A stretch of 46,420 bases of DNA from Clostridia bacterium (GTDB lineage: Bacteria > Bacillota > Clostridia > Oscillospirales > Acutalibacteraceae), in assembly GCA_017465085.1 (NCBI GenBank), contig JAFTWW010000047.1, forward strand, positions 1 through 46,420, written 5' to 3'. The notes beneath the pieces are model-generated. The model saw nothing but the letters and a program-made list of their open reading frames with translations. It was not told the origin of the DNA and did no database searches. Within the stretch, counting starts at the first letter, position 1; each line of letters begins with the position of its first letter. The position numbers and the translations under genes are program-made. Of this stretch, positions 1 to 46,420 are shown one piece after another.

Positions 1-120
1 ACTCATAACTCATAACTCAATATAAATCCGTGCGAAGCACACCAAAACTATTCGCAAAGCGAATATCATAACATTGCCGCAGGCACTTCATAACTCATAA
101 CTCATAACTCAATATATTTC
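1..120. repeat. mini-hairpin / ATAACTC repeat array
   Basis: Gene-free stretch of reiterated CATAACT units enclosing three perfect short hairpins with 3-nt loops: GTGCgaaGCAC (30-40), ATTCGCaaaGCGAAT (50-64) and TGCCgcaGGCA (75-85). The same style of hairpin and spacer recurs at 7236-7499 and 9210-9390. No coding potential is seen. It probably belongs to a dispersed non-autonomous repeat family; its function is unknown. Confidence 0.75.
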
Positions 121-142
121 CTCCTTCGTTGGCGGAATAACA

Positions 143-220
143 AAAATTTCACAAAATTTCACAAATCTTATGAAATTTTACTATATTTTCCTTGACATTC
201 ATAAGAAAACATATTAAAAT
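143..220 (+). promoter_or_regulatory. sigma-A promoter with upstream direct repeats for the 1643-aa secreted protein
   Basis: A near-consensus promoter is visible: TTGACA at 192-197, a 17-bp spacer, and TAAAAT at 215-220. Just upstream of the -35 box are two direct copies of AAAATTTCAC (143-152, 153-162) and one inverted core, GAAATTTT (172-179). Repeats in this position suggest an activator site; that is inference. About 110 nt of untranslated leader precede the ATG at 332. Confidence 0.65.
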
Positions 221-331
221 AAGATAGAATAAAATTACTATCGGTGTATTGTATCCATTTTTAGTAAAAACCGCGCATAATTTTATTTTACATATATCGA
301 TATTTAATTAATTAAAAAAGGAGAAAACAGA

Positions 332-3300
332 ATGAAAAAGCAAATTTTCAAACTAACCTCAATCCTTCTGGCGATGGTAATGGTATTTACTATGTTTAGT
401 ATCATGCCCATCTCCGCTGAGGAAACGACTGTAGATTTAGCAACCGCAGTCGCTAACCTCAAAACTGCATGGAAAAACCTTTCGTATAAAGATTATGCGG
501 AAACCAGCAGTATATCTTATTATAATGGAGCAGGAGGTGGCTTTGGCGGTCAGGAAGGCTATGAATATGTCGGCACAGATGCTCCCGCAGATTCTGTGGA
601 TAACTATACCTTCACCGTTACTTCTACACCTGCAACAATAGTTTATTCTAACGAAACCGCATCTGATGCTAACAGATCCAAGATGTCAAACTATAAGATG
701 ACCGATATTGAGGGTATCTATTTCTATTATAAATCTGAAGCAGACCTTACCCTCTCAGAAATGTATCTTTATTATAACTCTGGTGCAAACACAGGTTCAT
801 CTCGTTTCTGGAACACAGCTACATATACCCTTCCCTCCACCAATGGTGAATGGAAATTGTTTGATTTTGTAGATTTCCTTAAATCTACCGATTGCACTTG
901 GGAAGATCTTGCTTCTACCAGAGCTGAAGCAGGTTATTATTACATTTCACGTATAGCATTGCCCGTATCCGCAGCGAGCGATACTGCCGTTTCCTTTGGT
1001 AATGTATATTTCGTTGCTGATAAAAATATCGCTAACGCCGATTCTCTTGCCGATTATGAGTGGTATGATAAGGCAGTTGCTGTTGACCCCGCAACCTTAA
1101 ATGCTGAGTATAATGATGCTGAGGATAGCGCTACCTGGCAGGCATTTGTTTCTGCCCGTGAAGCAGTTCTTGCTTGCTCTGCCGAAGCTGCTGAGGCAAG
1201 GCTTAGAGTTGCTGCTGAAAAAATGCTCACCTCAGAAACAACATATTCTAAGCCCATTGAATCAGGCAGAAAATATATTGCTTATGAGACCTCTGCTAAT
1301 GACGTTGATCTCTATGGTGATGTTTATCAGAATGATTATGTTCTCCCTGCTCAGACCTCTTTGGCTAACATTGGTAACCTTACCTCAAGCGTTTGGTTCT
1401 CCACCCTCGCTCCAGGCACCGCAGGTGCATCAACAAGCAGCGCTGACTCTACTAACTATTTCGGCGATATGGGCGAAAATCCCTATATCACCGTTAAGAT
1501 TGAAAGCATTGATAACTTAACTGCGGGCCAACCCGCTCAGTTAGGCTTTGGTATGCGCCTCGATTGCTCAAGCTTCGGCGGCAGTGGTACGACGAACACC
1601 TACTCAAAATATTATTTAGATGTTGAAGAAGGTAAGGAATATAAGATTTATCTTAATGATGTTCTTACCAATATAGCTATGGATAATGTTGAAGGTGGCA
1701 TTCAGTATCAGGATATATTTGATGCTTGGAAGACCAATTCTAAGGCCAGCGCCACCTCTAATAAATTCTTTGCCAGAATCTTTATTTTGGCTGCATTAAA
1801 TGCTCAGATTACTGTTGATGTTGGTTCTATCGTTGATGCTCCCAGCTACGAAATCACCTCCACCAAAACAGGCGCTGAATTTGTAGCCGAAATGGCAGCC
1901 CTTGATATAAGCACATTTGGTAATACTGCTGAGTTCGAGGCAGCCCTTACTATAGCTTTAGAAGAATTCCCCGAGGCAGCTGCTCTTGTAGCCGTTGAGA
2001 AACTAAGAACTGCTGCAACTGAAATGGTAACAAGCCAGCCTTCTTATGCATATCCCATCATGCAGGGAAGAACAGGCGTTACCATGACCGCTACCAACGA
2101 TTCATATAGCGAGTTTGGTGATTACTATTACGAGTTAACCTTACCAAACTACGGTAAGTCAATAAATGCTTCTATCGGCACTAACAGTATTTGGATTCAA
2201 ACTCAAGTTGTTAGCGGTAATGATACGCTTTATTTCGGCGATATGGGAACCGATCCTTATTTCACCGTTGAGGTTTCTTCAACAGGCACTGCCACTCAAG
2301 GAACTCTTGGTTTCTTCCTTAGAATGTGTGGAACAGGCGCTGGTGACTATACCTCTGGCTATACAAAGACCGTTGTAGCAGGTAACACCTATAAGATTTA
2401 TATTAAGGATATCCTTGAAGCTACTAACGGCACAGCTTTTGCTGATTGGGAAACCGAATCAAAAGCAGGCGGAAGCTATTACGGCGGCCTCTTTGTAATG
2501 GGCGCAGTCGATGCAGATATAACTGCTAAGGTAGGCTCTGTTATTAGCAAAACTTATTATACGATTCCCGAAGATGTTGCAGCTTTAACAGGTGAAAATT
2601 TTGTTAAAGCAATGGCAAGTCTTGATATAAGTACATTCGGTAACACCGCTTCTTTCGAAGCCGCTCTTGAAGCTGCTTTGGTGCAGTACCCCGAGGTTAA
2701 GAAAGAATTTGCTGTTAATCAGTTAAGAGTAGCAGCTGCTAAAATGACAACAGGCATAAACTGTTCAGCTCCTTACCCGGGCGGTTATTATAGTAGTGCT
2801 CGTGTAAACTTCTCAGATATAACCTATTACACTGAAAGCGATGCTGAATATGCAATCTTCGGCTCTGCTAAGTCCCCTGAACATACTCTTCCTGTTCAGT
2901 CGGGCAGGACCTTGAAAGGTATTTGGATGACCGGCGCAGTAGGTAATGCAAGCGCTAACGCTATGTATCTTTATGATTACGGCGTAACCAATGATACCTA
3001 CTTCACCGTTAGGGTTGTATCCGTAGCAAATGCTTCTGCTTCTCCCGCTCTTAATTTCTATACTCGTCATCATAAGAATAGCGCTCAGACCGACCCTTCA
3101 GGTGTTTATACCGTATCGAACGTTGTTGCAGGCGGCGAATATAAGATTTATATTAAGGATCTCCTAGCTTCTAACAGCATCGCCCTTTCTGACCTTACTA
3201 GTGGCACAGGAAACTATATTGATTTCTTCGCAATGCAGGCAGGCGGATGCGATATCACCGTTGAGGTTGGCGAAGCAATTACTACCGCTTTTTATGAGCC

Positions 3301-5263
3301 TTCTGATAAAACAGGCGTTGATTTCGTAGCCGAAATGGCAACCCTTGATAGAACTGGTTTTGGTAATACTGAAGAATTTGAAACTGCTCTTGCAGTAGCT
3401 CTTGAGTGTTATCCCGAAGTTAGCGAGGCAATCGAAGCGGCTAACGCTTCTAAGGAGCTTAAAGAGGCTTGGAAGAGCCTTACCTACATTCCTCAGCAGA
3501 TAAACACCGCTCCCTTAAGAGGATATCAGACTGGTGGCTCCTCTGCATCCAAAACCATATTTGTTGATGGTGATGATGCAAGTAAGGGATACCTTGACCC
3601 TGATACTTCAACAGACGTTGGCACTGCATATAAGTTCCCCGTAGCCGATTATAAGGATTTGAATGGCGTTTCCACCCCATATGAGTGGTTCGTTTGGGGC
3701 AATGTTGGCTCTAATATCTTTATCAAGGATAAAATGTCATCCTTCGGTTTCTGGTATAAGTCTGAGGCTCAGATTACCAGTATACGTGTTATTGCTCAGG
3801 CAAGCACCTATCTTACTACTAATGGCGGTGTTCTGCCTGCAACTGGCGGTGAATGGAAATTCATTACTCTTGAAGAGCTTGCGGGTACAACTGTTTGGAA
3901 TAATTTCCTCGCTAATGCTAATTTAACCGATATTTCCGATTTCAGACTTATGTTTACCAACTCCACCGCAAGATCTACCGAGCTTTATTTTGGCGATTTG
4001 GTAGTTTATGGTAAGGATGAGCAGATTGATGGTATTGATACCTGGTCTGATATTGAGCTTGCAGAAAAATCCGCTAATATTGATTTCTCAGTATATGAGG
4101 AAAATGCAGATCTTGTAAACACCATCACAACCTGCTCTGAGATACTTAACGCTTACTATGCTAGTAACCTTTTAGCTCAGGATGTTATTGATAGCGCGGC
4201 TAACCTTAATAAGTATCTCTACTTAAAGCCCGTTACCACCATCACTAAGTATACTGATGATCCCGCTACCAGCGAGATTAAGACCAATCTTTACGGTGCT
4301 TCTGATAATGGTGACTACACCGCTAAAATCAATACAGTTGATTTTGGTAGTGAGTCCTGTTCACCTTACGGTGGCGCGGTTGTTTACGAAACCAATGCTC
4401 CTCTCACCTTAGCCGAGATCGATGATATTTATTTCTCATATAAGTTTGAAAATACCGTTATCGGTACTAAGCTTAATGAAAATAATGAACCGATATTAAC
4501 AAATAGCGGCGCTCGTATTTGGTTCTATAATGAGGACTTCTATAGAGAAGACTATAAGACCGATTCTGAAACAGGCGATTATGTTCTTGATGAGGAAAAC
4601 AATAAGATTGTTACCAAGACGTATGATGAGTGGCATTGCGGTATGGAAGCTTATGGAACTACCAGATGGTTACCCATTACAGGTGATACGGCAGGTTGGG
4701 AAGAAACCTCCCTTGCAACTATCTTCGGCGATGATTGGAAGACCGTATATTTAGAATATCTCAATGCGAACACTGTAGGCATAACCTATACCGAGGAAAA
4801 CACCACCATCTCCAAGATGGCTCTTGGCTTTAACGGCGCAGGCATCGATGGCGATTATGCCGATATAACCTTAGGTTCAATGTTTGTTGAGCGCGCAGGT
4901 GGCGATTTCACCATCACCGCAACCGCAGAGGAACCCGCTGAAGTATTGGATCAGGCTCTTAACCTTGACCTTACAGGCGTTAAGAAGTCAGTAGCTGATG
5001 AGTTCAAGACCTTAGTTAAGGAACTCGCTGATGCTACTAATACCGAAATCATTAGCGGCAAGTTCATTGCTGGTAACTATGGCGGCGCGGTTTCCCTCGT
5101 TGACTTAAGCTTACTTTCCCGTTATGTAGATGCCGTTGCGGCTGGTACCGAAGCTGATTTCCTTGCGAACAACTTCATAGCTCTTGACGGTGCAGATATT
5201 AACGAAGATGGCCTAATCAACGATGATGATGTAGTTGCCCTCCGCGTATATCTCTTGGGATAA
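332..5263 (+). CDS. secreted modular repeat protein with C-terminal dockerin-like module (1643 aa)
   Basis: Large extracellular protein of unrecognised family. The start follows an AAAGGAG ribosome binding site 8 nt upstream. Residues 1-30 form a signal peptide (basic start, hydrophobic core, cleavage near ISAEE). Residues 40-245 form a beta-rich module with FYYKS and GEWK motifs. Three copies of a ~240-residue module (about 304-565, 567-805, 807-1050) each end in a helical segment with FGNT..FE.AL. Residues 1054-1235 resemble the first module, and another beta-rich domain follows (about 1300-1540). The C terminus looks like a type I dockerin: the last 24 residues hold a canonical calcium loop (D1622, N1624, D1626, G1627, N1630, D1633). 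The preceding half (about 1580-1600) keeps the DLSLLSRY helix but has lost two loop aspartates. No catalytic domain is recognised. It could be a glycan-binding or scaffold-associated protein. Related modules occur in the proteins starting at 35926 and 45674. Confidence 0.8.
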   Translation: MKKQIFKLTSILLAMVMVFTMFSIMPISAEETTVDLATAVANLKTAWKNLSYKDYAETSSISYYNGAGGGFGGQEGYEYVGTDAPADSVDNYTFTVTSTPATIVYSNETASDANRSKMSNYKMTDIEGIYFYYKSEADLTLSEMYLYYNSGANTGSSRFWNTATYTLPSTNGEWKLFDFVDFLKSTDCTWEDLASTRAEAGYYYISRIALPVSAASDTAVSFGNVYFVADKNIANADSLADYEWYDKAVAVDPATLNAEYNDAEDSATWQAFVSAREAVLACSAEAAEARLRVAAEKMLTSETTYSKPIESGRKYIAYETSANDVDLYGDVYQNDYVLPAQTSLANIGNLTSSVWFSTLAPGTAGASTSSADSTNYFGDMGENPYITVKIESIDNLTAGQPAQLGFGMRLDCSSFGGSGTTNTYSKYYLDVEEGKEYKIYLNDVLTNIAMDNVEGGIQYQDIFDAWKTNSKASATSNKFFARIFILAALNAQITVDVGSIVDAPSYEITSTKTGAEFVAEMAALDISTFGNTAEFEAALTIALEEFPEAAALVAVEKLRTAATEMVTSQPSYAYPIMQGRTGVTMTATNDSYSEFGDYYYELTLPNYGKSINASIGTNSIWIQTQVVSGNDTLYFGDMGTDPYFTVEVSSTGTATQGTLGFFLRMCGTGAGDYTSGYTKTVVAGNTYKIYIKDILEATNGTAFADWETESKAGGSYYGGLFVMGAVDADITAKVGSVISKTYYTIPEDVAALTGENFVKAMASLDISTFGNTASFEAALEAALVQYPEVKKEFAVNQLRVAAAKMTTGINCSAPYPGGYYSSARVNFSDITYYTESDAEYAIFGSAKSPEHTLPVQSGRTLKGIWMTGAVGNASANAMYLYDYGVTNDTYFTVRVVSVANASASPALNFYTRHHKNSAQTDPSGVYTVSNVVAGGEYKIYIKDLLASNSIALSDLTSGTGNYIDFFAMQAGGCDITVEVGEAITTAFYEPSDKTGVDFVAEMATLDRTGFGNTEEFETALAVALECYPEVSEAIEAANASKELKEAWKSLTYIPQQINTAPLRGYQTGGSSASKTIFVDGDDASKGYLDPDTSTDVGTAYKFPVADYKDLNGVSTPYEWFVWGNVGSNIFIKDKMSSFGFWYKSEAQITSIRVIAQASTYLTTNGGVLPATGGEWKFITLEELAGTTVWNNFLANANLTDISDFRLMFTNSTARSTELYFGDLVVYGKDEQIDGIDTWSDIELAEKSANIDFSVYEENADLVNTITTCSEILNAYYASNLLAQDVIDSAANLNKYLYLKPVTTITKYTDDPATSEIKTNLYGASDNGDYTAKINTVDFGSESCSPYGGAVVYETNAPLTLAEIDDIYFSYKFENTVIGTKLNENNEPILTNSGARIWFYNEDFYREDYKTDSETGDYVLDEENNKIVTKTYDEWHCGMEAYGTTRWLPITGDTAGWEETSLATIFGDDWKTVYLEYLNANTVGITYTEENTTISKMALGFNGAGIDGDYADITLGSMFVERAGGDFTITATAEEPAEVLDQALNLDLTGVKKSVADEFKTLVKELADATNTEIISGKFIAGNYGGAVSLVDLSLLSRYVDAVAAGTEADFLANNFIALDGADINEDGLINDDDVVALRVYLLG

Positions 5264-5285
5264 TTAAATCCTTAAAACAAAACAA

Positions 5286-5316
5286 AAACCACCGAGTCCC
5301 TCGGTGGTTTTTTTGT
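5286..5316 (+). terminator. intrinsic terminator after the dockerin-like protein
   Basis: Perfect 11-bp stem, AAACCACCGAG and its complement around a 3-nt loop, followed by a run of seven or more T. It ends the transcript of the 1643-aa protein. Confidence 0.9.
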
Positions 5317-5476
5317 TGCCATAAAAAGCATATTGTGGTAGAATATATTCGGTGATGAGATGGTGTTACCCAATAGAAATCATAACAGATTAGAAAATTT
5401 TGATTATAGTAAAAAAGGTGCGTATTTTATTACAATATGTTCTAAGGATAGAAAAAAGCTTTTATCAAAAATCAAC

Positions 5477-5561
5477 GTAGGGACAGGCGAAACTCTCCTA
5501 TTAGGAGAGATGTCGCAAAGCGACAGAGAGGTAATGGCGAAGCCGTAACCTCGACTGTCCG
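5477..5561. repeat. REP-like motif split by a triple-hairpin insertion
   Basis: Outer arms are GTAGGGACAGGCG (5477-5489) and CGACTGTCCG (5552-5561). Between them lie three consecutive hairpins: CTCTCCTAtTAGGAGAG (5493-5509), TGTCGCaaaGCGACA (5511-5525) and a GAGGT...ACCTC stem with a gaa loop (5528-5552). The uninterrupted motif occurs inverted at 5696-5722 with only 4 nt between the arms, so about 58 bp look inserted. Confidence 0.8.
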
Positions 5562-5695
5562 CAAACGGAATTATTATATCACGGGAAAATTGCCGAGAAA
5601 TATATAAATCAATTAAATGATTTTTATGATGATATTTCGGTTGATAAATATGCTATAATGCCTGACCATATTCATTTATTGATTACAATCCGCAA

Positions 5696-5722
5696 CGGAC
5701 AGTCGGGGACGCCTGTCCCTAC
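5696..5722. repeat. intact inverted copy of the REP-like motif inside the RAYT gene
   Basis: CGGACAGTCG (5696-5705), a 4-nt gap and CGCCTGTCCCTAC (5710-5722). This is the reverse complement of the two arms at 5477-5489 and 5552-5561. It is 27 bp, a multiple of three, so it is read through as part of the transposase frame. Confidence 0.8.
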
Positions 5723-5921
5723 GGTAAAATTAAATAATAAAAATTCCACCATTGCAAAATTTGTTGGCACGTTCAAAAGATTTTGCAACAAGGAGTATGG
5801 AGAAAATATTTGGCAACCGAGATATTACGACCACATAATCCGCAACCAGATGGATTATAACGAGGCCTTTGAATATATCGAAAACAACCCTCAAAAATGG
5901 CTAACCACACATAATATGTAG

Positions 5922-6029
5922 GGAACGGCCTATGTGCCGTTCCGTGATTTACATCCGTTCGCCGCGCGAACACCGAAATTATTCATTATTCAATATTCAT
6001 TATTCATTCGCAACGGTGTCCGCACCGTT
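5922..6029. repeat. three REP-like hairpins downstream of the RAYT
   Basis: GGAACGGC/GCCGTTCC (5922-5943), GTTCGCcgcGCGAAC (5957-5971) and AACGGTGtccgCACCGTT (6012-6029), separated by ATTCATTATT-type AT-rich spacers. They lie between the RAYT stop and the malic enzyme ribosome binding site. They are likely substrates or relics of RAYT activity (inference). Confidence 0.7.
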
Positions 6030-6058
6030 CCGTAAAAAAACAAAAGGCAGGAAAATAT

Positions 6059-7231
6059 ATGAGCATTTACGAAAAATCACTTGAATTACATAACGAATTA
6101 AAGGGCAAAATCGAGGTTATCTCACGTGTCACGGTGGATAGCAGCGAGGCGCTCTCCTTGGCCTACACCCCAGGTGTTGCCGAGCCCTGCCGTCAGATTG
6201 CGGATGATATAAATAATTCCTACGAATTAACAAGGCGAAGCAACCTAATAGCCGTTATAACCGATGGCTCCGCCGTACTGGGCCTTGGTGATATCGGCGC
6301 CGAGGCGGGTATGCCCGTTATGGAGGGCAAGTGCGTTTTGTTTAAGGAGTTTGCAGGGGTGGATGCTTTCCCCATATGCCTTAAAACCAACGATGTTGAT
6401 GAGATTGTAAGAACGATATATCTGATGTCGGGTAGCTTTGGCGGTATAAACCTTGAGGATATTTCCGCCCCCCGTTGCTTTGAGATTGAAAAAAGGCTTA
6501 AAGAGATATGCGATATTCCCGTTTTCCACGATGATCAGCACGGCACCGCCATAGTTGTTGCCGCCGCGCTGATTAACGCCCTCAAGCTTGTTAAAAAGGA
6601 GATAGGGGAGATAAAGTGCGTTATAAACGGCGCAGGCGCCGCAGGCACCGCCATTGGTGAGCATCTGCTCAAAATCGGCGTTAAAAACCTTGTTATGTGC
6701 GATAAGTTCGGCGCCATTGCAAAGGGTGATAATAGCTTAAGCGACGCCCACAAGCGCCTTAGCCTTATTACCAACCCCAATTGTGAGAGGGGAGCCCTTG
6801 CCGATGTTTTAAGGGGCGCTGATGTGTTTATTGGCGTTTCCGCCCCCGATATCGTTACCGAGGATATGGTGGCCTCTATGAATAAGGATGCCATCGTTTT
6901 TCCAATGGCAAATCCCAACCCCGAAATTAAGCCACAGCTTGCAAAGGCCGCGGGAGCAAGAATTGTGGGTACAGGCAGGTCTGATTTCCCGAATCAGATA
7001 AATAATGTTTTAGCCTTTCCTGGTATTTTCCGCGGCGCCCTTGATGTGAGAGCAAGTGATATTAACAACCAAATGAAGATGGCGGCCTCCTTGGCGATTG
7101 CCTCCTTAGTATCCGATGAAGAGCTAAATGAAGAATATATTCTTCCCAAAGCCTTTGATAAGCGTATAGCTCCCACCGTAGCCGAAGCGGTGGCCAAAGC
7201 CGCAAGGGAATCGGGCGTTGCGAGAATATAA
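6059..7231 (+). CDS. NAD(P)-dependent malic enzyme (oxaloacetate-decarboxylating)
   Basis: Cytoplasmic enzyme converting malate to pyruvate and CO2 with reduction of NAD(P). At 390 residues it has the usual length of the short bacterial form. Family motifs seen in order: YTPGVAEPC with the catalytic tyrosine region, the conserved lysine in MEGKCVLFKEFAG, the metal-binding ED in NLEDISAPRCFEIE, DDQHGTA, and a Rossmann glycine motif in INGAGAAG. A later GTGRSDFPNQINN motif is also typical. The ATG follows an AAGGCAGG site. The gene stands alone, flanked on both sides by repeat arrays, and has no obvious operon partner. Cofactor preference (NAD or NADP) cannot be read with confidence. Confidence 0.93.
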   Translation: MSIYEKSLELHNELKGKIEVISRVTVDSSEALSLAYTPGVAEPCRQIADDINNSYELTRRSNLIAVITDGSAVLGLGDIGAEAGMPVMEGKCVLFKEFAGVDAFPICLKTNDVDEIVRTIYLMSGSFGGINLEDISAPRCFEIEKRLKEICDIPVFHDDQHGTAIVVAAALINALKLVKKEIGEIKCVINGAGAAGTAIGEHLLKIGVKNLVMCDKFGAIAKGDNSLSDAHKRLSLITNPNCERGALADVLRGADVFIGVSAPDIVTEDMVASMNKDAIVFPMANPNPEIKPQLAKAAGARIVGTGRSDFPNQINNVLAFPGIFRGALDVRASDINNQMKMAASLAIASLVSDEELNEEYILPKAFDKRIAPTVAEAVAKAARESGVARI

Positions 7232-7235
7232 AAAG

Positions 7236-7313
7236 AGTTATGAGTTTAGAGTTATGAATTCGGCTTCGCCGAACGTTATGAGTTACAAAAAAGGCTCCCT
7301 CTGACGAGGGAGC
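7236..7313. repeat. 78-bp direct repeat, left copy
   Basis: Reads identically to 7422-7499. It holds AGTTATGAG spacers, a perfect hairpin TTCGGCttcGCCGAA (7259-7273), and the GGCTCCCT...AGGGAGC end of the MITE-like element. Confidence 0.85.
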
Positions 7314-7397
7314 TGGCAAAACCGTAGGTTTTGACTGAGGGAGAGAAATACTACCCCTCAGCCGCCTGCGGCGTCAGCTCCCCTGACAAGTGGAGCC
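7293..7397. mobile_element. MITE-like non-autonomous element (105 bp)
   Basis: Begins GGCTCC and ends GGAGCC, with imperfect 21-bp terminal inverted repeats (15 of 21 positions match). Each end is itself a hairpin. Inside are further stems, CAAAACCgtaGGTTTTG and CCGCctGCGG, so the whole element can fold. It carries no coding sequence. Similar GGCTCCC...GGGAGC elements are, from general knowledge, abundant in gut Oscillospirales genomes. No transposase for it is visible here. Confidence 0.65.
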
Positions 7398-7421
7398 TAC
7401 CGCTGCGGCGGGGAAATTATA

Positions 7422-7499
7422 AGTTATGAGTTTAGAGTTATGAATTCGGCTTCGCCGAACGTTATGAGTTACAAAAAAGGCTCCCTCTGACGAGGGAGC
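7422..7499. repeat. 78-bp direct repeat, right copy
   Basis: Identical to 7236-7313. Its terminal GGCTCCCT...AGGGAGCC hairpin serves as the bidirectional terminator described at 7472-7507. The two copies bracket about 108 bp that include most of the MITE-like element. Confidence 0.85.
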
Positions 7500-7507
7500 C
7501 TTTTTTT
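7472..7507 (-). terminator. bidirectional intrinsic terminator built from a repeat end
   Basis: Hairpin 7479-7500 (GGCTCCCTC...GAGGGAGCC) with an A run on its left and seven T on its right, so it can stop transcripts from either strand. It lies directly after the stop codon of the minus-strand glycosylase. The stem is the end of the MITE-like repeat. Confidence 0.75.
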
Positions 7508-8336
7508 ACTTATTATTCAGGTTATTTCTCGCGTAAAAGAAGATATATTGCTGAACAATTCCCGCATAAGCGGTAGCGCATTCGGGTAGCTCTCCGCCGA
7601 AAAGCTCCTCCATGGCCCTTTTTATCCATACATCGCGGGGGAATGCCTCTATGTGACCAAGACCGAAAAGCAAGGCGCAATCGGCAACCTTGGGGCCCAC
7701 GCCCTTTATCTTCATAAGGGTGTTGCGAGCAGTTTCGAAATCGGTGGATTTAAGGCTTTCTAAATCAATCTCTCCGCTAGCAACCTTTTTTGCCGCATCA
7801 ATAATATATTTGGCGCGAAATCCCGCCCTTAAGAAGCCAAGCTCCTCGGCGGTGAGCTTGCTTATTGTGGCGGCATCGGGGAAGGTGTAGCCCTCACCGC
7901 ATTTCTCGCCATAGCCCTCGCAAAGCCGCTCAATAATACCCTTAATTCGCGGAATATTGTTGTTCTGCGAAATAATAAAGGAGCAAAGCGCTTCCCAAGG
8001 GTCCTGATTAAGTATTCTGATACCGCTGCCATATTGGGCGGCTTTTTTTATGGTTTCGTTAACACTGATATTTTCGATAATCTCACCGTAATCGCGGTCA
8101 AGATCAAAGTAGTTCCGCCAGATTTCCTCAAAATCCTTACGGTCGCTGCCCGAAATAATAAGGCAATCGCCCTTGAATTCAAGCTCAATATATCGGTTTT
8201 TTGCAACTCCGTGCCAAACCCCGTTTTCCTTTGGAGCAAAACGGAATGCCTGACCGCAGTCAAGAGTCTGGGCAAGGTCAAAATTGCGGACGTTCTTTAT
8301 ATAAACCTTGTTATCACAAAAATCTGCTTCAAACAT
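7506..8336 (-). CDS. ogg: 8-oxoguanine DNA glycosylase / AP lyase (Ogg family)
   Basis: Base-excision repair enzyme that removes 8-oxoguanine and nicks the abasic site. The ATG at 8336 is chosen because a GAGGTG site lies 6 nt upstream; the longer reading would use TTG. The 276-residue protein has an N-terminal OGG_N-like part (FDLAQTLDCGQAFRF), then the HhH-GPD domain. In the helix-hairpin-helix IKGVGPKVADC, K216 is the expected Schiff-base lysine, and D235 in FPRDVW is the expected catalytic aspartate. SFIISQNNNIPRI matches the family's minor-groove contact region. It is divergently transcribed from the DUF6062 gene with 67 bp between the starts. It could loosely be grouped with AlkA, but the lysine favours Ogg. 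Confidence 0.9.
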   Translation of the reverse strand: MFEADFCDNKVYIKNVRNFDLAQTLDCGQAFRFAPKENGVWHGVAKNRYIELEFKGDCLIISGSDRKDFEEIWRNYFDLDRDYGEIIENISVNETIKKAAQYGSGIRILNQDPWEALCSFIISQNNNIPRIKGIIERLCEGYGEKCGEGYTFPDAATISKLTAEELGFLRAGFRAKYIIDAAKKVASGEIDLESLKSTDFETARNTLMKIKGVGPKVADCALLFGLGHIEAFPRDVWIKRAMEELFGGELPECATAYAGIVQQYIFFYARNNLNNK

Positions 8337-8403
8337 TTTTTCACCTCGGTATTCCAATTATATCATTTTTATGTTACAATATCAAGATGAAAGGATTGAT
8401 TTT

Positions 8404-9093
8404 ATGCGTGATGATATTTGCACCATACCCGTAAGCGAGGTATTTGAAGAGAGCGATGGGTGCCCAATATGCCGAATGTATAAAACGGTGGAGGATAGGA
8501 TAATCACCTATATTTTAGGCGATGCTATGATGGAGCCCGATGTGAGAATTGAAACCAATAAGGCGGGCTTTTGCGAAAAGCATCTCGATAAAATGATGGG
8601 GTATCGCGGCCGATTGCAGTTGGCTCTTATGCTTGAAACTCACTTAAAAAGCGTTAAGGGCGATATCTTCGATAAAAAGCTTTTTAACCCTGCCGCAAAA
8701 AAGGCGGAAAAGGCAGGAAAAATTTCGGAGAGCTGTTTTATCTGCAATAAGATAGAGTGGGGCGTATCTCGGATGATAGAAACTATCTACCGCTGTTATG
8801 AAACCGAGAGCGATTTCAGAAAGCTTTTTGATAATCAGCCCCAGTTTTGCCTCAGGCACTATGAGCGGCTTGTTTCGGGGGCTACAAAATCCAAAATGCC
8901 CCATTATTTAAGCGAATTTACAGGCAACCTAACCCGCATAACAGGGGAGTATGCCGCCTCTCTTTGCGAGGATATTTCCAAATATTGCTCGATGTATGAT
9001 TACCGAAATGCAGGGCCTAATGCCGATTGGGGCAACAGCAAGGATTCGGTTGAAAGGGCCGTGGGATTTCTTTCGGGGAAAATTGTCGAATAA
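8404..9093 (+). CDS. DUF6062 family protein, Cys/His-rich
   Basis: 229-residue cytoplasmic protein of unknown function. The ATG at 8404 follows GAAAGGA; an upstream in-frame ATG at 8308 lacks a comparable site and would overlap the divergent ogg start. Two similar halves are visible. Each has a CPIC- or CFIC-type pair (CPICRMYKTVEDR; CFICNKIEW) followed by a C-x2-H motif (FCEKHLDKMM; FCLRHYERL). Together these eight Cys/His residues could bind two metal ions; that is inference. DUF6062 proteins are common in gut Clostridia with no known role that I recall. There is no operon partner; a repeat array follows. Confidence 0.8.
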   Translation: MRDDICTIPVSEVFEESDGCPICRMYKTVEDRIITYILGDAMMEPDVRIETNKAGFCEKHLDKMMGYRGRLQLALMLETHLKSVKGDIFDKKLFNPAAKKAEKAGKISESCFICNKIEWGVSRMIETIYRCYETESDFRKLFDNQPQFCLRHYERLVSGATKSKMPHYLSEFTGNLTRITGEYAASLCEDISKYCSMYDYRNAGPNADWGNSKDSVERAVGFLSGKIVE

Positions 9094-9455
9094 TTTACAT
9101 AAAACTCGGATTTTGGCAAATGTTAGTAGAAAAACCGCGTAGTTATGCGAGTTTCTCAACTTTTCCACCGAGTTATCAACATTTTTATGTTAACCAAAGT
9201 TAATTTTGAGTTATGATTGCCTTCGGCAAGTTATGAGTTATCAGTTAAGATATTCACTTCGTGAATAGTTAATGTGTTTGCGAAGCAAACCAATATATAT
9301 TGTCGGCTTTGCCGACACCTAAACTATTCGTTTGCGAATATCATAACATTCGGCTCTGCCGAATTCATAGTTCATAACTTATAACTATATTATTTTTGAA
9401 TAACCTATCCACCTTTTGCCTAAAATAGATTTATAACGAAAAAAGGTGGTTTTTT
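9094..9455. repeat. 362-bp gene-free region with a six-hairpin array
   Basis: No coding sequence is seen. Six short inverted repeats lie in about 150 bp: TTGCCttcGGCAA (9217-9229), TATTCACttcGTGAATA (9251-9267), GTTTGCgaaGCAAAC (9276-9290), TGTCGGCtttGCCGACA (9301-9317), TATTCGtttgCGAATA (9325-9340) and TTCGGCtctGCCGAA (9349-9363). All stems are perfect and differ from one another, with loops of 3-4 nt. GTTATGAGTTA-like spacers separate several of them. This is the densest member of the mini-hairpin family in the window. Confidence 0.85.
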
Positions 9456-9731
9456 ATGGTAAAGGGAGTTAATAAAACCGTTATTGAGGTTAATGATACA
9501 GGCAGTAAAATGTTTGAAAAGGTTGTGTTTTTTGTATCCCCTAAGTATGGCAACCTGAAGGCCGCGAGTCTTAACAAGGCGGTAAGGGAGTTTTCCTTTA
9601 ATATGGAAAACAATCTCTCCTCTAAAAAAAGCCTTCGCAAAAGGGTAAGGCTTAAAAGGGGAGCCAAGATTTTTTTAATCACCGCAGGGCTTGTTTTAGC
9701 GGCGGGCATAGCCCTTTTAATAATTTTGTAA
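9456..9731 (+). CDS. small hypothetical membrane protein (91 aa)
   Basis: Not recognised. The start follows AAAGGTGG 7 nt upstream. Residues 1-55 are hydrophilic. A strongly basic stretch follows (KKSLRKRVRLKRG, about 58-70), then one C-terminal transmembrane helix (about 71-91). By the positive-inside rule the N-terminal part should face the cytoplasm, giving a tail-anchored topology. It is monocistronic, with its own terminator directly downstream. Confidence 0.65.
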   Translation: MVKGVNKTVIEVNDTGSKMFEKVVFFVSPKYGNLKAASLNKAVREFSFNMENNLSSKKSLRKRVRLKRGAKIFLITAGLVLAAGIALLIIL

Positions 9732-9741
9732 ATAAAATGTA

Positions 9742-9780
9742 AAAAAATGCAAGGTGTTGGTCTTACTCCTTGCATTTTTT
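9742..9780 (+). terminator. intrinsic terminator
   Basis: Stem AAAAAATGCAAGG pairs with CCTTGCATTTTTT around a 13-nt loop and ends in a T run. It ends the 91-aa protein transcript. Confidence 0.85.
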
Positions 9781-9831
9781 CTTATATTCGACTATAATTA
9801 TACTATTACATATAGTTTGGAGATAAAATAG

Positions 9832-10557
9832 GTGGAAAATGTAAAATCCGCATCAAAGATTTTTTTAAGAATAGTTGCAGTAACCCTTTTATGCTTTTTT
9901 AGCTGTATAGCGTTTCTTGTTATCTGCAACGGCATCGGCACAGAAAAGATTGGCTACACCGTTTACGGTGCCACCGAGGGTGATGAGGAATTGACAGAGT
10001 TATATACCCATTATTATTCCGATGGCGTGGATGAAAGGCAGGCCGAGTTTGAGGAAAAGGGCTATGCTATGCAGAAGGTAACTATCCACTCCCGTCTTTC
10101 AGGGGGTATGAAGGCCATTTTCCTTATTTTAACACAAGTATCCAATCTCGTTATTTTAGTAGCGTTTATTTACCATCATCTGTGGGATTTAGGCGCCAAG
10201 GATCTTAACCTGGTCAAATTCGGTCACAAGGCGGAGGATAAGCTACGCGGCTTTAAGATTGGTCTTTTAGCATCAATACCTAATATACTTTTCTTCTGTA
10301 CCCTTGTTGTTTTCAAAAACAGCTTTATGGCGGGCTTTAACGCGCCGTTTTATAAATTTATAGTAAGCTATTTTTATTCCTTTGTGGAGCTTATATTAAA
10401 CGGTGTTACGGATATTAACGCCCTCTCCCTCTGGCAATTTGCAGCCCTCGGCGCTTTACTGCTTGTAATCCCCGTTATCACCGAGGTTGCCTATCTCTTA
10501 GGCTATAAGGGAGTAATCGTTTCGGATAAGCTTATTTACAAGAAGGGAGAAGAATAA
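9832..10557 (+). CDS. hypothetical multi-pass membrane protein (241 aa)
   Basis: Family not recognised. The start is GTG, supported by a TTTGGAG site about 9 nt upstream. Hydrophobic segments lie near residues 12-35, 98-122, 145-165, 175-200 and 205-230. An external or loop domain (about 36-95) is rich in acidic and tyrosine residues (ELTELYTHYYSDGVDE). The stop overlaps the start of the next gene (TAATG), so it is translationally coupled to the DUF624 protein and probably works with it in the membrane. Confidence 0.7.
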   Translation: MENVKSASKIFLRIVAVTLLCFFSCIAFLVICNGIGTEKIGYTVYGATEGDEELTELYTHYYSDGVDERQAEFEEKGYAMQKVTIHSRLSGGMKAIFLILTQVSNLVILVAFIYHHLWDLGAKDLNLVKFGHKAEDKLRGFKIGLLASIPNILFFCTLVVFKNSFMAGFNAPFYKFIVSYFYSFVELILNGVTDINALSLWQFAALGALLLVIPVITEVAYLLGYKGVIVSDKLIYKKGEE

Positions 10558-11366
10558 TGGCAGGATTTTTCGGTTTATTTAATTATGATAAGGAAGGCTC
10601 GGGTATTGATAAAAATGCCCCTAAAAAGAAAACCTTTGTAGTTTTCTTTGAAACCTTTTTCAGAAATGTGTGGAAATTCATTACCATAAATTTTGTTTAT
10701 TGCCTTATGTGTTTGCCTATAATCACCAAGGGCTTTGCAAATGCGGGCCTTACCCATGTTGCAAGAAATACCGCAAGGGATAAGCATTCATTCGGTCTCA
10801 GCGATTTCTTCGAAACCATTAAGAAAAACTGGAAACAGGCCCTTGCTATAAATATTATAAACACGGTGGTTACCGCCATAAATGTTTACGCCCTTTACTA
10901 TTATTGGTTTGCAGAAAAGAGCGTTGGTCAGACCATTGGCCTTGGTGTTTCCATATTTGTAGCCTTCATTTTTTCTGTAATGAAGTATTATATGTGGACC
11001 ATGGCAATCACCTTTAAGCTTACTGTTAAGCAGATTTACAGCAACTCCTTCAAGCTTGCCATCGCTAACCTGAAGCTTAATTTCCTTTGCGTAATTGTTT
11101 TGCTTTTAGTGTATGCCCTTTATTTTGTTGCTTTCTGGTATCTTGGTAAGTATTCAATAGTAATCGCAATAGAGATTGTTCTCTTTATATGCACCTTCCC
11201 CGGCTTTAAGTATCTTCTTGTGCAGTTCTGCACCTTCCCCGCAATCAAGAAATATATGATTGACCCCTATTACGCCGAGCATCCCGATGATGATATCGAG
11301 CTCCGCCGCGATTTAGGCCTCGAGATTCCCCAGGATGAAGAGGAAGAAGAAACCGATATAGAATAA
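10557..11366 (+). CDS. DUF624 (YesL-like) membrane protein
   Basis: 269-residue integral membrane protein. It has a soluble N terminus of about 35 residues, then hydrophobic segments near 38-60, 95-120, 125-150, 175-200 and 203-225, and ends in a very acidic tail (about 240-269, QDEEEEETDIE). The segment NVWKFITINFVYCLMCLPIIT is typical of DUF624. Family members often sit beside sugar transporters and glycoside hydrolases, as YesL does in the Bacillus rhamnogalacturonan locus, but their biochemical role is unclear. The gene overlaps the previous one by one base, and an AraC regulator converges from the other side. Confidence 0.8.
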   Translation: MAGFFGLFNYDKEGSGIDKNAPKKKTFVVFFETFFRNVWKFITINFVYCLMCLPIITKGFANAGLTHVARNTARDKHSFGLSDFFETIKKNWKQALAINIINTVVTAINVYALYYYWFAEKSVGQTIGLGVSIFVAFIFSVMKYYMWTMAITFKLTVKQIYSNSFKLAIANLKLNFLCVIVLLLVYALYFVAFWYLGKYSIVIAIEIVLFICTFPGFKYLLVQFCTFPAIKKYMIDPYYAEHPDDDIELRRDLGLEIPQDEEEEETDIE

Positions 11367-11370
11367 AATT

Positions 11371-11396
11371 AAACCCAGTCGAAAGACTGGGTTTTT
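11371..11396. terminator. bidirectional terminator between converging genes
   Basis: Perfect 10-bp stem AAACCCAGTC/GACTGGGTTT with a GAAA tetraloop. It has T on the plus side and A on the other, so it serves both DUF624 and the minus-strand AraC gene. Confidence 0.88.
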
Positions 11397-11404
11397 ATAT
11401 TTTA

Positions 11405-12175
11405 TTACAGCTCATTATCCTGTTTTCTGATTGATAGAGGATTTTTTCCCGTTTGCTGTCTGAAAATTTTCCTGAAATATGAAGAGGAGCTGAAATGTAG
11501 CATATTGCTTATCTCTTCAACCGAAAGGGTGGTGGTTTTAAGAAGCTCCTTTGCCTTTTCGCAAACTATCTGGTGCTTGATTTCGAGCGGGGTTTTATTA
11601 AACACCTTCTGAAAGATGAGATATAACCCCGATTCACTTACTCCACAAAATGCGGCAAGCTCATCAATCTTACAGGTGTAGTTTTTATCAAGAAAGGCAA
11701 GGGCTCTTTTGGTGATATATTCATACTTATTACTCTTTGCTTTCTCCACCTGCATTTTGGGAATTACCGCTCCGAGAAAGGAGTAAAGTGCGCCAACAGT
11801 TGTGCAGTTAACGGTCATATCATTTAATATAATATCAAGATGCTTTTCGGCATCACTCTCAATTTCAAGCTTCTGAAGAACAAATTCCTTATCGGTAACG
11901 GGCAGAGCCTCAAAGCCGATAGAGTAGAATATTACCTCTTTGGGCGTTTCAAAGCCCCAATAAGAGATATAATTCAGATTTTTTGGGATATAGCATATAT
12001 CACCCTCATTAAGCTCTAAAACCGTATCATCAGATATAATTTTACCCGTTCCCGAGGTGAGTTTGGCAATATAGTGGCTGGGAGCACCGTTTCCCTTGGT
12101 ATAATCGGTGGTACGCGTGTGGGGAATGCGGTTACGGAAAAACTTGAAATCGGAATAAAATGAAAGATTACTCAT
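11405..12175 (-). CDS. AraC family transcriptional regulator
   Basis: 256-residue DNA-binding regulator. Residues 1-100 form a cupin-like sensory part (SGTGKIISDDTVLELNEGDICYIP). The C-terminal ~100 residues carry two helix-turn-helix motifs: IDELAAFCGVSESGLYLIFQK, then SVEEISNMLHFSSSSYFRKIFR with the GKNPLSIR signature end. The ATG follows GAGGA at 9 nt. It is divergent from the oxidoreductase/epimerase operon starting at 12298, which it most likely controls in response to a sugar or derivative (inference from arrangement). A promoter reading into it is described at 12228-12257. Confidence 0.88.
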   Translation of the reverse strand: MSNLSFYSDFKFFRNRIPHTRTTDYTKGNGAPSHYIAKLTSGTGKIISDDTVLELNEGDICYIPKNLNYISYWGFETPKEVIFYSIGFEALPVTDKEFVLQKLEIESDAEKHLDIILNDMTVNCTTVGALYSFLGAVIPKMQVEKAKSNKYEYITKRALAFLDKNYTCKIDELAAFCGVSESGLYLIFQKVFNKTPLEIKHQIVCEKAKELLKTTTLSVEEISNMLHFSSSSYFRKIFRQQTGKNPLSIRKQDNEL

Positions 12176-12227
12176 ATAAATTCATCCTCAAATTAGAGAA
12201 TTTTACCTCTTTTTTTGCATTTTTTAC

Positions 12228-12257
12228 AGTATAATACATTGTATTCCCGCTTGTCAA
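12228..12257 (-). promoter_or_regulatory. sigma-A promoter of the AraC gene
   Basis: On the minus strand, TTGACA (12257-12252), an 18-bp spacer and TATACT (12233-12228). It lies in the divergent region, where the regulator and the plus-strand operon could share operators. No equally clear promoter is seen for the plus-strand operon, consistent with activator dependence (inference). Confidence 0.6.
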
Positions 12258-12297
12258 GGTATATAATTAAATTAAACTAAGGGAAAGGATGTTTTAT

Positions 12298-13311
12298 ATG
12301 CAAAATGAGATTATTGCCTTTACCGCCCCAAAGGTAGCCCAGCTTTTAAGCGCAGATGTGCCCGAGCTTAAGCCTACCGAGGTTTTGGTTAAGCTCTGCA
12401 TTTCCACCATAAGCAGTGGCACCGAGAGGGCCAATCTCTTAGGCGAGGTTAATGTAAGCGTTGCCACTATTGATACCGAGGCCCATTTTCCGAGATATTG
12501 CGGATATAGCTCTTCGGGTATAGTTGAAAAGGTTGGCAGCGAGGTTACCGATTTTGCCGTAGGAGATAGGGTTGCTCTTTCCTGGAGCACACACAGTAAG
12601 TATGTTGTAATCGAAAGCAAAAATTTACATAAGATTTTAGATGATAGCGTTTCCTTTGAGGAGGCGGCTCTCTGGCATATAGGAACATTCCCTATGGCTG
12701 CTATAAGAAAATGCCGTTTCGAGATTGGAGAATCCGCAATAGTTATGGGTATGGGCATTTTAGGTATGTTTGCCGTTAAGCTCTTGGCGGCATCAGGCGC
12801 CGCGCCCCTTATTGCAGTTGACCCCGTTCCCGAAAAGCGTGAGCTTGCCTTAAAAATAGGCGCCGATTATGCCTTTGATCCCTTCGACCCCGACTTTGCT
12901 AATAAAGTTAAAGCCGTAACCGATGGGGGCGTGAATGTAGCTATTGAGGTAACGGGTAACGGCGGAGCTCTTAACGGAGTTCTTGATTGTATGAAACGAA
13001 TGGGCAGGGTAGCCCTGCTTGGATGTACGAGAAGCAGTGATTTCACCGTGGATTATTATCACAAGGTGCACGGCCCTGGCATTTCCCTTATAGGCGCCCA
13101 TACCGCCGCCCGCCCCGTTGAAGAAAGCTCGGCAGGTCTTTTCACCACCCACGATGATGTTATGGCTATGCAAAGGCTTAATAAATTCGGTCGCCTTGAG
13201 TTTTCTTCCCTTATAGAAGAAACCCACAAGCCTTGTGAAGCGCCCGAGGTTTATACCCGCTTAGCAAATGAAAAAGCTTTCCCGATTGTTCAGTTCGATT
13301 GGAGGGAATAA
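12298..13311 (+). CDS. zinc-type alcohol dehydrogenase-like oxidoreductase (MDR family)
   Basis: 337-residue medium-chain dehydrogenase. The ATG at 12298 is preferred, 8 nt after GGGAAAGG; an ATG 9 nt earlier touches the ribosome binding site. It has the N-terminal GroES-like fold (ISTISSGTERANLL; RYCGYSSSGIVEKVG; VGDRVALSW) and a Rossmann domain (VMGMGILGMFAVKLLAASGA, about 145-165). The usual catalytic Cys/His zinc ligands and four-Cys structural loop are not evident. It therefore resembles the threonine/sorbitol dehydrogenase-like group that works on sugars or derivatives. It is first in a four-gene operon with a Gfo/Idh/MocA oxidoreductase 3 bp downstream. The substrate is unknown. Confidence 0.82.
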   Translation: MQNEIIAFTAPKVAQLLSADVPELKPTEVLVKLCISTISSGTERANLLGEVNVSVATIDTEAHFPRYCGYSSSGIVEKVGSEVTDFAVGDRVALSWSTHSKYVVIESKNLHKILDDSVSFEEAALWHIGTFPMAAIRKCRFEIGESAIVMGMGILGMFAVKLLAASGAAPLIAVDPVPEKRELALKIGADYAFDPFDPDFANKVKAVTDGGVNVAIEVTGNGGALNGVLDCMKRMGRVALLGCTRSSDFTVDYYHKVHGPGISLIGAHTAARPVEESSAGLFTTHDDVMAMQRLNKFGRLEFSSLIEETHKPCEAPEVYTRLANEKAFPIVQFDWRE

Positions 13312-13314
13312 GCC

Positions 13315-14325
13315 TTGCGTAAGATTAAAATAGCACAGATAGGCACAAGCACCAACAGTCACGGTAACGATATTTTTAATACCATTAAAAAGCTAACCGA
13401 TGTTTTTGAGGTTGTGGGTTATGCTCTTCCCGAAAACGAAAGGGAAAAGTTCCCCGAGAGAATGGCGGATTTTGAAGGCTTTCGCGAAATGACCGTTGAG
13501 GAGATTTTGAGCGATAGCGAAATTGAAGCCGTAACCGTTGAAACCGAGGAGATTTATCTCACAAAATATGCCACAATGGCGGCAAATGCGGGTAAGCATA
13601 TCCATATGGAAAAGCCGGGCGGAATAAACCTTGCCGAGTTTGAGCAGTTAATTAAAACCGTAAAGGAAAACGGTGAAACCTTCCATATAGGCTATATGTA
13701 CCGCTATAATCCTTACATCCGCGAGATTTTTTCTAAAATTGAGAGCGGTGAGCTTGGCGATATAATCAGCGTTGAGGCGCAGATGAACTGCATCCATCCC
13801 GTAAAGGTGCGTGAGTGGCTAGGCAATTTTCCGGGTGGTATGATGTTCTTCTTAGGTTGCCATCTGATTGACCTTGTTTTGCAGATAAAGGGCAAACCCG
13901 ATAATATAATCCCTCTTAACAGAAGAACGGGTGTTGATGGCGTTGATGCCGAGGATTTCGGTATGGCTGTTTTTGAGTATAAGGATAGCGTTTCATTTAT
14001 CAAAATGGTGGCGAGTGAAATCGGCGGCTATGCACGGCGTCAGTTCGTAGTAACGGGTAGCAAGAAAACCGTTGAGCTTAAGCCCTTCGAGATGTTCGTT
14101 CCCGATGGCCAGTATATGATGTTTACCGAAAAAACCGAGTATGAATCTACCGTTTGGAGCGATAGGGGAGTAACCGTTCGCAGTGATATCTTCAACCGTT
14201 ATGATACTATGCTCACCTCATTTGCCGAGATGGTGGCAGGGGATAGAGAGAATCCCTACACTCTCGATTATGAGCTCGAGCTTTATAAAACATTACTAAT
14301 TTGTTGTGGAGTTGATGTAAAATGA
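13315..14325 (+). CDS. Gfo/Idh/MocA family NAD(P)-dependent oxidoreductase
   Basis: 336-residue sugar-type oxidoreductase. The start is TTG, supported by GGAGGGA 7 nt upstream, and the stop overlaps the next start (ATGA). The N-terminal Rossmann fold begins KIKIAQIGT. The EKP motif that positions cofactor and substrate is present (HIHMEKPGG, about 95-103). The C-terminal alpha/beta domain has GGMMFFLGCHLIDL, including the H-x2-D pair typical of the family's active site. Family members oxidise or reduce inositols, hexoses or amino-sugars; nothing here fixes the substrate. The tight packing in the operon suggests it acts in sequence with the flanking dehydrogenase and epimerase. Confidence 0.87.
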   Translation: MRKIKIAQIGTSTNSHGNDIFNTIKKLTDVFEVVGYALPENEREKFPERMADFEGFREMTVEEILSDSEIEAVTVETEEIYLTKYATMAANAGKHIHMEKPGGINLAEFEQLIKTVKENGETFHIGYMYRYNPYIREIFSKIESGELGDIISVEAQMNCIHPVKVREWLGNFPGGMMFFLGCHLIDLVLQIKGKPDNIIPLNRRTGVDGVDAEDFGMAVFEYKDSVSFIKMVASEIGGYARRQFVVTGSKKTVELKPFEMFVPDGQYMMFTEKTEYESTVWSDRGVTVRSDIFNRYDTMLTSFAEMVAGDRENPYTLDYELELYKTLLICCGVDVK

Positions 14326-15323
14326 AAAAAGCGCTTATTTTAGGCGGAACAGGCGTTATGGGTACCTATTTAACTAAGTACCTCTACGATATGGGTTTTA
14401 AGCTTGATGTTTTTTCTCTTGATGAAAAGGAATCCAAGCAGAACTTAAACTATATCAAGGCAAACGCCAAGGATAAGGCAGTAGTTGCGGAGTATCTTAA
14501 AAACGATTACGATGCCGTTATCGATTTTATGATGTATAACACCAAGGAATTTACCGATACATATAAAATGTTCCTTGATAATACCGAGCAGTATGTGTTC
14601 CTTTCTTCTTACAGGATTTATGCCGATGATAACCCCATCCGCGAAACCTCCCCGCGCCTTTTGGATGTTTCTCCCGATAAGCATTATCTTGCATCGGATG
14701 ATTATTCTCTCTATAAGGCAAGAAGTGAGGATTTGCTTATAAATTCGGGCAAAACCAATTGGACCGCTGTTCGCCCCACCATAACCTATTCCGATCAGCG
14801 TTTGCAGTTAGTAACCCTTGAGGGCAACACCGTTATTAACCGTTCAAGGCAGGGTAAACCCGTGGTGCTCCCCGCAGATGCCCTTAAGGCTCAGACTACT
14901 ATGACCTTTGCAGGTGATGTATCCCAGATGATAGCCCGCCTCGTTCTTAATAAGGATGCTTACGGCGAGGCTTACACCACCGCCACCGCAGAGCATCAGT
15001 CCTGGGAAACTATTGCCGATTACTATAAGGAAATCATCGGTCTTAAATATATCCCCGTAAGCACCGAAGAATTCCTTTCCATCCGTTCCGATGAGGAGTA
15101 TGATCCTTACCGTTGGAAGTTAATCTATGACCGTTTCTATGACCGCATTATAGATAACACCAAGATATTAAATGCTACGGGTATGAAGCAATCCGAGCTT
15201 ACCTCCGTTAAAGAGGGCCTTACCCGTTGCATCGCGGCTCTTGATTCAAGCAAAACCTTCGGCAATATGGCTTACAGCGACCGTATGGATGCCTTCCTCC
15301 AAGCTAAAGGAATAAAATTTTAA
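14322..15323 (+). CDS. NAD(P)-dependent epimerase/dehydratase family protein
   Basis: 333-residue extended short-chain dehydrogenase. It overlaps the previous stop by 4 bp, so it is translationally coupled. The N-terminal glycine motif GGTGVMGTYL binds NAD(P). The middle region has YVFLSSYRIY, and the next tyrosine/lysine pair, Y-S-L-Y-K in DDYSLYKARSEDLL, fits the YxxxK catalytic position. ADDNPIRETSPR matches the substrate loop of nucleotide-sugar epimerase-like proteins, and WTAVRPTITY follows. It probably acts on a sugar derivative, either free or nucleotide-linked; which one is not determined. Confidence 0.83.
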   Translation: MKKALILGGTGVMGTYLTKYLYDMGFKLDVFSLDEKESKQNLNYIKANAKDKAVVAEYLKNDYDAVIDFMMYNTKEFTDTYKMFLDNTEQYVFLSSYRIYADDNPIRETSPRLLDVSPDKHYLASDDYSLYKARSEDLLINSGKTNWTAVRPTITYSDQRLQLVTLEGNTVINRSRQGKPVVLPADALKAQTTMTFAGDVSQMIARLVLNKDAYGEAYTTATAEHQSWETIADYYKEIIGLKYIPVSTEEFLSIRSDEEYDPYRWKLIYDRFYDRIIDNTKILNATGMKQSELTSVKEGLTRCIAALDSSKTFGNMAYSDRMDAFLQAKGIKF

Positions 15324-15334
15324 GGAGTAAAAAA

Positions 15335-16318
15335 ATGAAAGCAATACTTGTAAATGATGATAGAAGTCTTCGTTGGGATAATGTACCCGATCCCGTTATG
15401 AATGAGGATGATTGCCTTGTTAAAATCGAAGCGGCGGCCCTTAACCGCGCCGACCTTATGCAGAGAGAGGGAGATTATCCTCCTCCTCCCGGATGCCCCG
15501 AGTGGATGGGCCTTGAGATTGCAGGTACCATTGTTGAGATGAGCGAGGGCGCTAAGGCAAAATCAAACTATAAGGTAGGCGATAAGGTTTGCGCCCTGCT
15601 TGGCGGCGGCGGATATGCCCAGTATGCCAATATTAAGTATGATATGCTTATGCCCATCCCCGAGAACTGCTCGGTTATCGAGGCGGCCGCTATTCCCGAG
15701 GCTTTTGCTACCGCTTATCTTAATCTATTTATCGAGGGCAATATCAAAGAGGGTGATACATTGCTTATGAATGCAGGAGCTTCGGGCCTTGCGAGTGTAA
15801 TTATTCCTATGGCTAAGGCATTTGGTATCAGGGTTATCACCACCGTTTTAACCGAGGAAATTGCTAATTCCATCACCCACCTTAATGCCGATAGAGTTGT
15901 TGTTACCACCAAGGAGGATATCTCGCAGGTGCTTAAAGAGGAGCTTGAAGCAGGCCATCCTGTTGATGTTGCTATCGATTGCCTCGGCGGTGAGATTATG
16001 GGCAAGTGCATCCATTACCTAAAGCACGGCGCTCGTTGGATTATGATTGCGGCGTTAGCAGGTCAGAAAACCGAAATTGACCTTAAGAATATTTATGTAA
16101 GAAATGTTCGTATAATCGGAAGCACTCTCCGTTCAAGAACTCCCGCAGTTAAGGCGCAGATTCTTGCCGACCTCGTTAAGAATGTATGGCCTAAGGTAGC
16201 TACAGGAGAGGTTAAACCCACCATCTATAAGGTGCTCCCCATAACCGAAGCAGAAGCCGCCCACGATATTCTCTATAAAGGTCAGAATGTAGGCAAAGTA
16301 GTTTTAACGGTTGAATAA
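15335..16318 (+). CDS. NAD(P)H quinone oxidoreductase-like protein (PIG3/QOR type)
   Basis: 327-residue zinc-independent medium-chain reductase. Family signatures: ALNRADLMQREGDYPPPPG, the NRAD/L and PPPPG segment of PIG3-like enzymes, then LGLEIAGTI-like WMGLEIAGTIVE, VGDKVCALLGGGGYA, and a cofactor site LMNAGASGLASVIIPMAKA (about 143-160). The C-terminal STLRSRTPAVK motif is also typical. These enzymes reduce quinones or activated ketones with NADPH. Here it is last in a four-gene operon with sugar-type oxidoreductases, so a keto-sugar or aldehyde by-product is possible (inference). A terminator follows. Confidence 0.85.
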   Translation: MKAILVNDDRSLRWDNVPDPVMNEDDCLVKIEAAALNRADLMQREGDYPPPPGCPEWMGLEIAGTIVEMSEGAKAKSNYKVGDKVCALLGGGGYAQYANIKYDMLMPIPENCSVIEAAAIPEAFATAYLNLFIEGNIKEGDTLLMNAGASGLASVIIPMAKAFGIRVITTVLTEEIANSITHLNADRVVVTTKEDISQVLKEELEAGHPVDVAIDCLGGEIMGKCIHYLKHGARWIMIAALAGQKTEIDLKNIYVRNVRIIGSTLRSRTPAVKAQILADLVKNVWPKVATGEVKPTIYKVLPITEAEAAHDILYKGQNVGKVVLTVE

Positions 16319-16324
16319 TTATAA

Positions 16325-16356
16325 TAAAAAGAAGGTTCGTCACGAACCTTCTTTTT
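16325..16356 (+). terminator. intrinsic terminator of the oxidoreductase operon
   Basis: Stem GAAGGTTCG/CGAACCTTC with a tca loop, flanked by an A run and a T run. Confidence 0.88.
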
Positions 16357-16390
16357 ATTATATCTGCTTAATATTTCCTTTTTACTAATC

Positions 16391-16419
16391 TTGACAACAT
16401 ACTACTTATATAATATAAT
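16391..16419 (+). promoter_or_regulatory. perfect-consensus sigma-A promoter for the MgtC-like gene
   Basis: TTGACA (16391-16396), exactly 17 bp, then TATAAT (16414-16419). Both hexamers match the consensus fully, which is unusual and suggests strong, activator-independent transcription. Confidence 0.85.
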
Positions 16420-16453
16420 ATGTTTTTAATTTGGTTTGAAAGGAAAATTTAAT

Positions 16454-17137
16454 ATGTATAATTTTGTATTAAATGTGCTTAAAAGTATTGATGCACAGTT
16501 TCTGATTCAGGTGCTCATACGATGTTTCTTAGCCGTTGTTGCAGGAGCGCTTATAGGCAGTGAACGCGCCCGCCACGGTCGAGCCGCGGGTATGAGGACT
16601 CACATTTTAGTCTGCCTCGGCGCCGCGCTTACCGCTATGATAGGCCTGTATCTCGAAAAGTATTTTGGAAGCACGGGTGACCTTACGAGAATTTCCGCTC
16701 AGGTGGTATCGGGCATAGGCTTTTTGGGTGCAGGAATGATTATTCTTAAAAGCAACAATGTTATAACAGGCCTTACCACCGCTGCAGGAGTATGGACTAC
16801 GGGTATAATCGGTATTGCCTTAGGCTACGGCTTCTATGCGGGGGCGATTATCGCTACCGTCCTTTTCTTAGGCGCAATAATTCTATTTGCCAAGTTTGAA
16901 AGGCGTAAGAAATCCGCCGAGGTTATCTACGTCGAGATAGATGATATGTACAAGGTAAACGAAATTATCGGTGTAATCGGCGAGATGTTGGGTACTGATT
17001 TCAGTTATCATATAACCGCTCCCAAAAGTAATTTTGCGGGCAATATAGGTGTTAGCATCGTTATTGAAAAGAGGCTTGAATTTGATGTTCTGGGCCTTTG
17101 CGAAATAGAGCACGTTGTATTTGTTGAGGAAGAATAA
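16454..17137 (+). CDS. MgtC/SapB family membrane protein
   Basis: 227-residue membrane protein. The ATG at 16454 follows GAAAGGA; a TTG 18 nt earlier is in frame but lacks a site. The signature of the family is clear: RCFLAVVAGALIGSERARHGRAAGMRTH (quoted across two pieces) followed by VCLGAALTAMIGLY, then GIGFLGAGMIILKSNNVITGLTTAAGVW in the third and fourth helices. The C terminus (about 155-227) is a soluble ACT-like domain. MgtC proteins affect magnesium homeostasis, pH or ATP synthase function in several bacteria; the role here is not shown. It stands alone between two terminators. Confidence 0.88.
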   Translation: MYNFVLNVLKSIDAQFLIQVLIRCFLAVVAGALIGSERARHGRAAGMRTHILVCLGAALTAMIGLYLEKYFGSTGDLTRISAQVVSGIGFLGAGMIILKSNNVITGLTTAAGVWTTGIIGIALGYGFYAGAIIATVLFLGAIILFAKFERRKKSAEVIYVEIDDMYKVNEIIGVIGEMLGTDFSYHITAPKSNFAGNIGVSIVIEKRLEFDVLGLCEIEHVVFVEEE

Positions 17138-17156
17138 TAAAATATTTATCCGAATA

Positions 17157-17190
17157 AAAAAGACAGATGGCTTAAAACCATCTGTCTTTT
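17157..17190. terminator. bidirectional terminator between mgtC-like and AraC genes
   Basis: Stem AGACAGATGG/CCATCTGTCT with a 7-nt loop, A run upstream and T run downstream. It serves the converging genes. Confidence 0.88.
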
Positions 17191-17205
17191 TATCTTTTTG
17201 ATAAA

Positions 17206-18024
17206 TTATTCTTCTTTAGAGTACTTTTTTGGTGAAATTCCGTAGGTTCTTTTGAAAACGGTGGCAAAGTAGTTGCTATCGTTAAAACCGCATTTTGTGG
17301 CAACCTCTGTAATTGAATGCCCCGCTACCTTTAGAAGCTTTTTTGCCCTGGCCATTCTCAGCGCGGTTATATATTCGTTAACGCCGAGTCCCGTGTATTG
17401 CTTGAAGGTTTTGGAGAAATACGAAGGGCTCATAGCAAATCTTCGAGAGAGTTCACCTAAGGATAGATTTTCGCCGATATTGGCAGAAATATATTTTGCC
17501 GCGTTCTGTATAACCAAGGGTGTGCCGCTAAGTTCTCTGCCACTTTCAAAATTATCCTCGCGGTTTATGATAATAAGCAGTTCCCCTAAAAGATTGCGGC
17601 ACATATCCATATAGTGCTCCTCCTTGTTTTTATATTCAAGGTAGAGTCTCCGTACTATCTTTTCAACCTTTTTTTGCCGCTCGGAAGAGAGAACAAAGTG
17701 CTTCCTTTCGGCACAGCTTTTAGTAAGCGCTTTATAAGCTGAGCCTAAAAGCGCATCATTATAAGAAATAAGTATTCTCTCTGATGCCGTGCCCTCGGGG
17801 TAGGAGGTGGTGTGGATATAGTTCTTTTTAATCATAAGAACATCACCGCTGTTGGCATTGAAAATTTCATCCTTAATAAAATACTTAACCCTGCCCGATA
17901 TCAAGAAATAAATTTCGTGGCAGGTGTGGGTGTGCTCCGAGAAGGTGGAATTTCCTGGGTTGCGGTCTAAGGTAACATCAATAAACCCTTCCTTTGAATT
18001 TTGTTCCTGTATTTTTTGCGGCAT
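17206..18024 (-). CDS. AraC family transcriptional regulator of the galacturonate operon
   Basis: 272-residue regulator. The ATG at 18024 is chosen because AGAGGTG lies 5 nt upstream; the longer reading has no such site. The N-terminal cupin part includes FSEHTHTCHEIYFLISGRVKY with histidines typical of the sugar pocket. The C-terminal double helix-turn-helix includes LSLGELSRRFAMSPSYFSKTFKQ and ITEVATKCGFNDSNYFATVFKR, ending GISPKKYSK. It is divergent from the GH4-uxaB-uxaA operon (164 bp between starts) and is most likely its uronate-responsive activator. The shared region has two CAAAATTTT copies 30 bp apart (18084, 18114) that could be its sites. Confidence 0.88.
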   Translation of the reverse strand: MPQKIQEQNSKEGFIDVTLDRNPGNSTFSEHTHTCHEIYFLISGRVKYFIKDEIFNANSGDVLMIKKNYIHTTSYPEGTASERILISYNDALLGSAYKALTKSCAERKHFVLSSERQKKVEKIVRRLYLEYKNKEEHYMDMCRNLLGELLIIINREDNFESGRELSGTPLVIQNAAKYISANIGENLSLGELSRRFAMSPSYFSKTFKQYTGLGVNEYITALRMARAKKLLKVAGHSITEVATKCGFNDSNYFATVFKRTYGISPKKYSKEE

Positions 18025-18188
18025 AAAATCACCTCTTTGGTATTGCTTTCTTTCATTGTATATTGCAAATTTCTGCAAGTCAACAAAATTTTAATGTTTT
18101 TCGCTAAAAACAGCAAAATTTTCATAGCATTTATTAAAAAGTAGCTATATAATTGAGCTATAAACAAATTCCGAAAGGGAGTAGTATT

Positions 18189-19601
18189 ATGAAACATTTT
18201 GGTAACAGAGTAGAAGATTTGAAAATTGCTTATATAGGCGGCGGCTCACGCGGTTGGGCCTGGGGCCTTATGAGCGACCTTGCGGCTGCTGATGATATCA
18301 GCGGCGACGTTTATCTTTACGATATCGATATGAAGGCTGCCGAGGATAATGTTATAATCGGCAATAAGTTTAATGATTTAGTGGATGCTAAATCAAAATG
18401 GAACTATAAGGCGGTTGATAACATAAAGGATGCTCTTTTGGGTGCGGATTTTGTTGTTATATCCATCCTTCCAGGTACCTTTGATGAAATGGAATCGGAT
18501 GTTCACGCTCCCGAGAAATACGGTATTTATCAGTCGGTAGGTGATACCAGCGGCCCTGGAGGAATCGTAAGGGCGCTCCGCACATTACCTATGTATGAAG
18601 GCTTCGCCCTTGCTATTAAGGAGTATTGTCCTCAGGCGTGGGTTATTAACTATACCAATCCTATGACCCTTTGCGTTGCTCAGCTTTATAAAACCTTCCC
18701 CGAAATTAAGGCATTTGGCTGTTGCCATGAGGTGTTTGGCACAATGGCAGTTCTTATGAAGATGCTAAAGGAAGAATACGGCAAGGAGGATGTTAAGAGG
18801 GCCGATGTTAAGGTAAACGTTGTGGGTGTTAACCACTTTACCTGGCTTACCAAGGCGCAGTATAAGAATATGGATCTTTTCCCTGCATACAGAAAGTATT
18901 GCGAAAAGTATGCCGAAATAGGCACCAAAGACCAAGCAGATAAAAACTGGATGAATAACTCCTTTGTTTCAAACGATAGGGTTAAGATGGATCTTTTCTT
19001 GAAAACGGGTGTTATCGCCGCCGCAGGCGACCGCCACTTAGCCGAGTTCTGCCCGGGTAAATGGTATCTTGAAAGTCCTGAGCGTGTTAAGGAAATGGGC
19101 TTCGGTCTTACTACTGTAGAATGGCGTAAGAACGATCTTAAGGATAGGCTTAAGAAAAGCGCCGATAGGGTAAGCGGCGCCGAGGAAATCAAAATCCGTG
19201 GCACAGGCGAAGAAGGCGTTTTGCAGATAAGAGCTCTCTTGGGACTTCACAGCTTTGTTACCAACGTAAATATCCCCAACCGTGGCCAAATTCCCAATCT
19301 GCCTTTAGGCGCCATAGTTGAAACCAACGCCTATTTCTGCGCCGATAGTGTTCAGCCCGTTATGGCAGGTAATGTTCCCGAGCCCGTAAATCAGTTGGTT
19401 GCAAAAATCTGTAATGAGCAGGAAACCGTATTAAAGGCAGTAAACGACCGCGATTTAGATTTGGCCTTTGTAGCCTTTAGCGGTGATCCCCTTACCACCT
19501 GCTCACTTGATGATGCTAAAAAGCTCTTTAAGGAGATGCTTATAAACACTAGGGAATACCTTACTATGTATGACCTTGATAGCTTTATTAAGGAGAATTA
19601 A
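18189..19601 (+). CDS. GH4 family glycosidase, alpha-galacturonidase-like
   Basis: 470-residue NAD- and metal-dependent glycosidase. The ATG at 18189 follows GAAAGGGAG. GH4 enzymes hydrolyse by oxidation at C3 and elimination. The NAD site is IAYIGGGSRGW near the N terminus. NYTNP (154-158), the metal-binding Cys/His region CCHEVFG (178-184) and VGVNHFTWL with H216 are all in place. The CCHEVFG form resembles alpha-galacturonidase/alpha-glucuronidase members rather than alpha-glucosidase or alpha-galactosidase ones. It is followed 2 bp later by tagaturonate reductase, which supports release of galacturonate from pectic oligomers. Substrate assignment rests on context. It has no signal peptide, so it acts on imported oligosaccharides. 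Confidence 0.87.
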   Translation: MKHFGNRVEDLKIAYIGGGSRGWAWGLMSDLAAADDISGDVYLYDIDMKAAEDNVIIGNKFNDLVDAKSKWNYKAVDNIKDALLGADFVVISILPGTFDEMESDVHAPEKYGIYQSVGDTSGPGGIVRALRTLPMYEGFALAIKEYCPQAWVINYTNPMTLCVAQLYKTFPEIKAFGCCHEVFGTMAVLMKMLKEEYGKEDVKRADVKVNVVGVNHFTWLTKAQYKNMDLFPAYRKYCEKYAEIGTKDQADKNWMNNSFVSNDRVKMDLFLKTGVIAAAGDRHLAEFCPGKWYLESPERVKEMGFGLTTVEWRKNDLKDRLKKSADRVSGAEEIKIRGTGEEGVLQIRALLGLHSFVTNVNIPNRGQIPNLPLGAIVETNAYFCADSVQPVMAGNVPEPVNQLVAKICNEQETVLKAVNDRDLDLAFVAFSGDPLTTCSLDDAKKLFKEMLINTREYLTMYDLDSFIKEN

Positions 19602-19603
19602 AT

Positions 19604-20884
19604 ATGCCTCTTACCGATAAGATTATTCAGTTCGGCGAAGGCGGATTTCTTCGCGGCTTTGCCGATTGGATGGTTAAGATATTAAATGAAGAAGCGGATT
19701 TTAATGCCGCCGTAACCGTTGTTCAGCCCATAAAACAGGGTATGTGCGAAACCCTTTCAAAGCAAAACTGCAATTATACCCATATTATGCGAGGCCTTCG
19801 CGGCGGAGAAGCGGTGATTGAGCAAAAATATATTGATGTTATCTCACGCTGTGTTGAGCCCTATAAGGATTTTGAGGGCTATTTATCCCTTGCCGAAAAC
19901 AAGGATTTCCGCTTTGTTATCTCCAATACCACCGAATCGGGTATCGCCTTTAACGGCGAAGATAAACCCGAAAACGCTCCCGAAATAACCTTTCCCGCAA
20001 AGGTAACATTGCTTCTTAAAAGGAGATTTGATTTAGGGCTTAAGGGCTTTATCTTCCTTCCTTGTGAGCTTATTGAGAAAAACGGTGAAACCCTTAAAAA
20101 ATATATTCTTGATTATGCAAGGATCTGGAGCTTAGGCGATGATTTTATATCCTTCGTGGAAAATGATAACATTTTCTGCAACACTTTGGTTGACCGCATT
20201 GTTACAGGCTACCCCAAGGATGAAGATTTGGAGCTTAAAGGGCAGGATAATATGCTCAACACAAGCGAGCTGTTTCACCTTTGGGTTATCGAAGGGCCTG
20301 ATAGCATAAAGAAAGAAATCCCCTTTGATAAAACCAACCTTAATGTTATCTTTACAGATAATCTGGATATCTACAGAACGAGAAAGGTACGCATCTTAAA
20401 CGGCGCCCATACCTCAATGATTCCCTATGCCATGCTTTGCGGCATTGAAACCGTGAAGGATTGTATGGATAATAAGGAGATGTACGCCTTTTTAGAGAGG
20501 TGTGTGTTCGAAGAAATTATCCCCACCCTCGATATGCCCGAGAATGAGCTTAAGGGCTATGCTAATGAGGTGTTTGAGCGTTTCAAAAATCCCTTTATCA
20601 AGCACCTTTGCGCCTCTATATCCTTAAATAGCGTAAGCAAGTTTAAGGTAAGGGTGTTGCCCTCGCTTTTAGAGTATGTTAAGCGCTTTGGTAAAACCCC
20701 ACATAATCTTGTTTTCTCCCTTGCCAAGCTTATTGAGTTCTATAAAAGGGGTACACCCACCGATGAAGAGGCAATAATAAGCTTTATGAGGGAAAAGAGT
20801 GTTAAGGAAATCCTTTCCAATAAGGATTTCTGGGGCGAGGATATTTCCTTCCTGCTTTGCGAGGTAGAAAAATATGTTGATTAA
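19604..20884 (+). CDS. uxaB: tagaturonate reductase (altronate oxidoreductase)
   Basis: 426-residue mannitol dehydrogenase-type enzyme that reduces tagaturonate to altronate with NADH. The ATG follows AAGGAGAA. It has the N-terminal IIQFGEGGFLRGFADWM signature, ISNTTESGIAF, the domain-joining FIFLPCELIEKNG segment and FCNTLVDRIVTGYP. KVRILNGAHTSMIPYA holds the catalytic lysine region (K-x5-H type) of the superfamily. Length is slightly below the ~480 residues of the E. coli enzyme. It lies between the GH4 gene and altronate dehydratase and overlaps the latter by 11 bp, giving two consecutive steps of galacturonate catabolism. Confidence 0.92.
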   Translation: MPLTDKIIQFGEGGFLRGFADWMVKILNEEADFNAAVTVVQPIKQGMCETLSKQNCNYTHIMRGLRGGEAVIEQKYIDVISRCVEPYKDFEGYLSLAENKDFRFVISNTTESGIAFNGEDKPENAPEITFPAKVTLLLKRRFDLGLKGFIFLPCELIEKNGETLKKYILDYARIWSLGDDFISFVENDNIFCNTLVDRIVTGYPKDEDLELKGQDNMLNTSELFHLWVIEGPDSIKKEIPFDKTNLNVIFTDNLDIYRTRKVRILNGAHTSMIPYAMLCGIETVKDCMDNKEMYAFLERCVFEEIIPTLDMPENELKGYANEVFERFKNPFIKHLCASISLNSVSKFKVRVLPSLLEYVKRFGKTPHNLVFSLAKLIEFYKRGTPTDEEAIISFMREKSVKEILSNKDFWGEDISFLLCEVEKYVD

Positions 20885-22253
20885 CAGCCTTGATAATGTT
20901 GATATAAACCTTGAAAACGGCCATAAATACGCCGTAAGGGATATCAAAAAGGGTGAAGATATTATTAAGTACGGCTACCCCATAGGCCACGCCACCTGTG
21001 ATATTAAGGCAGGGGAGCATATCCATAGCCATAACCTTAAAACCAATCTTTCGGATATTGAGGATTATACATATAACTATAAGGATTACGGCCTGAAGCC
21101 CATAAAAAGCGATAAAACCTTTATGGGCTATGTGAGAGATAACGGTGAGGTGGGTATCCGTAATGAAATATGGATTATAAATACCGTGGGCTGTGTAAAT
21201 AAGGTGGCAGAAAAGCTTGCTCACCTTACGGGAGCCGTGTGCTTTCCCCATCCCTTCGGATGCTCTCAGCTCGGTGATGACCACAAGACCACTCAGCTCA
21301 TCTTAAAGGGGCTTGTAAATCACCCCAACGCCGCAGGTGTATTGGTTTTAGGCCTTGGCTGTGAAAATAATAATATAAACGCCTTCAAAGAGGTTTTAGG
21401 TGAGTATAATCCCGAGCGGGTAAAGTTCCTTAACTGTCAGGATTTCGAGGATGAAATTGCCGAGGGCGTAAAAATTATAAATGCCCTTAAAGAGTATGCA
21501 GATAAATTCAAAAGAGAGCCGATTAGCATTTCAAGGCTGAAAATCGGTCTTAAATGTGGTGGCAGCGATGGGTATAGCGGTATTACCGCCAATGCCCTTG
21601 TAGGTAGCCTTACCGATAGGCTTACCTGTATGGGTAGTGCCTGCGTATTAACCGAGGTGCCCGAGATGTTCGGCGCCGAGCATCTTCTTATGGAACGGTG
21701 CGAAAATGAGGAAGTATTCCAAAAAACCGTGAGTCTTATAAATGATTATAAGAAATATTTTATAGCCCACGGTCAACCCGTGTATGAAAATCCCTCCCCT
21801 GGAAATAAGGAGGGCGGCATCACAACATTAGAAGAAAAATCTTTAGGCTGTGTCCAAAAAGGCGGCAAGGCTAAGGTAGTGGATGTTCTCGATTACGGCG
21901 ATACGGTTAAAAAAAGTGGACTTTCTCTTCTGAACGGACCTGGTAACGATATTGTGGCGGTAACAAATCTTTCTGCCGCAGGAGTTCATTTAATACTCTT
22001 CACAACGGGTAGGGGAACACCTCTCGGTAGCGCAACACCTACCGTTAAGATATCAACTAACAGGCACCTTGCCGATAAGAAGAAAAATTGGATAGACTTC
22101 GATTCCTCTCCGCTTTTAAAGGGTGAGAGTATGGAAGCCCTTACAGATAGGCTTATAGATTATGTTTGTATGGTTGCCTCAGGTGAGGAAACCAAAAATG
22201 AAATCGGCGGCTTCAGAGAAATATCTATATTCAAAGACGGTGTAACACTATAA
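20874..22253 (+). CDS. uxaA: altronate dehydratase
   Basis: 459-residue iron-dependent dehydratase converting altronate to 2-keto-3-deoxygluconate. It has an N-terminal SAF-like part (VRDIKKGEDIIKYGYPIGHA, about 20-60), then the main domain with FMGYVRDNGEVGIRNE, CFPHPFGCSQLGDD, VLGLGCENN, LKCGGSDGYSGITAN, EVPEMFGAEHLL and LFTTGRGTPLG. The conserved cysteines and histidines are likely metal or cluster ligands. Length is a little short of the ~495 usual for E. coli UxaA. The start overlaps uxaB. Uronate isomerase, KDG kinase and KDPG aldolase are not in the window and must lie elsewhere if the pathway is complete. Confidence 0.93.
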   Translation: MLINSLDNVDINLENGHKYAVRDIKKGEDIIKYGYPIGHATCDIKAGEHIHSHNLKTNLSDIEDYTYNYKDYGLKPIKSDKTFMGYVRDNGEVGIRNEIWIINTVGCVNKVAEKLAHLTGAVCFPHPFGCSQLGDDHKTTQLILKGLVNHPNAAGVLVLGLGCENNNINAFKEVLGEYNPERVKFLNCQDFEDEIAEGVKIINALKEYADKFKREPISISRLKIGLKCGGSDGYSGITANALVGSLTDRLTCMGSACVLTEVPEMFGAEHLLMERCENEEVFQKTVSLINDYKKYFIAHGQPVYENPSPGNKEGGITTLEEKSLGCVQKGGKAKVVDVLDYGDTVKKSGLSLLNGPGNDIVAVTNLSAAGVHLILFTTGRGTPLGSATPTVKISTNRHLADKKKNWIDFDSSPLLKGESMEALTDRLIDYVCMVASGEETKNEIGGFREISIFKDGVTL

Positions 22254-22257
22254 AAAT

Positions 22258-22289
22258 AACGCCCTGCATTTGCAGGGCGTTAATCTTTT
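22258..22289. terminator. bidirectional terminator between uxaA and the coiled-coil gene
   Basis: Perfect 10-bp stem AACGCCCTGC/GCAGGGCGTT with an ATTT loop. It lies between converging genes. The T tract is interrupted on the plus side and better on the minus side. Confidence 0.82.
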
Positions 22290-22294
22290 ATATC

Positions 22295-22753
22295 TTATTT
22301 GTTAGCAGTGGGAACCTGCTGGCGAAGGGAAGCGCGGGTCTTGCGAACCTCTGCAAGATTAGCGGTAAGGCCTTCATCTGCACGGCACATAATATCATCA
22401 ACAAAATCCTGAGCAGCCTTTCTCATCTCACGGCTCTTAGCTTGAGCGTTGGCGATAATTTCGGCAGCCTTCTCCTGAGAAAGCTTAACTATTTCTTCCT
22501 GAGCTACCATAGCCTTTGCACGCTCTTCGGCAGCGCGGATGATTCCGTCAGCCTCGTGCTTAGCGGTGGTGATGATGTCAGCGCGGTCGGCAACAATGCC
22601 GCGTGCCTGCTTGATCTCACTGGGTATGTTAAGACGGATATCGTCAACCACAGCGCGAAGCTTTTCAACATCTACAACTGTTCTCTTTCCGGGAATTTTG
22701 ATGCCGCTGTCAAGCACCTCATCAAATTGCTCTAATAATTCATCAAGTGTCAT
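22295..22753 (-). CDS. coiled-coil protein of unknown function (152 aa)
   Basis: Not assigned to a named family. Sequence is mostly charged helix. Residues 1-45 start MTLDELLEQFDEVLDSG; the region about 48-140 is rich in Ala, Glu, Lys and Arg with heptad character (AKHEADGIIRAAEERAKAM, EKAAEIIANAQAKSREM). This resembles DivIVA-like proteins or the stalk of ATP synthase subunit b, without a membrane helix. It is probably a cytoplasmic coiled coil, perhaps linked to the envelope. It is last in the rsmD-coaD transcription unit, 34 bp after coaD, an arrangement that may be conserved in related Clostridia. Confidence 0.7.
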   Translation of the reverse strand: MTLDELLEQFDEVLDSGIKIPGKRTVVDVEKLRAVVDDIRLNIPSEIKQARGIVADRADIITTAKHEADGIIRAAEERAKAMVAQEEIVKLSQEKAAEIIANAQAKSREMRKAAQDFVDDIMCRADEGLTANLAEVRKTRASLRQQVPTANK

Positions 22754-22787
22754 TTCAATTCATCCTCCGTTTTATATTACATCTTAT

Positions 22788-23285
22788 TTAATCGCGGGTT
22801 TCTGATGATAAGCGTTTTACTATATCATCGTGGATAGCAGGGGGAACAAAGCTTGTTATATCTCCGCCCATACTTGCTATCTGCCTTACCATACTTGAGC
22901 TTAAATACATATTTTCAGCCCTTGTGGTGAGGAATAGGGTTTCAACCTGAGGGTTGAGTTTTTTATTGGTAAGCGCCATCTGAAATTCATATTCAAAATC
23001 AGACATTGCGCGTAAACCCTTGATAATTGCGCAGGCATTTTTGTTCTGTGCATACTCTGCTAAAAGACCGTTATAGATATCAACCTCAACATTGGGTAGA
23101 TCGGCAACGGTTTTCTTTATCATAGCAAGGCGTTCTTCCTTTGTAAAGGAGCCTTCCTTAGAAGCGTTGGTCATAACAACTACTATGATTTTATCAAACA
23201 TAGCGGCGGCACGGGTGATAATATCAAGATGGCCAAGTGTTATGGGGTCAAAACTACCGGGGCAAATTGCTATTTTCTCACTCAT
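22788..23285 (-). CDS. coaD: phosphopantetheine adenylyltransferase
   Basis: 165-residue enzyme of coenzyme A synthesis, transferring AMP from ATP to 4'-phosphopantetheine. Length is normal. The nucleotidyl-transferase motif PGSFDPITLGH (residues 9-19) is intact, with H19 as the key histidine. The central GLRAMSDFEYEFQMALTN and C-terminal YLSSSMVRQIAS motifs are also present, the latter being the ISSTxVR site. It overlaps the end of rsmD by 4 bp, the usual rsmD-coaD order in Bacillota. Confidence 0.96.
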   Translation of the reverse strand: MSEKIAICPGSFDPITLGHLDIITRAAAMFDKIIVVVMTNASKEGSFTKEERLAMIKKTVADLPNVEVDIYNGLLAEYAQNKNACAIIKGLRAMSDFEYEFQMALTNKKLNPQVETLFLTTRAENMYLSSSMVRQIASMGGDITSFVPPAIHDDIVKRLSSETRD

Positions 23286-23833
23286 TCATCATTACCTCCC
23301 TTTTTATACACAGTAACGATGATGTTGCCAAACCTATAATTTTTAGTAACCTCAAATCCGCTGACTGAAGAGGGCAGGGTAATATAGGTAGGGTGTTCGC
23401 AAATGATTATGCCGTAGCTGCTCATAAGCTCTGCTACGAGTGGCAGGGCCTTTTCAAGAAGCCCTGCTCTGTAGGGCGGGTCTAAAAAGGCGATATCAAA
23501 GGTATCGTTACATCTTGCAAGAAAGGTTTCATAATCGCTTCTTACAGCAGTAGCCCTACATTCAAGATTGGTGGCAGTAAGATTTTTCTTAACAACATTA
23601 AGTGAAATATCCGAAACATCAACAAAAACTGCGCTATCGGCTCCGCGGCTTAAAGCCTCAATTCCTAGCTGACCGCAGCCTGCAAACAAATCAAGAACTC
23701 TTCTGCCTTCAATATCAAACTGAATGGCGCTGAATATAGCCTCCTTGATTTTTTCGGGGGTGGGCCTTACTATATCGTTGCCGGGCACCGTTTCAAGCCT
23801 TCTGCCTCGAGCCGTACCTGTAATAACTCGCAT
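23282..23833 (-). CDS. rsmD: 16S rRNA (guanine966-N2)-methyltransferase
   Basis: 183-residue SAM-dependent methyltransferase of the small ribosomal subunit RNA. The start MRVITGTARGRRL at 23833 is favoured by GGAGAG a few bases upstream; an in-frame ATG 12 bp earlier is possible. Motifs: VRPTPEKIKEAIF, the SAM-binding VLDLFAGCGQLGIEALSRGA and the catalytic DPPY in FLDPPYRAGLLEKAL. It is first in a minus-strand operon with coaD and the coiled-coil gene, with a clear promoter upstream at 23866-23895. Confidence 0.95.
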   Translation of the reverse strand: MRVITGTARGRRLETVPGNDIVRPTPEKIKEAIFSAIQFDIEGRRVLDLFAGCGQLGIEALSRGADSAVFVDVSDISLNVVKKNLTATNLECRATAVRSDYETFLARCNDTFDIAFLDPPYRAGLLEKALPLVAELMSSYGIIICEHPTYITLPSSVSGFEVTKNYRFGNIIVTVYKKGGNDE

Positions 23834-23865
23834 GAAACTCTCCATAGTACATAATTATTTATCTT

Positions 23866-23895
23866 ATTATCCCACTAAATAGGTGCTTTTGTCAA
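23866..23895 (-). promoter_or_regulatory. sigma-A promoter of rsmD-coaD
   Basis: Minus strand: TTGACA (23895-23890), an 18-bp spacer and GATAAT (23871-23866), about 33 bp before the rsmD start. Confidence 0.65.
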
Positions 23896-23967
23896 TACCT
23901 AATTTACATAGTAACAAAGTTAAAAGAAAAAAATTCGAAAAATATGGGGTAAAAAGAAAAATAATGC

Positions 23968-23996
23968 TTGATTTTTCAAACGGTTTGTGATATCAT
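23968..23996 (+). promoter_or_regulatory. sigma-A promoter of rplS
   Basis: TTGATT (23968-23973), a 17-bp spacer and TATCAT (23991-23996). About 125 nt of leader separate it from the rplS start, room for a regulatory RNA. Confidence 0.6.
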
Positions 23997-23999
23997 ATT

Positions 24000-24126
24000 T
24001 GAGCATATTTGATTACACCTTTTCCCAAAGGTGGTTTTTATGCCGAAAATAATCGACATTGAAGCGGGCGGTCCTCTGTAAAATTTATTGCATGAACGTC
24101 TGAAAAAGTCAGGGAGGAAAATTTTA
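24000..24126 (+). promoter_or_regulatory. rplS leader, candidate L19 autoregulatory RNA
   Basis: The 5' leader contains GGCGGTCCTCTG (24067-24078) and TTGCATGAACGTC (24088-24100), segments that I associate from memory with the Rfam L19 leader. That match is not verified. A short reading frame overlaps the first segment. If correct, excess L19 would bind the leader and limit its own synthesis. Confidence 0.45.
24040..24081 (+). CDS. possible 13-codon leader peptide upstream of rplS
   Basis: ATG...TAA reading MPKIIDIEAGGPL, with AAAGGTGG 5 nt upstream of the ATG. It overlaps the conserved-looking GGCGGTCCTCTG segment, so the apparent codons may only reflect RNA structure. No family is known to me. 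Included because the ribosome binding site is good. Confidence 0.3.
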   Translation: MPKIIDIEAGGPL

Positions 24127-24468
24127 ATGGATGCAGTAAAAGAGTTGACCAAAGATATGCTCAAGGCTGATGCCCCCGAGATAATCATCGGTAGCACAGT
24201 TAAGGTGCATGTTAGAATCAAGGAAGGCGATAAGGAGAGAATCCAGGTATTCGAGGGTACTGTTATTGCTAAGAACAATAGCGGCATTTCCGAAACCTTT
24301 ACCGTACGCCGTCTTTCCTACGGTGTAGGTGTTGAGCGTGTATTCCCCGTTCATTCACCCATCGTTGCTAAGGTTGAGCTTGTAAGAAAAGGTAAAGTTC
24401 GCAGAGCTAAGCTTTATTATCTCCGTGATAGAGTTGGTAAGGCTGCAAAGGTTAAGGAACTCATCTAA
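24127..24468 (+). CDS. rplS: 50S ribosomal protein L19
   Basis: 113-residue ribosomal protein at the interface of the two subunits. The ATG at 24127 follows AGGGAGG at 7 nt; an earlier in-frame ATG at 24088 lies inside the leader. Typical segments: [52 protein letters not shown], and the basic tail [21 protein letters not shown]. It heads the rplS-lepB-rbgA-rnhB-yraN cluster, common in Bacillota. Confidence 0.97.
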
Positions 24469-24496
24469 TCTTATCTGATCAAAAAACTGTACGAAA

Positions 24497-24537
24497 GGGG
24501 GACGGGGTGTAAAGCCTTCCCCCCATTTTCTTTTTTT
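24497..24537 (+). terminator. probable terminator or attenuator between rplS and lepB
   Basis: GGGGGA (24497-24502) can pair with TCCCCC (24518-24523), followed by ATTTTCTTTTTTT. The short stem and imperfect interior suggest partial termination, letting some transcripts continue into lepB. Confidence 0.55.
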
Positions 24538-24545
24538 GAAAAGAG

Positions 24546-25190
24546 GTGTTTGTTACGGAAAATGATAATAAAGAAAAGCTGGAAATATTCGATTATTCGG
24601 ATATAGCCGAGGAAGAGGAGTCCCTCACACCCGCCAAAAAAGAGGTTTTTGAGTGGCTTGATGTGGTTATTTCCGCAATAATCGTTGTGGTTATCCTTTT
24701 CACCTTTGTTTTCAGGGTAGCCACCATAGAGGGCCCCTCAATGCAGAATACTCTTTTTGCAGGCGAAAAGGTGGTTATCAGCAACTTTTTCTATGAGCCA
24801 CAGGTTAATGATATAGTGGTCATTTCCCGTAACGCCGAAAACATAGTTGGGGAGGATAGCGATAGCAGTCTTCCCATAATCAAGCGAATTATAGCGGTAG
24901 AGGGACAGACCGTAGATATAGATTTTAACAAGGGTATCGTTTATGTAGATGGGGAGGCTATTGATGATTCCTATGCCAAAACCCCCACAAACCTTTGCTA
25001 TAACGATGGTGTAACCTTCCCCGTGAGAGTACCCGAGAACTGTGTGTTTGTTCTGGGTGATAACCGTAACGATTCTCTTGATAGCCGTTCTTCGAAAATA
25101 GGCAAAAACGGTATGGTCGATACCCGTTATATTTTAGGAAAAACTATTTTAAGAATTTATCCCTTCGATAAGGTAGGAGGTCTTGAATAA
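24546..25190 (+). CDS. lepB: signal peptidase I
   Basis: 214-residue membrane serine protease that removes signal peptides outside the membrane. One N-terminal transmembrane helix spans about residues 40-60. The catalytic serine is S65 in IEGPSMQNTLF and the general-base lysine is K113 in IIKRIIAVEG. The later box VLGDNRNDSLDSR is intact. The only in-frame start without an earlier stop is GTG at 24546, which abuts the AAAAGAG site, so the true start is uncertain. The stop overlaps the rbgA start by one base. It will process the large secreted proteins in this window among others. Confidence 0.93.
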   Translation: MFVTENDNKEKLEIFDYSDIAEEEESLTPAKKEVFEWLDVVISAIIVVVILFTFVFRVATIEGPSMQNTLFAGEKVVISNFFYEPQVNDIVVISRNAENIVGEDSDSSLPIIKRIIAVEGQTVDIDFNKGIVYVDGEAIDDSYAKTPTNLCYNDGVTFPVRVPENCVFVLGDNRNDSLDSRSSKIGKNGMVDTRYILGKTILRIYPFDKVGGLE

Positions 25191-26056
25191 TGAGCAATTC
25201 GCAAACTATTCAGTGGTTCCCGGGGCATATGGCGAAAACACGCCGTAAGATAACCGAACAGCTGAGAATTATAGATGCGGTTGCCGAAATAGTTGATGCA
25301 AGAATACCCGTCAGCAGCCGCAATCCGGAACTGGCGGGTATTATTTCGGGCAAACCGCATATTATTCTGCTTAATAAGTGCGATATGGCAGATCCGAAAG
25401 CTACAAATGAGTGGATAGAATATTATAAAAACAGCGGTCTTATAGCCATTCCCGTTGATTGCCGAAGCGGTAAGGGTATAGGCGGCTTTAAGGATGCAGT
25501 TAAAACCGTTCTTGCCGATAAGCTTAAATCCTACAAAGAAAAGGGTATGGTGGGTAAGCCCCTTCGCGTTATGGCGGTGGGTATACCAAATGTTGGCAAA
25601 TCCTCATTTATAAACCGCATAGCAGGCAATTCTCGCGCCAAGGTGGAAAACCGCCCGGGTGTTACAAGAGGCAATCAGTGGTTTACGGTGGATAAGGAAT
25701 TAGAGCTTCTCGATACTCCCGGTGTTTTATGGCCTAAATTTGATGATGAAAAGGTGGGGGAACACCTTGCCTTCACGGGCGCCGTTACGGATAGAATTAT
25801 CGATACCGAGCTTTTAGCTATGAGATTGCTTGAAATATTAGCCGCCAATTACCCCGAGCTTCTTGAAAAACGTTACGGTATAACCCAGTTCCCCGAGGAA
25901 TCCTATGATCTTCTTTGCGTCATCGGTAAAAAGAGAGGTATGATGATACGTGGCGGCGAGGTTGATAGCGAGAGAGCGGCAAATATGCTGCTTGAAGAGT
26001 TCAGAACAAATAAGCTTGGATTTATCACACTTGAAAGGGTAGAGAATAATGCCTGA
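25190..26056 (+). CDS. rbgA: ribosome biogenesis GTPase YlqF/RbgA
   Basis: 288-residue circularly permuted GTPase needed for late 50S assembly. The motif order shows the permutation: G4 (NKCDMAD) comes first, then G1 (GIPNVGKSSFINRIAG) and G3 (DTPGVLWPK). FPGHMAKTRR at the start is a family hallmark. The C-terminal ~90 residues form the RNA-binding ANTAR-like helical domain. It overlaps lepB by one base and rnhB by 8 bases, so the operon is tightly coupled. Confidence 0.95.
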   Translation: MSNSQTIQWFPGHMAKTRRKITEQLRIIDAVAEIVDARIPVSSRNPELAGIISGKPHIILLNKCDMADPKATNEWIEYYKNSGLIAIPVDCRSGKGIGGFKDAVKTVLADKLKSYKEKGMVGKPLRVMAVGIPNVGKSSFINRIAGNSRAKVENRPGVTRGNQWFTVDKELELLDTPGVLWPKFDDEKVGEHLAFTGAVTDRIIDTELLAMRLLEILAANYPELLEKRYGITQFPEESYDLLCVIGKKRGMMIRGGEVDSERAANMLLEEFRTNKLGFITLERVENNA

Positions 26057-26651
26057 TTTAAGTATAGAAAACGAAGCAAGGCTTTCGGGCTATAAATATA
26101 TCTGCGGTGTTGATGAGGCGGGCAGAGGCCCACTGGCAGGGCCCGTTTGCGCCGCCGCAGTAATTTTACCGCAGAATTGCGAAATAGAGGGGCTTAACGA
26201 TTCTAAAAAGCTCAGCGAAAAGAAAAGGGAAGCCCTGTTTGATGTTATAATCGAAAAGGCGGTGGCATATAGTATCTGCTACGGCACCTTAGAGGAAATC
26301 GAGGAATTTAATATCCTTGAGGCTACATATCTTGCTATGAACAGAGCTATAGATAGCCTTAGCATTAAGGCGGATTTCGCTCTTATTGATGGCAACCGAG
26401 AGCCAAAGGGAATAAAGGTGCCCTGCAAAACCGTTATAAAGGGAGATATGAAATCTTCAAGCATTGCCGCCGCATCAATTCTTGCAAAGGTTACCCGAGA
26501 TAGATTGATGCTTGAGTATGATGAAAAGTATCCTCAATATCAGTTCGCAAAGCACAAGGGCTATGGCACAAAGGTGCATTATGAAGCCATAAAGGAGCAC
26601 GGCGTTTGTGAAATTCATCGCCTATCATTTTTGAAAAATGTTATCGGATAA
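26049..26651 (+). CDS. rnhB: ribonuclease HII
   Basis: 200-residue nuclease that cuts the RNA strand of RNA-DNA hybrids and single ribonucleotides in DNA. The catalytic DEAGRGPLAGPV motif lies near residue 22, followed by LNDSKKLSEKKRE, and ALIDGN with a further acidic residue. VIKGDMKSSSIAAASILAKVTRD and YPQYQFAKHKGYGTKVHYEAI are also typical. Start and stop both overlap neighbouring genes. Confidence 0.96.
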   Translation: MPDLSIENEARLSGYKYICGVDEAGRGPLAGPVCAAAVILPQNCEIEGLNDSKKLSEKKREALFDVIIEKAVAYSICYGTLEEIEEFNILEATYLAMNRAIDSLSIKADFALIDGNREPKGIKVPCKTVIKGDMKSSSIAAASILAKVTRDRLMLEYDEKYPQYQFAKHKGYGTKVHYEAIKEHGVCEIHRLSFLKNVIG

Positions 26652-27015
26652 GAAAAAGGCCGCCGAAATTGGCAAAAAGGGTGAAGAAAAGGTAGCGGAC
26701 TATCTTAAATCCAAGGGCTATATAATTTTAAAAAGAAATTATAAGGACAGTTACGGCGAGGTTGATATAATAGCGCAAAACGAAGAATATATAGTTTTCG
26801 TGGAGGTTAAAACTCGTAGCGAAAACGCCATAGTAAGCGGCTTTGAAGCGGTTAACTCAAAGAAACAAAGGCTTATAAAAAATGAGGCGCTGATGTTTAC
26901 AAAAAGGCTTAAAACCGAGCTTACTCCGCGCATTGATGTTGCCGAGGTTACGGTTTCAAAAAGCGAAGATGGCAATGAAAAATGGAAGTTAAATTACTTA
27001 AAAAATGCTTATTAG
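26638..27015 (+). CDS. yraN: UPF0102 protein YraN (predicted nuclease fold)
   Basis: 125-residue member of the YraN family, a restriction endonuclease-like fold. Sequence GKKGEEKVADYLKSKGYIIL leads to the PD-(D/E)xK-type residues GEVDIIAQNEEYIVFVEVKTR, with D in GEVDII and E-V-K in VEVKTR. The start overlaps rnhB by 14 bp, matching the usual rnhB-yraN pairing. The biochemical role is uncertain; a link to DNA processing is often proposed. Confidence 0.9.
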   Translation: MLSDKKKAAEIGKKGEEKVADYLKSKGYIILKRNYKDSYGEVDIIAQNEEYIVFVEVKTRSENAIVSGFEAVNSKKQRLIKNEALMFTKRLKTELTPRIDVAEVTVSKSEDGNEKWKLNYLKNAY

Positions 27016-27024
27016 GGTGATTTA

Positions 27025-27876
27025 ATGAAATATTTTGATTTGCACTGCGATACGCCTTATAGATGCTTTGAGGAAGGGCTTGATTTTTCGTCCTTACAGT
27101 TAGCGGTCAGATGCGGGTGCGAGAATTTCTTTGAGGAGTATAATCAGTGCTTTGCTGTCTGGATAGCGGATGATACCGAAAGCCCTTTCAAAAAATATCG
27201 TCAAACCCTTGATAGCTTCAAGAAAAAATTAGGTGAGAGCGGCAGTAAAATAAAACCCGTTTTCACGGTTGAGGGCGGAGCCGTTTTAGAGGGTAATTCA
27301 GATAATCTTTATACCCTTAAAAACGATGGAATAAGAGCGCTGACACTTACTTGGAACGGCAAGAATGAGATAGCCTCGGGGGTAGGTGAAATAGGGGGCC
27401 TTACCCCGTTTGGCAGGGAAGCGGTAAGGCTTATGAACAGCCTCGATATTTTCTGCGATCTTTCCCATCTTAACAAGGAAAGCTTTTATGGCGCCCTCGA
27501 TGTTGCAAAGCATCCCTTTGCATCCCATTCCTGCTGCGATGATGTCTTCGGCCATAGAAGAAATCTTGATGAAAATCAGTTAAAAGAGCTTATCTCTAAG
27601 GGCGGAATAATTGGGCTTTGCCTATATCCTCAATTTTTAGGTGAGGGAGAGGTTTTTGAGAATATATACCGCCATCTTTTTTATCTGCTCGATAAAGGCT
27701 ATGAAAATCATATAGCCATCGGCTCGGATTTTGATGGGGCGGATATGGATAAAAGCCTTGATAGCGCCGCAAAAATACCCTCTCTATACCTGTTTTTAGA
27801 GCAAAAAGGTATAAACAAGGGCATAATTGATAAGATTTTTTATGAAAATGCTAAGAATTTCTTTTCACCTGTTTGA
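27025..27876 (+). CDS. membrane dipeptidase-like protein (peptidase M19)
   Basis: 283-residue member of the renal dipeptidase family. The zinc-binding H-x-D is at the start (YFDLHCDTPYRCFEEG, H7 and D9). EGGAVLEGN carries the bridging glutamate, and FCDLSHLNKESF and FASHSCCDDVFGHRRN carry the two further histidines. HIAIGSDFDGAD holds the final aspartate. It is shorter than the mammalian enzyme and has no signal peptide or anchor, so it is cytoplasmic despite the family name. Substrates are likely dipeptides. It follows yraN by 9 bp; its stop codon lies inside the -35 box of the thrC promoter. Confidence 0.9.
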   Translation: MKYFDLHCDTPYRCFEEGLDFSSLQLAVRCGCENFFEEYNQCFAVWIADDTESPFKKYRQTLDSFKKKLGESGSKIKPVFTVEGGAVLEGNSDNLYTLKNDGIRALTLTWNGKNEIASGVGEIGGLTPFGREAVRLMNSLDIFCDLSHLNKESFYGALDVAKHPFASHSCCDDVFGHRRNLDENQLKELISKGGIIGLCLYPQFLGEGEVFENIYRHLFYLLDKGYENHIAIGSDFDGADMDKSLDSAAKIPSLYLFLEQKGINKGIIDKIFYENAKNFFSPV

Positions 27877-27901
27877 CAAATGCGACTATATACTGTAAAA
27901 T
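27873..27901 (+). promoter_or_regulatory. sigma-A promoter of thrC
   Basis: TTGACA (27873-27878), a 17-bp spacer and TAAAAT (27896-27901). The TGA stop of the upstream dipeptidase is part of the -35 hexamer. Confidence 0.75.
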
Positions 27902-27942
27902 AAATTATTATTTATTAAATACTCCGCGGGAGGAAAAACAAA

Positions 27943-29427
27943 ATGCAATATGTTAGTACAAGAGATAAATCCGTAAAGGTTACCGCCGCAAAGGCGATAG
28001 CGCAGGGAATTTCGGTTGAGGGCGGCCTCTTCGTGCCCGATAGCTTCCCCTCGCTTACAAAAGCGGATTTTGAGAGAATATCAGAGCTTGATTACATCGG
28101 CAGAGCCGAATATGTTCTTAAGTTCTTCCTCAATGATTTTACGGAGGAAGAGGTAAAGAACTGTGTTAAGGGCGCTTATACCGGTAGCTTCGATGATGAA
28201 AATCCCGCCCCCATTTCAGTTCTAGGCGAAAATGTCAATATTCTCGAGCTGTGGCATGGTCCCACCTGCGCCTTTAAGGATTTAGCATTACAGCTGCTTC
28301 CTTATCTTCTTACCACATCTGCAAAAAAGGTATCTGAGGGTAAGAAAACCGTTATCCTTGTTGCCACCTCGGGCGATACGGGTAAAGCGGCTCTCGAGGG
28401 CTTTAAGGATGTTCCCGATACCGAGATTATCGTTTTCTATCCAAGCGAGGGCGTAAGTCCTATGCAGAAGTTACAGATGGCTTCTCAAAAGGGCGATAAT
28501 GTTCACGTTTGCGCTATTGTGGGCAACTTTGATGATGCACAGTCGGGCGTTAAGAAGATTTTCACCGATAGCGAAATTAAGAACAAACTGTTAGATAACA
28601 ATATGCAGTTCTCCTCTGCAAACTCAATAAACTGGGGTAGACTTGCTCCTCAGATTGTTTACTATGTTTCAGCCTACTGCGATATGCTTAAAAAGGGCGA
28701 TGATTTATCCGATGGCTTTAATGTGGTAGTTCCCACAGGTAATTTCGGTAATATACTTGCCGCCTACTATGCAAAGAAGATGGGCGTTCCCGTAAATAAG
28801 CTTATCTGCGCATCCAATGCTAATAACGTGCTTACCGATTTTATAAAAACGGGCGCCTATGATCGCAACCGCGATTTCTATACCACAATTTCTCCCTCTA
28901 TGGATATTCTTATTTCCAGCAACTTAGAGCGTATGCTCTTCGAGCTTTCGGGCTGTGATGATAAGTGTGTGGCGGCCCTGCAAAACGATCTCTCTTCTAA
29001 GGGTAAATTTACCGTAAGTGAAGATGTTTTTGCGAAGCTTTCCTCACTTTTCTGGGGAGAAAGCTGTGATGATAAGGAAACGGTAGAAACCATAAAGAAA
29101 ACCTTCGAGGATTATGGATATCTTTTGGATACTCACACCGCCGTTGCAGTTAATGTTTATAATAAATACAAGGCAGAAACCAAGGATAGCAGACCCACTC
29201 TTATTGCTTCCACCGCATCACCCTATAAGTTTGTTAAGAGTGTTCTTTCGGCTGTAAGCAAAGAGCAGGGAAGCGATGAATTTGATAATGTAAGAGTTCT
29301 TTCCGCTGTTACCAATACCGAAATCCCTTCCCCCATAGCAGAGCTTGAAAATGCTCAGGTTCGCTTTGAGGATATATATGCAAAAGAGGATATGTATAAG
29401 GCGGTTTGCGATTGCCTTAAAATCTGA
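27943..29427 (+). CDS. thrC: threonine synthase
   Basis: 494-residue PLP enzyme making threonine from O-phosphohomoserine. The long form is seen, as in fungi and many Clostridia. It starts MQYVSTRDKSVKVTAAKAIAQG with the typical N-terminal segment. The PLP lysine is K112 in HGPTCAFKDLALQ. VATSGDTGKAALEGF is the phosphate-binding loop, and NSINWGRLAPQIVYYV and VPTGNFGNILAAYYAKKMG follow. The ATG follows GGGAGG. It has its own promoter and terminator, and no other threonine genes are nearby. Confidence 0.96.
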   Translation: MQYVSTRDKSVKVTAAKAIAQGISVEGGLFVPDSFPSLTKADFERISELDYIGRAEYVLKFFLNDFTEEEVKNCVKGAYTGSFDDENPAPISVLGENVNILELWHGPTCAFKDLALQLLPYLLTTSAKKVSEGKKTVILVATSGDTGKAALEGFKDVPDTEIIVFYPSEGVSPMQKLQMASQKGDNVHVCAIVGNFDDAQSGVKKIFTDSEIKNKLLDNNMQFSSANSINWGRLAPQIVYYVSAYCDMLKKGDDLSDGFNVVVPTGNFGNILAAYYAKKMGVPVNKLICASNANNVLTDFIKTGAYDRNRDFYTTISPSMDILISSNLERMLFELSGCDDKCVAALQNDLSSKGKFTVSEDVFAKLSSLFWGESCDDKETVETIKKTFEDYGYLLDTHTAVAVNVYNKYKAETKDSRPTLIASTASPYKFVKSVLSAVSKEQGSDEFDNVRVLSAVTNTEIPSPIAELENAQVRFEDIYAKEDMYKAVCDCLKI

Positions 29428-29435
29428 TAAAAAAA

Positions 29436-29468
29436 CAATATCCGACCCCTTAAGGTCGGATATTATTG
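29436..29468. terminator. terminator shared by thrC and the DUF1540 gene
   Basis: AATATCCGACC pairs with GGTCGGATATT around a 6-nt loop. The left flank is A-rich, giving a T run for the minus-strand gene; the plus-side T tract is poor, so plus-strand efficiency is uncertain. Confidence 0.7.
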
Positions 29469-29474
29469 TGAAGA

Positions 29475-29636
29475 CTACTGTTTTGCCTCAAAGGTATCAC
29501 AGCAGGTCTCGGTGCAGGTGTTAGCGGTGCTGTTGCCAACGCTGATTTTACCTGCGTTGCAGGAGTCGTTCATTGTGTGATGAACACAATTTTTAACAGA
29601 GCAATGAATGCAGCTTTCGGTTTTACAATCTGTCAT
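29475..29636 (-). CDS. DUF1540 small cysteine-rich protein (53 aa)
   Basis: Reading the minus strand gives MTDCKTESCIHCSVKNC and onward, ending CTETCCDTFEAKQ. It has eight cysteines, and the pattern C-x2-C-x4-C then CNAGKISVG and a C-x3-CC-x2-F end matches DUF1540 proteins as I know them. An AAAGGA site lies 10 nt before this ATG; another ATG at 29645 sits only 1-2 nt after the site, making 56 residues. It probably binds metal. It is convergent with thrC and divergent from the phosphoesterase. Confidence 0.8.
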   Translation of the reverse strand: MTDCKTESCIHCSVKNCVHHTMNDSCNAGKISVGNSTANTCTETCCDTFEAKQ

Positions 29637-29722
29637 AACTTTCATTTCCTTTCCGGCTTTGCGCCGTAATTATTATCTGCAAAAGATAAAGTAATATTCA
29701 TTTTTTGAAAGGAGGAACACCC

Positions 29723-30412
29723 GTGAATTTATTTACCATTTCGGATCTGCATCTTTCCTTTGGTGCCGAAAAACCTATGGATATCTTCGGCGGCTGGGCA
29801 AATCATACCGAGCGGATAAAAGCCAATTGGTCAAGACTTGTTGGCGAGGATGATACCGTTGTTATTCCGGGTGATATCTCCTGGGCAATAAATTTTGAGG
29901 AAGCAAAGCCCGATTTCCAATTTCTCAATTCCCTTAAAGGTAAAAAAATTATGCTTAAGGGCAATCATGATTATTGGTGGCAGACCGTTAAAAAAATAAA
30001 TGAATTTTTAACCGAAAATAAATTTGATACAATTTCCTTGGTCCATAATAACTGCTTTCCCTTAGGAGAATATGCTGTTTGCGGAACAAGAGGTTGGCTT
30101 TATGATGGAAGCGGCCAACAGGATAAAAAGGTGATAGCGAGAGAATGCGGCAGGCTCACAAAATCCATTGAAGATGCGCTGTCTCTTTCAAAAAAACCTA
30201 TCGTCTTTTTACATTATCCCCCCGTTTATGCCGAATTTGTATGCGAAGAAATTTTCGAAATTATCCGTAAATACGGCATAACCGATGTTTATTACGGTCA
30301 TATTCACGGAGCAGGATATAATAATGCTACAAGTGAGTACGATGGCGTAAGGCTTCACCTTGTTTCCTGTGACTGTGTGGATTTCACCCCACAATTTATT
30401 ACGAAATATTAA
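29723..30412 (+). CDS. metallophosphoesterase (calcineurin-like)
   Basis: 229-residue cytoplasmic phosphoesterase. The start is GTG, 7 nt after AAAGGAGG. The five metal-binding blocks are all present: D-x-H in ISDLHLSFG, GDISWA, GNHDYWW, HYPP and GHIHG. The residues NFEEAKPDFQFLNSLKGKK match the group of small proteins usually called predicted phosphohydrolases. The substrate (nucleotide or phosphodiester) is not known. A tig promoter follows. Confidence 0.9.
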   Translation: MNLFTISDLHLSFGAEKPMDIFGGWANHTERIKANWSRLVGEDDTVVIPGDISWAINFEEAKPDFQFLNSLKGKKIMLKGNHDYWWQTVKKINEFLTENKFDTISLVHNNCFPLGEYAVCGTRGWLYDGSGQQDKKVIARECGRLTKSIEDALSLSKKPIVFLHYPPVYAEFVCEEIFEIIRKYGITDVYYGHIHGAGYNNATSEYDGVRLHLVSCDCVDFTPQFITKY

Positions 30413-30449
30413 ATTTTGTCAAATTATAGTAGAAATATTTTTCTAACTG

Positions 30450-30483
30450 TGATATAATAGGTTAAATTTAGTGTGACACACTA
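30450..30483 (+). promoter_or_regulatory. extended -10 promoter and palindrome upstream of tig-clpP-clpX
   Basis: TGATATAAT (30450-30458) is an extended -10 element; no good -35 is visible. Eleven bases downstream is a perfect 15-bp palindrome, TAGTGTGaCACACTA (30469-30483), positioned where a repressor would block transcription. It does not resemble the CtsR or HrcA (CIRCE) sites known for clp and chaperone genes. Confidence 0.5.
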
Positions 30484-30499
30484 TGCGGAGGTATAAAAA

Positions 30500-31858
30500 A
30501 TGAGTTTGAAAGAAACAAAAAAGCTTGATACTAACAGATATCAGCTTGAGATCACCATTGATGGTGAAAAATTCCGTGAGGCAATTAAGGAAGCTTACCG
30601 TAAGAACGGTAAGAAGATAAATGTCCCCGGCTTCAGAAAGGGCAAGGCTCCTCTCCATATGGTAGAAACCTACTATGGCACCGAGGTATTCTTTGAAGAT
30701 GCCCTTAATCTTCTCTATGGCGATGTTGTTGAAGAGGCTATCAATGAATCTGGCCTTAAGGTTATTGATGATAAGATGGATTTTGATCTTGTTTCCATTT
30801 CCAAGGAAGATGGCGTTGATTTCAAGGTAAGCGTTACTACCTATCCCGAAATCACCCTTAAAGCATATAAGGGCCTTAAAGCTGAGAAACAGCCCGTTAA
30901 GGTTGATGCCGCCGAGGTTAATGCCGAGGTTAAGGCTATGGCAGAGAGAAATGCCCGTATGGTATCCGTTGAGGATAGAGCCGCTAAGAAGGGCGATGCA
31001 GTTGTTATCGATTTTGAAGGCTTCGTTGATGGCGCTGCCTTTGATGGCGGTAAGGCAGAGGGCCATACCTTAGAATTAGGCTCAGGCCAGTTTATCCCAG
31101 GTTTTGAGGATCAGATCATCGGCAAGAATATTAACGATGAGTTTGATATCACCGTAACCTTCCCCGAGGAGTACGGCGCTAAGGAGCTTGCAGGCAAGGA
31201 AGCAGTATTTAAGATTAAGCTTCACGAAATCAAGGTTCGCGAGCTTCCCACCGTTGATGATGAGTTCGCTAAGGATGTAAGCGAGTTTGATACATTAAAG
31301 GAGCTTAAGGCAGATATTAAGAAGAAGGCTCTTGAAAGAAAGAAGGCAGCCGCTGAAGAGGCAGTTGAAAACGATCTTGTTCAGCAGGTTGTTGATGGCA
31401 TTGAGGGTGAAATTCCCGAGGCTATGTTTGAAAGCCGTCTTAACCAGAGCGTTGAGGAGTTTGCTTATCGCTTACAGTCTCAGGGTATGGATCTTCAGAC
31501 CTACCTTAAATATACCAACAGCTCTATTGAGGACTTTAAGGCTACCTTCCGTCCCCAAGCCGAGATGCAGGTTAAGTATCGCTTAGCTCTTGAAAAGATT
31601 GTTGAACTCGAGGGTATCGAGGCCGATGAAAAGGATGTTGAAGAGCAGTATAAGAAGATGGCTGAAAGCTACGGCGTAGAGGTAGATCAGGTTAAGGCCG
31701 CTATCCCTGCAAGTGAAATTTCCAAGGATTTAGCAGTTGGCAAGGCTATCGATTTTGTTAAGGAAAATGCCGTTATTACCGAGGCTGCTCCCGAGGAGAA
31801 GCCCGCTCCTAAGAAGACCGCTGCTAAGAAAACCGAAGCAAAAGAAGATAAGGAATAA
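30500..31858 (+). CDS. tig: trigger factor
   Basis: 452-residue ribosome-associated chaperone with peptidyl-prolyl isomerase activity. The N-terminal ribosome-binding signature GFRKGKAPLHMVETYYG lies near residue 45. The FKBP-type domain is about 155-245 (GDAVVIDFEGFVDGAAFDGG; GSGQFIPGFEDQIIG). The C-terminal helical chaperone domain extends to about 430, then a Lys/Ala/Pro-rich tail (KPAPKKTAAKKTEAKEDKE). Start follows CGGAGG. It precedes clpP and clpX, a common arrangement that links folding and proteolysis. Confidence 0.97.
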   Translation: MSLKETKKLDTNRYQLEITIDGEKFREAIKEAYRKNGKKINVPGFRKGKAPLHMVETYYGTEVFFEDALNLLYGDVVEEAINESGLKVIDDKMDFDLVSISKEDGVDFKVSVTTYPEITLKAYKGLKAEKQPVKVDAAEVNAEVKAMAERNARMVSVEDRAAKKGDAVVIDFEGFVDGAAFDGGKAEGHTLELGSGQFIPGFEDQIIGKNINDEFDITVTFPEEYGAKELAGKEAVFKIKLHEIKVRELPTVDDEFAKDVSEFDTLKELKADIKKKALERKKAAAEEAVENDLVQQVVDGIEGEIPEAMFESRLNQSVEEFAYRLQSQGMDLQTYLKYTNSSIEDFKATFRPQAEMQVKYRLALEKIVELEGIEADEKDVEEQYKKMAESYGVEVDQVKAAIPASEISKDLAVGKAIDFVKENAVITEAAPEEKPAPKKTAAKKTEAKEDKE

Positions 31859-31920
31859 TTGTTTATATTTTCCAAAATCAGTTCATAATATCTAATAACA
31901 CAGAAAGGAAAAGGTGAATT

Positions 31921-32502
31921 ATGAGTTTAGTACCTTATGTTGTAGAACAAACCAGTCGCGGTGAGCGTTCTTATGATATTTTCTCCCGTCTTTTGAACGA
32001 TAGAATAATTATGCTCAATGATCAGGTGGATAACGCTTCTGCCAGCGTTGTTATAGCGCAGATGCTCTATCTTGAAGGTCAGGATCCCGATAAGGATATC
32101 AGCTTTTATATCAATAGCCCCGGCGGCTCTGTTTCCGCAGGTATGGCTATTTATGATACTATGCAGTATATCAAGTGCGATGTAAGCACCATTTGTATCG
32201 GTATGGCCGCAAGTATGGGCGCTTTCCTCCTTGCCGCAGGCGCAAAGGGTAAAAGATATGCTCTTCCTAACAGTGAAATAATGATTCACCAGCCCTTAGG
32301 CTCTGCCGAAGGTCAGGCAACCGATATTCTTATCCACGCTAACCATATTAAGCGTATCCGCAGTAATATTAACAATATTTTATCTGAGGCTACGGGCAAA
32401 TCCCTTGAAGAAATCGAGAGAGATACCGAGCGTGATAATTTTATGACGGCTAAGGAAGCCGCCGAATATGGCCTTATTGATAAGGTTATCGATAAAAGAT
32501 AA
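31921..32502 (+). CDS. clpP: ATP-dependent Clp protease proteolytic subunit
   Basis: 193-residue serine protease forming the double-heptamer chamber. The catalytic serine is in [12 protein letters not shown] and the histidine in MIHQPLG, with an aspartate following in the [12 protein letters not shown] region. [20 protein letters not shown] is the conserved handle segment. Start follows AGAAAGG. It has 62 bp after tig and 28 bp before clpX, so all three are likely cotranscribed. Confidence 0.97.
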
Positions 32503-32530
32503 TCCAAAAGATAAGGGATAGGAGATTCCT

Positions 32531-33763
32531 ATGACTAAGGAAAAAGATATGGAGATACGCTGTTCCTTCTGCGGTAAAACTCAGGATGAGGTAACCCGCC
32601 TTGTAGAAGGCCCCGGCGTATATATCTGCGATAACTGTATAAATTTCTGTAGCTCCTTGCTTTATGATGATGAGCTTGAGGCAAAGCATAGCAAAAAGGC
32701 TAAGGAAAATAGGGAAGAAAAGGACCTCTTAAAGCCTGCCGAGATAAAGGCTAAATTGGATGAATATGTAATCGGTCAGGAGGAGGCTAAAAAAACTCTT
32801 TCTGTTGCGGTTTATAATCATTATAAAAGGGTTTATAAGCAAACCGAGCTTGATGTTGAGCTTAATAAGAGCAATGTTCTTATGCTGGGCCCAACAGGTG
32901 TTGGTAAAACCCTCTTAGCCCAAACTCTTGCCAAGGTTTTGGATGTGCCTATTGCTATAACCGATGCTACCACCCTAACTGAAGCAGGTTATGTGGGTGA
33001 GGATGTGGAGAATATCCTTCTCCGCCTTATCCAAGCCGCAGATTACGATATTGAAAGGGCTCAGCAGGGCATAATCTATGTGGATGAAATCGATAAAATT
33101 GCCCGCAAATCCGAGAACGCCTCCATCACCCGCGATGTAAGCGGCGAGGGTGTTCAGCAGGCCCTTCTAAAAATCCTTGAGGGTACAGTTTCCAATGTTC
33201 CCCCGCAGGGCGGAAGAAAGCATCCCCAGCAGGAATTTATCCAGATTGATACCACCAATATCCTATTCATCTGCGCAGGCGCGTTTGATGGTGTTGAAAA
33301 GGTTATTGAGCGTAGAATAGGCGGCAGTAGCTTAGGCTTTGGCGCCAATGTGAAATCGCATAAAAGCTTAGAGGCCGAATCTCTTAGCGAGACCGCTACC
33401 CATCAAGATTTGGTTAAGTTCGGTCTTATCCCCGAGCTTGTGGGAAGGCTCCCCGTTATAACCGCCCTTAAGCCTATGGATAGGGATACCCTTATAAGAA
33501 TTATGACCGAACCCAAAAACTCAATAGTAAAGCAGTATCAGGCGCTTTTTGCTATGGATAATGTGGAGCTTGTTTTCGAGGATGAGGCATTAAAGAAAAT
33601 TGCCGACCTTACCATCGAGAGAAAAACGGGAGCCCGAGGTCTTCGTTCTATTATCGAGGGCGTTTTGCAGGATATTATGTTTGAAACCCCCTCAAATGAG
33701 ACTACCAAGAGAGTTACAATAACCGCCGATACAGTTTCGGGCGGCAAACCTGTGGTAGAATAA
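32531..33763 (+). CDS. clpX: ATP-dependent Clp protease ATPase subunit
   Basis: 410-residue AAA+ unfoldase that feeds substrates to ClpP. The N-terminal zinc-binding domain has CSFCGK and CDNCINFC (four cysteines). Walker A is GPTGVGKT at about 120-127 and Walker B is [10 protein letters not shown]. The IGF-type ClpP-contact loop appears as LGF in [15 protein letters not shown]. The sensor and C-terminal segment [23 protein letters not shown] is intact. Last in the tig-clpP-clpX operon; a terminator follows. Confidence 0.97.
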
Positions 33764-33783
33764 TTATATTACTTTAAATTTGA

Positions 33784-33819
33784 AAATACCTTGCTTTTTG
33801 CAGGGTATTTTTTCTTTTT
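33784..33819 (+). terminator. intrinsic terminator after clpX
   Basis: AAATACCTTGC pairs with GCAGGGTATTT (one G-T pair) around TTTTT, followed by a long T-rich run. It separates the housekeeping operon from the glycan-cassette region. Confidence 0.88.
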
Positions 33820-33836
33820 TTGTATAAAACTGGGCG

Positions 33837-33911
33837 AAAATAGTCAAAATAGTCCAATTAAAAGTCAAAATAGTCTAATGATTTTGAACTTTTTTTATGA
33901 TACCATATTAT
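33837..33911 (+). promoter_or_regulatory. promoter with direct-repeat activator-like site, first GH cassette
   Basis: Two copies of AGTCAAAATAGTCYAAT start at 33842 and 33863, 21 bp apart, so on the same face of the helix. They hold three or four AAAATAGTC-like half-sites. Immediately downstream are TTGAAC (33884-33889), a 16-bp spacer and TATTAT (33906-33911). Placement just upstream of -35 fits an activator, for example of the LytTR or OmpR type; the regulator is not identified. Confidence 0.55.
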
Positions 33912-33995
33912 ATGTGAAATTGCACAATGCACTAATTATCTTTATGATTAGTGTTGAGTACAATTAACAAATCTTTAGGTCTAGGAGGTTTTATA

Positions 33996-35909
33996 ATGAG
34001 AAAACTTTTTTCAAAGCGACTGATTGCCGTAGTATTGGCAGTTGTTGTGTGCGTAAGCGCAGCAGGTGCATCTATGGCTGTTGACGGCTCAGTTGCTGCA
34101 ACTCGTACCATCACCGTTGATACAAATGATGTGGTAAACGAGTGTTACGCAGGCGTTGGTAATAACCATTGGTCAGCACCGTATGTTCAAGGTATGAACG
34201 ATGCTTACCAGACTGTGAACGAAAAGCGTCTTAATCTTCAAAAGTTTAGATACATGCGCATGCTTTTTGTTCCTAACTGGTTGGTAGATACGTCTCTTTC
34301 TCAGGAACAGCAGGAAGAGAATTGGAACAACGGTATTTACTACTATGATGGCATTGAGTTTAAAAACTTTATGTCTAAGGTAGCTATGTATGACCGTATT
34401 GGTACTACCGTTCTTTTGAACTTTGGTGGTGTTGTTACCGAAGACATATCCGGATGGTTCTTACATGAAAATGTATCGGAAAACGATGCAGGTAAGGGCG
34501 CTCCCAAAAACCTCGAAGCATTTGCTAAGGCGATTAAAGGCGTTATCGAATATTGCTGGAACGAGGGCTATGATAACGTTGAAATGCTTTCCTTCTATAA
34601 TGAGGTAAATGGCGGCTCCTACCGTATGTTCTTCGATGCTCGCGAGCATTGGGCAAAAATGATTGTTGCTGTTGATAAGGAACTTAGCCTGCATACATAT
34701 ACCGGCAACCCCAACAGCGTTCATTACAATAAGAATATACGTGATGAAATCAAAATGTTCGGTACCGAGCTTTCAGGCTTTGCTAATAATGATGCTGCGG
34801 GAATTCAGCAGTGGTGTGATACCGTTATAAGAGAGGCCGTTAATGAAAACGGAGAGCCTGCTTATGATTATCTTAATACCCACCACTATCCTATGACCAG
34901 TTCGTACGATAGCTATTTAGATGCTATTGATGCTACATCTGCTCGTTACCCTGGTGTTTGGGCTAATGAAACCTTAGGTAGATATGCTGTGGGAAACACC
35001 ACTCATTCAAATGAGCCTTATGCTTTGAACTATAAGTATAATGCACTGTCTATGGTAACAGCTCAGGCTAATGAGGGCTACGGCGGCTCTGCTTTATGGG
35101 TAGTAGGCTCCGATTCAACCCCCGCTCCTATGTCCATTCTGTTCTCAGGCGATTGGGATTTCCCATCCGGAGATATGCACGCAACTAAACATGTCTTTGC
35201 TTTAAATGGATTGCTTACTCGCTACATTCCTTTTGATAGCAAGGTTTATAAGAGTAATATTGATTCTGCCGATATGGTGGGCGCCGTGTTTGGCGTTGAG
35301 GATAATAACGGAAATATCGAGGATATGACCGTTATGCTTGATGTTGAGGAAAACAGCGCTCAGCGTGAGCTTACCGTAAAAGTAGGCTCCAAGATGGCAA
35401 ATCGCACATTTGAGCGTCATATCTATTATTTCCCCGAGAAAGATTCTGAAGGTTGGGAATGGCCAGAAACTCTTTATGAGAACGGCGCCGATATTCTTCC
35501 TGTTACCGATAAAGAAATAACCGCCGATGCAAATGGCAATATCGTTGATATTCTTCCCAATGATAAGCATATTGCAGTTGTTTATACAACCCTCGATGAG
35601 CAGGTTCAGATAGTAACCGATACCGATTATGTTGAACTCAGCTCCGGCGCTAAGAAGGACTTCAATGTAACCGCAATTTACGGTACTGATAACGATAGCA
35701 ATCTTTCAAATGTTACTTGGGAAGTTTTCGGAAAAGCTCGTACCGATACAAACGGCGGTTACAGCTGGACCACCGAAAACTGTGGTACCATTGATCAAGA
35801 TGGCAAATATGATGCCACAGGAACCACCGCAGGTGATACAGTTTCAATTAAAATCACCTCTAAGTATGACCCCTCTGCATATACAATCATTATTGCAGAG
35901 ATAGTTTAA
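33996..35909 (+). CDS. secreted clan GH-A-like glycoside hydrolase with C-terminal Ig-like domain
   Basis: 637-residue extracellular enzyme. The ATG at 33996 follows AGGAGG at 7 nt; an upstream in-frame ATG has no site. Signal peptide is residues 1-29 (KRLIAVVLAVVVCVSAAG). The main part (about 35-420) has TIM-barrel clan GH-A features. LSFYNEVNGG has N-E before strand 4 end, with E203 as likely acid/base. LNTHHYP matches the strand 6 His-Tyr. VWANETLG has E325 as likely nucleophile. A small beta region (about 430-540) and an Ig-like (BIG2-type) C-terminal domain follow, ending WTTENCGTIDQDGKY and YDPSAYTIII. I cannot assign a CAZy family; GH39, GH30 and GH51 share this logic. The gene at 43768 is a clear paralog. 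The 2525-aa protein follows by 16 bp. Confidence 0.75.
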   Translation: MRKLFSKRLIAVVLAVVVCVSAAGASMAVDGSVAATRTITVDTNDVVNECYAGVGNNHWSAPYVQGMNDAYQTVNEKRLNLQKFRYMRMLFVPNWLVDTSLSQEQQEENWNNGIYYYDGIEFKNFMSKVAMYDRIGTTVLLNFGGVVTEDISGWFLHENVSENDAGKGAPKNLEAFAKAIKGVIEYCWNEGYDNVEMLSFYNEVNGGSYRMFFDAREHWAKMIVAVDKELSLHTYTGNPNSVHYNKNIRDEIKMFGTELSGFANNDAAGIQQWCDTVIREAVNENGEPAYDYLNTHHYPMTSSYDSYLDAIDATSARYPGVWANETLGRYAVGNTTHSNEPYALNYKYNALSMVTAQANEGYGGSALWVVGSDSTPAPMSILFSGDWDFPSGDMHATKHVFALNGLLTRYIPFDSKVYKSNIDSADMVGAVFGVEDNNGNIEDMTVMLDVEENSAQRELTVKVGSKMANRTFERHIYYFPEKDSEGWEWPETLYENGADILPVTDKEITADANGNIVDILPNDKHIAVVYTTLDEQVQIVTDTDYVELSSGAKKDFNVTAIYGTDNDSNLSNVTWEVFGKARTDTNGGYSWTTENCGTIDQDGKYDATGTTAGDTVSIKITSKYDPSAYTIIIAEIV

Positions 35910-35925
35910 TTGGGAAAGGAGAAAT

Positions 35926-38900
35926 ATGAATATGAAAAATATTAAAAGTTTTATAGCAAAAAATGTATCTGTATTTCTTTCCCTTGCTATAATTTTAACC
36001 ACCCTTCTTCCCGTATTTTCGGGTGTTGCAAAGGCGGCTACTTATGATTCCGCTAAAATCACCGAGCTTAAAGAGGCTTGGGGAGCCCTTACTGTTAAGG
36101 AAACCTTAGTTCCTACAGAAGTTTGGGCAGGTTCAAATGTTGTAGGTACAGGTTTAACCTTATCTGACACTTCGTCTTATTCCGGTCCCGCTATATCGGA
36201 TACTTCTAAGCTTGGCCCTAAGTATGCAACATATACCACTACGGGAGTGGCTACAGGCTGCGCTGATAATAAGGATATGTATGTATTCAGAATGATGGAC
36301 AACGATGCAAACTATACCATAGGTCAGTTTGTATCTTATTCGTATGAATTCAATTCTACCGCTGAGACATTATCCAGAGTTTTTATGCATTATTTTAATA
36401 CCGGTGTTCAAGCTGAGAGAACGTTGTATGCCGGTACCTTCCTTCATAACCCTATGGCTGCTGGTTGGTCTACCATTTCCTATAACGGTGTTAATGCGAG
36501 AGGAGAATATGCCTCTAATTTAAGCGATAAGTTCTTAGGTCTTGGTTTTGACCTTAACGGAGCCGCCGCTGATATCACCGTTGGTTCTATGACGGGCGTA
36601 TTCAAAGCCGCAAGCGATGAAACCTTAGCCCTTGCAGATAGCGATGCTGATGCTTTTGTTACTGCTGCTGTTGCATATTATGAAGCGGCTGTTACAGGTA
36701 ATAAATTTGAGATTACTGATGCCGCATTCTTAAGATTTAAGGCAGCTATTGATGCTATTTTGAATGATAATTCCAATGAATCGGAAATGTCGGTAGCCAT
36801 TAAGAATCTTAAAAATGCTTGGAAAGCATTAACTCATATCGGCTATGATGATACAGTTGCTATGAACTATATCGGTAGCAACGGCACAGGTTCCAACTAT
36901 GCCGTTAACGATACCTCTAAGCTTGGTCCTAAGTATGCAACCTATACTACTTCGGGAACAAATAGTGGCGCGGCCGATAATAAGGATATGTATGTATTCA
37001 GGATGATGGATGGTGATGTAAACTATACCATAGGTCAGTTTGTATCATATTCTTATGAATTCCATTCCACCGCAGCAATGGCATCCAGAGTTTATATGCA
37101 TTATTTCAATACTAATGCTCAAGGCGAGAGAACGTTGTATGCTGGTTCCTTCCTTCATAGCCCTATGGCAGAGGGCTGGTCTACCATTTCCTATAACGGT
37201 GTTAATGCGAGAAGCGAATATGCCTCTAATCTGAACGATGAGTTCTTAGGTATTGGTTTTGACCTTAACGGAGCCGCAGGAACCATCACCGTTGGTTCTA
37301 TGACGGGCGTATTCAAAGCCGCAAGCGCTGAAACCTTAGCGCTTGCAGATAGCGATGCCACCGCATTCATTGCCGCGGCAACAGAATATTATAATGCAGC
37401 CGTTGCCGCTAATAAGTTTGATTCCGCTGATGCCGCATTCATAGCATTTGCAAATGCGGTTAACGCAGCAGATGCAAGCAATGTTGCTGACTTAAAGGCC
37501 GCTTGGGCTGCTTTGACAGTAAATGAAACCTTGATTCCCTCTGTTCTTTGGAATGGCGCCAACACAGTAGGTACAGGTTTAACCCTTAAAGATACCTCCC
37601 AGTATGATGGTCCTTTCCTTGGCGAATGTCCTCCCCAAGCGCCTGAAGCTTCTGAAATTCGCAAGATGACCATTAATACAACAAGCATTCCTGCTTATTT
37701 CACCGAGGTTTCTAATTTTGCTACTGAGGCAACAACTACCGTACCCTTTAAGCAGATAACGGATATGTATTTCTATTATAAATCCGATGCGGATATCAAA
37801 GCGCTTTTTGGATGCATTGGTAATAACGGTTCAGCCCGCCATAACCGTATGTTTGGCGCAGGTTCCACTTGGACACTTCCCAACACTAATGGTCAGTGGG
37901 TTAAACTTTCCTTCTTTGATTGGTTTACTTCAAACGGATTTTCATTTGATGCAATAGTTAAAAACGCAGGTGAAACTGCCGCTTCAACCCAATTAGCAAT
38001 AATTGGCTTCCAGTCACTTTATACAGCATCCGGAACCACCGATTTATATGTAAGTGAATTATTCGTAGATAACGGTGTTGATGAAAACCTTGCAGGTTCA
38101 GAAAATTGGACAGATGTTGAGTGGATGACCAATGCCATCAACGCCAACCCAGATGAACTTAAAAATGATTATGTTGATGGCGTAAACAATACTGAAAAAT
38201 GGGCTAGCTTTGTTGCAGCTCGCGAGGCGCTCTATGCTTTCGCTGATGAATTAGCCATTATTGTAGCAACCAATAATTTCAAGACCGCTTGGCAAGCATT
38301 AACACCTTCAGAAACTGCAGGTGATAAAGTTGATGCAACCTTATTAAACCATGCTGCAATAGGCGCAGGTAATTTGTCAAACGATGTGCCCGCTGATGTT
38401 GGTGCAAATGCTAATAGCGTAGTAATGCCTATTGGTACAAAAGCGACTCAAATGCTTCAATTTGGCGATGAGGTTGCGAATAATCTTGTAACACCCGCCA
38501 GCAGAACAGATATTGATGATATCTATTTCTACTATAAATCAACCTCTGATGTATATTTGAGAGTTTCGATATCCTACTCTGATGGTTCATCAGCTACCCT
38601 AAAGGGTGCTGCGGCTCCCTTTAGCGGTTTGTTTAAGGCAGCATCCTCAAACGGTCAGTGGGTAAAGGTTTCAATACCCGATTTCATAAACGGTGCCGCA
38701 GCAGGTGCATGGGCAAACAGATATAAACCTGCCGATTTGGCTTACGCATATTACAGCAAGGTTCGTGTAGAGTTTGCAACAACCAATGCGATTGATGCAA
38801 ACAATGGCACCGAAAATGTAGCAGATGTTTATGTTTCAAATCTGTTCTTTAAGTATGACACAAACCTTTACGGTTCAGAAGATTGGACCGATGAGCAGTG

Positions 38901-41900
38901 GTGTGAAAAGGCCATCACATTAAATGTTGATGATATTAAAAATGATTATGTAGATGGCGTAAACAACACTGAAAAATGGACCGCATTTGTTGAGGCTCGC
39001 AATACCCTTGTTGATTGCTTGCCCGACCAAAATGTTGTAGCGCTTAAAGAAATCTGGGGCTCATTAAAGATAAAAGCAACCATGATTCCTTCTGAGATTT
39101 GGGCAGGCTTCAATACTCTTGCAACAGGATTTACCGTTAACGATTCTGCAAATTATAACGGTCCTGCAATTCCTGATGCTTCTAAGCTTGGTCCTAATTA
39201 CACAACCTTTACCACCACAGGTACAGGCGGCGCGGCTGATAATGTGGATATGATAGTATTCAAGCCTAGTATCAGCGGTCTTAAGTTATCACAATTTGAG
39301 TCGTATAGCTTTGAGTATCATACTACCGCAGCAAACGCTTCCAGAGTTTATATGTGCATAGTAAATAGCTCAGGCAGCTTGGGAACAATATATGCTCCCA
39401 GCTATCTCCATAACCCTATGCCTCAGGGATGGTCAACCGTTTCCTATGAAGGTGTAAATGAAAGAAGCGAATACGCTAACGATTTAGACCGTGAAGTTTT
39501 AGGCATCGGTTTTGACCTCACGGCAGTTCCTGCTGATATCACCGTTGGTTCTATGACAGCAATATTTACTGCCGCCAACGAGAGCGATTTAGCTCTTGCT
39601 GATACTGATGAGGAAGCATTCGTAGAAGCTGCTAAACGCTTCTATGTAAAAGCGCTTGCTAATAACTATTTTGCAAGTGATGATGCTGCATTTGCCTCCT
39701 TTACAGAGGTTTTAGGCAATCTTACCGATTTGTCCGTAAACGATGTTGTTTCAAGTGAAGTAGCAGTAGCTTGGGATGCTTTAAACATCGAAAAGACACT
39801 TATTCCTTATGAGGTTTGGGAAAAAGATGGTGTTGTTGGTACAGGACTTAATGTTTATGATTCTTCCGCTTATAGCGGCTCCGACCTTGCTGATAAGAGC
39901 GTTTTAGGTCCTAAGTATGCAACCTTCTCTGCTACCAAATCAAGCAGTGCTTCCGATAATGTGGATTATATCGTGTATAAATTTGCAGATGGTAATGAGG
40001 CTTTAACCGTTGGTCAGCTTGATACGATTTCATTGTATGTTAATTCTTCTGCTGCAATCGGTGGCATCAGACCCAAGATGCATATTAACGGCGGAATCGC
40101 TGTTGATAACCCCACTTTCTTCACAGCGGCCCAAATCGGCTCAGGTTCTTGGAAAAATGTATCCCTTAGCGGTCTATCATCCAAGGAAGGTTATCAATCT
40201 GTTAAGCAGAGAATTATGACGGGCGTGGGACTTGATATTGCGGGTAATGCCGATATCCAAGTAGGCTCTATAACCGCAACCTTCAAAACACTTTCTGCTG
40301 AAAACAAAGCCCTTTCTGCCACCAATTCTCTCGAATTTTTAGCAGAGGCAATTAAGTTTAATAAAACAGCCGATAGCATTTTCGGCGAAAATAATGCTAA
40401 ACTTATCAACTTCAGAGAAAAACTTAATGCCGCATTAACCCTCATAACCGAGGAAGATAAGGCAATAGTTGAGCTTATCGCAGGTTGGAAGAGTCTTAGC
40501 AGCACCGATTCATATCCCGATAGCGATACTACCGAATGGAATCTTGCTGACTGGGTATATGCCGCTCAGAAGGTTGATACAGCTAACCTTACCAATACCG
40601 AAGAATTTGTTGAAGCTTTAGTTAATGCTATTAATTTAAGAGATGAACTCGGTATCGTACTTAGCTGTGATATCACAAGCTTTACCGATGCAGCATCTGC
40701 CCAGGGAACAATTGATTCCCTCGGTGAAAATGTATTGGTAGGCAAGGTACCCTCTGTTTATTACTTTGATGGTACCGAAAAAACCGAAATCTCTGTAGCA
40801 AATGCCGAGAATCTTACTGATGGTAACTTTGATACAGTTGAAGCGTTTGCAAACTATGATTTCTCAGCCCCCAATTCGTATGCAGAATTAGTTTATGAAT
40901 TCAATGGCGAAGCAGTTATTGATGACTTTATAGTAGGTTTCAATAATAATGCTGACCATGCAAATATGAACTATAAGATTTATGCCGCAAATAATATGGC
41001 AGACCTCTTCTTAGATAAATCCCTTGTTGCAGCGTATAATAATGAACTTGGCGAACAGGTTCAGAGATTTAGCTATGGTGGCAAGATTCAGATTACCGGT
41101 GCGTATATTGCATTCAGATTCTATGGCAACGAATCCGGTCTTACCATTAGCGAGCTGGGCGCTTACGGCGAGGTTGTAACATATTCTGTTAAGACCAACG
41201 CTTTAAGTGACGCTGAAATGAAGGCGCTCGGCACTAACCTCTTTGCCAATGCCCAGTGTTACATTAGAGGAGGTACAGGCGGTAGAGTTAAGTGGGAAGA
41301 GCATCAGCAAGGTAGCTTGTATCCTTATACAAAGTTAGTTGACCTTTCTAACGAAACTGGTTGCGGCTTTGCTGCAGTTACAGGAAGCGCTATCAGTAAA
41401 GTAGACCAAGATATAACGATGCACCTTGTATTTGATCTCAAGGATACCTACTATGTAGAAAAGATTCTATTTAACCACTTCCGTCAGAACTATCTGCAAA
41501 CAGGTAAATATGAAATCTATGCTTCTACCGAGATGGGTCTCCTCTTCAAAGATAGCAGTAAGATTATTACTTATAATAATATGTCGGATGGTCCTAACGG
41601 AACCACCAATTCTCAGCTCTTTACAATGGCTGGTAACGGTATAATCGCAAGATATATCAGTATCTGCGTTAAATGTCCCGTTTCTGATTATGAAAATGCG
41701 CTTGCGACATTCTCGGGTATGTGCTATCCCAGAATTAACGACCTCGCTGCATTTGGTACTAAGTATGTTAAGCCGAAGGCAGAAATCAACTTTGTTAACC
41801 ATGTTCCCGTTGAGGTTTACCGTACCGATTCTGCTGGTAACAAGACCACCGTTAAGGAAGATGAGTATAGCGGTGATGATTATCTTTATGCTTATGACGG

Positions 41901-43503
41901 TAAATATGATGTTGCAACACCTATCGCCCAAAACGATAAATATGTTGATTTTGTATTTAACCTCTGCGCTAATAAGACTATCAACTCCGTTAAGCTTTCC
42001 ACCCTTACCGAAAATATTAAGGGACTTAAGGTTTACGCCTCCGATTCAGCAGAGGGTGTCTGGAATAATGACAGTATGGTTGTTGAATATTACGGCGAAG
42101 CCGTTAACGAAGTGTTCCGTACATTTGGTGAAACACCAATAGAAGCCCGTTATGTAAGATTCTGCATAACCGAAACCGCTTCGGGCACATTTGATCCCAC
42201 CGAGTTTGAGGTTATAGGTTGGAATACTCAGGAGTTTGCATACTATAACCTTGCTGAAAGCAAGCAGGATGACGCTTCTATGATTCTTGTTGATAAGGAT
42301 ACGGGCGAATATACCATGTCCACTCAGAATTTCGGTAGATACTATCCTCATTGGTGGGGCCAGCCTTGGTATGAATTCTACAATATGTTTGATGGCGATG
42401 AAGATACCGTTGCCGATTTCTATACTGGTTCTATGGGTAATCCCGATGGTACCGGCAAGAAGACAATCAACTTCCTTGTTGACCTCGGCACCTTGAATGC
42501 TGTTGATAATATCGAACTCATCGCAGGAAGCAATAAGGAATTCTGGCCTAATAAGGTTAACTTCTACTTAGGCGATGACGACCTCGCTCTATTTGATGCC
42601 GATTTAGAGCCCGATGCTTCATTCAATGAGAAATCTAATGAGGATAGCGGAAGCTATGAATATAACTTCTTGCCTAAAGTAGTTCAGTATGTAAGAGTTG
42701 AGATTGTAGATGCAACCAACGATCTGTTCAATACTGATAACAAGATGGCAACCATTATTGCCGATATTAAGGTTAACGGTCTTGAAATCCTTGCAAGCAC
42801 CGCTTCTGAAGGCGTAGCCGCATCTGTAACCGATGAGGAAACGGGCATCCGTGTTGACCTTGTAGCCCTTCGTGAAAACGATGTTTACACAACGCTTCAG
42901 GATATTCTTGTTGTTAAGCGCGAGGCTACCGCCGAGGAAAAGGCGGCAACCTTAGCAAACAACAATAAGTTTGCCTCTGATGTATATCAGATATTCCTTC
43001 TTGACGTTAACGGAGATTTAATTGAAGACGTTGATGGAAGAGATATCAAGATATATCTGCCCAAATCTCTCTATAAGGGTACCTCCGAGGAAGCCTTTGT
43101 AATGTCAAACGAACTCGGTGAATTCAGCATTATTGATTTCACCACCGAGGATGATTACTTTGTTGTTGTTTCCTCCGATCCTTTAGTTAACAACTACGCC
43201 TTCTGCGAATTTGTAAGCGTAGATGTAGAAGAGGATGAGGATGATAATGATACCCCAACTGATACGGATAACACCGTAGAGGAGGATGAAACCGAAACCG
43301 AGGATGAAGAACCCGAGGAAGAGGAAGAAGAAACCTCAAAGAAGAAGAGAAAGGTTAAGGTTGTTCGCAAGGGCAACGGTACCGATATCTTCGATTACCT
43401 CTGGATAATCATCGTTGTTGTAGCTGTGGTAATAGTAGCCGCAGGTATAACCCTCTTCATAATCCTTGCTAAGAAAAAGAAAAAGCAGGAAGAAGAGGCC
43501 TAA
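35926..43503 (+). CDS. giant modular surface protein, membrane-anchored (2525 aa)
   Basis: Cell-surface protein; family not recognised. The start follows GAAAGGAG; a second ATG two codons on is possible. Signal peptide is about 1-37. Then six ~230-255-residue modules: type A at about 44-279, 289-515 and 1035-1267, a variant at 1275-1506, and type B at about 522-778 and 778-1033. Each module starts with an LK..W..L helix; A modules end ITVGSM plus a helical tail, and B modules carry an FYYKS motif and end near NNTEKW. A helical linker (about 1506-1580) precedes four discoidin (F5/8 type C)-like domains at about 1580-1749, 1755-1947, 1948-2100 and 2101-2289. After a further domain come an acidic linker rich in Glu and Asp (about 2436-2468), a basic patch, one transmembrane helix (about 2493-2514) and a KKKKK tail. 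It is likely a glycan-binding partner of the upstream glycosidase. Confidence 0.8.
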   Translation: MNMKNIKSFIAKNVSVFLSLAIILTTLLPVFSGVAKAATYDSAKITELKEAWGALTVKETLVPTEVWAGSNVVGTGLTLSDTSSYSGPAISDTSKLGPKYATYTTTGVATGCADNKDMYVFRMMDNDANYTIGQFVSYSYEFNSTAETLSRVFMHYFNTGVQAERTLYAGTFLHNPMAAGWSTISYNGVNARGEYASNLSDKFLGLGFDLNGAAADITVGSMTGVFKAASDETLALADSDADAFVTAAVAYYEAAVTGNKFEITDAAFLRFKAAIDAILNDNSNESEMSVAIKNLKNAWKALTHIGYDDTVAMNYIGSNGTGSNYAVNDTSKLGPKYATYTTSGTNSGAADNKDMYVFRMMDGDVNYTIGQFVSYSYEFHSTAAMASRVYMHYFNTNAQGERTLYAGSFLHSPMAEGWSTISYNGVNARSEYASNLNDEFLGIGFDLNGAAGTITVGSMTGVFKAASAETLALADSDATAFIAAATEYYNAAVAANKFDSADAAFIAFANAVNAADASNVADLKAAWAALTVNETLIPSVLWNGANTVGTGLTLKDTSQYDGPFLGECPPQAPEASEIRKMTINTTSIPAYFTEVSNFATEATTTVPFKQITDMYFYYKSDADIKALFGCIGNNGSARHNRMFGAGSTWTLPNTNGQWVKLSFFDWFTSNGFSFDAIVKNAGETAASTQLAIIGFQSLYTASGTTDLYVSELFVDNGVDENLAGSENWTDVEWMTNAINANPDELKNDYVDGVNNTEKWASFVAAREALYAFADELAIIVATNNFKTAWQALTPSETAGDKVDATLLNHAAIGAGNLSNDVPADVGANANSVVMPIGTKATQMLQFGDEVANNLVTPASRTDIDDIYFYYKSTSDVYLRVSISYSDGSSATLKGAAAPFSGLFKAASSNGQWVKVSIPDFINGAAAGAWANRYKPADLAYAYYSKVRVEFATTNAIDANNGTENVADVYVSNLFFKYDTNLYGSEDWTDEQWCEKAITLNVDDIKNDYVDGVNNTEKWTAFVEARNTLVDCLPDQNVVALKEIWGSLKIKATMIPSEIWAGFNTLATGFTVNDSANYNGPAIPDASKLGPNYTTFTTTGTGGAADNVDMIVFKPSISGLKLSQFESYSFEYHTTAANASRVYMCIVNSSGSLGTIYAPSYLHNPMPQGWSTVSYEGVNERSEYANDLDREVLGIGFDLTAVPADITVGSMTAIFTAANESDLALADTDEEAFVEAAKRFYVKALANNYFASDDAAFASFTEVLGNLTDLSVNDVVSSEVAVAWDALNIEKTLIPYEVWEKDGVVGTGLNVYDSSAYSGSDLADKSVLGPKYATFSATKSSSASDNVDYIVYKFADGNEALTVGQLDTISLYVNSSAAIGGIRPKMHINGGIAVDNPTFFTAAQIGSGSWKNVSLSGLSSKEGYQSVKQRIMTGVGLDIAGNADIQVGSITATFKTLSAENKALSATNSLEFLAEAIKFNKTADSIFGENNAKLINFREKLNAALTLITEEDKAIVELIAGWKSLSSTDSYPDSDTTEWNLADWVYAAQKVDTANLTNTEEFVEALVNAINLRDELGIVLSCDITSFTDAASAQGTIDSLGENVLVGKVPSVYYFDGTEKTEISVANAENLTDGNFDTVEAFANYDFSAPNSYAELVYEFNGEAVIDDFIVGFNNNADHANMNYKIYAANNMADLFLDKSLVAAYNNELGEQVQRFSYGGKIQITGAYIAFRFYGNESGLTISELGAYGEVVTYSVKTNALSDAEMKALGTNLFANAQCYIRGGTGGRVKWEEHQQGSLYPYTKLVDLSNETGCGFAAVTGSAISKVDQDITMHLVFDLKDTYYVEKILFNHFRQNYLQTGKYEIYASTEMGLLFKDSSKIITYNNMSDGPNGTTNSQLFTMAGNGIIARYISICVKCPVSDYENALATFSGMCYPRINDLAAFGTKYVKPKAEINFVNHVPVEVYRTDSAGNKTTVKEDEYSGDDYLYAYDGKYDVATPIAQNDKYVDFVFNLCANKTINSVKLSTLTENIKGLKVYASDSAEGVWNNDSMVVEYYGEAVNEVFRTFGETPIEARYVRFCITETASGTFDPTEFEVIGWNTQEFAYYNLAESKQDDASMILVDKDTGEYTMSTQNFGRYYPHWWGQPWYEFYNMFDGDEDTVADFYTGSMGNPDGTGKKTINFLVDLGTLNAVDNIELIAGSNKEFWPNKVNFYLGDDDLALFDADLEPDASFNEKSNEDSGSYEYNFLPKVVQYVRVEIVDATNDLFNTDNKMATIIADIKVNGLEILASTASEGVAASVTDEETGIRVDLVALRENDVYTTLQDILVVKREATAEEKAATLANNNKFASDVYQIFLLDVNGDLIEDVDGRDIKIYLPKSLYKGTSEEAFVMSNELGEFSIIDFTTEDDYFVVVSSDPLVNNYAFCEFVSVDVEEDEDDNDTPTDTDNTVEEDETETEDEEPEEEEEETSKKKRKVKVVRKGNGTDIFDYLWIIIVVVAVVIVAAGITLFIILAKKKKKQEEEA
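36055..37476 (+). repeat. recent intragenic tandem duplication (A modules 1 and 2)
   Basis: Two ~700-bp modules repeat with a period of 711 bp (237 codons). At the nucleotide level TTGGTTCTATGACGGGCGTA and the bases after it recur at 36581 and 37292 almost unchanged. More diverged copies of the module lie at about 39030-39725 and 39750-40440. Confidence 0.8.
37490..39025 (+). repeat. intragenic tandem duplication (B modules 3 and 4)
   Basis: Two B-type modules repeat with a period near 777-780 bp. Their ends match closely, as in AATGATTATGT(T/A)GATGGCG near 38164 and 38941. The region shares motifs (FYYKS, NGQWVK, GS.(N/D)WTD) with the first and fifth domains of the protein at 332-5263. Confidence 0.7.
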
Positions 43504-43511
43504 AATAGCTT

Positions 43512-43592
43512 GAAATAAGTTTCCTTTCAACTTATTTCTCTTTCAGACCGAGCCTATCCCCCGTGGAAACACGGGGGATAGGTGTTTTTTTA
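43512..43592 (+). terminator. tandem hairpins and terminator after the giant protein
   Basis: First hairpin: GAAATAAGT/ACTTATTTC (43512-43538), perfect. Second: CCTATCCCCCGTG/CACGGGGGATAGG with a GAAA loop (43553-43582), followed by TGTTTTTTT. The second is a very strong intrinsic terminator separating the two cassettes. Confidence 0.9.
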
Positions 43593-43593
43593 T

Positions 43594-43695
43594 GCAATAT
43601 ATGGTAATGTAATATGTATTACAGGCCAAATCGCAATATATGGCTAAAAAGACCGCAATATTTGACTTGATAGTGAAATAAATGTGATATATAAT
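43594..43695 (+). promoter_or_regulatory. promoter with GCAATATATGG repeats, second GH cassette
   Basis: Three direct repeats GCAATATATGG, GCAATATATGG and GCAATATTTGA start at 43594, 43633 and 43655. A perfect palindrome GTAATAtgTATTAC lies at 43609-43622. Directly downstream are TTGATA (43667-43672), a 17-bp spacer and TATAAT (43690-43695). The last two repeats are 22 bp apart, again near two helical turns, but the repeat differs from that of the first cassette. Confidence 0.6.
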
Positions 43696-43767
43696 TAAAA
43701 CAGCAGGAAAGAAACCGAATGTTTCTTAAAAAGCTTGCCTAAAATAATTTATGCAGGAGGAAGCACG

Positions 43768-45654
43768 ATGAAAAAATTATTCACCAAGCGGCTATTAGCA
43801 GGCATTATGTCGCTGATACTGTGTATCTGTGTAGCAGGAGTAGCTGCGGCGGTTGAGCCCAGAGCCACCGCCACAAGAACTATCACTGTGGATACAAACA
43901 CGGTAGTAGGCGAGGATTACGCCGGGGTAGGTAATAACCATTGGACATCGCTTTATGTTTCGGGTATGAATGATGCATATCAGACTATGAACGAAAAGCG
44001 TACCAATGTGATTAAACCTGCTTATATGCGCATGCTTTTTATGCCTGATTGGCTTGTAGATACCTCACTCTCCTCAGCCGAACAGCAGTGGGAGTGGGAA
44101 AACGGTATTTACCATTTTGAAAATCTAGAGGTTGTTAACTTCTTCCAAAAGGTAAAAATGTATAAGGAATCGGGAACGGATGTCATCATCAATATGGGTG
44201 CCCGTGTTGATTATGATATTATGGATTGGTTTCCCGTAAAGGATGCGGCCCACTCCGAAGGCGGTACCCGTGGAGCCCCTGCTAATCTCGAAGCCTTTGC
44301 AAAGGCTACCTATGCATTATTTGAATATGCTTGGGATGAGGGCTATGATAATGTAAATATGCTCTCATGGTATAACGAGGTTAACGGCGGTAACTATGAG
44401 ATGTATTGGGATAAGCCAATGTATTGGTGCACCATGATTAAGAAAACTCATGATGAGTTTAAGTCCCATACATATAAGGGCGTTAATGCGCGTGATAAAA
44501 TCAAGATTTTCGGCACCGAGCTTTCGGGACTTATAGATGAGGAAAGTATACCCATCTGGATGGAATATATCACCGAAAATCTTGTGGATGAAAACGGTGA
44601 GCCTGTTTACGATTATTATAGCTGTCACCACTATCCGTGGCAGAAGTCATATGAGTCAATATATGAAGCTATTGAGGAAATGGGAAATACCTATTCAGGT
44701 GTTTGGACCAATGAGATAGGCGCAAGAACTGCAGACGGTAAGCAAACCACCCACAGCGGTAGCGAAACCTTCGTTTCTAACTATAAGTATTCCGAAGCCG
44801 CTATGGTTATATTGCAGTCAAATGCAGGCTACGGCGGAGCGGCATGCTGGGTTGTTGGCCCCGATGTAGCGCCCGCTCCTATGGGTGTTAACTTCGATAT
44901 CGGTCTTATGGGAATGTGGTCCTATCCTTTCAGGGATATGAGCACCTCTCATAACTACGGCTTCCGTAGCCTTATGATGCGATATATTCCTAAACATTCA
45001 AAGGTATATAAAAATACCGTAGCCTCCGAGGATATTCTCTGCGCGGTTTACGGTATTGAGGATAATAACCAAAATATTGAGGATATGACCGTTCTTTTAG
45101 ATGTTGAGGCAAATTCCTCTCAGCGTGAGCTTACTGTTAATCTTGGCAGTAAAATGGCAAACCGCGTTTTAGAGCGCCATGTATATTATTACCCGAAAGC
45201 CGATAAGGAAGGCTGGGAATGGGCGGATGTAACCTACCCCGATGGTGATCTTATGCCCGTAACCGATAAGGTGCTCACCGCCGATCAAAACGGAAATATA
45301 ACCGATATACTTCCCGTAGATGCTCATTGCATGATAGTATACACCACTCTTGATGAGCAGGTACAGATATGTACCAATAAGAGCATTGTTAAAGTTAGCA
45401 GTAACGGTACCTACGATTTCGATGTAACCGAGGTTTACGGAGCCGATGATAAGTCGGTCACCTGGTCGGTTTACGGAAAGAGCCGCAGCGATACAAACGG
45501 AGGCTATAACTGGACCACCGAAAACTGCGGAACCATAGACCAGAACGGTAATTATAGCGCTCAGGGCACTTCCGCAGGCGATACCGTTTCTATTAAGATT
45601 ACATCCAACTATGATCCAACAGCTTATACCGTAATCATAGTTGATATCGTTTAA
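43768..45654 (+). CDS. secreted clan GH-A-like glycoside hydrolase, paralog of the 33996 gene
   Basis: 628-residue extracellular enzyme. The ATG at 43768 follows AGGAGG; a longer reading exists but has no site. Signal peptide is residues 1-28. The sequence aligns along its whole length with the 33996 product. Shared landmarks are TRTITVDTN, GVGNNHW, YMRMLF, WLVDTSLS, LSWYNEVNGG (E204, acid/base), CHHYPWQ, VWTNEIGAR (E316, nucleophile), WVVG and GIEDNNQNIEDMTVLLDVE. The C-terminal Ig-like domain has WTTENCGTIDQNGNYSA. Differences lie in the loops after strand 3 and around strand 8, so specificity may differ. The large modular partner follows by 19 bp. CAZy family not assigned. Confidence 0.75.
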   Translation: MKKLFTKRLLAGIMSLILCICVAGVAAAVEPRATATRTITVDTNTVVGEDYAGVGNNHWTSLYVSGMNDAYQTMNEKRTNVIKPAYMRMLFMPDWLVDTSLSSAEQQWEWENGIYHFENLEVVNFFQKVKMYKESGTDVIINMGARVDYDIMDWFPVKDAAHSEGGTRGAPANLEAFAKATYALFEYAWDEGYDNVNMLSWYNEVNGGNYEMYWDKPMYWCTMIKKTHDEFKSHTYKGVNARDKIKIFGTELSGLIDEESIPIWMEYITENLVDENGEPVYDYYSCHHYPWQKSYESIYEAIEEMGNTYSGVWTNEIGARTADGKQTTHSGSETFVSNYKYSEAAMVILQSNAGYGGAACWVVGPDVAPAPMGVNFDIGLMGMWSYPFRDMSTSHNYGFRSLMMRYIPKHSKVYKNTVASEDILCAVYGIEDNNQNIEDMTVLLDVEANSSQRELTVNLGSKMANRVLERHVYYYPKADKEGWEWADVTYPDGDLMPVTDKVLTADQNGNITDILPVDAHCMIVYTTLDEQVQICTNKSIVKVSSNGTYDFDVTEVYGADDKSVTWSVYGKSRSDTNGGYNWTTENCGTIDQNGNYSAQGTSAGDTVSIKITSNYDPTAYTVIIVDIV

Positions 45655-45673
45655 TGAGGAAAGGAGAACTGAT

Positions 45674-46420
45674 ATGAAAAAATTTATAAATAAGCATTTA
45701 GCAGTAATTCTTTCTTTAGCTATTGTGCTTTGCACAGTGCTACCCGTATTCAGTGTTTTTGTTAAGGCTGATGGCGTATATGATGCGGCCGTAATAACAG
45801 AGCTTAAGGAGGCTTGGTCGGCTCTTACCATTAAAAAGACCCTGCTATCCTCAGGCCTTTATGATGGCACACCCCTTACCATTAACGAAACTTCTTCTTA
45901 TCAAGGTACCGACCTTACGGATAAAACCGTTTTAGGCGATAAGTATATAACACATACTTTAGCAGGCGGCGATGCGGCAGATACTGTTGACCGCATAACC
46001 TTTACTTTCCCCACAGAAAACACAACGCTTAAAATAGGGGATATTAAGGATTTTACCGTATATGTAAAATCAACGGGCGCTAATGCTATCCGTCCCTTCT
46101 TCTGTGTTTCAACGGGAAGCAGATGCAATAACTCTTCCATCTTTAATCTCACCGCAAATTCTTGGATGGAACTAAAGATGAGCAATCTTCCTCAGCTTAG
46201 CACACTTTTAACTGCTAACGGCGCACTTGGCGGAATAAAGGATAGGGTTGTTACAGGCGTTGATTTCGACTTTAACAATACAGGCGATATCACCGTAGGC
46301 TCTATGGTGATGGAGTTTTATACCGTAACCGATGAAACCCTAGCCCTTGCAACCAGCGATGTTATTGCCTTTGTTGAAGCGGCGAACGATTTTAATGAGA
46401 TAGCGGTAACAAACGGTTAC
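45674..46420 (+). CDS. modular surface protein, N-terminal part (runs off the window)
   Basis: At least 249 residues, open at the right edge. The ATG follows AAAGGAG at 7 nt. Signal peptide is about 1-33 (NKHLAVILSLAIVLCTVLPVFSVF is the hydrophobic part). Residues 40-249 form one A-type module that begins ITELKEAWSALTIKKTLL and contains ITVGSMVMEFYT and LALATSDVIAF. It is most like the variant module at about 1275-1506 of the 2525-aa protein. It is therefore the paralogous partner of the second glycosidase. Length and anchor type are unknown. Confidence 0.8.
   Translation, partial: MKKFINKHLAVILSLAIVLCTVLPVFSVFVKADGVYDAAVITELKEAWSALTIKKTLLSSGLYDGTPLTINETSSYQGTDLTDKTVLGDKYITHTLAGGDAADTVDRITFTFPTENTTLKIGDIKDFTVYVKSTGANAIRPFFCVSTGSRCNNSSIFNLTANSWMELKMSNLPQLSTLLTANGALGGIKDRVVTGVDFDFNNTGDITVGSMVMEFYTVTDETLALATSDVIAFVEAANDFNEIAVTNGY

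Follow-up and report, generated by a model that had tools for sequence, protein, structure and literature searches.

The Gram-positive polysaccharide utilisation locus (gpPUL) is defined as a glycoside hydrolase (GH) gene accompanied by a transport system and a regulator (PMC5320581). The same source reports that no SusC/SusD homologs were found in Roseburia (PMC5320581). Surface glycan capture is less well known in Gram-positive gut bacteria than in Bacteroidetes. The locus described here belongs to a small bacterium related to rumen Clostridia and pairs a predicted secreted glycosidase of GH-A type (protein A) with a giant modular surface protein (protein B). The A-B unit resembles a gpPUL in its secreted GH and in the AraC-type regulators near some copies, but it is a two-gene unit, repeated about ten times, with neither a transport system nor a regulator inside. 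Since the two-gene unit lacks a transporter, with flanks that are only partly annotated, it was not classed as a gpPUL in that sense; no transporter is seen inside any cassette. No description of the A-B pair was found in the open-licence literature, including the accessible parts of PMC5320581 and PMC6385246. The scale of the amplification is unusual and the parts belong to known kinds. An operon of an enzyme and an anchored giant that is repeated in one species and has a non-homologous echo in its relatives offers a testable model of specialisation.

Organisation of the locus

The window, meaning the whole stretch of DNA analysed (46,420 nt), is the entire contig C37 of a genome of 1,664,190 bases in 52 contigs that is 96% complete. 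A sequence-only reading of the window had described a two-gene cassette present twice in tandem with 16-19 bp between the genes, and the ORFs, their order and their common + strand are confirmed (Table 1). B1 begins 16 bp after A1 and B2 19 bp after A2, with an AAAGGAG ribosome-binding sequence before each B gene. The two enzymes align end to end at 57% identity, also as described. The repeat preceding A1 is the only exact 13-bp direct repeat at a spacing of 18-25 in the 46.4-kb window. Promoter-like hexamer sites number 34 in the region against 33.1 in shuffles.

Table 1. Features of the A-B cassettes and their flanks in the window
Feature	Position	Strand	Basis
Operator-like 13-bp direct repeat AGTCAAAATAGTC, 21-bp spacing, upstream of A1	33842..33875	+	repeat scan; function inferred
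Promoter-like hexamers TTGAAC-16-TATTAT (9/12) before A1	33884..33911	+	consensus match only
A1, predicted secreted GH-A-like glycosidase, 637 aa	33996..35909	+	ORF, alignment, profiles
A1 parts: signal peptide; presumed barrel, ~37-380; beta-sandwich, ~400-535; Ig-like tail, ~540-637			limits by alignment
A1 predicted catalytic residues: acid/base E203, nucleophile E325			alignment
B1, giant modular surface protein, 2525 aa	35926..43503	+	ORF, Pfam, profile comparison
B1 type-A modules 1 and 2	36049..37485	+	
B1 type-B modules 1 and 2	37486..39024	+	
B1 type-A modules 3 and 4	39025..40491	+	
B1 four discoidin-like (F5/8 type C) domains	40723..42789	+	limits approximate, set by analyst
Discoidin-like subranges (fourth less certain)	~40723-41193, 41194-41757, 41758-42222, 42223-42789		
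B1 acidic linker, basic stretch, transmembrane helix and lysine tail	43247..43496	+	
Intrinsic terminator after B1	43552..43583	+	computed and by eye
Operator-like imperfect direct repeat CGCAATATATGGCT / CGCAATATTTGACT, 22-bp spacing, before A2	43632..43667	+	function inferred
Promoter-like hexamers TTGATA-17-TATAAT (11/12) before A2	43667..43695	+	consensus match only
A2, second glycosidase, 628 aa, 57% identical to A1	43768..45654	+	
B2, start of second giant; gene interrupted by contig end at 46420	45674..46420	+	

The glycosidase

Seven residues (R88, N202, E203, H296, Y298, E325 and W368) are invariant in all ten A copies found in the genome. The order is that of clan GH-A, with an Asn-Glu acid/base motif and a later Glu nucleophile, both Glu being aligned with the homologs; the Arg, His/Tyr and Trp stand at the places where they usually have roles in this clan. 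The catalytic glutamates of GH-A type that had been proposed from the window are upheld by this invariance, by a profile match to GH30 structures and by a PF11790 match above cut-off in a homolog from genome G935 described below.

The A proteins of the window have no significant match in Pfam, NCBIfam or the PDB. Assignment to GH30 was rejected because the scanned copies fall below the family cut-offs: GH30 gave no match at E≤1 in the eight A copies scanned, none of the Pfam GH30 models attains its cut-off in proteins with scores shown, and L040, a member of a distant parent family, has GH30_2 at 18.5 bits against a cut-off of 27. PF11790 (Glyco_hydro_cc), which we take to be linked to GH128, was likewise rejected, with no match at E≤1 in the eight copies scanned. 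A profile built from 12 of the 20 G935-type homologs together with A1 and A2 does match GH30 structures, best 2wnw (E 1.2e-4), in an alignment that matches the acid/base motif and does not cleanly align the nucleophile. PF11790 appears at E≤0.1 in nine of the 14 profile members and a weak GH30C in five of them. The similarity to GH30-like enzymes of clan GH-A thus consists of a weak but significant profile match and weak GH30 sandwich matches. From these comparisons we conclude that A is a GH-A-type glycosidase without a family assignment, with a predicted barrel fold for which the support comes from profiles. It would represent a GH-A-type enzyme family that goes unrecognised in this genome by the Pfam and NCBIfam sets searched.

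A1 and A2 had also been said to differ in their active-site loops. Small indels do follow presumed beta5, beta7 and beta8, but the largest indel lies elsewhere, between presumed alpha4 and beta5 on the face opposite the active site, as placed by eye on the alignment. Three further A copies carry an extra C-terminal stretch (C48:10841-12964 at locus L033; C28:26590-28746 and 34910-37111 at locus L031). Flg_new is reported in three of eight A members, which the alignment indicates to be these same three, and their B partners are nearest each other.

The giant surface protein

The first giant has six repeat modules of ~240 aa, the number originally counted; type A accounts for four and type B for two. 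None has a Pfam match above cut-off, and the type-A and type-B module profiles found nothing in the PDB (best E 0.74 and 0.16, respectively). The modules are mostly unclassified and may bind glycans. The module region of the second B copy on C48 contains Big_14 (34.1 bits against 27), an Ig-like domain that need not bind sugar.

The only Pfam matches above cut-off in B1 are discoidin (F5/8 type C) domains, with PF00754 found in three stretches (50.5 bits against 28.2). By profile comparison D1, D2 and D3 are linked at 95-98% probability, and D4 is linked to D3 at 89%, to D2 at 35% and to D1 at 0.5%. Of the four discoidin-like domains claimed for B1 three therefore stand, and the weak links of D4 to D2 and D1 make the fourth less certain. 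PF00754 also occurs in four of the five further B proteins that were scanned; the remaining one matches only PF22633.

The membrane anchor noted in B1 is plain in its sequence and is common to all nine aligned B tails. Against the PDB, the B-tail profile gave one doubtful match (E 0.091). Within the genus, the profile of the B C-terminus has matches in 33 of 70 genomes, its own among them; outside that genome the matches listed span at most ~200 of the 997 positions, mostly the anchor, so that this anchor type is common in the genus and a full B is not seen elsewhere in it. The first B copy on C48 (locus L033, C48:4833-10406) has a dockerin at its end in place of the membrane helix. Four dockerin matches above cut-off occur in the genome (96% complete), where cohesin PF00963 was not found. 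A role for B as a cellulosome component was rejected, as one B ends in a dockerin and there is no cohesin in the genome. At positions 332-5263 (+) of the window, a 1643-aa ORF weakly resembles a dockerin at its C-terminus (PF00404 below cut-off, E 0.052).

Copies of the pair in the genome

Ten A copies were counted in this 1.66-Mb genome. The earlier reading spoke of a duplicated pair and proposed a survey of co-occurrence; co-duplication is supported, and two copies understated its extent. All eight A copies whose 3' end is visible are followed by a B gene at 10-19 bp (two junctions each on C37, C28 and C48 and one each on C22 and C7), and with ten A copies in the genome this arrangement is not due to chance. 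The A copies on C50 and C18 are interrupted inside A by contig ends. On C7 only the beginning of B is present, and B tails on C5, C16 and C47 are interrupted at their 5' ends with no A partner visible. Nine B tails were found by the anchor profile, to which the dockerin-ended C48 copy is added; ten A and ten B fit ten pairs, three of them unproven. The visible coding sequence of all copies comes to ~73 kb by our sum, or 4.4% of the genome.

The last 90 bp of C37 (46331-46420) are identical to the end of C22, so B2 probably continues in C22. This overlap suggests that the window is part of a triple tandem array, A-B-A-B-A-B, completed by C22, though an assembly-graph branch at a repeat could also produce it.

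The aligned A copies are 34-57% identical to A1, and DNA matches among copies, mostly 64-84% identical, are likely saturated. Across seven pairs, one of which relies on the C37-C22 overlap and one of which has the only partly comparable dockerin-ended B, A distances correlate with B distances (Mantel r 0.64; 17 of 5040 permutations as high). The A-B pair is co-duplicated and its members have diverged together. The four B-to-A spacers of the tandem arrays measure 264 (C37), 404 (C22), 301 (C28) and 434 bp (C48). Those following B1 and B2 (the latter on C22) have near-identical beginnings, and each holds a terminator hairpin; between the two, both arms of the stem have changed and still pair (by eye). 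Upstream of A7 there is a repeat at 22-25 bp, and in the remaining upstream stretches the repeat scan found weaker repeats or none. The tail of B1 shows 95.3% identity over 256 aligned bases to that of the final B on C22, yet protein identity across the aligned C-terminal part is 43%. This disparity suggests that the anchor was exchanged between them by gene conversion.

Distribution and homologs

Among 70 genomes of the genus, the A profile matched seven including its own. The six other matches are weak: five belong to the distant parent family (19.6-26.2 bits), and the sixth (G001, L043) was dismissed as a chance match in an ORF that by eye resembles a transporter gene. The A family proper thus occurs in one of the 70 genomes, its own. 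A profile of the ten A copies matches that of five parent-family members at 99.1% probability (E 1.9e-18, 436 columns) with both glutamates aligned. Larger sets, which are overlapping samples with at most three candidates scored per genome and may miss rare relatives, gave two matches each: this genome and, weakly, G065 among 394 genomes of the order; this genome and G065 among 391 of the class; and this genome and G935 (E 1.4e-61) among 398 of the phylum. A scan of a collection of genome contigs with A, perhaps not covering its own genome, gave 25 pattern matches and no relatives; viral contigs searched with the A1 alignment gave 71 pattern matches, none confirmed; and plasmids searched with the first A protein of the window gave no relative. 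A mobile or viral origin of A was rejected on the lack of relatives in viral contigs and plasmids. For the G935 protein itself, plasmids yielded a single distant relative (E 4e-15), 22.7% identical and covering 34% of the query.

Among the homologs found, those closest to A are single proteins of larger size from a different Bacillota family, possibly Paenibacillaceae, where 34 of 394 genomes were matched, mostly once per genome with at most three candidates scored. With a profile that includes G935, 30 of the 34 are strong (E 3e-50 or better) and four weak (20-36 bits), and the strong unbroken matches lie in open frames of 779-1771 aa. Aligned with the ten copies over 480-619 columns, the G935 protein shows 24-29% identity, and it resembles A in its catalytic positions and in an Ig-like region after the sandwich. 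Unlike A, these homologs are larger multi-domain single polypeptides, their domains and neighbours being taken from G935 alone. That protein has PF11790 above cut-off and CHB_HEX_C_1, with CBM60 and DUF5013 below threshold, and its gene adjoins GH2, GH106 and apiosidase-like genes. A giant partner is absent from its neighbourhood, the one neighbourhood examined. The sequence-only reading had held that homologs usually found without the modular partner would count against it; the larger single proteins, and G935 with no giant in that one neighbourhood, do count against it in part. The absence of A from the rest of the genus and its homologs in a distant family suggest that A may have been gained horizontally and later amplified.

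The parent-family profile matches 14 of the 70 genus genomes, its own among them weakly. Larger regions of five other genomes with this family were examined, and three (G019, G063 and G069) have a giant-GH pair. In each, the giant (1738-2006 aa) has a membrane helix at its C-terminus, and only 2-15 bp separate its gene from a downstream parent-family GH gene whose product has an N-terminus resembling that of a lipoprotein. The giants of G019 and G069 contain CBM4/9, and that of G063 has no Pfam match at E≤0.01. These pairs are like A-B in the anchored giant beside a GH at such short spacing but differ in reversed gene order, a lipoprotein-like GH and modules that are not homologous to B beyond the anchor. 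The theme of an anchored giant beside a GH thus recurs in three other species, which may be close kin. In G065 a 1222-aa protein that lacks an anchor is encoded between two parent-family GHs, and the two short contigs of G085 show no giant-GH pair.

Proposed function and alternatives

On balance, and with modest confidence, the A-B pairs are read as duplicated units for surface glycan capture and cleavage, a proposal built on the observed pairing, co-duplication, conserved catalytic residues and anchor. Each pair would form one transcription unit for surface glycan foraging. A, with a Sec-like signal and no anchor seen, would be secreted to cut a complex glycan, presumably as a retaining enzyme given its GH-A type. 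B would be exported and stay in the membrane by its C-terminal helix, where its discoidin-like domains and modules may hold the glycan, and perhaps A, near the cell. The ancestral unit would have been copied whole about ten times; the enzyme, the set of modules and the upstream sequence would then have diverged among the copies, each of which may respond to a different glycan. The substrate can be guessed to be a pectin-type or fucosylated glycan by analogy with the genes near relatives: GH106, GH2 and apiosidase-like genes near G935, and GH36-like, pectate-lyase-like and fucose isomerase genes near the parent family. The enzyme-receptor pair of the earlier reading is supported in its enzyme type and its co-duplication, and B may be a receptor. 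The recurrence of anchored giants beside GH genes in G019, G063 and G069 also favours a foraging unit. Points against it are the B1 modules without database matches, the Big_14 match in the second C48 copy, the cassettes without a transporter, the larger single-protein homologs of A with no giant beside G935, the B that ends in a dockerin, and the B tails on C5, C16 and C47 with no visible A. A bolder version, which we regard as doubtful, is that of a split surface glycanase. The enzyme that elsewhere sits in a multi-domain polypeptide would here be a free enzyme with an anchored scaffold, each enzyme bound to a partner of its own, and amplification of about tenfold with separate operators and anchor gene conversion would have produced a private array of glycan-specific units.

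It is unlikely, yet worth weighing, that the B proteins are instead a variable family of adhesins or surface-coat proteins, which duplication and gene conversion have diversified for surface variation or for adhesion to fibre, epithelium or cells, with A trimming glycans to expose ligands or release the cell. The large divergent repeat part above a conserved anchor would fit, as would the gene-conversion-like contrast between the tails and proteins of B1 and the last C22 B and the confinement of the A family proper to one of 70 genus genomes. Against it stand the catalytic residues kept in every A copy and the parallel GH-giant pairing beside polysaccharide-type genes; moreover, every copy that no contig end interrupts is a complete gene, and in the stretches read by eye neither silent cassettes nor inversion sites were noticed. 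The pairing might also be a passive by-product, an enzyme gene and an unrelated giant having been chance neighbours that were duplicated as a block and do not work together. The observed distance correlation would follow from co-duplication alone, and G935, the one outside homolog whose neighbourhood was examined, has no partner. This explanation is nevertheless very improbable, since all eight junctions keep the 10-19 bp spacing even though A copies are 34-57% identical to A1, and similar pairing with non-homologous modules is seen in three other species. Least probable of all is remodelling of the cell's own capsule or wall polymer, which A would cut and B would bind: the C50 copy of A lies near ORFs that we take to resemble CpsB, CpsC and CpsD, capsule-regulation genes, but this is one locus only, and others lie beside clpX, AraC-type regulators or a GH38 gene.

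Genomic neighbourhoods

AraC-type regulators are encoded near the copies on C18 and C47, and an ORF near C22, which also has a GH38 gene, resembles one by eye. In the window, clpX (32531-33763, Pfam) directly precedes the cassettes. Upstream of the C28 cassettes, ORFs at locus L031 (C28:20634-23627) presumably correspond to lon and engB. The genes clpX, lon and engB are often neighbours, so a rearrangement near the cassettes is possible.

The scanned members of the parent GH-A family at the loci L053, L052 and L122 reach no Pfam cut-off. The parent-family gene of L053 lies beside GH36-like, pectate-lyase-like and DUF6259 genes, and L053 and L122 are apparently on the same contig, apparently G065:C23, which matches that of L053 in length. 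At L120 (G069:C7:64694-66499), an L-fucose isomerase gene is located between two parent-family GH genes.
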